NCBI GenBank assembly: GCA_946186205.1
Contig: CAMHMH010000001.1
Span: 310,001-374,000 of the forward strand
DNA length: 64,000 nucleotides
Source: an uncultured Fretibacterium sp.
GTDB taxonomy: Bacteria > Synergistota > Synergistia > Synergistales > Aminobacteriaceae
Direction of reading: 5' to 3'
Below are positions 1 through 64,000 of this stretch, piece after piece. The stretch's first letter is position 1. Each line of letters opens with the position of its first letter. The translations under genes and the position numbers were made by a program. Below the pieces are notes generated by a model. The model saw only the letters and a program-made list of their open reading frames with translations. It made no database searches and had not been told where the DNA came from.

Positions 1-226
1 GAACGCCCATTGTGATGAAGAACGGAACAGCCATCAAACTGAATGACCATATGCCTTTGATCATCTGCTGAGGAAATGTAACGAGAGCCTGCCCCTGTGA
101 AAGAAGGCAGAACACCGTAGAGAGTCCGACAGCATAAGCAATTGGGAAGCGCAGAAGAATCATAATCAAGAAACTTCCCAGAAGTATCAGCGTAGAAATA
201 TCTTCAGGGGTTAACGAGTATTCCAT
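1..226 (-). CDS. dctM: TRAP transporter large permease DctM, N-terminal part (cut by window edge)
   Basis: Reading leftwards from an ATG at 226, the frame stays open to the window edge and encodes about 75 residues with two hydrophobic segments, including a stretch reading LLRFPIAYAVGLS, typical of the N-terminus of the 12-helix DctM permease. DctM forms the translocation channel of a TRAP transporter together with DctQ. Its ATG directly abuts the dctQ stop codon and the ribosome binding site lies inside the end of dctQ, so the two are translationally coupled. The rest of the gene lies outside the window. Context (uronate genes upstream in the same operon) suggests a hexuronate transporter; that substrate is inferred. 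Confidence 0.85.
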   Translation of the reverse strand, partial: MEYSLTPEDISTLILLGSFLIMILLRFPIAYAVGLSTVFCLLSQGQALVTFPQQMIKGIWSFSLMAVPFFITMGV

Positions 227-724
227 TTAAGCGTCCTCCTTGTCGAAAAACAGTTCAAATATTTGTTCAAGCTCAAAGATTACCATTCCTGCGCCCGCAA
301 TCGGTATCGGCAAATACATCCATACGCGGCTTAACTGCGGAAGTGATTCATATCTTCCGAAACGCGCCAGCGGTGAATTGCATACTTTGATGCCGTAAAC
401 GAGCATAACGACTCCGAGTGCCAGCACTGCGACATCTGCGAGAACGTCAAGAAATTTCACGAGCTTCTTCGGCAGATATTTGTCAAACGATGTCATGCGG
501 ATATGAGCGCGTCTTCTTATTGCAAGAGTAGCCGACAGCATAGCCATGTAGCACATGAATGTGAGCACGATTTGTTCGCTCCAAGCCGGGTCCGGAATGA
601 ATGACACGTAACGCCCCGCAACCGCCATGCTTGTGATAGCGACATCGCCGATCAGCAGCAGCTTGCACAGGAACATCATAAAAGCGTCTGTCCAGTCAAA
701 TAACTTTCGCAAAATCTTAATCAC
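227..724 (-). CDS. dctQ: TRAP transporter small permease DctQ
   Basis: A 165-residue integral membrane protein with four hydrophobic segments, matching the usual size and topology of DctQ. It begins with GTG at 724, preceded by an AAAGGA-type ribosome binding site. It pairs with the DctM permease encoded immediately downstream (stop and start codons abut) and receives substrate from the periplasmic DctP protein encoded upstream. A strong hairpin separates it from dctP, probably letting the binding protein be made in excess. Substrate (galacturonate/tagaturonate-type hexuronate) is inferred from the operon, not from the sequence. Confidence 0.88.
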   Translation of the reverse strand: MIKILRKLFDWTDAFMMFLCKLLLIGDVAITSMAVAGRYVSFIPDPAWSEQIVLTFMCYMAMLSATLAIRRRAHIRMTSFDKYLPKKLVKFLDVLADVAVLALGVVMLVYGIKVCNSPLARFGRYESLPQLSRVWMYLPIPIAGAGMVIFELEQIFELFFDKEDA

Positions 725-751
725 GATTGCACGTTCCTTTCTTTAATAAAA

Positions 752-797
752 ATGGCACAGGGGAGTTTGCCGTATTCTGAAGTCTCCGATGTGCCAT
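752..797 (-). terminator. Intercistronic hairpin between dctP and dctQ
   Basis: An 8-bp perfect inverted repeat (ATGGCACA at 752-759 with TGTGCCAT at 790-797) plus an inner GGAG/CTCC pairing. On the minus strand it is followed by a short run of T. It looks like a partial terminator or mRNA-stabilising hairpin that keeps dctP mRNA more abundant than dctQM, a common arrangement in binding-protein transporters. Confidence 0.6.
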
Positions 798-827
798 TAT
801 CATTTTTGTAGTGAGAGCGTCTGCCTG

Positions 828-1811
828 TTACTGAAGGTCTACGATTTTCTTGTACAGGTCAGCCTGGCTTGATGTGTATGCTTTGATTGTCTCCTGGCAT
901 GCCTGAACCCATTCGGCTTTGTTAGGAACTTCAATAACGTGTGTCCCGCCTGCTTTCAGGTCATCAAGCACTTTTGCTTCTGCTGCCGCTGAGATTTTCG
1001 CGTTCTGTTCCTGTGTGTATTTGGCCGCTTCCATGACCCATGCTTTTTGCTGGTCATTAAGTTTGTTCCAGCCTGAGTCAGCTACGATGATCTGCACGGC
1101 ACCGAGCGTGTGTCCGTCGAGCAGCAAATACGGAGCTACTTCCTGGAAAGCGTTTGAGCGGTAATTCGCGATTGGCTGTTCGGCCGCGTCAGTTACGCCG
1201 GTCTGAAGCGCGCTGTAAAGTTCTGTGAAGTTTACGACTGTCGGGTTCGCGCCGAGATTCCTGACCATGCCGGTCATTACGGGGTCTTCTGACACACGGA
1301 TTTTTTTGCCCTTGAGGTCTTTCAGGCCTTCGACTTTGTCCTTGAAGAAGAAATGTCTGAAGCCTTCCTCACCGTAGCAAATTCCGCGCAAAGGGAGGCC
1401 GATGATCTGTGGTTCGTTGAGAAATTCAGCGGACAGTTCACTGTTTGCGAACTTCCAGAAATGTTCACGGCTCACGAATGTGTAAGGGATTGAGAGCAGC
1501 ATAGCTTTCTGGCAGCCGTAACTTGACAGGGCAAACGCGGAGATCCTCATGATGTCAACAGTGTCTCCGCCGCCGAGCATACCGTCAAGCAACTGTGCTT
1601 CTGTTCCGAGAACGCCTGATGCCTGAATGTCGATCTTCACATCACCGTTTGAAAGCTCTTCTACTTTCTGCTTGAAGGTTGTGGCGATCTGACCGACGAT
1701 TGTATCAAGGGGGTTGACTTCGGCATAGACCAGCGTTACAGGAGCAGCAAAAGCCTGAGCCGCGCAAAGAAGTGCGAGAACAACAATTGATAAAGCTGAA
1801 AATTTTTTCAT
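828..1811 (-). CDS. dctP: TRAP transporter substrate-binding protein DctP
   Basis: A 327-residue exported solute-binding protein. It starts MKKFSALSIVVLALLCAAQA, a typical signal peptide ending near AFA, followed by the DctP fold; the phrase GLKDLKGKKIRVSEDP and the conserved arginine-containing substrate region are characteristic. It captures substrate in the periplasm and hands it to DctQM, encoded next in the operon. Its ribosome binding site is AGGAGG-like, about 10 bases before the ATG. It lies 48 bases after uxaB in the same direction, so uptake and catabolism of uronate are probably co-transcribed. Substrate is inferred from context. Confidence 0.92.
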   Translation of the reverse strand: MKKFSALSIVVLALLCAAQAFAAPVTLVYAEVNPLDTIVGQIATTFKQKVEELSNGDVKIDIQASGVLGTEAQLLDGMLGGGDTVDIMRISAFALSSYGCQKAMLLSIPYTFVSREHFWKFANSELSAEFLNEPQIIGLPLRGICYGEEGFRHFFFKDKVEGLKDLKGKKIRVSEDPVMTGMVRNLGANPTVVNFTELYSALQTGVTDAAEQPIANYRSNAFQEVAPYLLLDGHTLGAVQIIVADSGWNKLNDQQKAWVMEAAKYTQEQNAKISAAAEAKVLDDLKAGGTHVIEVPNKAEWVQACQETIKAYTSSQADLYKKIVDLQ

Positions 1812-1859
1812 GGATACAGCCTCCTAAAATAAATTCAAAACTGGGATAACAGTATTTTA

Positions 1860-3359
1860 CTACAACAGGCTTGAAAACGCATTTTCCGCCCCGTCAGAAC
1901 GAATCTTCTTCACTCCGTCAATCACGAAACTTTCAAGTCCCGCAATCTGACTCAAATCCTGATCCCACATCTGCTTGTTTGTGAGTACAGCATGAACTAA
2001 TTTGTCGGGCGAATCATTACGGTGTTCATAAAAGAATTCGAGTGCCCATTTGTCATCGCTGATAACGTAAGTTTTTCCGTCCGGTCGTTTGCAGACGAGT
2101 CCTTTGTCTGAAAGCTCCTGAATGTCATTCGAGTAGAACGCTATGTATGCCGCCAGACTCATAGCAAGACACTTCGGAATCTTGCCGAACTTCTCATAGT
2201 AAGCTAGGAAGCTGGGCATGTTGCGCGCTTTCCATTTTGACGTTGAGTTGAGAGAAATGCTGATTAACTCGTGATTGATGAATGGATTATTGAATCTGTC
2301 CTGAACAGAGGCCGCGAAATCGTCCAAGTCTTTCCTGTCGAGAGGCAGCGTCGGGATAATCTCATCGTTGAGCATCTTGTTCATGAAGCCGCGTATATTG
2401 TCGTTGTGCATACAGTCGCGGACAATGTCAAAGCCAGCGAGATACGCTCCCAGCACAAAGCCCGTGTGCGCTCCGTTGAGTATGCGTACTTTGCGTTTCT
2501 TGTAGGGCGTTACGTCAGCGACAACATGAACAGGGACTCCGGCCTTCTTAAACGGCAGGCGTGACTCTAATTCCGCAGGGCCTTCGATGATCCACACTCC
2601 GAAAACTTCACCGACATCAATCAATGCGTCCTCATAACCGTTCGCGGCGTTGATTGCTTCGAGTTCTTTCGGATCTCTGATTCGTCCCGGCACAATCCTG
2701 TCAACAAGCGTGGAGCAGAAAATGTTGTCGTTATTGACCCATGCGCGGAAGGCTTCAGCGTCGCCGAGTTCGTTCTTCCAGTCGTCAATGTATTGATTCA
2801 CACAGCGCAATAACTCTTTGCCGTTGTTGTCGATAAGCTCGCAGCTGAGAATCACCAGACCTTTGCAGCCCGCCTTGAAACGCTCATAAAGGACTCGTGT
2901 TAGTTTTGCGGGGAAGCTGACGGGGGGAACCTGATCAAATTTGCTCTCTGTGTCGTGAACGATTCCGGCCTCTGTTGTGTTGCTGACGACGATCTCTAAA
3001 TCCTTGCTTCGTGCCAGCTCCAAAACTTTGTCCCATTCGCCGTATGGATTAAGCGCACGGCTGCATGCTGATATGACTCGTTTTTTGTCGACTTTCTGTC
3101 CGTTCTCAGTGCCTCGCAGATATAGTGTGTATAAACCTTCCTGCTTGTTAATGATTTCAGAGAGTCCCGCCGCGATTGGCTGAACTAATACGACCTTTGC
3201 GTTAAATCCTGCTTTCTCGTTGGCAATATCAACGAAGTAATCAACGAATGCGCGCAGAAAATTTCCCTCGCCGAACTGCATAATCTTTTCGGGAGCGTCC
3301 CTAAGTATATAGCCGTCATAACCAGATTTCTCAAGAACGCTGTAACTTAACTGACTCAT
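1860..3359 (-). CDS. uxaB: Tagaturonate reductase (altronate oxidoreductase)
   Basis: A 499-residue member of the polyol-specific long-chain mannitol dehydrogenase family. The N-terminus contains the QFGEGNFLRAFVDYF block, typical of UxaB, followed by a nucleotide-binding region and a C-terminal helical domain. It reduces D-tagaturonate to D-altronate with NADH in the galacturonate branch. The product is the substrate of UxaA, encoded at 5897. It sits in the leftward operon between the HEPN-like gene (6 bases upstream) and dctP. Fructuronate reductase UxuB is a close relative, but the presence of uxaA and the GH28 enzyme favours UxaB. Confidence 0.9.
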   Translation of the reverse strand: MSQLSYSVLEKSGYDGYILRDAPEKIMQFGEGNFLRAFVDYFVDIANEKAGFNAKVVLVQPIAAGLSEIINKQEGLYTLYLRGTENGQKVDKKRVISACSRALNPYGEWDKVLELARSKDLEIVVSNTTEAGIVHDTESKFDQVPPVSFPAKLTRVLYERFKAGCKGLVILSCELIDNNGKELLRCVNQYIDDWKNELGDAEAFRAWVNNDNIFCSTLVDRIVPGRIRDPKELEAINAANGYEDALIDVGEVFGVWIIEGPAELESRLPFKKAGVPVHVVADVTPYKKRKVRILNGAHTGFVLGAYLAGFDIVRDCMHNDNIRGFMNKMLNDEIIPTLPLDRKDLDDFAASVQDRFNNPFINHELISISLNSTSKWKARNMPSFLAYYEKFGKIPKCLAMSLAAYIAFYSNDIQELSDKGLVCKRPDGKTYVISDDKWALEFFYEHRNDSPDKLVHAVLTNKQMWDQDLSQIAGLESFVIDGVKKIRSDGAENAFSSLL

Positions 3360-3365
3360 AACATA

Positions 3366-3770
3366 TCACCCCTCTTGTATTTCGTTAAATTTCTCACGCA
3401 GCTTTTTTTCAAGTGCCGTGAACGCATTGATAAAGCTGTCACGTATCAGTATTAATAACTTGTCTGCTTCCGCCTCATTGTAGATATGAATTGCCATGTT
3501 ACGAGACTCAAGCATAAGCAGCCACACCGCAATATCGTCAATCAAACCAAATCGGTAGCCCAGCTTCAAAATATCGCGCGGCACACCCGTAACAGCCTGC
3601 TCGACTCCTTCAAGCCTCAATACTTCCTGTAGTGCTTTCCATGCAAGCTCAAACGTTATGTTAAAGTTCGCAATCACACCTGCCCTGTAAAATTCATTCT
3701 CATATGCTGCTGTAAAATCAGCGCGTTTCAACACTGCAAGTCCGGATGAAAAATTCTCAGCTTTTCTCAT
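3366..3770 (-). CDS. HEPN-like nucleotidyltransferase substrate-binding protein (HI0074 type)
   Basis: A 134-residue all-alpha protein. It has features of the HI0074/HEPN family: a helix containing NITFELAWKALQ and a stretch SRNMAIHIYN that holds an R-x4-H motif, the catalytic motif of HEPN RNases. Its gene overlaps the preceding MNT nucleotidyltransferase gene by 14 bases, the standard arrangement of MNT/HEPN toxin-antitoxin pairs, in which the nucleotidyltransferase neutralises the HEPN partner by AMPylation. Whether this pair is an active toxin-antitoxin system or a domesticated accessory is not visible. Its location inside a uronate operon is unusual. Confidence 0.82.
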   Translation of the reverse strand: MRKAENFSSGLAVLKRADFTAAYENEFYRAGVIANFNITFELAWKALQEVLRLEGVEQAVTGVPRDILKLGYRFGLIDDIAVWLLMLESRNMAIHIYNEAEADKLLILIRDSFINAFTALEKKLREKFNEIQEG

Positions 3771-4038
3771 ATATGACTACCCCATTACGAACTTCATCAC
3801 GCAATGTTTCAGAGATTCCGCCGTCGATATTTATCACGTCAAACATTAACAGAGAGTGAATTTTTTCTTGTATGTCGCAGTAAAATTCGCTGAAATTACC
3901 GCCTGTTACAGCAATATCAATATCGCTTCGTTCTGTGTTTGTTTCAGAAGCGCGGGAGCCGAATAATACAACTTTCAGAATATCGTGTTTTGCCGCAAAC
4001 ATTCGGATTTCATTCAGGACTCTATCAGGCAGATTCAC
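3757..4038 (-). CDS. MNT-type minimal nucleotidyltransferase
   Basis: A 93-residue protein carrying the nucleotidyltransferase signature GSRASETNTERSDIDIAV: the GS motif and the paired aspartates of the DNA polymerase beta superfamily active site. These minimal nucleotidyltransferases act with HEPN-type partners, often transferring AMP to a tyrosine of the partner. The start is GTG at 4038, seven bases after the kdgK stop codon and without a clear ribosome binding site, suggesting translation by coupling to kdgK. It overlaps the HEPN-like gene by 14 bases. Confidence 0.84.
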   Translation of the reverse strand: MNLPDRVLNEIRMFAAKHDILKVVLFGSRASETNTERSDIDIAVTGGNFSEFYCDIQEKIHSLLMFDVINIDGGISETLRDEVRNGVVIYEKS

Positions 4039-4044
4039 AGCGGA

Positions 4045-5142
4045 TTAACGTTTTACTCTCGCTCCTGCTCCGCCCATGATGGCTTCGACTTCCTTAACGT
4101 TTGCCATTGACGTATCACCCGGAGTCGTCATCGCTAATGCCCCGTGAGCCGCTCCGTAATTCACAGCCTTTTCGGGATCGCCTGTTGTCATTAAGCCGTA
4201 AATCAAGCCTGAAGCAAACGAGTCTCCGCCGCCGACTCTGTCCATAATCTCGAGGCCATCATAAGCCCGGGACATATAGATTTCACCGCCGGCCCAGCAC
4301 AAAGCCTTCCAGTCATTTACCGTTGCTGTCCGTACTGTGCGCAATGTCGTAGCTACTGCCTTGAAATTCGGATATGCTTTCGCCGCCTCACCGATCATTT
4401 TCTTGTAGCCGTCTATGTTCAGCTCCTTCAAGTTAGCATCGTTCCCCTCAATCTGGAAGCCTAAGCACGCTGTGAAATCTTCCTCATTTCCTATCATCAC
4501 ATCAACATATTTCGCTACTTCCTTGTTGACTTCCTGAGCTTTTGCCTGACCTCCGATTGCACTCCACATTGACGGGCGGTAATTCAGATCGTAGGAGATA
4601 AGAGTCCCATACTTTTTGGCGGTCTTGCATGCTTCGATTACGGTATCACATGCCTGTTCGGACAATGCCGCGTAAATTCCGCCGGTGTGAAGCCATCTGA
4701 CTCCGAGTTTGCCGAAAATATAATCAAAGTCGAAATCTTTCGGGGTCGCCTGAGATATAGCCGTGTTCGCCCGGTCTGAACAGCCAACAGCACCGCGAAT
4801 CCCGTATCCCCTCTCGGTGAAGTTGAGACCGTTGCGGCAAATGCGCCCGATCCCGTCTGTCTTCTTCCAGTGAATGAGACTCGTATCGACTCCGCCCTGC
4901 TCGATAAGGTCAAGCATGAGCCTTCCGATTTCGTTATCCGCAAAAGCTGTGATTACCGCCGTGTGCATTCCGAAGCACTTGTGAAGGCCGCGTATTACGT
5001 TGTATTCTCCGCCGCCCTCCCACGCTCTGAACGAACGCGCAGTACGTATTCTCCCCTCGCCGGGGTCAAGCCTCAGCATTACTTCTCCGAGACTCACAGC
5101 GTCAAAAGTATACTGATCCCTAAGGTTAAGACTTAATTCCAT
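4045..5142 (-). CDS. kdgK: 2-keto-3-deoxygluconate kinase (PfkB family)
   Basis: A PfkB-family sugar kinase of about 365 residues that phosphorylates 2-keto-3-deoxygluconate to KDPG with ATP. Visible family features are the N-terminal SLGEVMLRLDPGEG, a glycine-rich EGGGEYNV segment and the C-terminal GGGDSFASG motif with the catalytic aspartate. I place the start at the ATG at 5142, eight bases after AAGAGG and one base after the eda stop; an in-frame GTG at 5151 would overlap eda by 8 bases. It acts just before the aldolase encoded by eda. The protein is somewhat longer than typical KdgK (about 310-340 residues), as in several anaerobe variants. Confidence 0.9.
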   Translation of the reverse strand: MELSLNLRDQYTFDAVSLGEVMLRLDPGEGRIRTARSFRAWEGGGEYNVIRGLHKCFGMHTAVITAFADNEIGRLMLDLIEQGGVDTSLIHWKKTDGIGRICRNGLNFTERGYGIRGAVGCSDRANTAISQATPKDFDFDYIFGKLGVRWLHTGGIYAALSEQACDTVIEACKTAKKYGTLISYDLNYRPSMWSAIGGQAKAQEVNKEVAKYVDVMIGNEEDFTACLGFQIEGNDANLKELNIDGYKKMIGEAAKAYPNFKAVATTLRTVRTATVNDWKALCWAGGEIYMSRAYDGLEIMDRVGGGDSFASGLIYGLMTTGDPEKAVNYGAAHGALAMTTPGDTSMANVKEVEAIMGGAGARVKR

Positions 5143-5143
5143 G

Positions 5144-5785
5144 TTATGCACCTCTTACTTCTTTCACGATATTTGCTGCTTCTTTGACTAAGGCTTTCAG
5201 CTCATCCCATTTGCCGGCCTTTACTAAGTCTTTCTTGACCATCCAGCTTCCTCCGCAGGCTAGTATCTTGTCATACGCAAGATAATCCCTCACGTTTTTA
5301 GCGTTGATTCCTCCCGTCGGCATAAAGCGCAAATCAGTCAGTGCTGCCGCTACGGCTTTGATACTTGCGAGGCCGCCGGAGTTTTCAGCAGGGAAGAACT
5401 TCACGACCTTAAGTCCGAGATTCATTGCGCCTAACATTTCGCTTGCTGTTTGAGTGCCGGGTGTAACGGGAATATTTTTCTCAATGCAATACTTCACGAC
5501 AACGGGATCAAATCCGGGACTGACGATAAACTTTGCTCCGGCATTCATGGCCCGGTCAACCTGTTCTGTCGTTAAGACTGTGCCTGCTCCGACCAACATA
5601 TCGGGAAATTCTTTCGACATGGCCGCGATTGACTCAGCAGCCGCTGACGTTCTGAACGTAACTTCAGCGCACGGCAGCCCGCCTTCACAAAGCACTCGCC
5701 CCAACGGCAGCGCGTCCTTTGCATCGTCAAGAACAACAACGGGAATGATTCCGATCTCATGGAAACGCTCAAATACTTTTTCCAT
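5144..5785 (-). CDS. eda: 2-keto-3-deoxy-6-phosphogluconate aldolase
   Basis: A 213-residue class I aldolase that splits KDPG into pyruvate and glyceraldehyde-3-phosphate, the last step of the uronate pathway. Visible motifs include the catalytic glutamate in AEVTFRT, LVGAGTVLT, the Schiff-base lysine region LKVVKFFPAE and the phosphate loop FMPTGGI. It is the first gene of the leftward operon; a GGGGGAG ribosome binding site precedes the ATG. It is divergent from uxaA across an intergenic region of about 110 bases, so both probably answer to the same uronate-responsive regulator. Confidence 0.94.
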   Translation of the reverse strand: MEKVFERFHEIGIIPVVVLDDAKDALPLGRVLCEGGLPCAEVTFRTSAAAESIAAMSKEFPDMLVGAGTVLTTEQVDRAMNAGAKFIVSPGFDPVVVKYCIEKNIPVTPGTQTASEMLGAMNLGLKVVKFFPAENSGGLASIKAVAAALTDLRFMPTGGINAKNVRDYLAYDKILACGGSWMVKKDLVKAGKWDELKALVKEAANIVKEVRGA

Positions 5786-5896
5786 AATACTCCCCCTGAT
5801 TTATTATTTTGTGGATTTAGGTATGATAACATTACACATCAAATTATCGTAACTGTAATATATACATATTTTCAGAATTTGAGGAGGGAAAATTTA
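5786..5896. promoter_or_regulatory. Divergent promoter region between eda and uxaA
   Basis: This 111-base AT-rich spacer must hold the promoters of both the eda operon and uxaA. It contains an imperfect inverted repeat (TATGATAAC near 5822 and ATTATCGTA near 5844) that could be an operator for a GntR- or LacI-type uronate regulator, and a TAATATAT stretch near 5857 that could serve as a -10 element for uxaA. No regulator gene for this pathway is in the window. The specific sites are weak guesses. Confidence 0.4.
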
Positions 5897-7384
5897 ATGA
5901 ATGAACTGATACGGATAAACAGCAATGACATGGTTGCAGTCGCTTTGACTCCTCTGAAGGCCGGAAGTGTTGTGCATGTCGCAGGAACAGACAGCTCCGT
6001 GACTCTCACTGAAGATATCAGCATGGGGCATAAAGTTGCGCTCCGTAACATCAGCGGGGGTGAGAGCGTCATTAAATACGGCTTCCCGATCGGCCAAGCT
6101 ACAGCAGACATCAAAGCAGGAAGCCATGTTCACACGCATAACTTACGAACGTTACTGAGCAGCGGTTTAACGTACACTTACAATCCGACAAAGCCCGCGT
6201 TACAAGCTCAAGAACATACATACTTCAAAGGCTATGCTCGTGAAGACGGGCGCGCAGGGGTTCGCAATGAACTCTGGATAATTCCGACAGTCGGATGTGT
6301 GAATGACATTGCGGAGACTCTTGCGAGGAAGGCACAATCATTACTCGGCGGAGGAGTCGAAAATGTGCGGGCTTTCACTCACCCTTACGGATGCTCACAG
6401 CTGGGAGATGATCAAGAACACACACGCACAATACTTGCGAATTTCGCGACCCATCCGAATGCCGGCGGGGTATTAGTGCTTGGTCTTGGGTGTGAGAACA
6501 GCGGGGTCAGTGAGATTCAAAAACGAATGGGCAGCTTTGACGCGAGACGGACTCGTTTTCTGATAGCTCAGGACGTTGAAGACGAACTTGAGACAGGCTT
6601 CCACTTGCTTGAAGAATTAGCCGGGGTTATGCGTAATGACGTAAGAGTCTCATGCGACTCGTCAAAGTTAGTTGTCGGACTCAAATGCGGAGGCAGTGAC
6701 GGCTTGTCGGGAATAACTGCTAACCCTACTATAGGCGGCTTCTCTGACCTGTTAATCTCGCGAGGAGGAACTACAATTTTGACGGAAGTGCCTGAAATGT
6801 TCGGGGCAGAAACGATCTTGATGAACCGCTGCAAAGACAAGGCAACCTTTGAGAAAACCGTCAGGCTCATCAACGACTTCAAGCATTACTTTGAAGCAAG
6901 CGGACAGCCCGTATACGAGAATCCTTCACCCGGCAACAAAGCAGGAGGCATTACGACTCTTGAGGACAAAGCATTAGGCTGTACCCAGAAAAGCGGAAGC
7001 GCAACAGTTGTTGACGTTCTGAATTACGCGGACAAAGTTACGGTTAAGGGACTCAATCTCTTATCGGCGCCGGGTAATGATTTAGTAGCGTCTACTGCAC
7101 TTGCGGCGGCAGGAGCGCAGATAGTATTATTCTCGACAGGACGCGGGACTCCTTTCGGCTGTCCTGTACCAACTGTGAAGATTTCAAGCAACTCGGCACT
7201 TGCGCAGCACAAAGCGAAATGGATTGACTTCAACGCAGGGACGCTTGTTGAGGGCGGAACATTGCAGGAAAAATCAAACGAGCTGTATAAATTCGTCATG
7301 GAAATTGCTGAAGGACGAAAGACCCGAAACGAGATCAACGGCTTTCAGGGAATGGCAATCTTCAAGACTGGCACGACACTGTAA
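5897..7384 (+). CDS. uxaA: Altronate dehydratase
   Basis: A 495-residue altronate dehydratase combining the N-terminal SAF domain and the C-terminal dehydratase domain in one chain. It removes water from D-altronate to give 2-keto-3-deoxygluconate, using an Fe-type cofactor. Characteristic segments are GYAREDGRAGVRNELWIIPTVGCVN (split here as GYAREDGRAGVRNE and IIPTVGCVN), HPYGCSQLGDD, GLKCGGSDGLSG and GRGTPFGCPVPT. I chose the ATG at 5897 because GAGGAGGG lies 9 bases upstream; the same frame is open further left to 5759, but that would run into eda. Length matches the family. Confidence 0.95.
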   Translation: MNELIRINSNDMVAVALTPLKAGSVVHVAGTDSSVTLTEDISMGHKVALRNISGGESVIKYGFPIGQATADIKAGSHVHTHNLRTLLSSGLTYTYNPTKPALQAQEHTYFKGYAREDGRAGVRNELWIIPTVGCVNDIAETLARKAQSLLGGGVENVRAFTHPYGCSQLGDDQEHTRTILANFATHPNAGGVLVLGLGCENSGVSEIQKRMGSFDARRTRFLIAQDVEDELETGFHLLEELAGVMRNDVRVSCDSSKLVVGLKCGGSDGLSGITANPTIGGFSDLLISRGGTTILTEVPEMFGAETILMNRCKDKATFEKTVRLINDFKHYFEASGQPVYENPSPGNKAGGITTLEDKALGCTQKSGSATVVDVLNYADKVTVKGLNLLSAPGNDLVASTALAAAGAQIVLFSTGRGTPFGCPVPTVKISSNSALAQHKAKWIDFNAGTLVEGGTLQEKSNELYKFVMEIAEGRKTRNEINGFQGMAIFKTGTTL

Positions 7385-7392
7385 AAACATAA

Positions 7393-7420
7393 CCCCCTCT
7401 TTGCCGGGAGGGGGCTTTTC
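7393..7420. terminator. Rho-independent terminator after uxaA
   Basis: A perfect 7-bp stem (CCCCCTC at 7393-7399 with GAGGGGG at 7408-7414) with an 8-base loop, followed by CTTTTCATTT. It lies between the convergent uxaA and uxaC genes and could serve both; A-rich sequence on the left gives the leftward transcript a T run too. Confidence 0.82.
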
Positions 7421-7426
7421 ATTTCG

Positions 7427-8836
7427 TTATTTGCTGGCAAAATTGAAATATTTTTTCGCGTTACCGTAGCTGATTCCTCTTACAATCTCCTTGAGCGTGT
7501 CAATGTCATCAGGATAGAAACCTTCCTCGACCCATTCACCGAAAATTCTGCAAAGGATTCTCCGGAAAAGTTCATGACGCGGATAACTTAAGAAGCTGCG
7601 GCTGTCTGTCAGCATTCCCACAAAACCGGCCAGGTAACCGAGGCTCGCTAATGTCTTCATCTGGGCGGTCATTCCGTCAAAGTGATCCTCAAACCACCAC
7701 GCTGAACCGTGCTGTACTTTGCACACTGCCTCATCGCTCTGGAAGCACCCGCATATAGTATCAATAGCCGCGTTATCATTTCCGTTGAGGCTGTACAAAA
7801 TCGTCTTGGGCAATTCCCCTGTGCGCTCAAGTTCTCCGAGAAACTGCGCTGTCTGTACTGAAGGCGCGCTGTTGTCAACACAATCATAACCCGTGTCAGG
7901 CCCTAAACGTTCAAACATTGGCTGGTTATTGTCGCGGTGGCAGCCATAATGAAGCTGCATAACCCAGTTACGCGCGTGATACTGTTTCGCAACAAAGAGC
8001 ATGAACGCCATCTTGAATTTCGCTTTCTGTTCGTCAGTCGGAATTGTCCCGGACATACGAGCCGCAAAAATTGACTCAATCTCATCATTAGACGCAGGAG
8101 CATACATCACGTAATCAAGCGCGTGATCGCTCAATGAACAGCCGTGAGACGCAAAGAAGTCCATACGCTTCACGAGTGCTTCTTTCATGTCAGCAAATGA
8201 TTTAATCGTTACGCCTGCTGCCTGTCCGAGTTTTTCAAGATATTCCGGCCATGTCGCTTTCTCAATGTTCATTGCCTTGTCGGGTCTCCATGCAGGAAGC
8301 ACTGTTGTTGTGAAAGTTTTATCGGCGTGAAGTTTCTCGTGCCATTCAAGCGAGTCAATCGGGTCATCGGTCGTGCAGATTAATTCAACGTTGCTGCGCT
8401 TGATTAAGTCCCGGACTCCGAAATCGGGACGGCGTAATTTCTCGTTGCAAAGCTCCCAGACTCTTTCGGCTGTTGACTCGTTCAATATTCCATCATAACC
8501 GAAGAAGCGTCGAAGCTCCAAGTGACTCCAGTGATACAGGGGATTGCCGATAGCTTTGCCCAAAACTTTAGCCCACGCCATGAATTTATCGTGATCGCTC
8601 GCGTCCCCTGTGATGAATTTTTCGGGAACTCCGGCGCAGCGCATTAAACGCCATTTGTAGTGATCTCCTCCGAGCCAGACCTGTGTGATGTTGTCGTAGT
8701 GAAGATCCTCCCAAATCTCTTTAGGGCTTATGTGGCAATGATAATCGATTATCGGGCAGCCTTCCGCAGCATCGTGAAAGAGGGTTTTAGCTGTGTCAGT
8801 TGAGAGCAGGAAATCTTTATCCATAAAAGCCTTCAT
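7427..8836 (-). CDS. uxaC: Uronate isomerase (glucuronate/galacturonate isomerase)
   Basis: A 469-residue amidohydrolase-superfamily enzyme that isomerises D-galacturonate to D-tagaturonate (or glucuronate to fructuronate), the first cytoplasmic step of the pathway. The metal-binding HxH appears in PIIDYHCHISPKEIWED (residues about 28-44), and the C-terminal segment reading GMLTDSRSFLSYPRHELFRR is diagnostic of UxaC. AAAGGAG lies 12 bases before the ATG; a second in-frame ATG four codons later is an alternative. It converges with uxaA and lies about 50 bases downstream of a HIT-family gene in the same direction. Confidence 0.95.
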   Translation of the reverse strand: MKAFMDKDFLLSTDTAKTLFHDAAEGCPIIDYHCHISPKEIWEDLHYDNITQVWLGGDHYKWRLMRCAGVPEKFITGDASDHDKFMAWAKVLGKAIGNPLYHWSHLELRRFFGYDGILNESTAERVWELCNEKLRRPDFGVRDLIKRSNVELICTTDDPIDSLEWHEKLHADKTFTTTVLPAWRPDKAMNIEKATWPEYLEKLGQAAGVTIKSFADMKEALVKRMDFFASHGCSLSDHALDYVMYAPASNDEIESIFAARMSGTIPTDEQKAKFKMAFMLFVAKQYHARNWVMQLHYGCHRDNNQPMFERLGPDTGYDCVDNSAPSVQTAQFLGELERTGELPKTILYSLNGNDNAAIDTICGCFQSDEAVCKVQHGSAWWFEDHFDGMTAQMKTLASLGYLAGFVGMLTDSRSFLSYPRHELFRRILCRIFGEWVEEGFYPDDIDTLKEIVRGISYGNAKKYFNFASK

Positions 8837-8888
8837 TACCTGTAATTACTCCTTTCGTGAATGTCTTTATCATTATCGCAAACAGAAA

Positions 8889-9332
8889 TTAACCGTCAAG
8901 ATTCGTTTTTATCCTTGCTGTCATTTCTGCGTAATCGTCCTGTGATAAATTCGTTCTGCCGGGATTCATAGCAAACACTCCGCCCCATTCGAACCCGTCT
9001 TTGTATTTCGGCACAAGATGAACATGCAAATGACAGCCCGTATCACCGTAAGCGCCGTAATTAATTTTGTCGGGACTAAATGCCGCGTGGATGGCTTTTG
9101 CGGCTCTGCTTACATCGGAGAAGAAAGCGTTGCGATCATCATCACTTAGATCAACAATTTCGCTCACATGATCTTTATACGCAACTATGCAGCGTCCGGG
9201 GTGACTCTGTTCCTTGAAGAGAATCAAGGAGCTTACACTGAGGTCACAGATATATATTCCGAACTGCTCTAAAAGCTCGGAACGTTCTTCGCGCATACAA
9301 TACGCACAATTTTTGTCTTTCATCAGGCTCAT
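8889..9332 (-). CDS. HIT family protein
   Basis: A 147-residue histidine-triad protein with the HLHVHLVPKY active-site motif (His-x-His-x-His) and an N-terminal CAYC pair that is often zinc-binding in this family. HIT proteins hydrolyse nucleotide-phosphoramidates, dinucleoside polyphosphates or AMP conjugates; the exact substrate cannot be read from sequence. It is transcribed leftward ahead of uxaC and divergent from the pectinase gene. A functional link to uronate catabolism is not evident; it may simply be a neighbour. Confidence 0.88.
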   Translation of the reverse strand: MSLMKDKNCAYCMREERSELLEQFGIYICDLSVSSLILFKEQSHPGRCIVAYKDHVSEIVDLSDDDRNAFFSDVSRAAKAIHAAFSPDKINYGAYGDTGCHLHVHLVPKYKDGFEWGGVFAMNPGRTNLSQDDYAEMTARIKTNLDG

Positions 9333-9378
9333 TGCCTTTCGTGTGGGGTTTTAAGATTATAGCATAAGTAAAATTCTT

Positions 9379-9408
9379 TTGACTCGGATTCGTTCGCTTC
9401 AGTATAAT
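9379..9408 (+). promoter_or_regulatory. Sigma-70-type promoter of the GH28 gene
   Basis: TTGACT (9379-9384) and TATAAT (9403-9408) separated by 18 bases, 42 bases upstream of the pectinase ATG. This is one of the closest matches to consensus in the window. Another TATAAT on the opposite strand (9356-9361) could be the -10 of the divergent HIT-uxaC transcript. Confidence 0.72.
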
Positions 9409-9449
9409 AATCAGCATCCATCATTAAAATTTTATGGAGGTGTAGAAGC

Positions 9450-11546
9450 ATGAGAAAATTTTTCTCGCTGTTTATTGTTGTGTGCATTTGTTCGTGTGCA
9501 CTCGCAGCTTTTGCCGCCGATGATTATTGGAACGATGATATTTACAGTTCCATTGAGAAGGTCGTGAAAGCTAATACGCCCGTTTTCCCTGACGTTGATT
9601 TCAAGATCACTGACGCAAAATATTCCGCGTTCGTCTCAGACATGGAGGAAGAGTATTTTGTCAGTGACGGCAAAGAAGGCCACATCAGGAAGACTCAGAC
9701 CGTCAAGGACTACACGCAGGCAATACAGACCGCCATCAACGACGCAAGCAAATCAGGAGGCGGCAGAGTCGTAATCCCGGCACAGCCCGGAGCTTCACGC
9801 GAAAATCCTACTGTCTATTACACCGGCTCAATCGAAATCAAGAGCAACGTCAACCTTCACTTGGAAGAAGGAACAGAGCTTCGTTTTGTCCGCAACATTT
9901 CAAACAAGTATTATCCTATGGTGCTGACAAGTTTCGAGGGCAATGACACCTACAATTACGCCTCACCCATTCGCGCATTCCACGCAAAGAATATCGCACT
10001 GACAGGAAAAGGTACTCTTAACCCTCAGGCTGATCCGTATAACTGGCTGGCATGGAAGAGAGGCTCATTCGGATTCGAGAATCAAGCTAAGGTTGTTGAT
10101 GTGCTTGTCAAAGAATGGAGCGACAAAGCATATCCCGTTGAACGCCGCCTGCTTAATGACGGAGTCACGCCTCTGCCCGAAAAAATTCCGACAATGGCTG
10201 TGAACTGGGACAATATCGAGGAAGTAACTTACGTTGACACCCCCAAAGATGTAACGCCTTTGCGATCACTGTTAAGGCCGTGCGCCGTTGAGCCTTACGC
10301 CTGTGAAAATATCCTGATCGAGGGTATACGCATAATCAACTCGCCAATGTGGGAAGTTCACCCGCTGAGATGCAGAAATGTTTTAGTGCGAGGACTCGAA
10401 ATTGATTCGCACGGAAGCAACAATGACGGCGTAAACCCTGAGTCGACTCATTACGTGATAATCGAGAACTGCTCATTCAGCACCGGCGATGACTGCATAG
10501 CGATAAAATCCGGCAAAAACCGCGACGGTTACAACCGCGGCAAAGTCGGCGGAGAATCATGCGGCAACATCATCATCAGGAACTGCGTATTTGCTGACGG
10601 CCACGGCGGAGTCACTTGCGGCTCTGAATGCACGGGCGGCATAAGCAATGTCTTTGCTCACGACAATCATTTCGACAGCATGGAGCTTCAGCAGGTCTTG
10701 CGCTTCAAGACAAACTCCTACAGGGGCGGCCTCATCGAAAACATTTACTTCAGGGACAATACGGTGGCAAAATGCTCAAACGCTCTCATGTACGGCGAAA
10801 CTCAATATACATTGGGCTCTGCGCAGGACAAAGAAGGCGACCTCGGACCCTATACCCCGCAGCTTAAAGGCGTATACATGTCTAACATTACAGCAGGAGC
10901 ACCTGACAGCCCGGTCAACGCAAAGAACGCTATCTTGTGGAAAGCATACGAGCGCGCGCCGATGACGGACATCAAAGTCAAAGATGTTACTGTTTACGGA
11001 GTCCAGAATGCTATCAGCCTGTCGAACGTGAAAAACTTTGAGCTTCATAACGTCAAAATCAGCCTCGTGTCAAACACGCCTGAGCTTGTTACCTACAACA
11101 CCGACGCAATCGAAATTTCTGACGTGAAACTCTCCGCAAACGGCAGGGAATATGATCTTGCGGAAGGCTCAAAGCTCATCATGCCGGAAGATTTCGACAA
11201 GAATAAAGCTGTCCTGATAACAGGCACGATTACTACAGCTGATACGAACTTCGCAGAGGGTAAAGCATCCGTCAACGCATTCCTCGACAGGGGAACACTT
11301 GAGCCGGGCAATAAAGCTCCTGTGATTACTCCTTACCACGCAGAGATCAAGAAGGCAGCAGACGGAAAATATTCATTCAGCGTCAATGTGACTCTGACGG
11401 ACAAGCCTGACTATCAATATGCTTACAGGCCAGCCACAGAAGCCGACAACATGAACCCCGGCAATCACATAATATCAATCGTCGCGACCGGACAGCCGTA
11501 CGATCAAAACACGTGGAACTACAACGTAATCTGCAAAGCTGACTAA
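9450..11546 (+). CDS. Secreted glycoside hydrolase family 28 protein (polygalacturonase-like)
   Basis: A 698-residue exported parallel beta-helix enzyme. A signal peptide (MRKFFSLFIVVCICSCALAAFAA) is followed by the GH28 fold. The catalytic motifs are present in order: NND with Asp326, GDD with Asp347 and Asp348, GHG with His385, and R-F-K with Arg418 and Lys420. GH28 enzymes cleave alpha-1,4 galacturonosyl bonds of pectin by inversion, either endo or exo. The C-terminal ~130 residues after the helix are not recognised. GGAGGTG precedes the ATG by about 8 bases. It supplies galacturonate for the adjacent TRAP transporter and UxaC-UxaB-UxaA-KdgK-Eda route. Exo versus endo mode and exact substrate (poly-, oligo- or rhamnogalacturonan) cannot be told. 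Confidence 0.9.
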   Translation: MRKFFSLFIVVCICSCALAAFAADDYWNDDIYSSIEKVVKANTPVFPDVDFKITDAKYSAFVSDMEEEYFVSDGKEGHIRKTQTVKDYTQAIQTAINDASKSGGGRVVIPAQPGASRENPTVYYTGSIEIKSNVNLHLEEGTELRFVRNISNKYYPMVLTSFEGNDTYNYASPIRAFHAKNIALTGKGTLNPQADPYNWLAWKRGSFGFENQAKVVDVLVKEWSDKAYPVERRLLNDGVTPLPEKIPTMAVNWDNIEEVTYVDTPKDVTPLRSLLRPCAVEPYACENILIEGIRIINSPMWEVHPLRCRNVLVRGLEIDSHGSNNDGVNPESTHYVIIENCSFSTGDDCIAIKSGKNRDGYNRGKVGGESCGNIIIRNCVFADGHGGVTCGSECTGGISNVFAHDNHFDSMELQQVLRFKTNSYRGGLIENIYFRDNTVAKCSNALMYGETQYTLGSAQDKEGDLGPYTPQLKGVYMSNITAGAPDSPVNAKNAILWKAYERAPMTDIKVKDVTVYGVQNAISLSNVKNFELHNVKISLVSNTPELVTYNTDAIEISDVKLSANGREYDLAEGSKLIMPEDFDKNKAVLITGTITTADTNFAEGKASVNAFLDRGTLEPGNKAPVITPYHAEIKKAADGKYSFSVNVTLTDKPDYQYAYRPATEADNMNPGNHIISIVATGQPYDQNTWNYNVICKAD

Positions 11547-11573
11547 TTCACGCATTAAGACTCCTGCCCAGCG

Positions 11574-11615
11574 AACGGGTATGTTTCGTAATGAAGCTGC
11601 CCGTTTTATTTGTTC
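11574..11615 (+). terminator. Possible terminator after the GH28 gene
   Basis: AACGGG (11574-11579) pairs with CCCGTT (11600-11605) across a 20-base loop, followed by TTATTTGTTCTCTTT. The stem is short and the loop large, so this is a weak candidate. Confidence 0.4.
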
Positions 11616-11827
11616 TCTTTGACAGCCACATGCGTTTATAGCTGTATATTGAGTAATTTACCTGTTACTTCTGAGATTATCATTTCCTGAGTCATCATAT
11701 TCAGAAAGCGAGTCAGAAATTAAAATGTAAACCAATTTTTATCCTTCTGGTATACAATAGGGCAAATGAATCTCAAAGTCATATATTCCGGCCATGCCGC
11801 AAGAAATTTCACCGAGTACAGCAGCAA

Positions 11828-12070
11828 TCATATATTAGGTTCGCTTCCTGCTGCTGAAAGTTCCGCGCTGTAATTCTCACCTTCTTTAGCTCCGGGAAAT
11901 TTTCCTTCAATGCTTCAAGTTATTGGTGTGCTTCCTGAAAGTTTAGGAGCGATTGCTTTCACTGTTAGCTGTAATGTTTTCTCCGTAATCCCTGCTCCGT
12001 TTTCTGCTTTCACTTTCACATTGAATACTTCGTAAACTGATAGCTTGCCGGAAATTTTTCTCTTCTCATA
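11828..12070 (-). pseudogene. Relic of an Ig-like (He_PIG type) surface-protein repeat
   Basis: Read leftwards from about 12070, one frame gives KISGKLSVYEVFNVKVKAEN, then GAGITEKTLQLTVKAIAPKL, SGSTPIT, a stop, and SIEGKFPGAKEGENYSAEL. This matches line by line the Ig-like repeats in the LRR protein at 50871-57017 (for example RISGKPTVAGTFSVEFTVKN and TLGLTVKGIAPTLSGS). There is at least one internal stop and no start, so it is a fragment of a lost surface protein. The rest of the 11547-12254 interval holds no other gene that I can support apart from the short fragment at 12111. Confidence 0.72.
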
Positions 12071-12110
12071 GTCAGACTGAAGGAGAACGCGAAATTCACA
12101 GTTCCTCTAG

Positions 12111-12224
12111 ATAAAACGCCGATGGCTGGAAGAAAGCAAAAAGGAACTTGGTGCTAAGCTGCCGGAGAAGGGAATGACACCTCTTGAATCGATGCGAACA
12201 GCTCGTGTGATTGCGCTATACTAG
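12111..12224 (+). pseudogene. Unidentified C-terminal coding fragment
   Basis: Between in-frame stops at 12108 and 12222 is a 37-codon stretch reading IKRRWLEESKKELGAK then LPEKGMTPLESMRTARVIALY. It has coding-like composition but no start of its own or ribosome binding site. It looks like the tail of a lost gene. I do not recognise the family. Confidence 0.35.
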
Positions 12225-12254
12225 CGTGAATTAAACAGCATACGGAGACAGGAA

Positions 12255-13778
12255 ATGCACAGCCATCAGGACAAGACGCTATCAATGTTCACGGAGACAA
12301 CAAGCCAGCAGCTATTCACGCACCTCTACGAAGCGTGCAACATATTGCGCGGGCCGGTGAATCAGGACGAGTACAAGAGCTACGTAATCCCGATATTGTT
12401 CTTCAAGCGGGTATCAGACGTTTACGACGAGGAAACACAAAGCCTTCTTGATTTGACGGGGGACAAAGAATTTGCCGCGCTCCCTGAGAATCACAGGTTC
12501 AGAATCCCGGACGGCTGCCACTGGGATGACCTTCGGAACGTTACGACAGACATCGGGAAGTCAATCGCAGCGGCCATGACAGAAATCGAGCGGGAGAATC
12601 CCGAAACGTTACGCGGAATCTTCAGCAGCTTTGATGACGCGAAATGGACAGACAAAACCAAGCTCACAGACTCACGCCTGAAGGACTTAATCGAGCACAT
12701 GTCAAAAATCAAAGTCGGCAACAAAAATTACTCGTCTGATGTAATGGGCGACAGTTACGAGTACTTAATCAAGAAATTCGCAGACCTCTCAAAGCGCAAC
12801 GCCGGAGAATTTTATACCCCTCGCGAAATCGTGAAGCTGTTAATCATGCTGTTGTCCCCTCAAGAAAATGAGACTGTCTACGATCCCGCCTGCGGCACCG
12901 GGGGAATGCTCATCGAGGCAATTCACCACATCAGGAACATAACATCAGCATACGGGAAAATCTACGGCCAAGAAAACAATCTCGCAACGTCATCAATCGC
13001 AAGAATGAATCTCTTTCTTCACGGAGCGAACGACTTCCACATAACGCAGGGTGATACGCTCCGTAATCCGCAATTCTTTGAGGGAGCGAGGCTTCAGACG
13101 TTTGACTGTGTTGTGGCAAATCCTCCTTTCGCGTTAAGGAACTGGGGAGCGGAGATATTCAGCACGGATATTTACGGCCGTAATCTTTGGGGCTGTCCGT
13201 CAGAGTCGAACGGCGATTTTGCGTGGCTTCAGCACATGGCCGCGTCAATGAGTCCCGTGAAAGGAAGGTGCGCTGTGATTCTCCCTCAAGGAGTCCTCTT
13301 CAGGGGAGGCAGGGACGGCGAAATACGGCGGAATCTCGTAGAGTCGGGCAAACTTGAGTGTATCATCTCGCTTGCGGGCGGAGTGTTTTATTCTACGGGC
13401 GTTTCAGCGTGCGTAATCTTCCTGCGAAACACAAAGGCCGAATCCCATCATGGCCGGGTCTGCATGATTGACGCTTCCGGGATATTCACGCCTCAAAGAG
13501 CGCAGAACATCATGACAGAAGATGACGTGAAGAAAGTATTTTCCCTCTACGAAAATTATCGCGATGTCCCGGAGCTTTGCAGGATTGTCCCGTTCTCAGA
13601 AATACGCGGGAAAAATTATACCCTCGCCGTGAATAACTATGTCGCAAAAGTAGAGGAAGCCTCATTAATGCCCGATGAGATTCGCCGGAATTACTTTGAC
13701 GCTTTCGACTCGGCCATGTCAGCAGAAAACGTGATGAAAGAATTGCTGACGGAAGGAGGATATTTGCATGAGGATTAG
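12255..13778 (+). CDS. hsdM: Type I restriction-modification methyltransferase subunit (first HsdM)
   Basis: A 507-residue N6-adenine DNA methyltransferase subunit. It has the HsdM N-terminal helical region (FKRVSDVYDEE), motif I DPACGTGG (from Asp210, S-adenosylmethionine binding) and the catalytic NPPF motif (from Asn289). With HsdS it forms the site-specific methylase protecting host DNA. It overlaps the second hsdM gene by 11 bases. An ACAGGAAATG start context provides a weak ribosome binding site. Two intact and divergent hsdM genes in one locus is uncommon; most type I systems have one. Confidence 0.93.
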   Translation: MHSHQDKTLSMFTETTSQQLFTHLYEACNILRGPVNQDEYKSYVIPILFFKRVSDVYDEETQSLLDLTGDKEFAALPENHRFRIPDGCHWDDLRNVTTDIGKSIAAAMTEIERENPETLRGIFSSFDDAKWTDKTKLTDSRLKDLIEHMSKIKVGNKNYSSDVMGDSYEYLIKKFADLSKRNAGEFYTPREIVKLLIMLLSPQENETVYDPACGTGGMLIEAIHHIRNITSAYGKIYGQENNLATSSIARMNLFLHGANDFHITQGDTLRNPQFFEGARLQTFDCVVANPPFALRNWGAEIFSTDIYGRNLWGCPSESNGDFAWLQHMAASMSPVKGRCAVILPQGVLFRGGRDGEIRRNLVESGKLECIISLAGGVFYSTGVSACVIFLRNTKAESHHGRVCMIDASGIFTPQRAQNIMTEDDVKKVFSLYENYRDVPELCRIVPFSEIRGKNYTLAVNNYVAKVEEASLMPDEIRRNYFDAFDSAMSAENVMKELLTEGGYLHED

Positions 13779-15246
13779 CCTTGAGGAGCTAGAGTCATAC
13801 CTGTGGCAGTCGGCGGTGTTGCTGCGGACTCACGTTGACGCGGGATCGTACAAGCAATACATTTTCCCGCTGCTGTTCTTCAAGCGAATGTGCGATGTAT
13901 GGGACGAGGAGAACGAGTCAGCAGTCGCGATTTACGGTGAAGAAGGAAAAACTTTCAGCGAGACTCACAAGTTCCGAATCCCTGACGGCCATCACTGGAA
14001 CGATGTCAGGAATGTTGCGTCAGACGTAGGCCGGGCAATCTCAGACTCATTCCGCGAAATCGAGAAGGCCAATGACGACAAATTACGCGGTATTTTCGGC
14101 GGGGGAACATGGACGAACAAGAACCGACTCCCCGACAGACTCCTGAAAGACCTGCTCGAACACTTCAGCACATTGACGTTATCATTAGCGAACTGCCCGG
14201 AGAACGAACTCGGACAAGGTTATGAATATCTCGTGAGGAAATTTGCGGACGACAGCGGCCACACAGCGCAGGAATTTTACACAAACCGCACTGTAGTGCA
14301 TCTCATGACCGAAATACTAGACCCGCAAGAGCAGGAGTCAATTTACGATCCGACATGCGGGAGCGCGGGTATGCTGATCTCGGCTGTTGTGTACTTGCGT
14401 GAACATGGCCGGCAATGGCTAAACGCGAGACTCTATGGGCAGGAGGTCAATACGCTCACTTCTGCAATCGGGAGAATGAATATGTTCCTTCACGGCATAG
14501 ATGATTTCCACATCGTGAATGATGACACGTTAGCGCGTCCGGCGTTCATTGAGGACGGAAGCCTTCAGCGTTTCGACATAGTATTAGCGAATCCGCCTTA
14601 CTCAATCAATCAATGGAACCGCAAAGCCTTTGAGACGGACAAATACGGGCGCAACATTTTCGGAGTCCCTCCTCAGGGAAGAGCCGATTACGCATTCATT
14701 CAGCACATCATAGCGAGCCTCAAGCCTGACACAGGACGGTGCGCGATTCTTCTGCCTCACGGTGTATTGTTCCGGGCGGAAGAGTCATCAATCCGCGAAA
14801 ATCTTGTGTTAAGCGACAAGATAGAGTACATAATCGGACTCGCTCCCAATTTATTTTACAATTCGCCGATGGAGTCATGTGTCATGATTTGCCGAATGAA
14901 AAAGCCCCCTGAGCATGTCAGGCGAATCTTGTTCGTGAACGCTGTGAATGAAGTCTCACGCCGTAACGCACAGAGCTGGCTTGATGACTCGCACATTCAG
15001 AGGATATTCGGAGCGTGCGCGGGATATGTGAATGAGGAAGGATTCTCGCGGGCTGTGAGTCTTGACGAGATTGCCGGAAATAATTACTCGCTGAACATTG
15101 CGCTTTACGTGAGGGAACCCAGCGAGGGCGGGAATGATTCGGGCTTTAGCGCGTGTGAATATTGCGGTGAATGGCTAATTGCGTCCGAAAGTCTGAGGTG
15201 TGATTATGGGAGAATGAACGCGATACTTGACGGAATGAGGGTGTAA
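13768..15246 (+). CDS. hsdM: Type I restriction-modification methyltransferase subunit (second HsdM)
   Basis: A 492-residue HsdM paralogue of the preceding protein with a complete motif I (DPTCGSAG from Asp194) and NPPY (from Asn275). It shares the N-terminal LLFFKRMCDVWDEE region and the KFRIPDGHHWNDVRN region with its neighbour but is clearly diverged. GGAGG lies a few bases before its ATG inside the end of the first hsdM. It ends four bases before the hsdS start. A heterodimeric M1M2 methylase is a reasonable inference; alternatively each could pair separately with HsdS. Confidence 0.93.
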   Translation: MRISLEELESYLWQSAVLLRTHVDAGSYKQYIFPLLFFKRMCDVWDEENESAVAIYGEEGKTFSETHKFRIPDGHHWNDVRNVASDVGRAISDSFREIEKANDDKLRGIFGGGTWTNKNRLPDRLLKDLLEHFSTLTLSLANCPENELGQGYEYLVRKFADDSGHTAQEFYTNRTVVHLMTEILDPQEQESIYDPTCGSAGMLISAVVYLREHGRQWLNARLYGQEVNTLTSAIGRMNMFLHGIDDFHIVNDDTLARPAFIEDGSLQRFDIVLANPPYSINQWNRKAFETDKYGRNIFGVPPQGRADYAFIQHIIASLKPDTGRCAILLPHGVLFRAEESSIRENLVLSDKIEYIIGLAPNLFYNSPMESCVMICRMKKPPEHVRRILFVNAVNEVSRRNAQSWLDDSHIQRIFGACAGYVNEEGFSRAVSLDEIAGNNYSLNIALYVREPSEGGNDSGFSACEYCGEWLIASESLRCDYGRMNAILDGMRV

Positions 15247-15249
15247 CAT

Positions 15250-16359
15250 TTGGCGCGGGTAAGGCTTGGTGAAGTTGCGACAGAACGCAGAGAGACTCAC
15301 AAAGGCAGCAAGAGCGGTTATCCTGTTGTCGGGCTTGAACATCTTATCCCTGAGAATGTCAATTTGTCGATGTGGGACGAGTCCGGCGTTAATACGTTCA
15401 CGAAAATGTTTCACAAGGGAGATGTGCTTTTCGGTCGCCGCCGGGCGTATCTGAAGAAGGCTGTAATTGCACCGTTTGACGGGATATGTTCGGGGGACAT
15501 TACGGTGATAGTGTCGAGGCCTGAATATATATTGCCTGAGCTTTTGCCGTTCGTGATTCAGAATGAGGCGTTTTTTGATTACGCTGTAGGAAAGTCTGCA
15601 GGGTCTCTTTCACCTCGTGTGAAGTGGGAATATCTGCGTGAGTATGAATTTGACCTTCCCGCGATGGACGAACAGAGGAAGCTGGCGCGGGTTCTTTGGG
15701 CGGTGAATGACACAATAGAGGCGTACAAGAGGCTGATGACTGCGACAGAAGATCTTGTGCGTGGTCAGTTCGTGGAGATGTACGATAGCGGGCAATATCC
15801 CTATATGATGTTGAGTGATTTATCGGAGCAATGGCTTAAAGGGCAGCCCTTCAAGAAAGATGATATGACTGAAGACGGAAAAATACCCTGCATTCATTAC
15901 GGCGAGTTGTTTACGAAATATGGCCCGATTATAGAAAATGTACTCTCAAAGACGAACAGAAATATGATACGAGCGTCAAAGAAAGGTGATATTCTTTTTC
16001 CTGCTTCAGATGTTACTACTACCGGGCTTACAAGGTGTTCTGCTTTAATGTCTGATGGAGTCTTGTTAGGCGGCGACATAATAATTCTGCGTTTGAAGTC
16101 TGGATTTTGTCCTGAATATGTGAGTGAGGCTATATGCTGTCAAAGAAGGCAACTATTGAGTCGGATAACGGGTTCTCTGATACGTCATCTTTCAGCGAAT
16201 GCCCTAAAGACTGTGAAAATTCCGATTCCGCCGTTAGACCTTCAGCAACAATTCGCCGATTTCGTGCATCAGGCCGACAAATCAAAATCCTCACTGCAAA
16301 AAGCCCTCATAGTTGCAAGAAACATCAGCCGGAAAATAATCTCAGAAAACTTAGGGTGA
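15250..16359 (+). CDS. hsdS: Type I restriction specificity subunit HsdS
   Basis: A 369-residue specificity subunit with two target-recognition domains, each followed by a conserved helical spacer: LPAMDEQRKLARVLWAVND (residues about 137-155) and IPPLDLQQQFADFVHQADK near the C-terminus. It determines the bipartite DNA sequence recognised by both the methylase and nuclease complexes. The start is a TTG at 15250, three bases after the hsdM stop. The first domain starts almost at residue 1 (RLGEVATERRE). The recognition sequence cannot be predicted from this reading. Confidence 0.92.
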   Translation: MARVRLGEVATERRETHKGSKSGYPVVGLEHLIPENVNLSMWDESGVNTFTKMFHKGDVLFGRRRAYLKKAVIAPFDGICSGDITVIVSRPEYILPELLPFVIQNEAFFDYAVGKSAGSLSPRVKWEYLREYEFDLPAMDEQRKLARVLWAVNDTIEAYKRLMTATEDLVRGQFVEMYDSGQYPYMMLSDLSEQWLKGQPFKKDDMTEDGKIPCIHYGELFTKYGPIIENVLSKTNRNMIRASKKGDILFPASDVTTTGLTRCSALMSDGVLLGGDIIILRLKSGFCPEYVSEAICCQRRQLLSRITGSLIRHLSANALKTVKIPIPPLDLQQQFADFVHQADKSKSSLQKALIVARNISRKIISENLG

Positions 16360-16368
16360 AATCTGCTG

Positions 16369-16374
16369 TATAAT
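16369..16374 (+). promoter_or_regulatory. Candidate internal -10 element after hsdS
   Basis: A perfect TATAAT lies 46 bases before the first small ORF. No good -35 is visible at 17-18 bases upstream (sequence there is AAAACT-like). It could give separate transcription of the small genes and hsdR from the methylase genes. Confidence 0.3.
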
Positions 16375-16419
16375 GCGTGTCAAGGGGATATATTTCAAGA
16401 GGGGGAGAGGTCAGCTGAT

Positions 16420-16587
16420 ATGATAAAAGAACTGATTAAATCATTGATTGATGGTGTATTGGATTCATCGAAGGGAAACTCAGATGAGCATGTTAAGGTT
16501 ACGCAAAACGCTGTCGGAAAAGCCATAACTCAAATAGGAGTACAGAACAATTACGACAAAGAAAGGAGGAGTAAACGTGAGCGATAA
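16420..16587 (+). CDS. Small protein with TQIG/QNNY motif (55 residues)
   Basis: An ORF of 55 codons beginning ATG at 16420 after a GGGGGAGAGG stretch. The N-terminal half is a helix-like KELIKSLIDGVLDSSK; the C-terminal half reads VKVTQNAVGKAITQIGVQNN followed by YDKERRSKRER. The block (I/V)KV-x-QNA ... TQIG-x-QNNY is repeated in the next gene, so the two are related in this part. It overlaps the next start by 11 bases and its last codons contain the AGGAGG ribosome binding site of that gene. Function is unknown; I would expect a partner of the restriction complex or a defence-associated adaptor, as inference only. Confidence 0.6.
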   Translation: MIKELIKSLIDGVLDSSKGNSDEHVKVTQNAVGKAITQIGVQNNYDKERRSKRER

Positions 16588-16873
16588 TATAAAAGTCGAA
16601 CAGAATGCAACACTCGGAGCGAACACGACACAAATAGGCCAGCAGAATAATTATAACGGCATAACGGTGTCAGAGGCTTTAGATTTGGTGCGTACAGTAT
16701 CTGAAGCACAATATCTCAAGATGAAGCCTGAATTGCTTGAAGCACTCAAAGATAAGTTTGATAGTGAATTTGAAAAAAGGTTTGAAGAGGAATTCGCAAA
16801 GCATGTTGCTACAGATGAGGAATTCCAAGAGATGCTTGACGAACTTTATGGAACTTCAAATAATGTTCAATGA
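16577..16873 (+). CDS. Small protein with TQIG/QNNY motif (98 residues)
   Basis: A 98-residue protein starting GTG at 16577 with AGGAGG upstream. The N-terminus carries IKVEQNATLGANTTQIGQQN followed by NYNGITVSEALDLV, sharing its motif with the preceding 55-residue product; the rest is strongly acidic and helical (FEKRFEEEFAKHVATDEEF). Short proteins with an asparagine-rich TQIG/QNNY-like N-terminal motif occur as N-terminal parts of some defence and signalling proteins, but I cannot name a family. Its last 11 bases overlap the hsdR start, so hsdR translation is probably coupled to it. Confidence 0.72.
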   Translation: MSDNIKVEQNATLGANTTQIGQQNNYNGITVSEALDLVRTVSEAQYLKMKPELLEALKDKFDSEFEKRFEEEFAKHVATDEEFQEMLDELYGTSNNVQ

Positions 16874-19664
16874 AGCCAATACTATCGAAGATATGATCCT
16901 CTCCGCGCTTCAGTCTGTAGGCTGGAAATATATCCCACCTGACGAAATGCCCCGCGCTGACTCTGATGTCATGGCCGAGCCAATGCTCCGAAACGCATTA
17001 ATCCGGCTCAATCCCGAAATAGCGCAAGACCCTTCACGGGCTGACGAAGTGATATACAGGCTGCGGAATTTTATCGCGGGCGCACAGCCTCAAAATCTTG
17101 TCTCGGACAATGAACGCTTCAGACGGTTGTTGTTTGATGAGAACTCGTACCCGTTTGGCGATGACGGCGAAATGATGTCGGTGAAATTTTTCGGAGCTTC
17201 GAGTCAGAATGAGTGCGTAATCACAAATCAATGGACATTCCCCCGCAAAGAAGGCGGAAAACGACTCGACATCGTATTATTGATTAACGGGCTTCCTGTT
17301 GCGGTTGGCGAAATGAAATCCCCGGTGCGCTCTGCTGTCTCGTGGGTTGACGGAGCGAATGACATTCACGCATACGAGAAGAGCATACCCGCAATGTTTG
17401 TGCCTAACGTGCTGAACTTTTCGACAGACGGCAAAATGTACCGTTACGGCTCTGTGAATATGCCCGTAAAATTCTGGAGTCCTTGGCGGGTGAATGATGA
17501 AGGGACTCTGCTTTCGGTTCGTGAAAGTGTTTCGGACATGCTAACGCCGGAAAAGGTGCTTGACATAATGCGGTACTTCACGCTTTTTGCGACGGACTCG
17601 AATCACCGCAAGTACAAGATAATCTGCCGCCGTCAGCAGTATGAAGCCGCGAACATGATTGTGAAGCGTGTGATTGCCGGGCAGCCTAAGCAGGGGTTAA
17701 TCTGGCACTTTCAGGGATCGGGAAAATCATTGCTGATGGTATTTGCCGCGCAGAAGCTGCGCATGACACCTGAGCTGAAGAATCCGACAGTAGTAATTGT
17801 GCTTGACAGGCTAGACCTTGAGACGCAAATCACCGGGACATTCAACGCCGCCGATGTTCCGAACATGGCCGAGCTCGCGACAAAAGAAGAGCTGCTGCGG
17901 TTTTTCCGGCAAGACATGAGGAAGGCAGCAATCACGACGATATTCAGATTCGGAGATGTTGACGGAGTGCTGAATGAGCGCGGGAATATCATAGTGATGG
18001 CAGATGAGGCGCACAGGACTCAGGAGGGCGATTTAGGCGTGAAGATGAGAACTGCGCTGCCCAATGCGTTTTTCTTTGGCTTGACCGGGACACCGATTAA
18101 CCGTTCGGACAAGAATACATTTCGTACATTCGGAGCTGTTGAGGACAAAAGCGGGTACATGAGCCGATATACTTTCGGTGAGTCAGTGAGGGACGGAGCA
18201 ACGTTGCCGCTGAGTTTCGAGACGGCCATGACGGAACTGCACGTAGACCGCGAAAAGATAGACCGGGAATTTGCCGAGCTGACAGCGAATCTTACTGAGG
18301 AGGAACGTGCCGGGATTGTGAGCCGCATAGGAGTCCGCGCGATAATGAGCAGCCCTGAGCGTATCAAGAAAATCTGCGGGCATATAGTGAGTCATTACCG
18401 TGAGAAGATAGAGCCGAACGGGTACAAAGGGATGATTGTCGCGTATGACCGTGAATGCTGCCTGAAGTACAAAGAAGAGATTGACCGGTTGATGCCGCCG
18501 GAAGCCTCAGCGGTAGTAATCGACACGAACGACGACAAAGCCGGAGTCTACAGCGCATACAGGCGGGACCGGGACGAAGAAGCGAAAATCCTTGACAGAT
18601 TCCGGGAACGTTCAAGCCCTCTGAAATTCCTGATAGTAACGTCAAAATTGCTGACAGGATTCGACGCGCCTATATTGCAGGTGATGTATCTCGATAAGCC
18701 TATGAGGGATCACGGACTTATTCAGGCGGTGTGCCGGACTAACCGAACGTATGACGGGAAAACGCACGGGCTTGTAGTGGATTATGTTGGAGTGTTCGAT
18801 AACGCAGCGGAGTCTCTGAGGTTTGACGAGTCGGAAATGAAAGCGGTGATCCGCAACATCGAGGAAGTGAAGCGTCAAATTCCCGGGCTCATGAAAAAGT
18901 GCTTGGATTATTTTCCGGGTATCGACAAAAAAATACCGGGCTGGAAGGGTCTTGAACTGGCACAGAAATTTTTGCCGACAGATAACATCAAGGACTCATT
19001 CGGAGCGGATTACCGTATGCTAAATCGTGCGTGGGACTATGTATCGCCGGATAAGATTCTTGCGCGTTACGAGGAGGATTACTGCTGGCTGTCTCGTGTG
19101 TATGAGTCAGTGAGGCCTGATAACGGTATCGGCGCGCTTGTGTGGGCTGAATTGGGCGCGAAGACTCTTGAGCTTGTACACAAAAATATTGATGTGGGAG
19201 AAATTAAGAGTGATGACGAAATTCTGACACTTGACGGAAATTTTGATGGCGGGCCTGAAACGGAGCGTCATGAAATTGAGACAGACTTAACCGCGAGGAT
19301 AAACGCCCACAAGAACGAGTCAATGTATCAGCAATTAGGTGAGAAAGTCGAACGCCTGAAGGAACAATTAGAGCTTGGGCTGATAACGAGCGCGGAATAT
19401 CTTCGTGGAATGCGTGAGATTGCGCGTGAGATGGATAAGATCGAAAGTCTGACAAAACTTTTCAGTGGAATGAATGTAACCTCAGATCAAATAATCCGTG
19501 ATATAGATGACAGCGTAAGCGCGGCGATGTTCGAGAACTGGCAGAAGACAGTAGAAGGCGTGCGGAGCATGAAAGCTGCATTGCGTCAGGTGATGTGGCT
19601 GAAATACGGCATAAGGGACGAGGAAATATTCAGCGGTGTGTATAAATATATTGAAATATATTGA
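16863..19664 (+). CDS. hsdR: Type I restriction endonuclease subunit HsdR
   Basis: A protein of about 933 residues. Near residue 130 is a PD-(D/E)xK nuclease signature (RLDIVLLI ... GEMKSP). Then comes a superfamily 2 translocase with Walker A QGSGKS (Lys288), DEAH (Asp381-His384), GLTGTPI and VVDYVGVFDN. It cuts unmethylated DNA after ATP-driven translocation together with HsdM and HsdS. The reading frame is open back to 16737, but that part reads as a shadow of the upstream gene; I prefer the ATG at 16863, overlapping its stop. An ATG at 16848 is an alternative. Nothing essential appears missing, so the enzyme is probably active. Confidence 0.93.
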   Translation: MFNEANTIEDMILSALQSVGWKYIPPDEMPRADSDVMAEPMLRNALIRLNPEIAQDPSRADEVIYRLRNFIAGAQPQNLVSDNERFRRLLFDENSYPFGDDGEMMSVKFFGASSQNECVITNQWTFPRKEGGKRLDIVLLINGLPVAVGEMKSPVRSAVSWVDGANDIHAYEKSIPAMFVPNVLNFSTDGKMYRYGSVNMPVKFWSPWRVNDEGTLLSVRESVSDMLTPEKVLDIMRYFTLFATDSNHRKYKIICRRQQYEAANMIVKRVIAGQPKQGLIWHFQGSGKSLLMVFAAQKLRMTPELKNPTVVIVLDRLDLETQITGTFNAADVPNMAELATKEELLRFFRQDMRKAAITTIFRFGDVDGVLNERGNIIVMADEAHRTQEGDLGVKMRTALPNAFFFGLTGTPINRSDKNTFRTFGAVEDKSGYMSRYTFGESVRDGATLPLSFETAMTELHVDREKIDREFAELTANLTEEERAGIVSRIGVRAIMSSPERIKKICGHIVSHYREKIEPNGYKGMIVAYDRECCLKYKEEIDRLMPPEASAVVIDTNDDKAGVYSAYRRDRDEEAKILDRFRERSSPLKFLIVTSKLLTGFDAPILQVMYLDKPMRDHGLIQAVCRTNRTYDGKTHGLVVDYVGVFDNAAESLRFDESEMKAVIRNIEEVKRQIPGLMKKCLDYFPGIDKKIPGWKGLELAQKFLPTDNIKDSFGADYRMLNRAWDYVSPDKILARYEEDYCWLSRVYESVRPDNGIGALVWAELGAKTLELVHKNIDVGEIKSDDEILTLDGNFDGGPETERHEIETDLTARINAHKNESMYQQLGEKVERLKEQLELGLITSAEYLRGMREIAREMDKIESLTKLFSGMNVTSDQIIRDIDDSVSAAMFENWQKTVEGVRSMKAALRQVMWLKYGIRDEEIFSGVYKYIEIY

Positions 19665-19680
19665 GCAGTATTATTGAATA

Positions 19681-20271
19681 ATGAAGGACAATCGGCGAGG
19701 CTGGCAACAACCTGCCACTGGGGTTAGCAGGAGCATCATTTCAGCATTCAGGGTTCTTAACGACGGCAATCACACAGTTTACTTGACAGACCCCTCAATT
19801 CTTGACAAACACGCGGCAAATTTTGCAAAACCCGGTAAGGACTCAAAGGTGAAATTCAAACGTTCAGCAAGAAGATTTGTGAAGCTGTATAACTTTCTCG
19901 GAGCAATGCTGCCTTATGCCAATGCGGAATGGGAGAGGCTGTGTATATTCCTGACACTGCTGCTGTCTAAACTGCCGGCGGTGAGGGATGATGATTTTCC
20001 TGCTGGACTGTATGAAGCTGTAGACCTTGAGAGCTACCGGATTGAGGCTAAAGAAACGTTGTCAATAATACTCAAAGAGTCTGAGCTGATGAAACCCTAC
20101 CTCGTTACACCCCCTGCTCACACTCAAGAGCCCCCGATGAGCAGGAAGCGAGGATATATAGAAGAGGTTCTGCGCCGCGCTGTGAGTGTCGTATCTGCAA
20201 GACAGCATAGAATTGTAATTGTACGGCATGTATCAGAGCAGCGGCAGCTTCAGGAAGCAGCTTATAGATAG
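19681..20271 (+). pseudogene. C-terminal remnant of a second HsdR-type restriction subunit
   Basis: A 196-codon frame with no normal start context. The segment from about residue 60 to 140 (KRSARRFVKLYNFLGAMLPY, ANAEWERLCIFLTLLLSKLP and DLESYRIEAKETLS) resembles the C-terminal helical part of HsdR proteins of another subfamily, where FVRxYxFL..., a row of LLxxLP and a valine/leucine-DLEYYR phrase are conserved. The end (SRKRGYIEEVLRRAVSVVSA) appears random. It directly follows the intact hsdR but is not a repeat of its C-terminus, so it may be left from an older type I system replaced at the same site. Confidence 0.5.
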
Positions 20272-20274
20272 AAT

Positions 20275-20519
20275 GCTGGAAGCGTTGACATACTCCCCAT
20301 GCTTCAAGGCAGGCGATTCTTGTATCAACAAACCTTGCACTCCTATATTTATGATTAATGCCTCAATCACTGCACAGCTTCCGCCCTTTTCACCCGGCAG
20401 CTTGATGCTTCTCTGATACGCAAGGTCTTTAATTTACGTCCTCTATACGCTGCCCTGCCCTTGATGGTTTTTCCGAACCTATAGCTAAAGCAAGGGGCTT
20501 TCTGGCTGTATGTCATATC
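20275..20519 (-). mobile_element. Probable remnant of an IS200/IS605-type tnpB 3' end
   Basis: On the minus strand two overlapping frames read MTYSQKAPCFSYRFGKTIKG (from 20514) and, after a frame change, SIKLPGEKGGSCAVIEALII followed by VQGLLIQESPALKHGEYVN. The pattern LPG-x-K-x-G-S-x-A-V-x-E-A with a following QESPAL...GEYV is like the C-terminal tail of TnpB-type proteins. The DNA TTGACATACTCCCC at 20285 followed by a small hairpin resembles an IS605-family end. There is no intact transposase. Assignment is tentative. Confidence 0.4.
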
Positions 20520-20631
20520 ATGTTTTATTGAGTGAGGCAGAATACAGCGGGCAATATCTTATCGCTGGCAGAAAGATTTTTTGCCGGGATTATTGCAGCG
20601 TGTATTTGCCTGGCCTGTTCAGCCTTGTCTG

Positions 20632-20838
20632 CAGAATGGTGATGTTCTCTTCGTTGCAGCAAATCACAGGCTGAATATTTTGGGCTTCCTCGACCTTTCA
20701 CGTTCCGGCTAAAAGTACAAAGACAACGCGAATATCGGAATGCAGGATCTTGCTGCGTCTCTGAGACAGATTCAGGAGAACACAAAGCATTCCGGCGGCA
20801 CTCAGAAGCTCATACGGATTACTTACGAAAGAGCATAA
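20632..20838 (+). pseudogene. Relic of a type B carboxylesterase
   Basis: One frame reads QNGDVLFVAANHRLNILGFL, DLSRSG, a stop codon, then KYKDNANIGMQDLAASLRQI and QENTKHSGGTQKLIRITYERA. This follows the consensus of type B carboxylesterases just before the catalytic serine: GDVVVVTVNYRLNVLGFLDL and NAGLLDQ-x-A-L-x-W-V-x-ENI-x-x-FGGDPxxVTI. The in-frame stop and the missing flanks show it is a fragment. The upstream bases 20520-20631 give no readable gene. Confidence 0.6.
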
Positions 20839-20847
20839 CAGCAAGTG

Positions 20848-20853
20848 TATAAT
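20848..20853 (+). promoter_or_regulatory. Candidate -10 element of the NRPS operon
   Basis: A perfect TATAAT 81 bases before the NRPS start, just after the carboxylesterase relic. No convincing -35 hexamer is present at the expected distance, so an activator might be needed. The NRPS ribosome binding site is a weak AAAGG 9 bases before the ATG. Confidence 0.35.
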
Positions 20854-20933
20854 TTTTGATAATGACAAACTCAATCCCCTAATGAACGAAGTAATTAACA
20901 ACAAGTGAATATCTCAAAGAAAGGTTAAGCAGT

Positions 20934-23900
20934 ATGGACACAAGAAACAAGAAAGTCCCATTGTCGCAGACTCAGTCAGGGATATATTTCGAGTCTTTGA
21001 GGATGGGCAGAGGTGCTTATAACAGGCACTACCTTTACACGCTCGACAAGAGTCTTGACATGGAACGGTTAGCGCGAGCCATCGAAAAAACTGTGCAGGC
21101 TCATCCCTATATGGAAGTCCGAATCTCACAAGACAATGAAACAATCACACAATCAATTCCAGAATCACAATCCCAATATCACCAGACTGTAGAGAGAATG
21201 ACCGAATCACAATGGCAGGATCGTCTGAAGACTCTCACTTCCGAACCGCTGACATTAAACGGCGGGCGTCTGTTCCGCTTTGACCTCGCCGAGACTGAAT
21301 GCGGGAAATACATGCTGAGGACGACTCATCACATAGCCTTTGACGGAATGTCTCACAATGTCATGATGAGCGATATTGCGGCGGCGTATAACGGTGAGAG
21401 TCTGACTCAGGAAACGTATAACGCTCTCGATGCCGCAGAGGAAGAGTCAAAGCTCAGGGAGAGTGAAGAATACCAGCGCGCTGAAGAATGGTACGTGAAA
21501 AATTTTTCCGGGCTTGATGCCGTGAGCCTGCCTCTTTCGGACAACAGCGGGAATAATGCGGGTGAATGTCTCGTTTACACGTTCGATTTGTCCGAAGATG
21601 ACATGAAGAAATTCTGCCGTGAAAAGAATATCAGCACATCGGCTTTCACTTCAGGAGCATTCGCAATTCTCATAGGATTTTACACTAACCAGAAGGAGTC
21701 TTTGTTCTCGACAATCTATCATGGCCGGAAGAAGAACGCCGCGCATATCATCGGAATGTTCGTCAAGACTCTACCAGTTCATGCGAAATGGGACAGCGGT
21801 ACACGGGTCGACGATTTTCTCATGAGACTGTCAGAACAGATTCAGGGCGCAAGGGACAATGATATATTCTCGTTTGCTGACGTTAAGACTATATGCCCTA
21901 TAAATGACGCTCCCTTGTTCGCTTGGCACGGCGCAATAAGGACTCATGATGAAGTCTGCGGAATGCCCGCAAGTGAAGAGCTGTTAGACAAAACCACAAA
22001 TGACACCGCGCTGTCTGTCGAATTGATGTCGGTGCCTTCGGGAATGTCATTGAGAGTCGAATACGATTCGGGGAAGTACACACGTGAATTTAGAGAGACG
22101 CTCGCGGAAACTTACGGCAATATTCTCCGTCAGCTTATGACAAAAGAATTTCTGCGCGAGATTGAGCCATGCACGCAGGGAACAAAGACCGGGAGTCTCA
22201 ATGATACAGATTACCCGCTCACAAAGACTCAGGAAGGAATATTCTTCGAGACTCAATCACACCCGGGGACGACAATCTATAACGCTGCGACTCTTCTTGA
22301 GCTTGCCGGGACTCCTGATGTTTCACGCATAAGGAACGCTGTAATCTCTGCGGTGAAAGCTCATCCGTATTTGCTGACTCGTTTCTTCCTGAACGGCAGC
22401 GGGGAAATACGGCAGAAACGCCCGGAAGATTTTGCGTTTGATGTTGAGGAATTGAGATTCACGAATCTTGACGAGCTGAAGAAGAATCTTTTGCGGCCTT
22501 ATGACCTTCTGAATGACAGACTCATACGCGCCAATATTGCCCGGACTGATGACGGAAAAATTTACGTTTACTTCGACATGAATCACGCTGTCTTTGACGG
22601 AAGGTCGCTGCAAATTTTCCTGCGTGATATTGAGCGTTCGTATAACGGTGAGACATTAGAGCCTGAGAAATTCAGCGGATGGGAAGCGGCACTGCTTGAA
22701 GAACGTTTGCGTAACAGCTCACAGTACCAGAAAGCAAAGGACTATTACACCGAACTGTTCAAGGATTGCGAGCCTGACTGTTTGCCATTGCCTGACATGC
22801 AGGAAGACTCAGAAGGAAGCGTATCTATGATTATTCCCGGCCATGCTGACGCGGAGTCAATCAGGAAATTCTGCGACGATAACGGCATAAGTGAGAATGA
22901 TTTTTACACGGCTGCTTTCGGATATGTCATCGCAGGTTTCAGCGGAAGGGAGGACTCAATCTTCACGACAGTCAACAGCGGACGGAGCGACTCAAGATTC
23001 ATGGACAGCGTTTCAATGTTCGAGAGGATTTGCCCGGTAATCTGCAAAACCGCAAACTGCACTGTGCTTGATTATATCCGTGAGACAAAACGACAGCTAA
23101 CCGACAGCCTTTCTTACGGGGCGTACTCATTCGCCGAAATGAGTCATGACTTGGGAATCACGTCTGATATTCTCTTTTCGTTTCAGGGGGCTGCGAGCGG
23201 AAAAATAGAGTCATTCTGCGGGTGTCCATGCTCTGAAGTTGATGTATCACTTGACGAGGCAAAAGCAGGTATTGAGTTGTCAGTCTTCACGGAGAACGGC
23301 GGACTCTCGTATCACTTCACCTGCTGTAAAAATCTCTGCACTGAGGACTTCATTCGGAGTTTCGCGGGCGTTTATGATAATGTTCTCACGGAGTTTACGC
23401 GCAAAAAGAATCTCAATGAGGCAGAATTTCTTGACGCTGAAACAGAGTCCCTTCTCGACAATGCGAACGATACTGCAACCGATTATGACAAGTCGGACAT
23501 TGTAACCCAGTTCCGAAAAGCCGCAGAGAAATTCCCGGACAATATAGCGGTTGTGTACAAAGAGAAGCGTTACACGTACAAAGAAGCTGACGAGATCACC
23601 GAGAGAATCGCGGCATACCTGAAGGAGCGCGGAATAGGTTCGGAAGATGTTGTGTCGGTATTGATTCCGCGCTGTGAGTATATGGTGCTTGCCTCGCTTG
23701 GAGTCCTCAAGACTTGCGCCGCTTATCAGCCGTTAGATCCCTCGTACCCTCCTGAACGGCTCGAATTTATGATTACGGACGCTTCCGCAAAATTGTTGAT
23801 TGCAGACAGGAATCTCATCAAAGAATGCGTTCCGAATTATCACGGTGAAATACTCTTCACTGACGAAATACCCTCGCTCCCTCATGCAGAGAAACTCACG

Positions 23901-26900
23901 GAGACTCCGAGCCCTTCAAATCTCTTCATCATGCTTTACACTTCAGGCTCAACAGGAGTCCCCAAAGGCGTAATGCTCGAACATGGTAATCTCTCCTGCT
24001 TCACAGCGTGGTACAAGAGGACGACTCATCTCACGGAAAAATCAAGAGTGGCGGCTTATGCGAGTTACGGATTCGACGCTTGCATGATGGACTTATACCC
24101 CGCACTTACATCGGGCGCGGCTGTCCATATACTTGACGAGGAAATAAGGCTTGATTTCGCGGCTGTACAGAAATATTTTGACGCTGAGGGAATAACACAC
24201 TGCTTCATGACGACTCAGGTAGGGCGGCAGTTCGCGGAATTTTACACGGGGCAATCGCTGAAATATTTATCTGTCGGCGGTGAAAGGCTTGCTCCAATTT
24301 TCCCGGAGAATAAGAGTTTCACTTTGCTTAATGGCTACGGCCCTACAGAATGCACAATCTTTACGACTACTTTACCGGTGAAGAAACTGTACAGGCGGAT
24401 TCCAATCGGTGCGGCACTCGACAACGTGAAGCTGTATATTGTTGACAGGAACGGGCGCAGGCTTCCTCCGTATATGCCCGGCGAGCTTTGGGTTTCAGGC
24501 CATCAGGTCGGGCGCGGCTACTTCAACAGGGCGGAGAAAAACGCAGAGAGCTTCATAGCAAATCCCTTCACGAATGAGGAAGGCTATACGAGAGTCTACA
24601 GGACAGGTGATATTGTCCGCAATGTTTACGACGGCGGGAAGCTGGTTATTGATTTCGTAGGCAGGAATGACGCTCAGGTGAAAATACGCGGCTTCCGTAT
24701 TGAGCTTACAGAAATTGAATCGGTTATCAGGAAATTTCCGGGCGTGAAAGATGTAACAGTTCAGGCTTTCGACTCAGACAGCGGGGAAAAATATCTTGCG
24801 GCTTATGTCGTCAGTGATGAAAAAATTGATGTTAATGCGCTGAATGAATTTATCGGCCAGGACAAACCGCCCTATATGATTCCCGCCGTAACGATTCAGA
24901 TTGATGCAATCCCGCTGAATCAGAATCAGAAAGTCAACCGCAAAGCACTTCCCAAGCCCGAAATCACAAACACACACAAAGAAGCCGAGTCAGTTTCAGC
25001 ACCTTTGAACGTTTTGGAGAAAGACATAAAGGACATAATAGCGGGGATAACAGGCACGGACTCTTTCAGCATAACAGACACTCTCGGCAATTTCGGCCTC
25101 ACGTCAATATCAAGCATACGGCTCGCGACTCAGATCTACAAGAAATACGGCGTACAGTTGCAGGTGAGAAAACTTGTCTCAGAAGGAAGCGTGCAGAGCA
25201 TAGAGAATGAAATTCTGCGGAAAGTTTTTGCTGAGACTCACGAGGAAAAATCAGAGCCAACAGAATCACATGAGCCGTCAAAACATTCATGCGGACTCAC
25301 GTTTGAACAGCAGGGAGTTTACGCGGATTGCATGATTGACCCGTCATCTACAGTCTACAACACGCCGTTTGCTGTGAAGATTCCTGAAGGTGTTACAGCA
25401 GAACAGCTCCGGGACTCATTGTTCGGAGTCGTTGAAGCTCATCCGTATATACTTTGCAGGTTCACGGCCAGCGAGAACAACGAGATAATACAGGAGTCAA
25501 TTCCCGGTTTCATGCTCGACATTCCCGAAAAAGAAATGACTCCTGAGGATTACGAGTCTTACCGCAAAGAAGGCTTTGTGCGTCCGTTCGATCTCGCTGA
25601 AGGGCCGCTTGTGCGTTTTGAGATTGTGAGGGCTGACGGGCTTTATCTCCTAATGGATATGCATCATCTTGTTACTGACGGTGCGTCTGTTGATATTTTC
25701 CTTCAGCAGTTGTGCGAGAAACTTGACGGCCATGAAATAGAGCATGAAGAATACAGCTACTACGATTACGCCAGAGACGAGAGAATGACGGAGGGAGCAG
25801 ATGACTTTTTCGCCGGGAGAATGGCACTCTCAGACGAAGCGACTCAGATTATCCCGGATATTTACGGCGAAAATCTCAAGCACTCGGAAGAATCCGTTAG
25901 CGTGAAGACAGACATTAAGGCTGTGAAAGATTTTGCCCTCAAGCACAGCGCAACGCCCGCTGAAATTTACCTTGCGGCGGGATATATCACCTTCTCGCGG
26001 TTCGTGTGTGATGATACTGTCTCAATCATGACAATCTCAAACGGGCGCAGCAACATGAAGATTTCCGGCACTCTGGGAATGTTCGTTAATTCACTGCCTC
26101 TTGTTGAAACTGTCGACAGCTCCGAAAATGTTTCAGACTTCATCAAACGTTCAGCAAAAAATTTCAGCGATACACTTCTCCATGAAAATTACCCGTTCGC
26201 GCGCGCCGCCAAAAAGTTTGATTTTCATCCGAGTATCTCATACGCATACCAAATAGGAGTCCTCAGCGAGTACAGGACGAAATACGGAGCATTAACCGCA
26301 GAAGAGCTTACATCTGACAAGGCAAAAATCCCCGTTGCGGTCTTCATCACAGGAACAGAGGACGAAGCCGAAATCAAGATAAGCTACGACACCGCGCTGT
26401 ACAGCCGTGAAATAATGCAGAGCCTTGCAGAGTGCTACGAAAACGCCGTGCGAGGACTCATGACTCATGACAAGATTTCTGACATAAGCATAACGGACTC
26501 GACTCAATGGGCAATCCTCGACTCGTACAATCCTGAATGGGATCTGAATTACGACATTAACGACACGCCCGTATCAGCCTTCAGGAGGAACGCAAAGAAC
26601 AACCCCGGTAAAGTTGCGGCGGTCTTCAGGGATAAGCAGTACACATACAGGGAGCTTGACGAACTCACAGACAGACTCGCGGCGAAAATCTACAGCAGAA
26701 TGAAAGCCATCACAGGCCGGGAAAATATATCGGAGGAAGTAATCTCAATCATTCTCCCCCGGAATGAAAACGTATTCATTCTCCCTCTTGCTGTTGTGAA
26801 GGCCGGGTGCGCTTATGAGCCGTTAGATCCTTCATACCCGCAGGAGAGACTCAATTTCATGGTGAAAGACTCAGGCGCGAGACTCCTAATCGCTGATGAC

Positions 26901-29534
26901 TCTTTGCGCTCTCTCGTGAATGAATATCAAGGCGATGTTCTTACGGTCAGCGAGTTATACGCAATGAATGACTCGAACGACATACCGCCGAGTCCGTCCC
27001 CTGAAAATTTGTTCGTCATGCTCTACACTTCAGGCAGTACAGGGACTCCGAAAGGCTGCCAGATTGAACACCGTAATGTTGTCGCGCTCGCTCACGGAAT
27101 CGAGTCAGCAGGATTCTACAGGGAAGATGACAGAATAGCCGATTATGCTTCATTCGGTTTTGACGTGAACATGGCCGATGTTTTCTGCACGCTCATTAAC
27201 GGCGGGACGGTTTATATCATTCCTGAGGACATACGCATGAATCTTGACTCACTCGCAGAATATTTTGATGAGGCAGGAATTACGGCGTTATTGCTCACGA
27301 CTCAAGTTGGCGTTCAGTTCATGCAGAATTACCCGCACTGCAAGACGCTGCGACTCCTCTTAATCGCGGGTGAAAAACTTCCGGCTGTAGATCCTTCCGG
27401 CTTAAGCTACACGATCGCAAACGGCTACGGCCCTACGGAGAACTGTTACGGCGTAAGTATCTTCCCGATTCGCAAATGGGAGAAGAATATCCCAATCGGC
27501 AAGCCATTCCCGACAATTCACGGCTACATTCTCGACAAGACAGGACACAGACTCCCAGCAGGCGCGGCGGGTGAATACTGCCTCTCAGGGCCGCAAGTCA
27601 GCAGGGGCTATCTTAACCGCCCGGACAAAACAGCAGAGGCTTACGAGCAATGCCCCTATAACAACTTCCGCATGTATCACACCGGGGACATTGTGCGCTA
27701 CCGTCAGGATGGAAATGTAGAGTTTGTTGGGCGCAAAGACGGACAAGTGAAGATTCGCGGCTTCAGGATTGAGACGAAAGAAATCGAGTCGGTGATTCGG
27801 AATTTCGGCGGCGTTAAAGATGCTACTGTTCAGGCTTACGATTACGAGTCAGGCGGGAAATATCTTGCTGCGTTCGTTGTGAGCGATAATGCAATCGACA
27901 CGGAGAAGTTGCGCGAGTTCATAAAGAGTCAGAAGCCCGCGTATATGGTTCCTGCTGTGATAATGCAGATTGAGAAAGTGCCGCTGACTGTGAATCAGAA
28001 AGTTGACAGAAAAGCATTGCCCAAGCCGGAATTGCAGAGGCGTGAATATGTCGCTCCAGTCGGAAAAACTGAGGAGGATTTCTGCGGGATATTCGGCGAA
28101 ATTTTAGGGCTTGAGAGAGTCAGCGCGGAAGATGATTTCTTTGAGCTTGGCGGAAGCTCCGTTATCGCAATGAAGGTTGTTATAGCGGCGGGCAAAAAGG
28201 GATATTCCATCGTCTACAATGATGTCTTCAAGTACACGACTCCGAGACTCCTCGCTGAGTTTGTTACGGGTTCAGGAAGTCAGCCGGAAGAAATCACAGC
28301 CGCTATTGCGCCGTCAGCAGGAAAAATTTCAGAGATAGACTCGGAAGGCTACGACTATTCAGCGATTCATGCACTGCTCGCACAAAACACGATGGAGGCA
28401 TTCAGGAGCGGAGAACGTCAGAGATTAGACGATGTACTTTTAGCGGGCGCGACGGGGTATCTTGGGATTCATGTTCTTGAAGAGATTATCACGTCAACAG
28501 AGTCAAAAGTTTTCTGCCTCGTCAGACCCAAAGAAGGCAGCAGCGGTGAAAAGCGTCTGAGGAATATCCTTGAGTATTACTTTGGCCATGACCACGCAGA
28601 ATATTTTGCTTCACGTATCAATGTCATTGAGGGCGATGCGACAAACCCGGACTCGCTGAGAGATTTTGCGGCTGACTCAAGCATGACCGTCATAAACTGC
28701 GCGGCATCCGTAAAGCATTTCGCAAAAGGCAGCGAGATCGAACGCACTAACGTTGACTCGGTGAAAAATATCGCGGCATGGTGCGAGGAAAATAATTCAC
28801 GGCTCGTTCACATTTCAACAGGAAGCATTATCGGCGGGCGGAAAAATGGACTCCCCCCTGAAGGTTACCGCTTTGATGAGCATGTGTTATTTGCCGGGCA
28901 GACTGTGAATCACAATCAGTACATTCACTCGAAATTCATGGCCGAGAGATTCATTTACGAGGAAATTTTGACGCACGGACTGAACGCAAAAGTATTCAGA
29001 GTCGGAGACCTTGCGCCACGATTGTCTGACGGAAAATTTCAGGTCAACTTCAGGACGAACAATATCATGAACTCGCTTAGAGCCTATAAGATTCTCGGAA
29101 TGGTGAATTTTGCGACGCTTGCAGATGAGATTGAGTTCTCGCCGATTGACTGCCTCGCAAAAGCCGTTATCACACTCGCAGGAACTCCGAAAGAATGTAT
29201 ATGCTTCATGCCCATCAACCCGCACCGGGCATTAATGCAGGACGTTTTCACGGAGATTTGCGGACTTGGCTATGAGATTCGGACGGCTGAAGATGACGAA
29301 CTGAAGCAGGCACTTGACGCGGCATTGTCCGACAGCACGAAGAACAGCGCGGTTTCTCCGTTAGTTGCGTACTCAAACAAGAGCGGCATTCAGGATCTCA
29401 GCTGGAACGATATAGATATGAGCTTCACAACACAAGTGCTTTACCGTCTGGGCTTCTCATGGCCGCAAACAGGAGCGGAATATATCAGGCAGTTCATCAG
29501 GAAACTTGACGGGCTTTCATTCTTTGACGAGTAA
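20934..29534 (+). CDS. Nonribosomal peptide synthetase, C-C-A-T-C-A-T-reductase
   Basis: A 2,866-residue NRPS. Domains in order: C1 (about 6-420; HHIAFDG, His132-Asp137); C2 (425-840; first His replaced, NHAVFDG at 550-556); A1 (850-1345; YTSGSTGVPKG, NGYGPTE, NQKVNRKALP); T1 (carrier Ser1391 in FGLTSIS); C3 (1452-1870; HHLVTDG from His1577); A2 (1875-2340); T2 (Ser2409 in LGGSS); and a thioester reductase domain (2490-2866; GATGYLG at 2505-2511, catalytic Tyr2663 and Lys2667). It should activate two amino acids, join them, and release the chain reductively as an aldehyde or alcohol; aldehydes of such dipeptides can cyclise to pyrazinones. By eye the A1 pocket is mostly hydrophobic (D-A-M-F-S-G-G-I-F) and A2 is unusual (D-V-A-L-L-A-G-Y-G); neither is assigned. 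It lies 5 bases before the second NRPS gene. Confidence 0.95.
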   Translation: MDTRNKKVPLSQTQSGIYFESLRMGRGAYNRHYLYTLDKSLDMERLARAIEKTVQAHPYMEVRISQDNETITQSIPESQSQYHQTVERMTESQWQDRLKTLTSEPLTLNGGRLFRFDLAETECGKYMLRTTHHIAFDGMSHNVMMSDIAAAYNGESLTQETYNALDAAEEESKLRESEEYQRAEEWYVKNFSGLDAVSLPLSDNSGNNAGECLVYTFDLSEDDMKKFCREKNISTSAFTSGAFAILIGFYTNQKESLFSTIYHGRKKNAAHIIGMFVKTLPVHAKWDSGTRVDDFLMRLSEQIQGARDNDIFSFADVKTICPINDAPLFAWHGAIRTHDEVCGMPASEELLDKTTNDTALSVELMSVPSGMSLRVEYDSGKYTREFRETLAETYGNILRQLMTKEFLREIEPCTQGTKTGSLNDTDYPLTKTQEGIFFETQSHPGTTIYNAATLLELAGTPDVSRIRNAVISAVKAHPYLLTRFFLNGSGEIRQKRPEDFAFDVEELRFTNLDELKKNLLRPYDLLNDRLIRANIARTDDGKIYVYFDMNHAVFDGRSLQIFLRDIERSYNGETLEPEKFSGWEAALLEERLRNSSQYQKAKDYYTELFKDCEPDCLPLPDMQEDSEGSVSMIIPGHADAESIRKFCDDNGISENDFYTAAFGYVIAGFSGREDSIFTTVNSGRSDSRFMDSVSMFERICPVICKTANCTVLDYIRETKRQLTDSLSYGAYSFAEMSHDLGITSDILFSFQGAASGKIESFCGCPCSEVDVSLDEAKAGIELSVFTENGGLSYHFTCCKNLCTEDFIRSFAGVYDNVLTEFTRKKNLNEAEFLDAETESLLDNANDTATDYDKSDIVTQFRKAAEKFPDNIAVVYKEKRYTYKEADEITERIAAYLKERGIGSEDVVSVLIPRCEYMVLASLGVLKTCAAYQPLDPSYPPERLEFMITDASAKLLIADRNLIKECVPNYHGEILFTDEIPSLPHAEKLTETPSPSNLFIMLYTSGSTGVPKGVMLEHGNLSCFTAWYKRTTHLTEKSRVAAYASYGFDACMMDLYPALTSGAAVHILDEEIRLDFAAVQKYFDAEGITHCFMTTQVGRQFAEFYTGQSLKYLSVGGERLAPIFPENKSFTLLNGYGPTECTIFTTTLPVKKLYRRIPIGAALDNVKLYIVDRNGRRLPPYMPGELWVSGHQVGRGYFNRAEKNAESFIANPFTNEEGYTRVYRTGDIVRNVYDGGKLVIDFVGRNDAQVKIRGFRIELTEIESVIRKFPGVKDVTVQAFDSDSGEKYLAAYVVSDEKIDVNALNEFIGQDKPPYMIPAVTIQIDAIPLNQNQKVNRKALPKPEITNTHKEAESVSAPLNVLEKDIKDIIAGITGTDSFSITDTLGNFGLTSISSIRLATQIYKKYGVQLQVRKLVSEGSVQSIENEILRKVFAETHEEKSEPTESHEPSKHSCGLTFEQQGVYADCMIDPSSTVYNTPFAVKIPEGVTAEQLRDSLFGVVEAHPYILCRFTASENNEIIQESIPGFMLDIPEKEMTPEDYESYRKEGFVRPFDLAEGPLVRFEIVRADGLYLLMDMHHLVTDGASVDIFLQQLCEKLDGHEIEHEEYSYYDYARDERMTEGADDFFAGRMALSDEATQIIPDIYGENLKHSEESVSVKTDIKAVKDFALKHSATPAEIYLAAGYITFSRFVCDDTVSIMTISNGRSNMKISGTLGMFVNSLPLVETVDSSENVSDFIKRSAKNFSDTLLHENYPFARAAKKFDFHPSISYAYQIGVLSEYRTKYGALTAEELTSDKAKIPVAVFITGTEDEAEIKISYDTALYSREIMQSLAECYENAVRGLMTHDKISDISITDSTQWAILDSYNPEWDLNYDINDTPVSAFRRNAKNNPGKVAAVFRDKQYTYRELDELTDRLAAKIYSRMKAITGRENISEEVISIILPRNENVFILPLAVVKAGCAYEPLDPSYPQERLNFMVKDSGARLLIADDSLRSLVNEYQGDVLTVSELYAMNDSNDIPPSPSPENLFVMLYTSGSTGTPKGCQIEHRNVVALAHGIESAGFYREDDRIADYASFGFDVNMADVFCTLINGGTVYIIPEDIRMNLDSLAEYFDEAGITALLLTTQVGVQFMQNYPHCKTLRLLLIAGEKLPAVDPSGLSYTIANGYGPTENCYGVSIFPIRKWEKNIPIGKPFPTIHGYILDKTGHRLPAGAAGEYCLSGPQVSRGYLNRPDKTAEAYEQCPYNNFRMYHTGDIVRYRQDGNVEFVGRKDGQVKIRGFRIETKEIESVIRNFGGVKDATVQAYDYESGGKYLAAFVVSDNAIDTEKLREFIKSQKPAYMVPAVIMQIEKVPLTVNQKVDRKALPKPELQRREYVAPVGKTEEDFCGIFGEILGLERVSAEDDFFELGGSSVIAMKVVIAAGKKGYSIVYNDVFKYTTPRLLAEFVTGSGSQPEEITAAIAPSAGKISEIDSEGYDYSAIHALLAQNTMEAFRSGERQRLDDVLLAGATGYLGIHVLEEIITSTESKVFCLVRPKEGSSGEKRLRNILEYYFGHDHAEYFASRINVIEGDATNPDSLRDFAADSSMTVINCAASVKHFAKGSEIERTNVDSVKNIAAWCEENNSRLVHISTGSIIGGRKNGLPPEGYRFDEHVLFAGQTVNHNQYIHSKFMAERFIYEEILTHGLNAKVFRVGDLAPRLSDGKFQVNFRTNNIMNSLRAYKILGMVNFATLADEIEFSPIDCLAKAVITLAGTPKECICFMPINPHRALMQDVFTEICGLGYEIRTAEDDELKQALDAALSDSTKNSAVSPLVAYSNKSGIQDLSWNDIDMSFTTQVLYRLGFSWPQTGAEYIRQFIRKLDGLSFFDE

Positions 29535-29539
29535 ATATC

Positions 29540-32500
29540 ATGACACTAATTCACGAAACCGTATCACAATACGCCGTGAACAATCCCACAAGGAAGGCTG
29601 CTGAGGACTCACTCGGCAGTCTCTCTTACAGGGAGCTTGACGGCAGAAGCAACACAGGCGCGAAAATTCTTCATGGACTCGGAGTAACAGCGGGGGACTC
29701 TGTCGGCGTTTATGTTCCGTATGTGAAGGACGTAATAACGTGTGCTTTGTCCGTGTGGAAGACGGGCGGAGTCTATGTCCCTATGGATGACGCTTATCCC
29801 GCTGAGAGGCTCGAATATATCCTCAGAGACTCAAACGCAAAAGCTATCCTCACATGCCATTCTCTTTGGGACAACAAGCCGCTTGATTTCCCGGCAGAAA
29901 AAGTAATCTTCATTGACGGCATAACAGAATGCGGCTCATCATTCACACCCTGTAACACAATCACACCGAAATCACCCGCAATGATTCTCTACACTTCCGG
30001 CACAACTGGACGGCCTAAAGGAGTTCTTCACAGGCACGAATTTTTGACTCACATTGTCGACTGGATGAACATAGGCGAGGGCTTCGAGCTGTCAGAAGAC
30101 TCACGAGTGGGACTCATATCTCGTTTTACGTTCGTTGCGACTGTAACATTCATGTTCGGCGCGTTGCTGAAGGGAGGAACGTTATACTTTGCTCCCGAAA
30201 ACGCAAGGAATGATCTTGAGCATCTGCATGAATTTCTGACGGACAAAAAGATTACTCACATATTCATTGCGTCAGGACTCGCGGCAATTCTCGCTGAGGA
30301 TTACGACATTTCCGGCGTGAATGTTTTTGCGGCGGGTGAAAAGCTCCCTCACTTCCGGGCGTTTTCTGACTCCGTATATCTCCGCAACATTTACGGATCA
30401 ACAGAGATCGGAGTCGTTACGTCAGCGGAAATTCACGGCCAGGAGAATCCCATCACAATAGGCAAGCCCGGTCCGGGAACAAAAGCAATGCTCGTTGACG
30501 AAAATCTCAGTCCGTCAAAACCTGATGAAGCAGGAGAACTCCTCATAGCGTATGAATACATGTCGAATCAATATCTCAATCTCCCGGAGCAGACCGCAGA
30601 GAAATGGATTCATATTGACGGCCTCACTTGGTACAGAACCGGCGACAGCGCAACAATGACTCATGAAGGGGATATATGCATACTCGGACGCACCGACAAC
30701 ATGATAAAGCTGCGGGGATTCAGAATCGAAACGGGCGAGGTTGAGTCGCAGGTGTCAAAAGCAGTATCACGAACCGGGCGCGATGACGTGAAAAACATTG
30801 TCGTTTGTCTTCGAACCGTAAGCAGGAATGATTATCTCGTCTGCTACTACGAGTCGGAAAATGATCTTGCCCCTGACGAAATCAGCGCGGTGAAAAGCGA
30901 GTCCGCAAAATATCTCGCTGACTACATGATACCCGATATATTCATGAGAGTCGCCCGAATGCCCCGCAACCTTAACGGGAAAATCATACGCAAAGACCTT
31001 CCGCAGCCAAACACACACACACACGAAATCACCGCCCTTGACAGTGAAGTACTTGCGCGAGTCGTGTGGGCTGTCTCTGACGTTCTCGGAATCTCATCGG
31101 CTGAACCTGAAGACACATTCACGGAGCTTGGCGGCTCATCAATCACGGCCATGAAGCTCGCCTCACTCTTACGGCCTCAGGGCATCAAGGTTACGACAGC
31201 GCAGATACTGAAGCTGAACGTGTTGCGGAAAATTGCTGACAGTGCTGAAGTCGATTACACTAAATTGTGGTCAGAGGAAGAATACAGCGCAATCATTTCC
31301 GACTTTGCTTCACGCGGCGAGCACATACAGAAAGTGCTTCCCATTACGGCACAACAAGATGATATGCTGTTCGACTACTTGCTTTACCCGGACAGAAACA
31401 GCTTCAGATCCGTTTACATGCTTCAGGCTGACAGCGTTATAACAGAGGAAAATTTGCGGCTCGCGCTTGATACTGTCTCACAAGAAAATGAAGAGCTGCG
31501 ATCATCTATCGTATTCCGCCGGACTCGCGTTATACAGCAGGTGATAACAGACAGGAAGATCCCCGCAAAATTCGTGAACATGAACAATCTTGATGATAAG
31601 AATCTGCAAGTCGAATGGAATATGTTTCAACGCCCCTTTGATTTGCAGAGAGACTCATTAATGCGAGTCGTTTGCGGAGAGTTTTACGGGAAAAGTTTCC
31701 TGTACATAATGACGAGTCATATCAGCTTCACAAAAGAACAGTCGCGTAAATATATCGCCCGCATAATGTCAGTGCTTGAGGAAAAATATCCTGATGACAA
31801 ATCGATTCATGGCTGGCGGGAAATTTTTGACGGGACTCTCACGGAAAATTTTGCGGAAAAAACGAAATCCCGCGGCGAGTCAAAGCTGATGGAACTTGAC
31901 CGATCAAGAAGCAATATCCCTCCCGAAATCTGCATTTACTCAGAGAACAGCGGCCCTAAGATGACGTTTATTCACACAGGCAACACAGGAAGCGAAGCAT
32001 ATTACCGTCTCGCGGACAGAATCAGGGACAAGATTTCATTCTCAGTGATTGAGCCGTTCAACTTGTGGCACATTGAGCAGGCTACATACGGTATACCGAA
32101 CATCGCAAAAAGGTACATAGAGATTCTCAAGCGTCATCAGCCCGAAGGCCCGTATATTTTGGGCGGATGGTGCTACGGCGGAATGATAGCTCACGAAATG
32201 GCATGTCAGCTTCAGGACTCAGGCGAGGAAGTGAAATATCTCTTCATGCTTGACTCACACGCAACGACAGACCCCGCGTTAAGGCAAATGGCACAAAGCA
32301 TGTATGACGCTTCGGGGCGTGAATATTTCGAGACAAGCCCGCTTTTTTCTGACCTGCGAGAAGCCGGAATGCTTGAAACTATGATCATCAACTCGGAGCA
32401 TGTTTATCACGACATGGCCGCTCATGTTCCGTCATTCTTCAGCGGCCCGGTTACTTACTTCAAGCCCGATGTGATTCCGGCAGAATCTTCCGGGGACGCT

Positions 32501-32671
32501 CGCAAATATTGGGAGAGAATGATGGAGTTCCCCGCCGGCAATTACAGACAGTTCTGCAACGGTGATTTGTTCCGAATCGTTCACACTCCTCACGAGCATG
32601 ATTTGATGATGGACGATGCTTCACTTGATGTTATTGTCCCGGAAATTTTCAGGGCATTGGGCATAAAGTGA
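29540..32671 (+). CDS. NRPS, A-T-degenerate C-thioesterase with Cys nucleophile
   Basis: A 1,043-residue NRPS. An adenylation domain (1-495; LYTSGTTGRPKG, IYGSTE, YRTGD, GKIIRK) has valine (Val199) where alpha-amino-acid-activating domains hold the Asp that binds the amino group, so its substrate may not be an ordinary alpha-amino acid. A carrier domain follows (Ser534 in LGGSS). Residues about 590-745 look like the N-terminal half of a condensation domain whose active-site motif is ruined (SHISFTK at 726-732). The C-terminus (about 800-1043) is an alpha/beta-hydrolase thioesterase with GGWCYGG, placing Cys878 as nucleophile instead of Ser, with Asp in FMLDSH and His in PHEHD. It follows the first NRPS by 5 bases and overlaps the phosphopantetheinyl transferase by 4. 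Confidence 0.93.
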   Translation: MTLIHETVSQYAVNNPTRKAAEDSLGSLSYRELDGRSNTGAKILHGLGVTAGDSVGVYVPYVKDVITCALSVWKTGGVYVPMDDAYPAERLEYILRDSNAKAILTCHSLWDNKPLDFPAEKVIFIDGITECGSSFTPCNTITPKSPAMILYTSGTTGRPKGVLHRHEFLTHIVDWMNIGEGFELSEDSRVGLISRFTFVATVTFMFGALLKGGTLYFAPENARNDLEHLHEFLTDKKITHIFIASGLAAILAEDYDISGVNVFAAGEKLPHFRAFSDSVYLRNIYGSTEIGVVTSAEIHGQENPITIGKPGPGTKAMLVDENLSPSKPDEAGELLIAYEYMSNQYLNLPEQTAEKWIHIDGLTWYRTGDSATMTHEGDICILGRTDNMIKLRGFRIETGEVESQVSKAVSRTGRDDVKNIVVCLRTVSRNDYLVCYYESENDLAPDEISAVKSESAKYLADYMIPDIFMRVARMPRNLNGKIIRKDLPQPNTHTHEITALDSEVLARVVWAVSDVLGISSAEPEDTFTELGGSSITAMKLASLLRPQGIKVTTAQILKLNVLRKIADSAEVDYTKLWSEEEYSAIISDFASRGEHIQKVLPITAQQDDMLFDYLLYPDRNSFRSVYMLQADSVITEENLRLALDTVSQENEELRSSIVFRRTRVIQQVITDRKIPAKFVNMNNLDDKNLQVEWNMFQRPFDLQRDSLMRVVCGEFYGKSFLYIMTSHISFTKEQSRKYIARIMSVLEEKYPDDKSIHGWREIFDGTLTENFAEKTKSRGESKLMELDRSRSNIPPEICIYSENSGPKMTFIHTGNTGSEAYYRLADRIRDKISFSVIEPFNLWHIEQATYGIPNIAKRYIEILKRHQPEGPYILGGWCYGGMIAHEMACQLQDSGEEVKYLFMLDSHATTDPALRQMAQSMYDASGREYFETSPLFSDLREAGMLETMIINSEHVYHDMAAHVPSFFSGPVTYFKPDVIPAESSGDARKYWERMMEFPAGNYRQFCNGDLFRIVHTPHEHDLMMDDASLDVIVPEIFRALGIK

Positions 32672-33285
32672 TAAGGCTGACTCTTCTCGACATTCGCACA
32701 CTCAAGCCGAAAGCTGAAGAGTTACTGCGTGGACTCCCTGAAGACTTACGGAACAAGGCATTGCGTTACAGAAAAGAAGATGACCAGTTACGGAGCATAG
32801 GGTCATCTTTTCTTTTGCTCAAAGCCTCAAAGGGTCATGAGATTCATTACAGCCCGGAAGGAAAGCCGTTTGCTGACGGAGAACTTTACTTTAACATTTC
32901 ACACAGCGGGGACTATGTTGTTCTTGCTGAAGCTGACTCGCCTGTTGGTGTTGACGTTGAGAGAGTCGCGGACATTGGGATTAATGACGGCTTGAAGGAT
33001 ATAGCACTGACTGAGAGGGAAAAACTTTTTGTGAAAGATTCATTGCTGAGATTCTATGTTGTGTGGACGAGAAAAGAGAGCCTCGTTAAATGCGAGGGAA
33101 GCGGATTCGTTTCAGAGCCTTGCGAAATTGATTCGATCCCTGAGAATGATTTTGACGAGCCTGTGAAGTATGAGGGAAAATATTACCGCGTTGAAAGTTT
33201 CATGACTGGCGGGCATATAATATCAGCGGCGGTATTGACCGGGATGGCCGGCAAGCAAGGCATAAAGCATAACAGCAGGGGTTAA
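32668..33285 (+). CDS. Sfp-type 4'-phosphopantetheinyl transferase
   Basis: A 205-residue enzyme of the Sfp family with the motifs FNISHSGDYV, VGVDVERV (magnesium-binding Asp and Glu) and FYVVWTRKESLVKCEGSG (W-x-x-K-E-x-x-x-K). It transfers the phosphopantetheine arm of coenzyme A to the carrier serines of the two NRPS proteins. The start is GTG at 32668, overlapping the NRPS stop (GTGA), so it is part of the same transcript. Its presence makes the cluster self-sufficient for activation. Confidence 0.93.
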   Translation: MIRLTLLDIRTLKPKAEELLRGLPEDLRNKALRYRKEDDQLRSIGSSFLLLKASKGHEIHYSPEGKPFADGELYFNISHSGDYVVLAEADSPVGVDVERVADIGINDGLKDIALTEREKLFVKDSLLRFYVVWTRKESLVKCEGSGFVSEPCEIDSIPENDFDEPVKYEGKYYRVESFMTGGHIISAAVLTGMAGKQGIKHNSRG

Positions 33286-33564
33286 ATGTAATTTCTCTGA
33301 GAGCTGAATCTTGAGCTTCATTGACGGAGAAAAAATTACAAGTTCTTTCTCATGATCTATAACGCACGGTATTATAGTCATTCCGACACCTATTATTTTT
33401 GCTGCGCTTTTCATGTTGACAAATTCAATTACATACACTACCATAAAAATATTTTAGTAAAGCATGTTTATAAAAGTTTTTGCTAAAGCACTTGACTATA
33501 TTTATTCCACATAATTCACAATAAATCGTTCTGTTTCACATTCTTAAAGGTTAAGAAGGGATGA
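33286..33564. other. Spacer between the NRPS and sugar operons
   Basis: No firm gene. On the minus strand a frame of about 70 codons (33223-33444) contains AAKIIGVGMTIIPCVIDHEK and SEKLHLTPAVMLYALL, faintly like the C-terminal end of a LysR-type effector domain, but it overlaps the end of the transferase gene and lacks the rest; I treat it as at most a relic. A TTGACT at 33491 and AT-rich sequence beyond it may be part of the promoter of the following operon. No terminator was recognised. Confidence 0.3.
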
Positions 33565-35043
33565 TTGTTGCTATATATAGGAATTGATTTAGGAACTTCT
33601 GCCGTAAAACTGATTCTGATGGACGAAAGCGGCAGGATTCATAATACAGTTTCGCGCGAGTATCCTATATTTTATCCTCATTCCGGCTGGTCAGAACAGA
33701 ATCCAGAAGACTGGTACACGCAAACCCTTCAGGGAATCGCAGAGCTCACAGCCAATGCAGACAAAGCGAGGATTGCGGGAATAAGCTGCGGAGGCCAGAT
33801 GCACGGACTTGTCATTCTTGACGAAAGCGACAGAGTTATACGGCCTGCGATTTTGTGGAATGACGGAAGAACCGCGGCTGAAACAGATTACCTCAACAAC
33901 ATAATCGGCAAGAAAAAACTTTCAGACTACACAGCAAATATAGCCTTCTCAGGATTCACTGCTCCAAAAATTTTATGGCTTAAGAACAATGAGCCGGAGA
34001 ATTACAAGAGAATCCGCAAAATCATGCTCCCAAAAGATTACATAGCCTACAAATTATCCGGGGCTTTCTGCACTGATTATTCTGATGCGTCGGGAATGCT
34101 TCTTCTTGACGTTAAGCACCGCAGATGGTCAAAGGAGATGTGCGGTATTTGCGGTGTTGATGAGTCGCAGCTTCCGAAACTTTACGAGAGCTATGAGAAA
34201 GTCGGAAACATTCTGCCCGCCCTCGCAAAAGAATTAGGACTCTCAGAAAGAGTCATTATCGCGGCAGGAGCAGGAGACAACGCAGCCGCCGCCATAGGCA
34301 CAGGGACAGTAGGCAACGGACGCTGCAATATATCTCTTGGGACGAGCGGAACTATTTTTATCTCGTCAGACTCTTTCCGTGTTGATGAGAATAACGCTCT
34401 TCACTCTTTCGCGCACGCTGACGGACATTATCACCTTATGGGCTGTATGCTTAGTGCTGCTTCGTGCAATAAGTGGTGGCTTGAGGAAATTTTGAGGACA
34501 AATGACTACTCGTCTGAGCAGAGCGCAATAAAACGTCTCGGCGAAAATCACGTGTTCTTCCTGCCATACCTGATGGGCGAGCGTTCCCCGTGGAATAATC
34601 CTTCAGCAAGAGGAACATTTACGGGACTCACTATGGACTCTTCACGGGCGGACATGACTCAGGCAGTACTTGAGGGAGTCAGCTTTGCCGTCCGGGATAT
34701 GTACGAGTTCGCAAAGAAAACGGGAGTCAGTCTCACAAGTACGATGATCTGCGGAGGAGGAGCAAAGAGTCCTTTGTGGCGCAAGATGATCGCAAACATC
34801 CTCAACATGAGAGTCGATGTTCCTGTCTCAGAGGAAGGCCCCGCGATGGGAGCTGCTATGCTCGCTATGACTGCATGCGGAGAATACAAGACCGTTAATG
34901 AGGCGGCGCAGGCTATCGTAAAGGTTGCGAAATCTGAAGAGCCTGACCCGGAACTCGTGAGAAAGTATGAAGCGCGTTACCAGCAATTCAGGACAATTTA
35001 TCCCGCAATGCAGAAAGTTTTCGGGATAATTTCGGCTCAATAA
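33565..35043 (+). CDS. xylB: FGGY-family sugar kinase, xylulokinase-like
   Basis: A 492-residue two-domain carbohydrate kinase with GIDLGTSAVKLILMDESGRI at the N-terminus, GISCGGQMHGLV, PAILWNDGRT and a C-terminal MICGGGAKSPLWRKMIANIL block, all typical of xylulokinase. It would phosphorylate D-xylulose (or a related ketose) to feed the pentose phosphate pathway. The start is a TTG at 33565, preceded by AAGAAGGG. It heads an operon with a DUF4867 protein, a FucI-like isomerase and an ABC transporter. Because the isomerase is not XylA, the physiological ketose may be xylulose, ribulose or fuculose. Confidence 0.88.
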   Translation: MLLYIGIDLGTSAVKLILMDESGRIHNTVSREYPIFYPHSGWSEQNPEDWYTQTLQGIAELTANADKARIAGISCGGQMHGLVILDESDRVIRPAILWNDGRTAAETDYLNNIIGKKKLSDYTANIAFSGFTAPKILWLKNNEPENYKRIRKIMLPKDYIAYKLSGAFCTDYSDASGMLLLDVKHRRWSKEMCGICGVDESQLPKLYESYEKVGNILPALAKELGLSERVIIAAGAGDNAAAAIGTGTVGNGRCNISLGTSGTIFISSDSFRVDENNALHSFAHADGHYHLMGCMLSAASCNKWWLEEILRTNDYSSEQSAIKRLGENHVFFLPYLMGERSPWNNPSARGTFTGLTMDSSRADMTQAVLEGVSFAVRDMYEFAKKTGVSLTSTMICGGGAKSPLWRKMIANILNMRVDVPVSEEGPAMGAAMLAMTACGEYKTVNEAAQAIVKVAKSEEPDPELVRKYEARYQQFRTIYPAMQKVFGIISAQ

Positions 35044-35058
35044 GAAAAGGTGATGATC

Positions 35059-35700
35059 ATGAAGCTATACAGCGTGAAAGACAATGAGTTCAGGCCGTAC
35101 GGAAGAGTTATAGAAGGCTATGACTTCAGCGAATTGATTTCAGTCCTCAGAGATTCAACGCCATGCCCTGACAGCGGCACTGTTTATGTAACGTCCGATA
35201 AAAATCTCGAAAGCCTCGATGCAGCGAAAATTATCGGAGCGAATGTTTACGGACGCATGCCCATAGAGATTGGCTACTGCAACGGGCATAACACAAAGTT
35301 AAACGCTCTCGAATATCACAGGGACTCAGAAGTGAATATAGCCGCTGATGATGTGATTCTCCTGCTTGCCAAGAAGGAAGATGTTAATGATGATTACTCC
35401 CTCGACACGTCAAAAGTGAAAGCGTTTCTTGTTCCTTCCGGCGTTGCTGTGGAGGTTTACGCAACATCGCTTCACTACGCGCCCTGCCACGTGAAAAATG
35501 AAGGCTTCCGAGTCGCTGTAGTTCTCCCGAAAGGAACGAACGAGGCATTAACCACAAAGACAGAAATATTATCCCCTGAAGACAAGCTGTTGACCCACGT
35601 AAACAAATGGCTCATAGCTCATCCCGAAGGCGGCTGTCCCGAAGGCTCATTCGTTGGGCTGACGGGTAAAAACATAGATACAGCAGAAGATATTGATTAA
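35059..35700 (+). CDS. DUF4867 family protein
   Basis: A protein of about 213 residues that fits the DUF4867 family, a cupin-like group usually beside fucose-isomerase-like genes; the phrase NALEYHRDSEVNIAADDVIL and the CH-containing LHYAPCHV are typical. Function is unproven; a role as an accessory sugar epimerase or isomerase is possible. I prefer the ATG at 35059, 8 bases after AAAAGG; GTG and ATG codons at 35050 and 35053 are alternatives. It lies between the kinase and the isomerase genes. Confidence 0.78.
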   Translation: MKLYSVKDNEFRPYGRVIEGYDFSELISVLRDSTPCPDSGTVYVTSDKNLESLDAAKIIGANVYGRMPIEIGYCNGHNTKLNALEYHRDSEVNIAADDVILLLAKKEDVNDDYSLDTSKVKAFLVPSGVAVEVYATSLHYAPCHVKNEGFRVAVVLPKGTNEALTTKTEILSPEDKLLTHVNKWLIAHPEGGCPEGSFVGLTGKNIDTAEDID

Positions 35701-35722
35701 CATTGAGGAGGGTTTATTGTAC

Positions 35723-37204
35723 ATGAACAATGTACCGAAGATCAAAGTCGGAGTCGTGGCAGTCAGCAGGGACTGTTTCCCGGCATCGCTTGCCACAAAC
35801 AGGCGGAAAGTGTTAGTTGAGGCATATAAGCGCAAGTACAACGCCGATGATATTTACGAGTGTCCCGTGTGCATCATTGAGAGCGAAATCGATATGGTGA
35901 AAGCTCTCGAAGATGTCAAAGCTAACGGGTGCAACGCGCTTTGTGTTTATCTCGGCAATTTCGGCCCGGAGATCTCAGAGACTCTTTTGGCGAAACATTT
36001 TGACGGCCCGAAAATGTTCATCGCGGCTGCTGAAGGGGACGGAGATTTGCTTGACGGCCGCGGCGATGCTTTCTGCGGAATGCTCAACGCCAGCTACAAT
36101 CTTGCGCTCCGTAACGTAAGGGCATACATCCCGGAATACCCCGTAGGCACTGCTGAAGAATGCGCCGATATGATTCATGATTTCCTGCCTGTCGCAAGAG
36201 TCGCTGTAGGTTTGTCGGAGCTCAAAGTGATAAGTTTCGGCCCCCGTCCGCTTAACTTCCTTGCCTGCAACGCTCCCATAAAGCAGCTCTATAATCTGGG
36301 TGTTGAGATTGAAGAAAATTCAGAGCTTGACCTTTTCGAGGCTTATCACAATCATGACGGCGACAAGAGGATCGACTCAGTAGTTCAGGAAATGGCAAAC
36401 GAACTCGGAGCAGGTAATACTAATGCGGGAATGCTTCCCAAGCTCGCGCAGTATGAGCTGACTCTTCTCGACTGGATAGAGGCTCACAAAGGCTACAGAA
36501 AGTATACGTGCATCGCAGGAAAATGCTGGCCGGCTTTCCAGACTCAGTTTCACTTTGTCCCGTGCTACGTAAACAGCAGGCTCACAGGCAGAGGAATCCC
36601 GGTATCGTGCGAGGTCGATATTTACGGCGCGCTGTCTGAGTATATCGGGACGTGCATAAGCGAGGACGCTGTTACGCTTCTTGACATCAACAACACAGTG
36701 CCAAGAGCAATGTATGACGAGTTCATAAAGGGGAAATACAGCTACAAGCACACAGATACATTCATGGGCTTCCACTGCGGCAACACATGCTCAAGAAAAG
36801 TCTGCAACCCTCATCTTGATTTCCAGAGGATAATGGCTCGCAATCTTCCCAGAGAGTTCACAGACGGAACAATTGAAGGCGACCTTCAGCCCGGCGAAAT
36901 TACGTTCTACAGACTCCAGTCAACAGCAGACACGATACTCCGCGCATACATGGCCGAGGGTGAAATTCTCCCGGTAGCGACAAAGAGTTTCGGCGGAATA
37001 GGAGTCTTCGCGATTCCTGAGATGGGACGCTTCTACCGTCATGTACTCATTGAGAAGAATTACCCTCATCACGGCGCGGTAATGTTCGGTCATTACGGAA
37101 AAGCACTCTTCAACGCGCTGAAGTATATCGGTGTCAGCACATCGGAGATCGGCTACAATCAGCCCGAAGGCGTTCGCTATCCGTCAGAAAATCCGTTTTG
37201 CTAG
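35723..37204 (+). CDS. L-fucose isomerase-like protein
   Basis: A 493-residue member of the L-fucose/L-arabinose isomerase fold family. It carries PCYVNSRLTGRGIPVSCEVD, GFHCGNTCSRKVC and a C-terminal HHGAVMFGHYGKALF. These enzymes interconvert aldoses and ketoses (fucose, arabinose or xylose) with a divalent metal. The ATG at 35723 is preceded by GAGGAGGG 10 bases upstream, so I reject the longer frame from 35693, which would overlap the upstream gene. With the kinase it forms a two-step entry into central metabolism. Confidence 0.85.
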   Translation: MNNVPKIKVGVVAVSRDCFPASLATNRRKVLVEAYKRKYNADDIYECPVCIIESEIDMVKALEDVKANGCNALCVYLGNFGPEISETLLAKHFDGPKMFIAAAEGDGDLLDGRGDAFCGMLNASYNLALRNVRAYIPEYPVGTAEECADMIHDFLPVARVAVGLSELKVISFGPRPLNFLACNAPIKQLYNLGVEIEENSELDLFEAYHNHDGDKRIDSVVQEMANELGAGNTNAGMLPKLAQYELTLLDWIEAHKGYRKYTCIAGKCWPAFQTQFHFVPCYVNSRLTGRGIPVSCEVDIYGALSEYIGTCISEDAVTLLDINNTVPRAMYDEFIKGKYSYKHTDTFMGFHCGNTCSRKVCNPHLDFQRIMARNLPREFTDGTIEGDLQPGEITFYRLQSTADTILRAYMAEGEILPVATKSFGGIGVFAIPEMGRFYRHVLIEKNYPHHGAVMFGHYGKALFNALKYIGVSTSEIGYNQPEGVRYPSENPFC

Positions 37205-37274
37205 GTTCACGGCTCGAATGAATCGCAATGATTCTTTCAGTAAATTGATACGATAAAGGAGCGTGTCTTTTCTC

Positions 37275-38375
37275 ATGAAGAAACTTTTATTGTTGGTATT
37301 GGCTCTCGTAATGGTATTCGGCGCATACACAGCGGCATTCGCGGCGGCAAAGAAAATAGGTATCTCAATGCCGACTCAGTCCCTCGAACGCTGGAACAGA
37401 GACGGGCAGTATCTCAAAGCCCAGTTTGACGCGGCAGGCTACGAAACACAGCTCACGTACTCGGACAACAAGAACGATCAGCAGGTCAACGACATCGACA
37501 ACATGATAAGCTGGGGAGCAGACCTTCTCATTATCGCGGCTATTGACGGCGATGGACTCAATACCGCCATGAACCACGCTGCTGAAGCAGGTATCCCCGT
37601 TATCGCTTATGACCGATTAATCGGAAATGATGCCGTTACGTATTACATCTCATTCGACAATTACACCGTAGGAGTTTTGCAGGGGAAGTTCATCGAAGCC
37701 GCGCTTGACCTCAAGAACGCAAAGGGTAAAGTCTTCAACATCGAGTTCACAGCAGGAGACCCCGCCGACAACAACGCAGGCTACTTCTTCAGAGGCGGTT
37801 TTGACACACTGAAGCCCTATCTTGACTCAGGCGTTCTCAAAGTCATTTCGGGACAGACAGAATTTCAGCAGGTAGCCACAGCACAGTGGAATACTGATAC
37901 AGCTTTGGCGCGCGCTCAGAACATTCTCGGCTCATATTACGCTGACGGAACAATCCTTCATGCGTGGCTGTGCAACAACGACTCGACAGCGGCCGGAGTA
38001 ACTCAGGCTCTTGAGTCAGATTATGCCGGATCGAACGCAGTAATCGTTACAGGGCAGGACGGAGATATTGCCAACCTCGCGAACATTGTTGACGGGAAGC
38101 AGACAATGACAGTCTACAAAAACGTAGCGAATGAAGCTGTCGTTACTCTCGAAGTTGCAAAGGCTCTCCTTAATGGCAAAGTAAACGGTGAAGAGCTTGC
38201 GAAAAGTTTCAGCGTTGAGTGCGCCTACGACACAACGTCATACTTCACATCACCCGGACATTACACGCCTTCATTCCTTCTTGTGCCGACAGTAGTAACG
38301 AAAGATAACCTTGATTACCTCGTCGGAACGGGGCTTTACATCAAAGGTGAAGACGGCTATCTCAAAGCGAAATAA
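37275..38375 (+). CDS. xylF: Sugar ABC transporter substrate-binding protein, XylF/ChvE type
   Basis: A 366-residue periplasmic binding protein of the type I sugar family. A signal peptide (MKKLLLLVLALVMVFGAYTA, ending near AFAAA) is followed by KKIGISMPTQSLERWNRDGQ, characteristic of XylF and ChvE. It captures a pentose or related monosaccharide for the XylGH permease. AAGGAG lies 13 bases before the ATG; the long, nearly identical leader is also found before xylH. A hairpin separates it from xylG. Confidence 0.9.
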   Translation: MKKLLLLVLALVMVFGAYTAAFAAAKKIGISMPTQSLERWNRDGQYLKAQFDAAGYETQLTYSDNKNDQQVNDIDNMISWGADLLIIAAIDGDGLNTAMNHAAEAGIPVIAYDRLIGNDAVTYYISFDNYTVGVLQGKFIEAALDLKNAKGKVFNIEFTAGDPADNNAGYFFRGGFDTLKPYLDSGVLKVISGQTEFQQVATAQWNTDTALARAQNILGSYYADGTILHAWLCNNDSTAAGVTQALESDYAGSNAVIVTGQDGDIANLANIVDGKQTMTVYKNVANEAVVTLEVAKALLNGKVNGEELAKSFSVECAYDTTSYFTSPGHYTPSFLLVPTVVTKDNLDYLVGTGLYIKGEDGYLKAK

Positions 38376-38401
38376 CACATCGCATAACACTGCAAATTTT
38401 C

Positions 38402-38436
38402 GGGCGGGGTAAAAATGATTGCCCTGCCCATTTTTT
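38402..38436 (+). terminator. Attenuator-type terminator between xylF and xylG
   Basis: GGGCGGGG (38402-38409) pairs with CCCTGCCC (38422-38429), one mismatch, 12-base loop, followed by six T. It is a full terminator in shape but lies inside the operon, so it probably reduces readthrough and keeps binding protein in excess of permease. Confidence 0.75.
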
Positions 38437-38453
38437 GAAGGGAGGAATTGCGT

Positions 38454-39998
38454 TTGTCTGACATAATTCTTGAGATGAGGAACATCACAAAAGAATTTCC
38501 CGGAGTAAAGGCTCTCGATAATGTGAATCTTGTTGTTGAACGCGGAGAAATTCACGCCCTTATTGGTGAGAATGGCGCGGGGAAGTCCACGCTGATGAAT
38601 GTGCTGTCCGGGATTTACCCCTACGGAACTTACACGGGAGAAATATATTACAACGGCAGATTATGCAAGTTCAGGACGCTGAAAGAGTCAGAAGCTGAGA
38701 ATATCGTGATTATTCACCAGGAGCTTGCGTTGATTCCGCTGCTCTCGATAGGTGAGAATATGTTTCTCGGCAATGAGTTCCAGAACAGCGCGGGAGTCAT
38801 TGACTGGAACAAAACTTATGCTGAAGCCGAAAAGCACATGAGGCAGGTAAACCTTCACGAATCACCCCACACGTTAATCAAGGACATAGGCACAGGAAAA
38901 CAGCAGCTCGTAGAAATCGCAAAGGCATTCTCAAAGAACGTGAAACTTTTGATTCTCGATGAGCCGACATCTTCACTTAATGATGAGGAAGCTAAAATGC
39001 TGCTTGATTTATTGATTGACTTCAAGAAGCACGGACTGACCTCGATAATAATCACCCACAAGCTGAACGAGATTATTTATTGCGCCGACAAAGTTACGAT
39101 AATCCGCGACGGAAGCACGATAGAGACTCTCACGAAAGGCGTTGACGAACTCAGCGAGGACAGAATCATAAAAGGCATGGTAGGCCGCCCGATGGATGAC
39201 AGATACCCCGAACGGAGTCATCACATTCAAAGCGATATTGCTCTCGAAGTCAAAAACTGGACAGTCCATCACCCTATCTATTCAGAGAAAACTGTTGTCG
39301 ATAATGTCTCGTTCAATCTTCATAGGGGCGAAGTTGTCGGCTTCTCAGGTCTTCAGGGAGCAGGACGCACGGAGCTGGCCATGTCAATTTTCGGCAGGAG
39401 CTACGGCACAGATATTACGGGGACTTTGACTCTTAACGGAAATGTTACAGTGCTGAAAACTCCGGAAGCCGCTATACATGCCGGGCTTGCTTATGTTACG
39501 GAGGACAGGAAAACTAACGGCCTTCTTCTTAACGAGAGCATACGAATGAATACGACACTCGCAAGACTCGACAAGATCACGAACAGAGGCGTTATTGACG
39601 AGGACAAAGAACGCATTTCAGCCGAGCAGATGAAAAACGAAATGGGCACGAAAACTCCGACCATCGAGCAAAGAGTCGGGAACTTGTCGGGAGGGAATCA
39701 GCAGAAAGCACTGTTGGGAAAATGGATGTTCACTGAGCCTGATATATTGATTCTCGATGAGCCTACGCGCGGAATTGATGTAGGAGCAAAGTATGATATT
39801 TACTGCCTCATTAACAGCATGGTGGAGCAGGGGAAATCCGTAATAATGATCTCGTCTGAAATGCCTGAGCTGCTCGGAATGTGCGACCGTATATATGTCA
39901 TGAACGAGGGCAAAATACTGGCTGAACTCAACGCAAAAGAAGCAACTCAGGAAATAATCATGGGCTATATTCTCAGAGACAGCCAGAAGATAGCTTAA
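38454..39998 (+). CDS. xylG: Sugar ABC transporter ATP-binding protein, XylG type
   Basis: A protein of about 514 residues with two fused ATPase domains, as in other monosaccharide (RbsA/XylG/MglA) transporters. The first has Walker A GENGAGKST, signature-like GTGKQQLVEIA and Walker B LLILDEP; the second has the variant GLQGAGRTEL, signature LSGGNQQK and ILILDEPTRGIDVGAKYDIY. It energises uptake with XylF and XylH. I place the start at the TTG at 38454, 8 bases after GGAGG, instead of the TTG at 38448, which is too close to it. Confidence 0.92.
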   Translation: MSDIILEMRNITKEFPGVKALDNVNLVVERGEIHALIGENGAGKSTLMNVLSGIYPYGTYTGEIYYNGRLCKFRTLKESEAENIVIIHQELALIPLLSIGENMFLGNEFQNSAGVIDWNKTYAEAEKHMRQVNLHESPHTLIKDIGTGKQQLVEIAKAFSKNVKLLILDEPTSSLNDEEAKMLLDLLIDFKKHGLTSIIITHKLNEIIYCADKVTIIRDGSTIETLTKGVDELSEDRIIKGMVGRPMDDRYPERSHHIQSDIALEVKNWTVHHPIYSEKTVVDNVSFNLHRGEVVGFSGLQGAGRTELAMSIFGRSYGTDITGTLTLNGNVTVLKTPEAAIHAGLAYVTEDRKTNGLLLNESIRMNTTLARLDKITNRGVIDEDKERISAEQMKNEMGTKTPTIEQRVGNLSGGNQQKALLGKWMFTEPDILILDEPTRGIDVGAKYDIYCLINSMVEQGKSVIMISSEMPELLGMCDRIYVMNEGKILAELNAKEATQEIIMGYILRDSQKIA

Positions 39999-40026
39999 AC
40001 TAGCAAAAAGGAGCGTGTGTTTCTCT

Positions 40027-41232
40027 ATGGCTGATAAATCTAATGCTGCAAGAATCAAAGAGTTTGCCACAAAAAATTCAATGACGATTGCTCTTGTCGC
40101 GGTGTTCTTGCTGTTCTGTTTCCTCACGGGAGGCCGTCTGCTTTACGCTCAGAACATGTCAAATCTGTTGCTTCAGAACGGATATGTTCTCGTCATGGCG
40201 TGCGGAATGCTGTTATGTATCTTGACGGGCGGAAATATAGATCTCTCTGTAGGCTCGGTGATATGCCTGACGGGAGGACTTGCGGCAGTTCTTGTTACTA
40301 ATATGGGATGGAACGCTTATGTCGCAATCGCAGTATGTCTTCTTGTCGGTCTTCTTGTGGGAGTCTGGCAGGGTTACTGGATAGGCTACGTCAGAATACC
40401 CCCGTTCATCACGACGCTTGCGGGAATGTTCGTGTTCAGGGGAATAGGGCGGCTCATTCTCGACAGCAAGACAGTGCCGATTAAGGACAAAGCATTCACG
40501 AACTTGTTCACGTCGTACATCAACATTCCCGGCCTCGATGTAATATCGACACGAGCGAATCCCGTTGACAATCCGCATATATGGTCGCCGTTAGTCATCG
40601 GAGCAATCGCGGTATTGATAATCTTTGTCATGATTGCACGTTCGAGAGCAAACAAAGCGAGAAACGGTTACCCTCAGAACAGCGCGTTAGTTGATTACGG
40701 CAAAGCGGCAATAGTGAGCGCGTTAATTATGTGGTACTGCGACAAGCTCAGCAAGTATAAAGGAATATCGGTAATGCTTGTGTGGGTTCTTGCTGTGTGC
40801 CTGCTCTACTACTTCATAACGTCAAGGACTTCATTCGGGCGTTATTTCTATGCTGTGGGAGGCAACGAGAAGGCTACACGTTTAAGCGGCATCAACACAA
40901 ACAAAGTCTACTTCATGGCATATGCTAACATGGGACTTCTTGCGGGGCTTTGCGGACTTCTGTGCCTTGCGAGGGTCGGATCTGTTTCGGGTCAGACAGG
41001 AAGCTCATTTGAGATGGACGCAATAGCTTCGTGCTTCATCGGCGGTGCTTCAGCTTACGGCGGAGTCGGTACTATCGGAGGAGTCGTAATCGGCGCATTG
41101 CTTCTCGGCGTTCTGAACATGGGCATGTCGATTATAGGCATAACGGATTCGTGGCAGTATGTCGTGAAAGGCGGAGTGCTTTTAGTCGCTGTTATCTTTG
41201 ACGTTGTTTCAAGCAGGAAATCGGGTAAATAG
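40027..41232 (+). CDS. xylH: Sugar ABC transporter permease, XylH type
   Basis: A permease of about 401 residues with roughly ten or more hydrophobic segments, including MACGMLLCILTGGNIDLSVG and the conserved loop GGNEKATRLSGINTNKV of the branched-chain/ribose/xylose permease family. The XylH-like larger central loop is present. It is the last gene of the operon. The start ATG at 40027 follows AAAAAGGAGCGTGTGTTTCT, the same leader type as before xylF; the longer frame from a GTG at 40015 would place the ribosome binding site too close. Confidence 0.92.
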   Translation: MADKSNAARIKEFATKNSMTIALVAVFLLFCFLTGGRLLYAQNMSNLLLQNGYVLVMACGMLLCILTGGNIDLSVGSVICLTGGLAAVLVTNMGWNAYVAIAVCLLVGLLVGVWQGYWIGYVRIPPFITTLAGMFVFRGIGRLILDSKTVPIKDKAFTNLFTSYINIPGLDVISTRANPVDNPHIWSPLVIGAIAVLIIFVMIARSRANKARNGYPQNSALVDYGKAAIVSALIMWYCDKLSKYKGISVMLVWVLAVCLLYYFITSRTSFGRYFYAVGGNEKATRLSGINTNKVYFMAYANMGLLAGLCGLLCLARVGSVSGQTGSSFEMDAIASCFIGGASAYGGVGTIGGVVIGALLLGVLNMGMSIIGITDSWQYVVKGGVLLVAVIFDVVSSRKSGK

Positions 41233-41343
41233 CCGTGCAATGATTTTGTCATGAGAGGTATATGTTCGCAAGCATTTGCATCATCAGTACACAGTGCTTT
41301 GTTCCATTCAACTGTCAAGAAAGAAACTAACAGGCAAAAAATT

Positions 41344-41380
41344 AACGGTCTCTCACAAAACAGGGGAGGCCGTTTTCTTA
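41344..41380 (+). terminator. Rho-independent terminator of the sugar operon
   Basis: AACGGTCTC (41344-41352) pairs with GAGGCCGTT (41366-41374) with one G-T pair, followed by TTCTTATT. It lies between the convergent xylH and cyclase genes. Confidence 0.75.
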
Positions 41381-41403
41381 TTCACAAAATTTTTGCTGAC
41401 GAC

Positions 41404-42717
41404 TCAGAACAGAGTCTTGACCCATTCGCTGAAACATTCAGGCTTTGACGTGAAGCAAATTTTTACGTGCCCGCCGTCATTGCTGAGAATTTTTGCGTAA
41501 AGACTCCCGTCTATGTCAATCAAAATATTCTGCATGGCCTCAATCTTTGCGTCAGTCTCGATTACTGCGTAACGTTCATCATCTGAGATTTTCACGACAT
41601 GGCCGGAAAATTTTTCCCCTTCAACAATCTTCCCTCTCATCAATGAGAATGTTACTTCACGTTTATTCGCAACATCCCTCATGATGCAGTCCCTGTGTAA
41701 AATGTGAATGTCCCCGATCCCGTCAACCGCAAAAATTTTCATGGGACTCGCTGCTCCTTTAGGCATGAAACTTTGTTCGTCTGACGTGAAAAGACTCTCC
41801 GTGATTTTTTCCTTTGTACGCTCCGAGATGTATATCTGTCCTCCGACCGTGAAAGTCTCAACCCTTCCCGCAAGATTCACTGTCTCACCTATGCAGCCGT
41901 ACTTCATTTTCTGGGCTGAACCTATATTCCCGACAACAGCAGGCCCGGAATTAATCCCGATTCCCATTTCGAGCGCGGGATAATTGTTTTGCGCGTTCCA
42001 TTCGTTTACGGACTTCATAGCGTTCTGCATTTCGACAGCGCAAGATACAGAGTGATCCGCGTGATTCTCGTCATCATTGGGCGCGCCGAACACAACAAAT
42101 ATTCCGTCGCCGAGAAACTCAATCATAGTTCCTTTCCAGCGTTCAATCACCACAATCATTTTCTCAAAATAGTGATTGAGTATCGTTATCAGGGTATCGG
42201 CTGAAAGTTTTGTGCTTAATGCCGTGAAGCCCCGCAAGTCGCTCATGAGTATAGTAACGTCCTGCAATTTTCCGCCCTGCTTCTCGCCTTCAGGTGTTCG
42301 GAGTACGTATCGCGCTATTTCCGGTGATGTGTAACGCTCAAACGCCGAATTTACCCGCAGAAGCTCAGTCAGATCCGCCGCAACAATAACGAATATTCCG
42401 CCCTCGCCTTTCATGTATGTCATGCTGATGTGAAGCCTGAAAATTTTCCCGGCGTTGTTCTCGTAGTCAGCAAAAGTATGTATATCCCTCTGCATTTTCA
42501 CCGCGTCAATGAAAAGCTGTATCAGTGTGTCGTTCTTCTCGGTGAAGGGGATAACTTCCCAGATTTTGCGGCCCGCTGAAGATTCGCCGAACCCGAAAAG
42601 TTTCGCGGCACTACGGCTCATGTAAAGCACTTCTCCATTCTTGGCGGTTATGCAGACGGAGTCCTTAATGTTTGCGAGAATGTACGAAAGCTGGCTGTCT
42701 GTTATATCATTCGGCAT
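41404..42717 (-). CDS. PAS-domain class III adenylate/guanylate cyclase with C-terminal PilZ-like domain
   Basis: A 437-residue soluble signalling enzyme. Residues about 5-120 form a PAS sensor (SYILANIKDSVCITAKNGEV). Residues about 140-330 are a class III cyclase with metal-binding aspartates in ILMSDLRGFTAL and EFLGDGIFVVFGAPND and the substrate-site region KYGCIGETVNLAGRVE. The C-terminal 90 residues (SLMRGKIVEGEKFSGHVVKI onward) resemble a PilZ-like beta-barrel, tentatively. It probably makes cAMP in response to a small-molecule or redox signal bound by PAS. The gene overlaps the upstream isomerase gene by 16 bases, so it is in an operon with it and the MATE fusion. Confidence 0.86.
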   Translation of the reverse strand: MPNDITDSQLSYILANIKDSVCITAKNGEVLYMSRSAAKLFGFGESSAGRKIWEVIPFTEKNDTLIQLFIDAVKMQRDIHTFADYENNAGKIFRLHISMTYMKGEGGIFVIVAADLTELLRVNSAFERYTSPEIARYVLRTPEGEKQGGKLQDVTILMSDLRGFTALSTKLSADTLITILNHYFEKMIVVIERWKGTMIEFLGDGIFVVFGAPNDDENHADHSVSCAVEMQNAMKSVNEWNAQNNYPALEMGIGINSGPAVVGNIGSAQKMKYGCIGETVNLAGRVETFTVGGQIYISERTKEKITESLFTSDEQSFMPKGAASPMKIFAVDGIGDIHILHRDCIMRDVANKREVTFSLMRGKIVEGEKFSGHVVKISDDERYAVIETDAKIEAMQNILIDIDGSLYAKILSNDGGHVKICFTSKPECFSEWVKTLF

Positions 42718-43481
42718 AATGTCTCTATGTCCTCCATTAACGGCCGCCCGTGATATTCCGGCCTTATGTACTCGATTATGAGTCTCGCGTCAGGAGTCTC
42801 GCTGCGGATATAAGGCATAAGCTCCGCAAAGTTTATCGTTCCGTCATTGAGCCGGTTGTGAAGATCGTGAACTCCGTCATTGTTGTGGAGATGGTACGCG
42901 CGAATCTGAGTCCGCAAATCGTGAATGAGTCTGCGAATATCCCATGAATTTGCATTTGCGTGTCCGACATCTATTAACACGTCAAAATTTTTCTCCCTGC
43001 ACAAAGCGGTAAACTCTTCCTGATCTAACAGCCTGTCGCCTTTTGCATCAGTCCCGACATTTTCGACGACGATTTGAACGCCGGAAAATATTTCGCGTAT
43101 CTCCTCTAAATTTTCGAGGGACGTTTTCAGCATTGAGCCTTTTGTTTCGGGGGTAACTTTGCAGTTATTGAGGTGATAGACAATGTGGACTGGGTGAAGT
43201 ATGTCGGCAAATTTTTTCGTCAGCATAATGTGCCGCATTGTCTCTTCATATTCGGGGCTTCCTTTGGGTGCTGAATGCTCAACGCAGAACACAGGCTCAT
43301 GAAAACTCACAGGCCCTTCACGCAGGAAATCAATATTTGCCTCAAGATTTGACTCGAAATCCGGCAGGTCAAACATCGGCAGAATCTCAAAGCAGATATT
43401 ATCCCCGAATGCCTCGCGGTAAATTTTCGCCGTCTCCAATCTGCAACGCGGCAATACGCATGTGTTAATGTAAATTTTCAC
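42702..43481 (-). CDS. TIM-barrel sugar phosphate isomerase/epimerase family protein
   Basis: A 259-residue protein of the xylose isomerase-like TIM barrel (AP endonuclease 2) superfamily. Putative metal ligands are in IVVENVGTDAKG, DVLIDVGHANANS, YHLHNNDGVHDLH and LIIEYIRPE. Members epimerise or isomerise sugars or act on inositols; the substrate is unknown here. The start is a GTG at 43481, 8 bases after AAAGGAGG; a longer frame to 43508 would swallow that site. It overlaps the MATE gene by 17 bases and the cyclase gene by 16. Confidence 0.82.
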   Translation of the reverse strand: MKIYINTCVLPRCRLETAKIYREAFGDNICFEILPMFDLPDFESNLEANIDFLREGPVSFHEPVFCVEHSAPKGSPEYEETMRHIMLTKKFADILHPVHIVYHLNNCKVTPETKGSMLKTSLENLEEIREIFSGVQIVVENVGTDAKGDRLLDQEEFTALCREKNFDVLIDVGHANANSWDIRRLIHDLRTQIRAYHLHNNDGVHDLHNRLNDGTINFAELMPYIRSETPDARLIIEYIRPEYHGRPLMEDIETLCRMI

Positions 43482-45270
43482 AATTAAATCCTCCTTTAGA
43501 CGTATCAATATATATCATTATGTTGTTGCTGCTGAAAGCATTGAAGTATCTTACATCATCAGCGAGTCCCATCACAATTTTTATTCCTGATATTTTTTCG
43601 GCTGACTCGTCTTTGTGCGCCTCGTAGAATGCTGAAGGGTCAAAATGTCTGCAGCAGTCGCGCAGTGTTATGCAGATTTTCCCGCCGCTGTATGAGAGCC
43701 GGTAATCTGCCCTGAGTCTGTGAAAGCGTTTCGGTTTTCCGTGAGCAATAATATTCCCGGCTGTCTCCTCAACGAACAGTGCCATCAATTTTGCGTCCTT
43801 CGCGCTGACTCCGTGATTAAGGCAAAATGTTTCAGCCCTCCGGCTTTCGCGCATTACGTCATCAAGAGAAGTGATTGAAGAGTAAATGTTATCCTCGTTT
43901 TTCTCGCCGAAATTTTCAGGAAGAAACATAAAATCCCTGAGCGAACCCGTACGCACAAAAACTATAGCCGCAATAAGAATGATGATGATAATTTTTCCGG
44001 CAGCAATTGAAGCCATTATGCCTTTTGAGCCGAAATAAATTCCCATAATGTAAGCAGCTGTCACAGGGATAAAAAATCTGTCAGCAAAACTCAGGAAATT
44101 TACAAGCCCGCGCTCATTGATTCCCTGCAGGTAACGCTGATACACAACCGACAAGGTATCAGGCACAAGCCCCAATGCCATGCACTTTATGCTGAATGCC
44201 GCAAAATTTATGACTTCAGGATCAGACGTGAAACACTCAGCGATCCATTCAGCGCAGAAAAACGAAATAACACCGGCAGTACCGGCAATGATGACAGACA
44301 TTTTCACAGTGCATGAGAAAAGGCGGTTCATTCCTCGGCGGTCATTGGCTCCGAAAAACATTCCTGCCATTATGATAACGGCATTCCCGATTCCGATTCC
44401 TATGCAGAAAAGTACGGTGTTCAAATCGTTCTGTATGCCCCTCGCCGCAATCGCCGCCGCTGAAAGTGCAACGCTGAGATTGATTCTGTTGACGGCCAGA
44501 TCCCGCAGCGCCGTCGCAAATTTCAGGACGAATGTCGGAGAAGCCGCCCTCATCATTTCCGCAAGCTGTGAAGACTCGAAGCCTTTCAGCGACATCCCGA
44601 AGTAAGAGGTTTTCTTCATGAAGTGAGTCATAAGCACAAGGAACTGAATCATATATGAAGCTGACGTAGCGAGTCCCATTCCGAAATTGCCGCAGTGAAA
44701 GACATAACCGTTCAGCCAGTCGCCAGTGATATTCAGTGCCGCGAACAAAAACGTTGACGAGGTGAATAACGCTTTTCCGCTGTCAACAACTATCATAGGG
44801 CCGATAATCTGTATCATCGTAAGAAATGGTATTCCGGGAATGTAGCCTTTAAGGTAATCGGCCATGTGTGAAAAAATTTCGGGGTGCGAAGTCTCTGTTA
44901 TCCCGCAGATTCTGAAAAGCTCAGACGGCCATAAAAGACTCACAGCGACAAGAACAAACGCCGCAATAATCCCCGCAATTACTCCGACAGTGAAAGCCGA
45001 GACAGCCTTGTCCTTTTCGCCGCGACCTACAGCCTGAGAGCTTACAACTTGTGCGCCTACTGAGATTGCGTTGCTTATGAGAAGTATTATGCCTGTGAAC
45101 GGAACAAGAAGAGATATTGCCGAATACGCGAGATGACCTAAAGCACGGCTTGTGATTATTCCGTCAATAAGAGCAGCCCCGTAGCCTGCAAGCTGAGTGA
45201 ATATCATAGCTATAGCCGTTGAAACAAACATTGAGGGAATCAAATCGGATTTTGATTCACGTGTAAGCAT
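43465..45270 (-). CDS. MATE-family exporter fused to an anti-sigma-type ATPase domain
   Basis: A 601-residue protein. Residues 1 to about 440 form a MATE-type multidrug or metabolite exporter with about twelve hydrophobic segments (for example YGAALIDGIITSRALGHLAY and ISVGAQVVSSQAVGRGEKDK). Residues about 465-600 form a GHKL ATPase domain like RsbW/SpoIIAB: the N box is EETAGNIIAH (Glu502, Asn506, His510), followed by the DCCRHFDPSAF and SGIKIVMGLADDVRY segments. In RsbW-like proteins this domain binds ATP and acts as a kinase or partner-switch. Its fusion to a transporter suggests that export is controlled by, or signals to, a partner-switching pathway. It is the first gene of a three-gene leftward operon; a GAGGGA site precedes the ATG. 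Confidence 0.88.
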   Translation of the reverse strand: MLTRESKSDLIPSMFVSTAIAMIFTQLAGYGAALIDGIITSRALGHLAYSAISLLVPFTGIILLISNAISVGAQVVSSQAVGRGEKDKAVSAFTVGVIAGIIAAFVLVAVSLLWPSELFRICGITETSHPEIFSHMADYLKGYIPGIPFLTMIQIIGPMIVVDSGKALFTSSTFLFAALNITGDWLNGYVFHCGNFGMGLATSASYMIQFLVLMTHFMKKTSYFGMSLKGFESSQLAEMMRAASPTFVLKFATALRDLAVNRINLSVALSAAAIAARGIQNDLNTVLFCIGIGIGNAVIIMAGMFFGANDRRGMNRLFSCTVKMSVIIAGTAGVISFFCAEWIAECFTSDPEVINFAAFSIKCMALGLVPDTLSVVYQRYLQGINERGLVNFLSFADRFFIPVTAAYIMGIYFGSKGIMASIAAGKIIIIILIAAIVFVRTGSLRDFMFLPENFGEKNEDNIYSSITSLDDVMRESRRAETFCLNHGVSAKDAKLMALFVEETAGNIIAHGKPKRFHRLRADYRLSYSGGKICITLRDCCRHFDPSAFYEAHKDESAEKISGIKIVMGLADDVRYFNAFSSNNIMIYIDTSKGGFNCENLH

Positions 45271-45327
45271 GTGTAAATTCTCCCTCTGATATAAATATTA
45301 TATGTGGAAATTATACGCGATTCACAT

Positions 45328-45771
45328 TCATATTCGCATAGCACCCGTGAAAATACGTGTCTGTATACACATTGTGTACTCATATACGGCCTGAATCAAA
45401 CACTGAAATCCTGTCGCAGTTCTGAAAGGTTGTTGACTATGTACGGCATGTTCTCGGTATAACGGGACATTAACGGGCTTGAGCTTCTGATTTTTCGCGT
45501 TGTCCGAAGCAACCGCCGCCCCTCCGTTCAGTTTCAAAAACATAGGAGGGTTGTACGTGAGCTTGGTTTGCCTTGAGAATTGCCCGGGATAAAAGAATGA
45601 CATTAACGCGCTGAGCCCTGCGATATGCCTATGCTGAACAAGAGAATGCAGAGCGGCTTTATCATCTGGGCGCGTTTGGCTATCTCCTGCGTTGTATTTC
45701 CTGAAAAACTCTGACGGTAGGGACATTATCCTCATCATCATTGCTGCTTCAAGATAAAGGGAAATCTTCAC
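45328..45771 (-). pseudogene. Relic of an NHLP-family bacteriocin/peptide ABC exporter
   Basis: A 147-codon open frame whose middle reads MMMRIMSLPSEFFRKYNAGD, then a stretch ending FYPGQFSRQTKLTYNPPMFL and KLNGGAAVA. These match the transmembrane part of NHLP/NHLM-type ABC exporters, where LPxxFFRKYSAGEL is followed after ~100 residues by LTYNPPMFLKLNG; here about 50 residues are missing between them, and no ATPase domain follows. Such exporters carry a C39-type or ATPase module and secrete modified peptides. The fragment is too short and internally deleted to function. It may mark the former site of a peptide cluster. Confidence 0.58.
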
Positions 45772-45915
45772 GGAGATTTTATGACATCAGGACAAAACGA
45801 GTCCGCAAAAACTTGAAATGCGGTTCGGTTTCTTTGCGCTTAAAATTTGATTGAAGTTTGAAGTGTGAAATAATTTGCGCCGAAAAATTTTCAACAAAGA
45901 AAGGACTTATTCTTA

Positions 45916-46860
45916 ATGAGCAGGTTTAATTTCAAAGCTCAAAAAAGAATCTTCATTCCTCACAGCTTCACAAAACTTCTCGCGCTAATTTTCATCTTCT
46001 GCATGATGTAATTCGTAACAGCACAAGCCACACAAGCCAAAACAACAAGCTGCATTGACGCAAGATGCTATCAGTGAACCGTAAACGCAACCCAACTCAC
46101 TAAAGAACTCGCTGAAGGCTGGTACGTCATAAAATATGATAACCTCAGCTACGACAAAGCGATAACCCTCGCAGGAGGTGCGGACGTGCGTATCATTTCT
46201 CGCTGACGGTACAACGATGACCATCAGCTAGGACAATTACGGCCACTTTAAGGATGGTTTCATGGGCTGCGACACCTTGTCTATTTACGGCAGACGAAGC
46301 AAACAGGAATGCTTCAGACTACATTTCAGCACCCTCATTTGATGCCAAGATCGTGGAGGTTGTATGCGGTCAAATTCTCAATATCAGCGGTGATGAGAGC
46401 AAGCTATTCTCAGGGGACATCACAGCGAGCAAAGACGAAATCAAAGGCGTAGCATACAAAGACGTTTACGCTCAAAGCCACTACAGGCAGCAATACCGAT
46501 TTCACCTTTGTGTCAGACAATCCTGCAGATGATCTTGCTGAAGGAACGCACAACATTGCGCTTAACCCGTCAGAAATAAAAGGCGTGTACGTGACAGCAG
46601 GAATCGACGCAAGCCTCTTGAAGCCCGGAAGCCAGATTGTTGTCATGTTCTGCGTATACTTCCCTTCGGATTACACGATGGCTTTTGACGTAAGCGGCAA
46701 TAAACTTTACGGTTATCCGTGCTACGTGAACTCGGTGCAAATGGCTGATGAAATTCACGCGCAAATTTACAGCGGCGATATAGAGAGAACAAAAGAGACT
46801 TACACCGCAAAAACGTACCTCGACAAGGTGATTGCTTCTTCTAACAGCAAAAGCGATTAA
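45916..46860 (+). pseudogene. Broken secreted surface-protein gene
   Basis: Begins ATG at 45916 with AAAGGA upstream and a signal-like start (SFTKLLALIFIFCMM), then a stop. The frame continues with AEGWYVIKYDNLSYDKAITL, shifts, and reads LADGTTMTIS, stop, DNYGHFKDGFMGCDTLSIYG; two more frame segments follow (46330-46500 and 46510-46860). The last, 116 codons ending SKSD, contains GYPCYVNSVQMADEIHAQIY and TYLDKVIASS, which matches the C-terminal domain of the intact protein at 60337-62907 (FRCYLNSVQMADEITATLHY). Several stops and frameshifts show it is a pseudogene of a paralogous surface protein. Confidence 0.72.
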
Positions 46861-46870
46861 CAGCGCAAAC

Positions 46871-46909
46871 AAAAATCCCCCGGTCGAAACATGGCTAGGG
46901 GAATTTTTT
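46871..46909. terminator. Terminator between the surface pseudogene and response regulator gene
   Basis: AAAAATCCCC (46871-46880) pairs imperfectly with GGGGAATTTTTT (46898-46909). With A and T runs on both sides it could stop transcription from both directions. Confidence 0.6.
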
Positions 46910-46920
46910 CTTCACACGCT

Positions 46921-47613
46921 CTATTTTCCGTCAAAGAATTTCTGAATCATATCTTTGATCTCTCGCAGAGGTAGAGTCTTCATCATATGCCCTTCAGGCT
47001 TGAGCGTCTCAATTTTCGCTATGCTCTCGGAGTCGTTCTTGGCCGTCAGAAACATTACAGGAATTTTCGCCGTGTCAGGATTATTCCTCAGTGACTCAAA
47101 GACCTGCGGGCCGTTCATTTCGGGCATCTCGTAATCAAGAAGAATCAAGTCAGGCTTTGCGCGTGAAAGAATCTTGAGGGCGTTTGCTCCTGAGTTAGCC
47201 GGCAAAACTTTGTAGCTTGTGCTGAGTCCTTCTCGCAATGTCCGAATCATTACAGCGTCATCATCAACAAGAAGTATCGTGCGCTGAATATCTCCTGTGT
47301 TCCCTGAGAGTGATAACAGCTTTGCTTTGACCTCCGCAGCGTTGAAGGGCTTTGCGATTCCCGTCGCGCCTGTTATCCCGGCAGAGTCAATTTCAGCCTG
47401 AGTTCCAAGCAGAAACACTTTCGCCGTTGTGAGATTCCTAACCTTGTCTGCTCCCTCAAAGCCCGCAAGATTCACCATCACTATGCCCGGAACATGTTTC
47501 ACTTCATCGCCTGAACGCACATTCATAACCTCAAATGAGTCTCCCAAACTTTTCATTAACATATCCGCTCCCATTGACGGCCTGTCGCTTACGTACAAAA
47601 TTTTTTCCTTCAT
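46921..47613 (-). CDS. Response regulator with a degenerate and an intact receiver domain
   Basis: A 230-residue protein without an output domain. Residues 1-105 resemble a receiver fold that has lost its acidic pocket and phospho-acceptor. Residues about 112-230 form a complete receiver: ILLVDDDAVM (acidic pair), LILLDYEMPEMNG (phospho-acceptor Asp), FLTAKND and a conserved Lys near HMMKTLPL. It is the last gene of a two-gene unit with the hybrid kinase (12-base spacing), so it is the likely phosphorylation target; it would relay or compete for phosphate instead of binding DNA. Confidence 0.85.
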   Translation of the reverse strand: MKEKILYVSDRPSMGADMLMKSLGDSFEVMNVRSGDEVKHVPGIVMVNLAGFEGADKVRNLTTAKVFLLGTQAEIDSAGITGATGIAKPFNAAEVKAKLLSLSGNTGDIQRTILLVDDDAVMIRTLREGLSTSYKVLPANSGANALKILSRAKPDLILLDYEMPEMNGPQVFESLRNNPDTAKIPVMFLTAKNDSESIAKIETLKPEGHMMKTLPLREIKDMIQKFFDGK

Positions 47614-47625
47614 CTATTCTTCCTC

Positions 47626-50600
47626 CTATAAAGTTTTAAGTGCTTCCTCTAATCCGCCCCAGTCAGCAGCATCCGCGCATGTCGCAATAACGTTGAAGCG
47701 TTCCGATTCATTTTCGGGAATCTTGTAGCCTCTCAGCATGTCCATTATGCCGTCTATCGAGTCGCTGTCGAACATGGCCGTGAACTCTTTGATTGCCGCG
47801 TATGCCTCGTAAAGACTCTCCGTGCTGATTTCTTCTTTGTCATCCTCTGCATAAAGCGGTGATAATTTCTGCTGATACTTCCTGTAGTTGTCGAGCAAGT
47901 CCGGCGTGAAGTCAGATATGCTTGCGGTGTCGTTGTTGTTCCCGCACTCCTCAAGATATGCCGCCTGCTTTGAGAGTTCCATTGCGCCGATGAGTCTCGC
48001 GGAGCTTTTCAGGGCATGTACTTTTATCGTGTAGTTCTTTATGTCATCATTTCGCCAGAATGACTCAATGTCCCGCAGATTATTGTTGATTGAGTTCCAG
48101 AACTGCTGAAGAGTTTTTGTGAGTATTGCTTCCGTCGCGCAGTTCTTTATTGCCTCGTTGTAGCTGAGTCCCTCAGTGTGCGAATAAAATTCCTCAAGTG
48201 CTGTGCGTTCGTGCTGTTCGTCCTGCAATGACTCTTTAGCTTCCTGCAATAATATTTTCTCCTGCGGCAGGTACTTTATCAGCGCGGCTTCAAGGCTCGG
48301 ACCTTCAACGGGTTTCGACAAGTAATCAGTGAAGCCTTCAGCCAGGTATTTGCTTCTTGCTCCGCTCACAGCGTCAGCAGTAAGGCATATTATCGGCGTG
48401 TCGAGATTCATTCCGTCTGACTGAGAACGAATCGCCTTCATTGTCTGAGTCCCGTCCATTATGGGCATGCGCTGATCCATGAAGATTAAATCATACTTCT
48501 TGTCATGAGTGAGCGATAAAGCCTCCTGCCCTCCCGAAGCCGTGTCAAGATTTATGTCCGTCTTGCTGAGGAGTCCTTCTATGACTGTGAGATTCATATC
48601 GGTGTCATCAACAATAAGTATATGCGCGTCAGGTGCCTTGAATGACTCCTGATATGCCCTCATAGTGTGAACATAGCGGTTGAATTTGTCGTGGAAATTC
48701 CCGATAGGCTCATCAGATATTATTCTCTGCGGAAGGTATATTATGAACGTTGAGCCTTTGCCGTATTCGCTCTCGACTTCTATTCGTCCGTCCATGAGCT
48801 GCAAGAGGCTGTGTGTGATTGAGAGTCCGAGCCCGGTCCCTTCAACCGTATTATTCTGCACAAGGTCAATGCGCTCGAACTTCTTGAAGAGTTTCGGCAA
48901 ATCTTCCTCCTTGATTCCGATTCCTGTGTCGCTGATTCTGAATACAAGATTGATGATTTCTGCTCCGTCCTCCGTGTAAGTCTTGCCGCCTGAAACGCTG
49001 AGACTCACGTCGCCTTCATGGGTATATTTCACGGCGTTGTTGAGAACGTTTGTTACTACCTGGCGGACTCTCACTTCATCGCCGTAAAGGACATCGGGAA
49101 GATCTTCATCAACTTTCACATTGAAGACCAGATCTTTCTGCCTTGCCTTGAAGACGATCATGTTTGTTACGTCATTCAGCACTGAGCTTAATTTGTATTC
49201 GCCTTCTGCAATCTCCATTTTTCCCGCTTCAATCTTTGAGAAGTCAAGAATGTCATTGATGATTGAGAGAAGATTTTTGCCGGCACTTTCTACGTTGCGG
49301 GCGTAAGTCGTGATTCTGTCGCTGGTACTCTCGCGGATAATCATCTCATTCATTCCGAGTACTGCGTTAATCGGCGTGCGAATCTCGTGGGACATGTTAG
49401 CGAGAAACTCACTCTTTGCGGAATTTGCCCGGCGTGCCTGCTGCATTGCTGCGTTCGCGAGGTCTAATGCTTCCTCTAACTGCTCGGAGCGTTCCTGCTG
49501 CTCTTTGTGCAAACGAGTCGTATCAGAAACGAGGATGATATAGAATCCCGGGTTGACCGCGTAAAAGTTGAACTGCTTGTAGAAGATCTTGCTGTCGATG
49601 TCGCACACAATGTTGACTTCATAGAGTGAATTTTTCTGAGTCCCGAAAGCTATCGAGTCCGGGGCTAATGCGCGTGTCATCTCGTTAATCTGCTCGTCAG
49701 TACCGTGCAGGATAGGCAATATCTCATCATGAATGTATGCGTTGAACGTCTCATGCTCGGCTTTGGGCAGAATGCTTCCTTCCGGCAAATTGTCGCTCAC
49801 TGTTATGTGATAGCGTCCCACAGCCATATATGCGATCATCTCAAACTGACGCGCTAAAATTTTGTCGACGATTGTCTGATAAACTTTTGAGTTGTTGCAC
49901 TCCCTCTCGGTGATGAAGGCTACTACATGGCCGTCAAAAGGATTCCTCGTCATCATTGCGGATAACTCTACGTAACAAATGCTGCCGTTCTCACGCCGCG
50001 ACAATAACACCTGGCGCATTCCGCTCTTACCTTTCACGTAAGCGTCGAGAAGTGAGTCAACGCTGAAAGTCTCCATTAACTTTTTGCGCTCAATAAAATT
50101 TATGTAGTGCTTTGAGCGGGCCTTTAACATTTCGGAGAATGACTCCTGCTCTTTGTCCGACCTGAACAAGTCCCGGCCTCTTACTTCTTCAAGAGTGTCA
50201 AGCGTAATGTCTGCCCGGAACATTCCGAGAGTGAATTTGTCCTGATGATAAAAATTCTGGCCTATAGAATCGTAGCTCGTTCGTATCTTCTCTTCATAGT
50301 TCTTGAAAAGCGTAATGTCAGAAAACGTAATGTAAACGTAATCTTCACCGGCCACATTGATAAAAGCATAATGCGCGCTGCACCAGATAATATTATTCTT
50401 TGCTGTGATTTTGCGGATCTGAATGCGCTGTGATTTGTCGGGTGCTTCGTGGTGTTCAAGCATGTACTTTACGAGGGGCATATCTTCCGGGAAAATTATC
50501 GGGCTGAAGTCTCCTGTGTCGTTGAAGCGTGCTGCGTGTTCCGGGTCATCCTCCATCATTGAAATGTATTCCGGCGAAACGTAAACGGCCTCAGATTTTC

Positions 50601-50694
50601 CGTCCTTGTGCGAACAGATAAGAATTGCGCTGTTGCCTAGCTGTGAAATAGTGTCGATGAAATTTTTTCGTTCATCATGCTGGGAGCTGCACAT
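47626..50694 (-). CDS. Hybrid sensor histidine kinase with PAS, receiver and Hpt domains
   Basis: About 1,022 residues. The N-terminal ~400 residues contain PAS-like sensory modules (for example SAHYAFINVAGEDYVYITFS). Then come a coiled segment; the phospho-acceptor helix NMSHEIRTPINAVLGMNEMI (His436); ATPase boxes NDILDFSKIEAGKME, NNAVKYTH and GTGLGLSI; a receiver (ILIVDDTDMN, IFMDQRMPIMDG); and a histidine phosphotransfer domain (HALKSSARLIGAMELSKQAA). No membrane segment is evident, so it is probably cytosolic. I place the start at the ATG at 50694, 15 bases after AAGGAG; the frame extends to 50832, but that would include the terminator at 50768-50795. The cognate regulator gene follows. 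Confidence 0.88.
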   Translation of the reverse strand: MCSSQHDERKNFIDTISQLGNSAILICSHKDGKSEAVYVSPEYISMMEDDPEHAARFNDTGDFSPIIFPEDMPLVKYMLEHHEAPDKSQRIQIRKITAKNNIIWCSAHYAFINVAGEDYVYITFSDITLFKNYEEKIRTSYDSIGQNFYHQDKFTLGMFRADITLDTLEEVRGRDLFRSDKEQESFSEMLKARSKHYINFIERKKLMETFSVDSLLDAYVKGKSGMRQVLLSRRENGSICYVELSAMMTRNPFDGHVVAFITERECNNSKVYQTIVDKILARQFEMIAYMAVGRYHITVSDNLPEGSILPKAEHETFNAYIHDEILPILHGTDEQINEMTRALAPDSIAFGTQKNSLYEVNIVCDIDSKIFYKQFNFYAVNPGFYIILVSDTTRLHKEQQERSEQLEEALDLANAAMQQARRANSAKSEFLANMSHEIRTPINAVLGMNEMIIRESTSDRITTYARNVESAGKNLLSIINDILDFSKIEAGKMEIAEGEYKLSSVLNDVTNMIVFKARQKDLVFNVKVDEDLPDVLYGDEVRVRQVVTNVLNNAVKYTHEGDVSLSVSGGKTYTEDGAEIINLVFRISDTGIGIKEEDLPKLFKKFERIDLVQNNTVEGTGLGLSITHSLLQLMDGRIEVESEYGKGSTFIIYLPQRIISDEPIGNFHDKFNRYVHTMRAYQESFKAPDAHILIVDDTDMNLTVIEGLLSKTDINLDTASGGQEALSLTHDKKYDLIFMDQRMPIMDGTQTMKAIRSQSDGMNLDTPIICLTADAVSGARSKYLAEGFTDYLSKPVEGPSLEAALIKYLPQEKILLQEAKESLQDEQHERTALEEFYSHTEGLSYNEAIKNCATEAILTKTLQQFWNSINNNLRDIESFWRNDDIKNYTIKVHALKSSARLIGAMELSKQAAYLEECGNNNDTASISDFTPDLLDNYRKYQQKLSPLYAEDDKEEISTESLYEAYAAIKEFTAMFDSDSIDGIMDMLRGYKIPENESERFNVIATCADAADWGGLEEALKTL

Positions 50695-50767
50695 AAAATT
50701 TTTCAATGACTCCTTGATTAATAGTGTTGTGAGATTTGAATAAATTATATTACGGCACATAAAAAAA

Positions 50768-50795
50768 CGGACACCCTTTAAGTTTTGGGCATCCG
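50768..50795 (-). terminator. Rho-independent terminator of the LRR gene
   Basis: On the minus strand CGGATGCCC (50795-50787) pairs with GGGTGTCCG (50776-50768), one mismatched pair, followed by seven T (50767-50761). It lies about 75 bases beyond the LRR stop codon and immediately upstream of the histidine kinase gene. A second hairpin near 50822-50845 lacks a T run on this strand. Confidence 0.85.
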
Positions 50796-50870
50796 TGATT
50801 TTCATGTGAGATATATATTTCCCCCCGGCCATGAACCGAAGGGATTTTTTGTGAACTCTTTGCAGATTGT

Positions 50871-53800
50871 TCAGCGTTTGATTCCTATTGCGGGCTTGTA
50901 GATTCTCTCAGTGTTGAGCCAGACTGCTATCGTTATTTTCCGGCTCTCAGGAACTGCGGTAATCTCTTCTCCCCTGTCATCATAGAACTCTGCAATCTCG
51001 TCATCGTCAGAAGGCTCATCAGAATTTGCAATGTAAACTAATTCTGCTCCTTCAGGTATACAATCAGGCAGTGCGATTCCGAACTCGTGCAATCCTTCTT
51101 TGTCTGTCGAAATGACTCCAAGCTCCGCGACTATCACATAGCTTTCTGAGTACGAGTACTTGTCATCATGTCCCGTGTTTCCGTTCGTCGTCTGCGGAAC
51201 GTATGAGCCTCCTCCGTTATCTGAATGCAAGCTCACATCATCAGCATCATCATTTACGGCCGGAATATCTGTATTCTCTGCTGCCTTGTTCACTTTCAGC
51301 GTGAGATTCTTCTTGCTGTGACTCTTGACGGGATTCGTTGCTGTGATTGTTACTTTATAGCTTCCTTCCGTTAAAGGCGTGCCAGTTATCATGTTATCAA
51401 CAACATCGAGTCCATCAGGGAGTCCCGTTGCTGACCATTCTATCGGATCGCTTCCCGCTGATGTCTCAAGTGTCATGCTGTATGGCTGTCCTGCTGTAGC
51501 TTCGGCTAGTTTCGAGGTCTTAACCTTCGGTGCAATGCCTTTGACTTTGAATGTGATGCTCTTTGTCTTGCTTCCCGCCGAATTTGTAGCGGTGATCTTG
51601 AACTTGAAGCTGCCGTTTTTCCCGTAAGATGCCGGAGTGCCGTAAATTATTCCCGTGTTTGGGTCAAGCGTAAGACCGTCGGGCAAATCTCCTTCAATGC
51701 TCCATGCTACCGGCTGTGATCCTTTCGAGAGCTTAAGCCCGGAGCTGTATGCTTTGTTGAGTTCGGCTCTTGCGAAACTCCCTGAAAGCGTTGGAGCGAT
51801 TCCCTTCACTGTGAGGCCGAGAGTCTTTGAGTCTTCTCCCGCGTCATTCTTCACTGTGAACTCAACGCTGAATGTTCCTGCTACTGTCGGCTTGCCTGAA
51901 ATCCTGCCTGTCTTTTCATTGAGCGTGAGTCCTGCCGGGAGTCCTTCTGCTTTCCATCCGAAATATTTTGTGCCGTTGTACTGCTTTGTGCCTCTGCGTG
52001 TCTTCATCGTAACGCTGTAGGATTTTGCTATTGTCGCGTCCTTGAGGCTTGCTGTTGAGATTTCCGGCAGTATGAGCGCGCTTAATGTGAGCTGTGCGGA
52101 ATCTTCACCCGCTGAATTTGTCGCTGTTACGGTGAATTTCTTTGCGGATAATTTAGCGTTTGTGCTTCCTGTGAGGAGTCCTGATTCGCTGAGAGTGAAT
52201 CCTGAAGGAAGTTTGCTGCCTTTTGCGAGCGACCATGTTACCGGGCTTGTGCCTGACGCGATAAGCTGAACGCTGTAATTGACTCCTGCTGTTACGGGGT
52301 TAAGAGTCTTTGTGAGAATTGACGGTTTGACTCCCGGAATGACATCACCTGAGATTGGGTCGTCGACATGTTCATACACAATTTCTGTCGTGCTGTCGTG
52401 CTTGAAGTTCACGAGCTTGGGACATCCGCCGATGTTGAGCTTTGGTATGTTGTTGTTCGTGCAGTTAAGGTAAACAAGCTCTTTGCAGTTGTCGATATTG
52501 AGCCACACCAAATTATTTTTGTTGCAGTCAATGCTGACGAGCTGAGAATTTGCGCTGAGGTCAAGAATCGTGAGCTGATTCCCGTCGCAGTAAAGCTCAG
52601 TTAATGCCCCGTTTGCTGAAAGATCAAGGGCAGTGAGATTATTGTTCCAGCACGAAAGAGTCTTGAGATTCGCATTCTTGCTCACGTCAATTCCTGTGAG
52701 CCCGGTCTCGCGGCAGTAAAGCTCTTCAAGCAATGGATTGTGTGAAACATCGAGGGCTGTAATGTTCGTGTTACGGCAGTTGAGATAAACCAGCTTTGTA
52801 TTCTGCGAAACGTCAAGGGCGGTGATTGGATTCTCGTGCAGTTGAAGCTCTTCAAGCTCTGGATTGTTCGCAAGGTTAATCGCTGTGAAGTTATTTCCCG
52901 CCGCGCCCAGAATTTTCAGGTTAGGCATCTTTGAGACATCAATAGCGTTAAGGCCGTTTGAAGCGCACCAAAGCTCATTAAGATTTGTGAACTGACTCAA
53001 GTCTATAGTGCCTGAAGAAATGAAATGCGCATAGCTGAATCCGAGTCCCTCAAGAAGCGTGCAGCCGTCAAAATTCAATGAGCTGAAATCGTTGTTGCTT
53101 GCCCATAAATATTTGAGCTGAGTCCTTTTGCTTACGTCGAGAGCCTGTATCTTATTGTCGCGGCAGTTGAGATACTCAAGCGCATAGCACCCGTCAATGT
53201 TGAGGCTTGTTATCTGGTTGTACTGGCACTGAAGCTCGCGGAGATTCTCACGGCCTGAAACATCAAGAGTCATCAGCTTGTTGTTGCGAACGTTCAGGGC
53301 TTCAAGCTCCGTGCAGCCGTCAATGTTGAGCGCGATTATCTGATTATGCCGTGCGTTGATGACTTTCATTCTGGGATTATTGCTGAGGTCTAAGGCTTTT
53401 ACGCTGTTATATCCGCACTCTAAAATCTCAAGGTTCGGACTGTCTGCAACGTTCAATGAAGATATGCCGTTCTCCCAGCAGTGAATCTCAACAAGATTCG
53501 GCTTCCCGCTGAAGTCAAGCTCGGAGATTTTACAGCCGTCGCAGTTTATTCTTTCAAGCAAAGGCATGTTCGACAAGTCAAGCGCATCAAGCTCAGGATT
53601 TCCCCATACCCAAACGGATTTAAGCTCATGATTCGCTGAAAGGTCAAGTGCTGGGAGTCCATTCCCGGAGCAGTCTATATCTTCAAGCATGGACATGTGA
53701 GAAACGTTTACAGATTTCACCCTGTTGAAGCTGAGACTGAGCGATCGTATCTGAGAATTATTGCTGAGGTCAATTTCCGTTAGTTTGTTGCCGGCGGTGT

Positions 53801-56800
53801 CGCGCAGTTTTTGTGCTTCTTCCTCGCTGAGACCTTCTTCATTTCCGTAATTCCCGACTGAAAGCTCAACAAGATTCGGGCATGACGTAACATCGAGGGC
53901 GGTTAGTGAGTTGTTCAGGGAGTCAGGAGTGATTGAGCTGTTCCCGCACCTTAGAACCTCAAGAAGAGTATTCTGACTCACATCGAGGGTCTTCAGGTTA
54001 TTCTGGTCGCAGTCGAGGACTCTCAGTGAGGGCATATGACTCACAGTAATTTCTGATACCTTATTGCCCGAAAAGTTAAGCTCCTCAAGAAGTGTATTCT
54101 GACTCAGTTTAAGCTCGCTGATCTGATTCCCCCAGCAGTAAAGGCTTCTGAGGTTAGGCAGCATAGAGACATCGAGAGCCTCAAGATTATTCCCTCCGCA
54201 GTCTAAACCAATGAGTCCCGGCACGACGCTCAAATCAAGCTGTGAGATTCCGTTTTTCCCGCAGCTTAGTCCTTCAAGCAATGGATTCTGACTCAGGTCA
54301 AACGCCGTAATCGTATTGCCGTCGCGGTCTTCGGGGCCGTCATAGTTTGAGAAGTCGAGATACTTCAGGGCGGGCAGCATTGAGACATCTATAGCCGTCA
54401 ATAAATTGTACTGGCATGATATAGCCTCAAGCCCCGGACATGGCGAGAAGTCTATAGCCGCAACGTAATTGTCGTTGAAGTAAAGCTCCCTGAGATTCGC
54501 ATTTGCGCTGAGGTCTAACGCTTTGAGCTGGTTATGGTTGCATTCGAGGACTTCAAGATTCGGATTATTGCTTGTGTCTAGAGTTTCGAGTCCGTTCCCG
54601 CTGCAATTAATTCTGCGCAGTTCGGGGTTCTTGCTGACATCAAGCGTGCTGATACCCGTTCCCCAGCATGAGAGATCTTTAAGCGCGGGATTGTTCGTGA
54701 GATTGAGAGTGCCGAGAGGATTCCCGCCGCAGTCGAGTCCCCATAACACAGAATTGTTGCTTATGTCGAGGGCTGTAACCTGATTGTTGTAGAAGCCGAG
54801 AATTTCAAGCGCGGTGTTCTTGCTTACGTCAATAGCTGTCAGATTATTATCGTACGCGCTAAGCTCAAAGAGTTTCAGATTATTGCTTATGTCGAGAGTC
54901 TCAAGTCCGAGTCCGTCGCAGCGCAGTCTTTCAAGCTCAGGATTCCCGCTGATGTCGAGAACAGAAATCGGATTATGCGACACTTCAAGCTCGCGGAGTT
55001 CGTCATTCCCGCTGAGGTCAATTGCTGCTACCTGATTGCCCTGAAAATAGAGCTGCGCGAGGTGCGGATTATTCGACAGGTGAAGGGCTTTAATCTCATT
55101 TCCGCCGGGGTTGAGTATGTTGTTCAGGTTGAGATATTGAAGGTCTTCATTGTTGCTGACATCGATTGTTGAAAGCTCGTTGTCCTGCAAGTCGAGGAAG
55201 ATTAGCTTCTTGTTGTTCACTACGCTAATTTCTGTCAGACGGTTTCCGCATAAGTAAGCATTTTCAAGCACTTCATTCTGACTCAGGTCGATTTTTGTCA
55301 GTGTAGGCTGTGAGTAAGGATCACTGGCAAAATTTTCACCGCAGCCGAGATTTATCAGCGCGGTATTTTTCGTAACGTCAAGTTCTGTGATCGGGTTGTT
55401 GTTCAGATTGAGCGTCTCCAGATCCTCAAGCGTGCTGAGAGTAATATCCGTGATGTAATTGTTTTCTGCGTTCAGCTCAAGAAGCCCGACATTTTGTCTT
55501 ACATCGAGTCCCTGAATCTGATTCCAATCACAGACGAGAGTCGTAAGCTCAAGATTTTTTGTAACGTCAAGTGCCGCAAGCTGATTCCCCCCGCAATATA
55601 ATTCACGCAGGCTTTCAAGATTACTGACATCAAGAACAGCAAGCTGATTCCCTGAGCAGTTGAGATTTAAGAGGCCGGAATTATTGCTCAGAGTGAGGAC
55701 AGGAATATTATTTTCCCAGCAGCCGAGTCCCTCAAGGTTTGTCAGTTTGCTTACGTCAAGTTCTGTTAGTTCGTTCCATCCGCATGAGACATTCTGAAGC
55801 AAAGGGTTGTCGCTCAGGTAAAGGGCTGTCATGTCGTTTGCATCGCAGTTAAGGCTTTCGAGCTTGGAATTTTTGCTAAGGTCAATTTCCGTGATTCTGT
55901 TCCCTGTATGATCGCGCGGATCTCCGTCGTACCATTCTGTATGGTTGCCGAAATAAAGCTCGCTGAGTTTCGGAAGTCCCGTAACATCAAGGGCAGTGAG
56001 AAGATTATTCTGACAGTTCAGCACTTCAAGAAGCGTATTCTGACTCAAGTCAAGATGTTCTATCTGATTCCCCTCGCAGTCTAACTCCACTAAATCGGGC
56101 AGGCTGCTAAGGTCTATAGCCGTGAAATTCTGCCAGGCAATTTTCAGCTCAGTAAGCATTGTGTTATGACTCACATCGAGGGCGGTTAATTGGTTTGAGC
56201 CGCACTGAAGACGTTCAAGTTTCGTATTGGCTGAAACATCAAGCTCCGTAAGTTGAGCCAATCCTACGTCCAAATCTTTAAGCTGAAGATTCGCGCTAAC
56301 GTCAACCGCCGTCATTGGGTTATGGCCGCAGTTCAGAAGCTCAAGGCTTGTATTTTTGCTGACATCAATCGCCGCTAACTGATTCCCCCAGCAAAGAAGC
56401 TGTATCAATTTCGTGTTCTTGCTGACATCGAGAGCCGTAAAATTATTCCCTCCGCAGTCAAGGTAAGTCAAAAGAGGATTGCCGGACAAATCGATTTCGT
56501 TCATGTCGTTCACATTACAAGTCAGTGATTCAAGCAAAGGATTATGACTCAGATCGATAGTCCTGACTCTGTTGCCCTCGCGGTCTCTGTAATGTATATC
56601 GCTGCCATCATCGTAGAAGTTCGCGAATGAAAGCCACTGAAGTTTTGACAGCCCGGAAACATCAAGGCCAGTCAGCAAATTATTATCGAGATTCAAATTA
56701 CGCAGGTTCGTGTTGCTGCTCAAATCAACTTCGCTGATATTGTTATGGTCGCATATTAAGACTTCAAGAGCCGTGAAATACTCGATGCCCTTCAAGCTCA

Positions 56801-57017
56801 CAATACCGCGTCCGCCGGCCCACATCTCATTTATTCCCGCGATTTCAGAATCTGTGATTATCCCGTCGCCGTCAGAGTCAAATGTTTCTGAGACAAAATT
56901 CCTGAATGCGTCATCGGGAAATGTTGAGCTTGTGATTCCCACGTCAGCAAAACCGGGCGGAACTGTGAGAATCATAACCATCAGCGCAGAAACGAATACT
57001 ACAAAAAATCGCCTCAT
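50871..57017 (-). CDS. Giant secreted leucine-rich repeat protein with C-terminal Ig-like repeats
   Basis: A 2,048-residue exported protein. A signal peptide (MRRFFVVFVSALMVMILTVP) is followed by a short region with FPDDAFRNFVSE and a calcium-loop-like DSDGDGIITDSE (about residues 25-60). The bulk (about 65-1550) is a very long array of ~21-residue LRRs of the form L-x-x-L-D-V-S-x-N-T-x-L-x-x-L-x-C-x-x-N-x. Four He_PIG-type Ig-like repeats (about 1555-1890; GLPAGLTLNEKTGRISGKPT) follow, then a low-complexity linker and a C-terminal domain of ~110 residues ending IYKPAIGIKR. No LPxTG or transmembrane anchor is seen. Likely an adhesin or host- or partner-binding surface protein. Start at the ATG at 57017, 10 bases after AAGGAGG; an in-frame ATG at 57038 precedes that site. 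Confidence 0.9.
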   Translation of the reverse strand: MRRFFVVFVSALMVMILTVPPGFADVGITSSTFPDDAFRNFVSETFDSDGDGIITDSEIAGINEMWAGGRGIVSLKGIEYFTALEVLICDHNNISEVDLSSNTNLRNLNLDNNLLTGLDVSGLSKLQWLSFANFYDDGSDIHYRDREGNRVRTIDLSHNPLLESLTCNVNDMNEIDLSGNPLLTYLDCGGNNFTALDVSKNTKLIQLLCWGNQLAAIDVSKNTSLELLNCGHNPMTAVDVSANLQLKDLDVGLAQLTELDVSANTKLERLQCGSNQLTALDVSHNTMLTELKIAWQNFTAIDLSSLPDLVELDCEGNQIEHLDLSQNTLLEVLNCQNNLLTALDVTGLPKLSELYFGNHTEWYDGDPRDHTGNRITEIDLSKNSKLESLNCDANDMTALYLSDNPLLQNVSCGWNELTELDVSKLTNLEGLGCWENNIPVLTLSNNSGLLNLNCSGNQLAVLDVSNLESLRELYCGGNQLAALDVTKNLELTTLVCDWNQIQGLDVRQNVGLLELNAENNYITDITLSTLEDLETLNLNNNPITELDVTKNTALINLGCGENFASDPYSQPTLTKIDLSQNEVLENAYLCGNRLTEISVVNNKKLIFLDLQDNELSTIDVSNNEDLQYLNLNNILNPGGNEIKALHLSNNPHLAQLYFQGNQVAAIDLSGNDELRELEVSHNPISVLDISGNPELERLRCDGLGLETLDISNNLKLFELSAYDNNLTAIDVSKNTALEILGFYNNQVTALDISNNSVLWGLDCGGNPLGTLNLTNNPALKDLSCWGTGISTLDVSKNPELRRINCSGNGLETLDTSNNPNLEVLECNHNQLKALDLSANANLRELYFNDNYVAAIDFSPCPGLEAISCQYNLLTAIDVSMLPALKYLDFSNYDGPEDRDGNTITAFDLSQNPLLEGLSCGKNGISQLDLSVVPGLIGLDCGGNNLEALDVSMLPNLRSLYCWGNQISELKLSQNTLLEELNFSGNKVSEITVSHMPSLRVLDCDQNNLKTLDVSQNTLLEVLRCGNSSITPDSLNNSLTALDVTSCPNLVELSVGNYGNEEGLSEEEAQKLRDTAGNKLTEIDLSNNSQIRSLSLSFNRVKSVNVSHMSMLEDIDCSGNGLPALDLSANHELKSVWVWGNPELDALDLSNMPLLERINCDGCKISELDFSGKPNLVEIHCWENGISSLNVADSPNLEILECGYNSVKALDLSNNPRMKVINARHNQIIALNIDGCTELEALNVRNNKLMTLDVSGRENLRELQCQYNQITSLNIDGCYALEYLNCRDNKIQALDVSKRTQLKYLWASNNDFSSLNFDGCTLLEGLGFSYAHFISSGTIDLSQFTNLNELWCASNGLNAIDVSKMPNLKILGAAGNNFTAINLANNPELEELQLHENPITALDVSQNTKLVYLNCRNTNITALDVSHNPLLEELYCRETGLTGIDVSKNANLKTLSCWNNNLTALDLSANGALTELYCDGNQLTILDLSANSQLVSIDCNKNNLVWLNIDNCKELVYLNCTNNNIPKLNIGGCPKLVNFKHDSTTEIVYEHVDDPISGDVIPGVKPSILTKTLNPVTAGVNYSVQLIASGTSPVTWSLAKGSKLPSGFTLSESGLLTGSTNAKLSAKKFTVTATNSAGEDSAQLTLSALILPEISTASLKDATIAKSYSVTMKTRRGTKQYNGTKYFGWKAEGLPAGLTLNEKTGRISGKPTVAGTFSVEFTVKNDAGEDSKTLGLTVKGIAPTLSGSFARAELNKAYSSGLKLSKGSQPVAWSIEGDLPDGLTLDPNTGIIYGTPASYGKNGSFKFKITATNSAGSKTKSITFKVKGIAPKVKTSKLAEATAGQPYSMTLETSAGSDPIEWSATGLPDGLDVVDNMITGTPLTEGSYKVTITATNPVKSHSKKNLTLKVNKAAENTDIPAVNDDADDVSLHSDNGGGSYVPQTTNGNTGHDDKYSYSESYVIVAELGVISTDKEGLHEFGIALPDCIPEGAELVYIANSDEPSDDDEIAEFYDDRGEEITAVPESRKITIAVWLNTERIYKPAIGIKR
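52390..56830 (-). repeat. Long tandem array coding for ~21-residue leucine-rich repeats
   Basis: About 4.4 kb of degenerate 63-66 base repeats inside the LRR gene. Recurring DNA words include GACATCGAG and AAGCTGATTCCC-like strings. The array has a few interruptions where repeats are longer (for example near 54310, 55920 and 56590, encoding YDG or DHTGNRITEIDLS inserts). These may be superhelix breaks or traces of block duplication. Confidence 0.85.
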
Positions 57018-57120
57018 AATGATGAGTCCTCCTTGCATGAAAATTTTTATGGGTATGAAGTTGCATAATTATATTACAAATTCCTGCTGAAAATTAAACT
57101 TGCGGTTCAGCATCAAAAAA

Positions 57121-57151
57121 TGTAAACCAGGTTTGAAACGTTCAGTTTACA
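57121..57151. promoter_or_regulatory. Inverted repeat upstream of ileS
   Basis: TGTAAAC (57121-57127) and GTTTACA (57145-57151) form a perfect 7-bp inverted repeat with a 17-base spacer, in the spacer between the divergent LRR and ileS genes. It could be an operator. The 245-base spacer shows no T-box leader (no conserved T-box sequence or terminator), so ileS is probably not T-box controlled here. Confidence 0.35.
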
Positions 57152-57282
57152 ATCGCCCGGAATGAAATCAGCGATTCAAAATTGACCTGCTGAAAACGTT
57201 TCGACAGTCTGAAAATTTATGCGGCATTTGCATTTTGTGATAAGATTTCCGAATTGTTTACCCAAAGGAGGCAAAAATTTTT

Positions 57283-60081
57283 ATGGAAGCAAAAGATTAC
57301 AAGGACACTTTGAATTTGCCTGTTACAGAATTTCCTATGCGGGCGAATCTCGCGAAACGTGAGCCTTCTTTCTTGCAGTTCTGGGACTCACATGACATCT
57401 ATCACAAAGCACTTCACGCGCATGAGCATTCACCCAAAAAATTCCAGCTTCACGACGGCCCGCCTTACGCAAACGGAGATATTCACATCGGCACAGCGTT
57501 CAACAAAATACTCAAGGACTTTATCATCAAAGCAAAGACTATGACCGGGCATTACACGCCATACGTGCCGGGCTGGGACACTCACGGACTCCCTATAGAG
57601 TTACGCTCACTGAAAGACGGAGGACTCTCGAAGCTCGGAACAGGCGTTGACCCCGTAGAACTCCGCGCAAAGTGCAAACAGACAGCACTGCATTACCTTG
57701 ATGTACAGCGTGAGGAGTTCAAGCGGTTGGGAGTCTTGGGTGAATGGGAGCATCCGTATCTTACGCTTGATCCTGAATACGAGCATTTAGAGCTACACGC
57801 ATTCGCCGACATGGTAGAGAAAGGACTCATATATCGCGGGTTGAAGCCGGTCTTTTGGTGCACAGACTGCCAGACAGCATTAGCCGCAGGTGAGATTGAG
57901 TACTGGGACGAGGACTCGCCGTCTGTATATGTCGCTTATCCTTTGCCCGGTGCCGGTGAGAAATTCCCGGAGCTTCACGGGCGCGATGTACATATAGTGA
58001 TATGGACGACTACCCCTTGGACTCTCCCTTCAAGCGCGGGAGTTGCTGTTCATCCGAAATATGATTACGGCTTCTACGAGTCGGGCGGGAAGGTCTACGC
58101 ATTCGCCTGTGAGCTGAAGAAATCCATCGAGGCCAATACGGGAATGACATTCGGCGACGCAATATTGACGGTGAAAGGCGCGGAGCTTGAGAGAATGAAG
58201 CCTCTTCACCCGTTCTATGAGCATGAGATTCTTGTTGTTCTTGCTGACTATGTAGAGCTTGAGACGGGTACGGGCTGCGTGCACACTTCACCGGGGCACG
58301 GCGTTGAAGACTACGAGACGGGAGTCAAATACGGCCTCAAAGTGTACAGCTCAGTTGACCACGCCGGAAAATTCGAGAAGGAGCTGCCCATTGTCGGCGG
58401 AATGAGTCTCGACGAGGGCGGGAAGAAAGCTATTGAGTTAATACGCGACAAAGGAAGGCTCTTAGGTTTCGGGAAAATCTCGCACAGTTACCCGCACTGC
58501 TGGAGGTGCAAACGCCCGGTAATATTCCGCGCTACGGATCAATGGTTCATCAATGTGAGTCAGTTCAAAGATGACGCATTGAAAGTTATTGACGAGGGAG
58601 TGAAATGGATTCCCGACTGGGGGCGCGACAGGATATATAACATGGTAAGCTCGCGTTCTGACTGGTGCATTTCCCGCCAAAGGGTATGGGGTATTCCTGT
58701 TCCTGCGATAAGATGCAAAGACTGCGGGGCATTCACACTTACGCCCGACCGAATCCGAATGCTTGCTGAAAAAGTGAAGACTTCCCCTGACGGAACATCA
58801 ATATGGTGGCGCGAGAGTCTGGAGTCATTGTTCGGCGAGAAGGCTTGCTGCGACAAATGCGGGTCTCACAATGTCGAGAAGGACAGCAATATTCTTGACG
58901 TATGGTTTGACTCCGGCGTGTCTCATATCTCGGTGCTTAATGAGAAATTCGGACTCACATGGCCGTGTGATATGTATCTTGAGGGAAGCGATCAGCACCG
59001 GGGATGGTTCCAGTCATCATTGCTGACCTCAGTAGCTCTTAAGGGACGCGCACCGTATGACCAAGTTTTGACTCACGGTTTCACGCTTGACGGAAAAGGC
59101 CGGAAGATGTCGAAATCAATCGGAAACACAGTAGCCCCCGGCGATGTCTGCAATCAGTTCGGGGCGGATATATTGCGATTGTGGGTAGCGTCGACGGATT
59201 ACAGGAACGACGTGAAAATCTCAAATGACATTCTCAAAACGCTGTCCGAAACCTACAGGCGAATCAGAAATACAGCACGCTTCCTTCTGGGAAATCTTCA
59301 CGACTTCACGCCGGATAAATCATTGTCGTATGAGTCATTGCTGTCGATGGACAAATGGATTCTTGACCGGCTTCACAGGATAATAGCCCGCGTGCGTGAT
59401 GCGCTTGATGAGTATGAGTTTCACGTTCCTGTGTCATTGATTCATTCTTTCTGCGTCAATGAGCTGTCAGCATTCTACCTTGACATAAGCAAAGACCGTT
59501 TATACGTTGAGGCAAAAGACTCACTGACGAGACGGAGTGCGCAGACGGCCATGTACGAAATATTGTCGTGCTTAACGAGAATGATTGCTCCCCTTTTGAG
59601 CTTCACGGCTGAGGAAATCTGGCAGGAGATGAGGAAGACTGATGACTCACTTCCTGAGAGCGTATTCTTGTCTGATTTCCCGGAGCAGGACAAATCGCGG
59701 CTTAATGACTCGCTCAATGCTTTATGGGGTGAAGCTGTTGTGCTGAAGGGAGCAGTAAGCCGAATGCTTGAGACGATGAGAGCAGCAAAGACTATCGGGA
59801 CATCTCTTGAAGCGTCCGTGCAGGTGAAGAGATCTGAGTCGCTCGCAAAACTTGAGGAGTCATTCACGTCTGAAGAGCTTGCAGACATTGTGATAGTGTC
59901 AAAATTTGAATGGGCTGATGATTTGACCCTGCCGAATGTGTTTGATGATGCTGATACGGGCTTCAAGATTGCGGGAGGGTTCGCGCCCGGTGAGAAATGC
60001 CCGCGCTGCTGGAAGTATGAAGAGCATCCGAACGAGAACGGATTGTGCAATCGCTGCGCCCATGTGATGAATGAAGAGTAA
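57283..60081 (+). CDS. ileS: Isoleucyl-tRNA synthetase
   Basis: A 932-residue class I aminoacyl-tRNA synthetase. The class I signatures are HDGPPYANGDIHIGTA (HIGH form, about residue 60) and KMSKSIGNT (about 610). The inserted editing domain includes WTTTPWTLPSS and GTGCVHTSPGHGVEDYETG (here in parts), and the C-terminal zinc site CPRCW...CNRC is present. It charges tRNA-Ile and edits valine. Length is typical for bacterial IleRS. AAAGGAGG precedes the ATG by about 13 bases. No linked ileS regulator or lspA is seen. Confidence 0.97.
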   Translation: MEAKDYKDTLNLPVTEFPMRANLAKREPSFLQFWDSHDIYHKALHAHEHSPKKFQLHDGPPYANGDIHIGTAFNKILKDFIIKAKTMTGHYTPYVPGWDTHGLPIELRSLKDGGLSKLGTGVDPVELRAKCKQTALHYLDVQREEFKRLGVLGEWEHPYLTLDPEYEHLELHAFADMVEKGLIYRGLKPVFWCTDCQTALAAGEIEYWDEDSPSVYVAYPLPGAGEKFPELHGRDVHIVIWTTTPWTLPSSAGVAVHPKYDYGFYESGGKVYAFACELKKSIEANTGMTFGDAILTVKGAELERMKPLHPFYEHEILVVLADYVELETGTGCVHTSPGHGVEDYETGVKYGLKVYSSVDHAGKFEKELPIVGGMSLDEGGKKAIELIRDKGRLLGFGKISHSYPHCWRCKRPVIFRATDQWFINVSQFKDDALKVIDEGVKWIPDWGRDRIYNMVSSRSDWCISRQRVWGIPVPAIRCKDCGAFTLTPDRIRMLAEKVKTSPDGTSIWWRESLESLFGEKACCDKCGSHNVEKDSNILDVWFDSGVSHISVLNEKFGLTWPCDMYLEGSDQHRGWFQSSLLTSVALKGRAPYDQVLTHGFTLDGKGRKMSKSIGNTVAPGDVCNQFGADILRLWVASTDYRNDVKISNDILKTLSETYRRIRNTARFLLGNLHDFTPDKSLSYESLLSMDKWILDRLHRIIARVRDALDEYEFHVPVSLIHSFCVNELSAFYLDISKDRLYVEAKDSLTRRSAQTAMYEILSCLTRMIAPLLSFTAEEIWQEMRKTDDSLPESVFLSDFPEQDKSRLNDSLNALWGEAVVLKGAVSRMLETMRAAKTIGTSLEASVQVKRSESLAKLEESFTSEELADIVIVSKFEWADDLTLPNVFDDADTGFKIAGGFAPGEKCPRCWKYEEHPNENGLCNRCAHVMNEE

Positions 60082-60098
60082 GAGAAGAAACTTTGCGG

Positions 60099-60129
60099 CC
60101 TCCCTGTGAAATAGCGGGGAGGTTTTTTT
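60099..60129 (+). terminator. Rho-independent terminator of ileS
   Basis: CCTCCC (60099-60104) pairs with GGGAGG (60117-60122) across a 12-base loop and is followed by seven T, 18 bases after the ileS stop codon. Confidence 0.85.
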
Positions 60130-60174
60130 GTATGTGGGAGTCTGAAACAAGGCATAAAAAAACAAGGGCTGTGC

Positions 60175-60236
60175 TATAATTTGAATGAATAAAAAAATTT
60201 CGTTTTTACACATGTCAAGAAGGTGGAATCTTCTTG
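60175..60236 (+). promoter_or_regulatory. Promoter -10 and leader hairpin of the surface-protein gene
   Basis: TATAAT at 60175-60180 without a clear -35, then in the likely leader a perfect 7-bp inverted repeat CAAGAAG (60216-60222) / CTTCTTG (60230-60236) with a 7-base loop. The leader is about 150 bases long, longer than elsewhere in the window, so RNA-level control is possible. Confidence 0.4.
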
Positions 60237-60336
60237 TCTCCCTTGTCTTATTGTTTCATTATACCATAAGGCAGGGGGGTGGTCATGTGTATTATGCAAT
60301 TTCAGGTCAACAAAATTCATAGAAGGAGGAATGATC

Positions 60337-62907
60337 ATGAAAAAATTTGTTGTGCTGGCACTGGCTGTAATTCTTATCGGCGTTGCAGTTCCGGGAGCGC
60401 AGGCAGAATACTGGAACGAGGGCAATTACGGCTACAGCGAAGAGACCGCGTATGTCATTGACTCGATATCCGATTTTGTGGAATTTCAGACCAGAGTCAA
60501 TAACGGCACTGATCCAGAAGGTTCATACTACAAGCTGAGTATAAATCTCAACCTAGCAGGGAATTATCCGAAATGGATTCCAATCGGTACAGAATCGAGT
60601 CCATTCAAAGGACACTTCAACGGGAATGGCAAGACAATAACAATGTACACCGAAAAATATCCAGAGACTTTGACAACAAGAGATATAGAGTACAATTCTT
60701 CCCTATTCGGATCAATCGAAACAGACAATGATTATGCCGTCAAGGATCTCACAGTCAAAGGTACAATACAGGGGAGTTTTCTCGCGGCGGGAATCGTGCT
60801 TAGACTGTACAAAGGCTCAATAGAGAACTGCACATTTACAGGAACACTCAGCAGCAGGGGATACAGCGATGTGAGCAGAGAGAGTTTTTATCACATTGTG
60901 GCTTCAGCAGGAGGAATTGCAGGTTACGTTCTGGGAGGCACGATCAAGAATTGCACAGTCAAATCTTCTGAGATAACAATACAACCGTATTTCAGCGGCC
61001 AATGGTCAATATATCCCGGAGGCGGGAATGTGGGCGGAATTGCGGCAGAATTGAACGGAGGAGCTGTTGAAGGTTGCCTAGTTTCAGATTCGACAATACA
61101 AGCAGCACCGCACGCGCCTAAGGATCAAGCCGTCAGCAGCATATATCTCGGCGGGATTGTTGGCCTCCTGCATAAAGGGACTTTGAGAAACAATTTCTCT
61201 TATGCTCAAGTTGTGAGTTCACATGCTAACCCCTCTATTGCCAACAAGGACTCTAAATATTGCGCTGGAGGAATAATAGGGAAGATTGACAGCTCCAATA
61301 TTGGTGTTGAGTGGAATGTTTACGCAGGTGCAGCACACGGAATAGGCTATGATGCTGGAGGAAGCGCGAGTGATGAACCAGGCTGTGTTAATGCCGGAAA
61401 AATCACGCTCACAATCACAACGGCTTCATTTCCTTCAGGCAACATCGGCGACTCTTACAGCGAGACTCTCACAGCGACAACGACAGGAGGAACATGGCCG
61501 GTAACTTGGGCTTTGACTTCCGGGACTCTCCCCGCCGGACTCACTCTCAATTCTGACGGAACAATCTCAGGCTCACCGACAGCAAAAGGCACGTACAAGT
61601 TCTCAGTCAAAGCGTCTATAGGCTCATCAGGAATCATTTCGGCCACAAAGGAATACACAATCACGATTGCAGACAATCAGCCGTCATACTCGCTCACGGT
61701 CAAGAACGCTTCACTCTCAGCCGGGACTGTCGGCAAAAGTTATTCCGAGACTCTCAAAGCCGAGCTTACCGGGGCGGAGCTTCCTGCTTCATGGTCATGC
61801 ACCGGGACTCTTCCTCTAGGACTCACGCTTAACACTTCAGGGACAATCACAGGAACACCAACGCAAGCAGGCGAATATACGTTCACGGTCAAGGCTGTAT
61901 TCGGAGCGTTCGAGGGTACAAAGTCTTTCACGCTAAAGATCACAAGCGGTTCAGATATTGATACGCCGTGGGCGGATGAGCAGCCCGGATTCACTGTGCA
62001 TGAACCGATCCTAAGCGGACAGATCATCATTAACTTCTACGCTGACCTCCCGCAAATTTCCGGCGTTGACTATAACAAGAGCTACGTTGATTTTGACATC
62101 GCCGGCGACAAAACAAATGTTCCTCAAATGTTCGACCCCGAATTTAACGCTAACGTTTACGGAAAAACTAATTACGCTTTCAGGTGCTACTTAAATTCCG
62201 TCCAGATGGCTGACGAAATCACTGCAACACTTCATTACGGGGACAACAAAACTGTAGCTCATACATACAGCCTAAAAGAATACATTGACACCCAGCTAAG
62301 CAAAAGCAATATATCCCCCGCGCTGAAGAATATTCTTGAGGCAATGAAGGATTACGGACATTATGCGCAGCTCGGCTTGTCTGAAGCTAACGGATGGACT
62401 ATCGGCAAAGACCACAAAGAAATGGAATGCGCTAATGTTTACACTGATGATGATCTTCAAGAAACATTGCAGGCCGTGAGAAGCTACGAGATTGTGAGGG
62501 ATACGGGAAATTCCGGTATTGAGAGCGTGCCTTACAGACTCAGGCTTGACTCAGACATAACACTTGAGCTTAATATAGTTCCTGCGTCTGATTATTATGG
62601 GAGTGTCTTTGCGTCATTGAACGGAGGCAGCGAGAACATGGCCGTAAAAACATCAGGCGGTTATCTCGTGCAGATTTCGGGAATCTCCGCTCATAAGCTC
62701 GGCGATACTTACACCGTAACAGTAACAACATCAAGAGGCAGCTTTGACGTTAAAGTCTCGGCTCTTTCATATGTATATACTTCACTCACTTCAGCAAACA
62801 CAGCTCCAGGCACTACAGGCAGCCCGGCAATGAAGAAGGCAGTAACTTCCCTGTACAAATACTACATGGCAACAATGGCATACAGGGAAAGCATCGGCAT
62901 GAAATGA
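60337..62907 (+). CDS. Secreted surface protein with GLUG-like and Ig-like repeats
   Basis: An 856-residue exported protein. A signal peptide (MKKFVVLALAVILIGVAVPG, cleaved near AQA) is followed by a beta-helix-type region with GLUG-like repeats (for example GGIAGYVLGGTIKNCTVKSS; about 40-350). Two He_PIG-type Ig-like domains follow (about 355-545; TLPAGLTLNSDGTISGSPTA). The C-terminal ~310 residues carry a domain containing CYLNSVQMADEITATLHYGD that is shared with the pseudogene at 45916-46860 and nowhere else in the window. It is likely a cell-surface or extracellular binding protein. I chose ATG at 60337 (AAGGAGGA 6 bases before it; ATG at 60331 is an alternative); the frame open from 60223 lacks such a site. 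Confidence 0.85.
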   Translation: MKKFVVLALAVILIGVAVPGAQAEYWNEGNYGYSEETAYVIDSISDFVEFQTRVNNGTDPEGSYYKLSINLNLAGNYPKWIPIGTESSPFKGHFNGNGKTITMYTEKYPETLTTRDIEYNSSLFGSIETDNDYAVKDLTVKGTIQGSFLAAGIVLRLYKGSIENCTFTGTLSSRGYSDVSRESFYHIVASAGGIAGYVLGGTIKNCTVKSSEITIQPYFSGQWSIYPGGGNVGGIAAELNGGAVEGCLVSDSTIQAAPHAPKDQAVSSIYLGGIVGLLHKGTLRNNFSYAQVVSSHANPSIANKDSKYCAGGIIGKIDSSNIGVEWNVYAGAAHGIGYDAGGSASDEPGCVNAGKITLTITTASFPSGNIGDSYSETLTATTTGGTWPVTWALTSGTLPAGLTLNSDGTISGSPTAKGTYKFSVKASIGSSGIISATKEYTITIADNQPSYSLTVKNASLSAGTVGKSYSETLKAELTGAELPASWSCTGTLPLGLTLNTSGTITGTPTQAGEYTFTVKAVFGAFEGTKSFTLKITSGSDIDTPWADEQPGFTVHEPILSGQIIINFYADLPQISGVDYNKSYVDFDIAGDKTNVPQMFDPEFNANVYGKTNYAFRCYLNSVQMADEITATLHYGDNKTVAHTYSLKEYIDTQLSKSNISPALKNILEAMKDYGHYAQLGLSEANGWTIGKDHKEMECANVYTDDDLQETLQAVRSYEIVRDTGNSGIESVPYRLRLDSDITLELNIVPASDYYGSVFASLNGGSENMAVKTSGGYLVQISGISAHKLGDTYTVTVTTSRGSFDVKVSALSYVYTSLTSANTAPGTTGSPAMKKAVTSLYKYYMATMAYRESIGMK

Positions 62908-62933
62908 CACGCACATAAAGGAGGGATTTGCGA

Positions 62934-63092
62934 ATGAATGCGCACCGCGAAAGAGTCAAAGCTCAGTACGAAAAGCCCGAAGCAGAAGTCATAGCCTTTG
63001 ACGCTGAAGACATAATACGCACGAGCGATACGCCTTTGCCGTGGGGAAGCACTCCCAAGAACAGCGGCTCAAGTTTATTCAATCTGTTCTAA
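62934..63092 (+). CDS. Small protein of 52 residues, possible peptide partner of the surface protein
   Basis: ATG at 62934 with AAAGGAGGG 9 bases upstream, 26 bases after the preceding stop. The product begins MNAHRERVKAQYEKPEAEVI, continues AFDAEDIIRTSDTPLPWGS and ends SSLFNLF. The phrase YEKPEAEVIAFDAEDIIRTS resembles a widespread short-protein motif, YEKPxxEVxxFxxxDxI-T-S, found in anaerobes and of unknown function. It has no signal peptide or cysteines. It ends just before a terminator, so it is the last gene of the surface-protein transcript. Confidence 0.68.
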   Translation: MNAHRERVKAQYEKPEAEVIAFDAEDIIRTSDTPLPWGSTPKNSGSSLFNLF

Positions 63093-63133
63093 GCCCGGAG
63101 AAGGCACAAAATTTTTTTCCCCGAATCACAATG

Positions 63134-63167
63134 CCCCTTCCGCACAAACGGAGGGGGTAATTTTTTT
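63134..63167 (+). terminator. Rho-independent terminator after the 52-residue gene
   Basis: CCCCTTCCG (63134-63142) pairs with CGGAGGGGG (63149-63157), one G-T-type mismatch, followed by TAATTTTTTT. Confidence 0.8.
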
Positions 63168-63241
63168 CGCTATATCCCAATCCTAACGGCAATGCTACAA
63201 TCCGTGATATTCCATTTCACACAAAAGGAGTCATCCTCAAC

Positions 63242-63826
63242 ATGACACACATTAACGCAATGGGCAAATTATGCCCGGAACCTGTCATTATGACCAAAGC
63301 CGAAATCGAGAAAGGCACAGCAGACATCACCGTATCAGTCGACAATGACATAGCAGTCTCAAACGTAACGCGTCTCCTTAACAGCAAAGGCTACTCAGTA
63401 ACGCTCGACCGCATACCCGGCTCGCAGGAGCGCAGGCTCACAGCAACACGCGCTGAGTCATGCGAGGTCGCGCCCGAAGCACCCCGCGATGAATTGTTAG
63501 CGATTCTCGTTGCTCATGATGTTCTCGGAGGAAATGACAAAGAGCTTGGCGAAGTGTTGATGAAGGCATTCCTCGGATGCATCTCAAAACTTTCACGCCG
63601 CCCCGCTGTTATGGCATTCATGAATGAGGGAGTGAAGCTCGTGCTGCCGGAGTCATCAGCATGTGAATACATCAAGGAGCTTGAGAAGGCCGGAACAAAA
63701 ATTCTTGTCTGCGGAACATGCACGACTCATTTCAACATCACAGACAAGGTTGCAGTCGGCACAATCTCAAACATGTTCGAGATCATGGAGATGGTTACGG
63801 GAGCAGATAACACGCTCATATTCTGA
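63242..63826 (+). CDS. yedF: YedF-like sulfur/selenium metabolism protein
   Basis: A 194-residue protein. Residues 1-75 form a SirA/TusA-like domain with the catalytic-type cysteine in AMGKLCPEPVIMTKAEIEKG. Residues about 85-194 are DsrE-like (a KAFLGCISKLSRRPAVMAFM stretch, and VCGTCTTHFN). This two-domain form is described as a selenium-metabolism protein YedF, found beside selenate or sulfur-handling genes in anaerobes; the precise role is unclear. It overlaps the next start by one base (TGATG), so it is in an operon with the ATPase that follows. Confidence 0.88.
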   Translation: MTHINAMGKLCPEPVIMTKAEIEKGTADITVSVDNDIAVSNVTRLLNSKGYSVTLDRIPGSQERRLTATRAESCEVAPEAPRDELLAILVAHDVLGGNDKELGEVLMKAFLGCISKLSRRPAVMAFMNEGVKLVLPESSACEYIKELEKAGTKILVCGTCTTHFNITDKVAVGTISNMFEIMEMVTGADNTLIF

Positions 63827-64000
63827 TGCTTTACGCTGGAATTGATATAGGCTCAACGGCGGCAAAGGCTGTAATTCTCAGCGAGGACAAATCATCTGTC
63901 ATTGCACGAAAATTAATGCCGTCAGGATGGAACAGCAGACAGACAGCGGACGAGATTCTAGCGTGGCTGTTGTCGGAGGGATATTCGCGCGAGGACTTGA
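63826..64000 (+). CDS. BadF/BadG/HgdC-type ATPase, N-terminal part (cut by window edge)
   Basis: From the ATG at 63826 (overlapping the yedF stop) the frame is open to the window edge. It reads MLYAGIDIGSTAAKAVILSE at the start, the phosphate-1 loop of the ASKHA ATPase fold as in 2-hydroxyglutaryl-CoA dehydratase activators. Such activators carry a [4Fe-4S] cluster and donate low-potential electrons to a dehydratase; the relevant cysteines lie outside the window. Its pairing with yedF suggests an operon of that type. Confidence 0.85.
   Translation, partial: MLYAGIDIGSTAAKAVILSEDKSSVIARKLMPSGWNSRQTADEILAWLLSEGYSREDL

Follow-up and report, generated by a model that had tools for sequence, protein, structure and literature searches.

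A reductase-terminated peptide synthetase and a co-diverging A-T-C'-TE partner synthetase in a rumen-type Synergistota gene cluster

Gut bacterial peptide aldehydes are reported protease inhibitors. Nonribosomal peptide synthetases (NRPSs) that end in a reductase (R) domain, and dipeptide aldehydes, are already known from gut anaerobes (PMC12327764). Other synthetases activate alpha-keto acids, and their adenylation (A) domains have an aliphatic residue in place of Asp235 (PMC11253843, PMC10949194). In StsA the conserved proline is a methionine, and changing this methionine to proline abolishes activity (PMC11253843, PMC10949194), while McyG activates L-Phe despite a valine at position 235 (PMC11253843). 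Here we analyse a gene cluster in which a reductase-ended NRPS (NRPS1) is followed by a second synthetase (NRPS2) that has a keto-acid-like A-domain signature and ends in a thioesterase (TE). The cluster lies within a stretch of 64,000 nucleotides, referred to as the window, on an 829 kb contig of a 2.75 Mb genome. Among named relatives, the nearest to the window are an uncultured Fretibacterium and a Synergistaceae bacterium from goat reticulum; the host is therefore taken to be a rumen-type member of the Synergistota.

The cluster consists of three open, uninterrupted reading frames, all on the forward strand: NRPS1 (20934-29534; 2866 amino acids), NRPS2 (29540-32671; 1043 amino acids) and an Sfp-type phosphopantetheinyl transferase (PPTase; 32668-33285; 205 amino acids) recognized by Pfam and NCBIfam matches. 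NRPS1 and NRPS2 are separated by five bases, and the GTG start of the PPTase overlaps the NRPS2 stop in a four-base junction. Pfam places three Condensation, two AMP-binding and two PP-binding stretches and an NAD_binding_4 reductase in NRPS1, which with the motifs gives the order C1-C2-A1-T1-C3-A2-T2-R (C, condensation; T, carrier). In NRPS2 it places AMP-binding, PP-binding and Thioesterase matches and a Condensation match restricted to positions 1-123 of 456, giving A-T-C'-TE. The architecture proposed in a sequence-only reading, a C-C-A-T-C-A-T-reductase protein and an A-T-degenerate C-thioesterase protein tightly packed with a linked PPTase, is thus borne out, as is its view of a self-contained cluster with two different release domains, which is intact here. 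Orthologues of NRPS1 that are 85-94% identical occur in four congeners. For all NRPS domains open to comparison with congeners dN/dS lies in the range 0.06-0.22 (0.06-0.20 among the NRPS1 domains); against congener G047 the lowest value is 0.06 for A2 of NRPS1 and the highest 0.21 for the A domain of NRPS2. Constraint on the PPTase is looser (0.32 against G047 and 0.43 against a further congener, G062). These ratios rule out a set of pseudogenes and indicate that the cluster is under purifying selection and is not decaying, even if its front end is partly altered.

NRPS1 begins with C1 (20949-22193), which has an intact HHIAFDG motif and is 84.5% identical to C1 of G047 (dN/dS 0.20). C2 (22215-23453), assigned by Pfam and motif, reads NHAVFDG, in which the first histidine is replaced and the catalytic second histidine retained. 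A1 (23496-24956; code DAMFSGGIFK) and T1 (25023-25208; Pfam) are followed by C3 (25293-26501; Pfam and the motif HHLVTDG), A2 (26574-28019; code DVALLAGYGK), which is the most constrained domain, and T2 (28071-28268; Pfam). The A2 code of the relatives is mostly DV[AS]L[VI][GA]GCGK. The terminal R domain (28431-29498) carries both TGxxGxxG and YxxxK, so that NRPS1 is a reductase-terminated NRPS of the NAD(P)-dependent kind.

The two adjacent N-terminal C domains are probably the scar of a recent deletion. In G047 the same protein, in a frame of 3473 amino acids, contains a 605-residue A-T unit (A0-T0) exactly between C1 and C2, and the domains that flank this unit are 84-90% identical to those of the window. 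At the corresponding joint in the window (22200-22223; NDTDYP|LTK) the C-A linker motif NDTDYP after C1 passes directly into the residues that open C2 (LTKTQEGIFF). A short sequence, GATT[A/C]CCC, is common to this joint and to the DNA at both borders of the G047 unit. Deletion in the window is likelier than insertion in G047 because two Clostridia (L041 and L047) place an A-T module before a C domain that is 45-47% identical to C2. On the sequence alone the joint may also be an assembly error. A third congener, G062, joins a different N-terminal C region to a part from A1 to R whose individual domains are 91-97% identical. In none of the other NRPS1s examined were complete tandem C domains found, and their front ends vary: some are of a C-A1 type of about 2430-2530 amino acids, G047 and G090 have C-A-T-C-A1, the clostridial G095 and G099 have A-T-C-A-T-C-A1, four Bacteroidota genomes (G097, G098, G100 and G101) have A-T-C-A1 with an A domain that begins at most about 20 residues from the start codon, and L067 starts with A1. 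By sequence, the conserved core of NRPS1 is A1-T1-C3-A2-T2-R, with a front end that is evolutionarily interchangeable. After the loss of A0-T0, C1 and C2 of the window may be idle, the chain starting at A1 as in the A1-first NRPS1s; alternatively, C2 may take up an acyl group delivered in trans. In a Selenomonadaceae locus (L053; G110:C119:783-6971) the NRPS1 match contains three TGA codons and one TAA codon next to an intact NRPS2, which reflects either decay or an assembly error.

The A domain of NRPS2 (29549-31009; code VATFFAIVVK) lacks Asp235 and has YGSTE in place of YGPTE. Position 235 is never Asp in the 40 NRPS2s aligned (V in 33, I in five, M and S in one each; V in the window), being aliphatic in 39 of them, and the proline of YGPTE is replaced in all 40 (S in 33, C in seven); A1 and A2 of NRPS1 keep YGP. 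The window NRPS2 thus shows both features of the keto-acid A domains, an aliphatic residue at 235 and a replaced proline, and for this reason NRPS2 probably loads an amine-free acid, of the alpha-keto type or another, although the signature falls short of proof since McyG activates L-Phe with valine at the same position. The cluster contains no ketoreductase or other tailoring gene that would point to a particular acid, and a full-text literature search with five code strings returned no paper. We claim nothing finer than 'amine-free' for the predicted NRPS2 substrate and assign no residue to A1 or A2.

The remainder of NRPS2 comprises a T domain with GGSS (31070-31240), the C' segment (31328-31879) and the TE (31922-32668). 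C' is a remnant of the N-lobe of a condensation domain; it has neither both lobes nor HHxxxDG, a motif that is not conserved in the 40 sequences, and is therefore not a functional condensation domain. It is present in nearly all members of the family, the NRPS2 of a Treponema genome (L082) being a plain A-T-TE protein. The TE has Cys878 as its nucleophile (codon 32171-32173), with an Asp in LDSHA and a His in PHEHD; the GWCYGG motif around the cysteine is invariant in the NRPS2 alignment, and LDSHA and PHEHD occur in most sequences. A predicted structure of C'-TE (pLDDT 83.5) resembles the TE of NocB (Z 25.0, r.m.s.d. 3.0, 224 residues aligned) and AB3403 (Z 24.4, r.m.s.d. 2.5, 234 residues aligned), with matches that cover the TE part only, and the type II thioesterase RifR (Z 22.5).

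Relatives of NRPS2 were sought with the C'-TE alignment through two short peptide patterns, an incomplete scan whose counts are lower bounds, and at least 61 loci were found. Among these, 46 (L039-L084) are clear relatives, 43-95% identical, mostly over the whole of C'-TE and in some cases over part of it; L085-L099 (26-52% over short stretches) were set aside as other thioesterases. A search of plasmids matched 2594 records, all below 60% identity, and the best of these on inspection were ordinary multimodular NRPSs. The 46 relatives span Synergistota, Clostridia, Negativicutes, Bacteroidota, Coriobacteriaceae and Treponema, come mostly from genomes titled rumen or reticulum, and include the cultured Butyrivibrio sp. 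YAB3001. In the NRPS2 tree the Bacteroidota sequences stand in two separate places, one of them nested among Clostridia, a placement that fits a small number of transfers across phylum borders. Recombinase-like frames, judged by eye to be of the site-specific type, lie near NRPS2 or NRPS1 at L044:3933-5510 and L153:3-1427 and are a possible trace of transfer.

The sequence-only reading had proposed looking for the same gene order in related genomes, and the NRPS1/NRPS2 pair indeed recurs across phyla: NRPS1 adjoins NRPS2 in about two thirds of the 46 loci, usually with an A2 that is 70-79% identical, and its last module, C3-A2-T2-R, is conserved in the pair. NRPS1 lies elsewhere in the genome for L068, L071 and L039 (G062). 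In the window's own family (83 genomes searched) close orthologues of NRPS1 and NRPS2 occur in the same five genomes, on different contigs in one, although these five are kin and do not represent five independent events. A four-member clade (L049, L055, L066 and L078) has an intact active-site Cys motif, and no close NRPS1 was detected in its genomes; its NRPS2 may act alone. No neighbouring gene common to these solitary NRPS2s was found when one was looked for.

The pair also diverges together. Over 25 genomes, pairwise distances between NRPS2 A domains correlate best with those of C3 and R of NRPS1 (rho 0.91 for each), followed by A2 (0.79), T2 (0.68), A1 (0.55) and T1 (0.41), and the NRPS2 code groups track the A2 codes. 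Linkage may yield part of this covariation, with C3-A2-T2-R adjoining NRPS2 in most genomes. Yet C3, which lies farther from NRPS2 than A2 does, correlates better, and the unlinked pair of L068 gives 0.91 with C3 and 0.23 with A1; in the unlinked pair of Butyrivibrio YAB3001 the covariation is weak (0.43). Furthermore, NRPS2 accompanies every front-end type of NRPS1, including the A-first types that have no N-terminal C domain. Feeding tandem C domains is not its general role, since it is kept beside A-first NRPS1s and follows C3 and R rather than A1 and T1. We conclude from these patterns that NRPS2 is likely to serve the terminal module, which would form the aldehyde, or what that module produces, and not the N-terminal C domains.

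The reading that we prefer, and that we consider about evenly balanced between right and wrong, is a two-synthetase peptide-aldehyde pathway in which NRPS1 makes the aldehyde and NRPS2 discharges a keto-like acid through its Cys-TE at the aldehyde-end module. The PPTase would arm both synthetases. NRPS1 would assemble a short peptide from the A1 residue and then the A2 residue, possibly N-acylated, and R would release it as an aldehyde, the product that such a domain implies; the sequence-only reading had drawn the same consequence, which agrees with the reported gut precedent (PMC12327764) and remains a predicted product. NRPS2 would activate an alpha-keto or similar acid onto its own carrier, from which Cys878 would take the acyl group and discharge it, by condensation or transfer, onto the aldehyde or its residue and not onto the N-terminal C domains, with C' as a structural spacer. 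Against this stand the solitary clade, the possible share of linkage in the covariation, the low Butyrivibrio value and the fact that the absence of Asp235 suits other amine-free acids as well. A more specific version, in which the Cys-TE joins an alpha-keto acid to the released aldehyde by an aldol step followed by lactone closure to give a peptide-derived hydroxy-furanone, is quite improbable; were it true, two release domains would act in sequence to give one convergent product across herbivore-gut phyla.

NRPS2 might instead work on its own, its TE dimerizing alpha-keto acids to a furanone, quinone or related compound, with the operon merely shared. Its A-T-TE order and amine-free signature are those expected of such an enzyme: enzymes of the non-reducing A-T-TE type join two aromatic alpha-keto acids (PMC9047271), and RalA and EchA are named as bacterial counterparts (PMC10316625). 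The clade without a close NRPS1 and the plain A-T-TE protein of Treponema point the same way. This does not account for a protein that co-occurs and co-diverges with the terminal module of NRPS1 and that, with few exceptions in the family, has a C' remnant in addition, and the likeness to RalA and EchA is drawn from their descriptions; we regard independent action as unlikely.

Lower still is the probability we give to the proposal of the sequence-only reading, that an unusual acid from NRPS2 enters as a starter through the tandem N-terminal C domains. Its first half is supported, in that Asp235 is absent and the proline is replaced by Ser or Cys, and in the window no A-T separates C1 from C2, which after the inferred deletion leaves C2 without a donor in cis. 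Its second half is not supported as a general role: NRPS2 is kept with the A-first NRPS1s listed above (G097, G098, G100 and G101; G095 and G099; L067), its divergence does not track A1 or T1, and complete tandem C domains were not found in the other NRPS1s examined.

There is similarly little likelihood that the Cys-TE is an acyl shuttle from the NRPS2 carrier to a carrier of NRPS1. TE-like enzymes that move acyl groups between carrier domains are documented, CmaE passing aminoacyl groups from one T domain to another and LgnA doing likewise in legonindolizidine synthesis (PMC8748450), and the invariant Cys nucleophile and the pairing with the terminal module would suit such a role. T1 and T2, however, have cognate A domains, the covariation of T2 (0.68) falls short of that of C3 or R (0.91), and the shuttles of PMC8748450 are separate proteins and not parts of a fused A-T-TE. 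Finally, an editing partner that hydrolytically clears mis-primed carriers, which the structural likeness to TEs including RifR might suggest, is very improbable, as such an enzyme would have no use for A and T domains of its own or for the conserved specificity code.

According to the sequence-only reading, the cluster holds no transporter or regulator and has only relics to its left. The stretch bounded by the type I restriction system (left) and the xylulokinase operon (right) indeed has no intact gene of either kind, but the left relic includes a piece of a MATE exporter gene (20502-20606, forward strand); this remnant and the cross-phylum distribution of the family were missed by that reading. 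In G047 the position immediately upstream of NRPS1 is taken by an intact gene (MatE in Pfam). A portion of the relic is attributed to the cluster's own exporter because 20531-20602 matches this gene (blastn, 80.6% over 72 nucleotides; tblastn, 58% over 38 amino acids) and 20908-20960, the upstream region and first codons of NRPS1, matches the corresponding G047 sequence. MatE-like genes, several fused to HATPase_c_2, occur in similar clusters (L149, L150, L151 and L154) and beside related NRPSs in L033, and BLAST matches to the MatE protein adjoin NRPS2 in L057, L058, L060 and L075. In the Prevotella locus L057 a second, different reductase NRPS (L057:12723-20153) follows a MatE-like gene next to the pair. 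The window itself contains a distant intact MatE-HATPase_c_2 fusion on the reverse strand (43465-45270), of the type that accompanies L033, L149, L150, L151 and L154. The restriction system (12255-19664) comprises two consecutive HsdM-like genes (12255-13778 and 13768-15246), HsdS (15250-16359) and HsdR (16737-19664); in G062 (L024) a different but related set (frames 26-32% identical) lies directly upstream of the unlinked NRPS2. On the right, xylulokinase, DUF4867 and sugar isomerase genes (33565-37204) are 85-95% identical in G057, where another reductase NRPS (39% identical) and a MatE-HATPase gene lie near them in place of this cluster (L033), and this flank is a possible NRPS exchange site.

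A second enzyme beside a peptide-aldehyde NRPS is conserved in such distant bacteria as Synergistota, Prevotella and Treponema and points to a shared, unexplored gut chemistry, and cultured Butyrivibrio sp. YAB3001 makes the function of NRPS2 accessible to test. The window and its congeners also capture a natural remodelling of an NRPS, in which A-T was probably lost between two C domains but NRPS2 and the terminal module with which it pairs were kept, which is useful for synthetase engineering. An A-T-C'-TE partner was described nowhere in the literature searched, which excludes most subscription journals, and 'undescribed' is accordingly provisional; text searches of two papers on rumen gene clusters (PMC8241843 and PMC12918008) turned up neither thioesterase nor aldehyde.

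Among described enzymes, ObiF shares the GxCxG motif of a Cys-nucleophile TE with NRPS2 (PMC6668435), but it acts on an N-acyl beta-hydroxy-alpha-amino acid, whereas NRPS2 has no functional C domain and no alpha-amino acid signature. The A-T-TE keto-acid synthetases (RalA, EchA and the fungal quinone and furanone enzymes) resemble NRPS2 in being separate A-T-TE proteins with an amine-free signature; they differ from NRPS2 in that the latter carries what is left of a C domain between T and TE and mostly occurs together with an aldehyde NRPS, and C' places the window protein outside the group without further domains, C' being absent only in L082. The gut dipeptide-aldehyde clusters (ruminopeptin of Ruminococcus bromii and the pyrazinone clusters), compared by description, share with the window a gut-anaerobe host and an inferred aldehyde, and the part of PMC12327764 consulted makes no mention of an A-T-C'-TE partner for them. 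AusA and AusB of the aureusimine pathway of Staphylococcus aureus (NF047350 and NF047349) are like NRPS1 and the PPTase in combining an A-T-C-A-T-R core with a dedicated PPTase. They are also the best NCBIfam matches, at 1060 bits for NRPS1 (cut-off 2500) and 54 bits for the PPTase (cut-off 225), scores at which NRPS1 lies outside the AusA equivalog family. We know of no counterpart of NRPS2 in AusAB; compared with AusA, NRPS1 of the window has extra N-terminal C domains, and the cluster adds a second synthetase, NRPS2.
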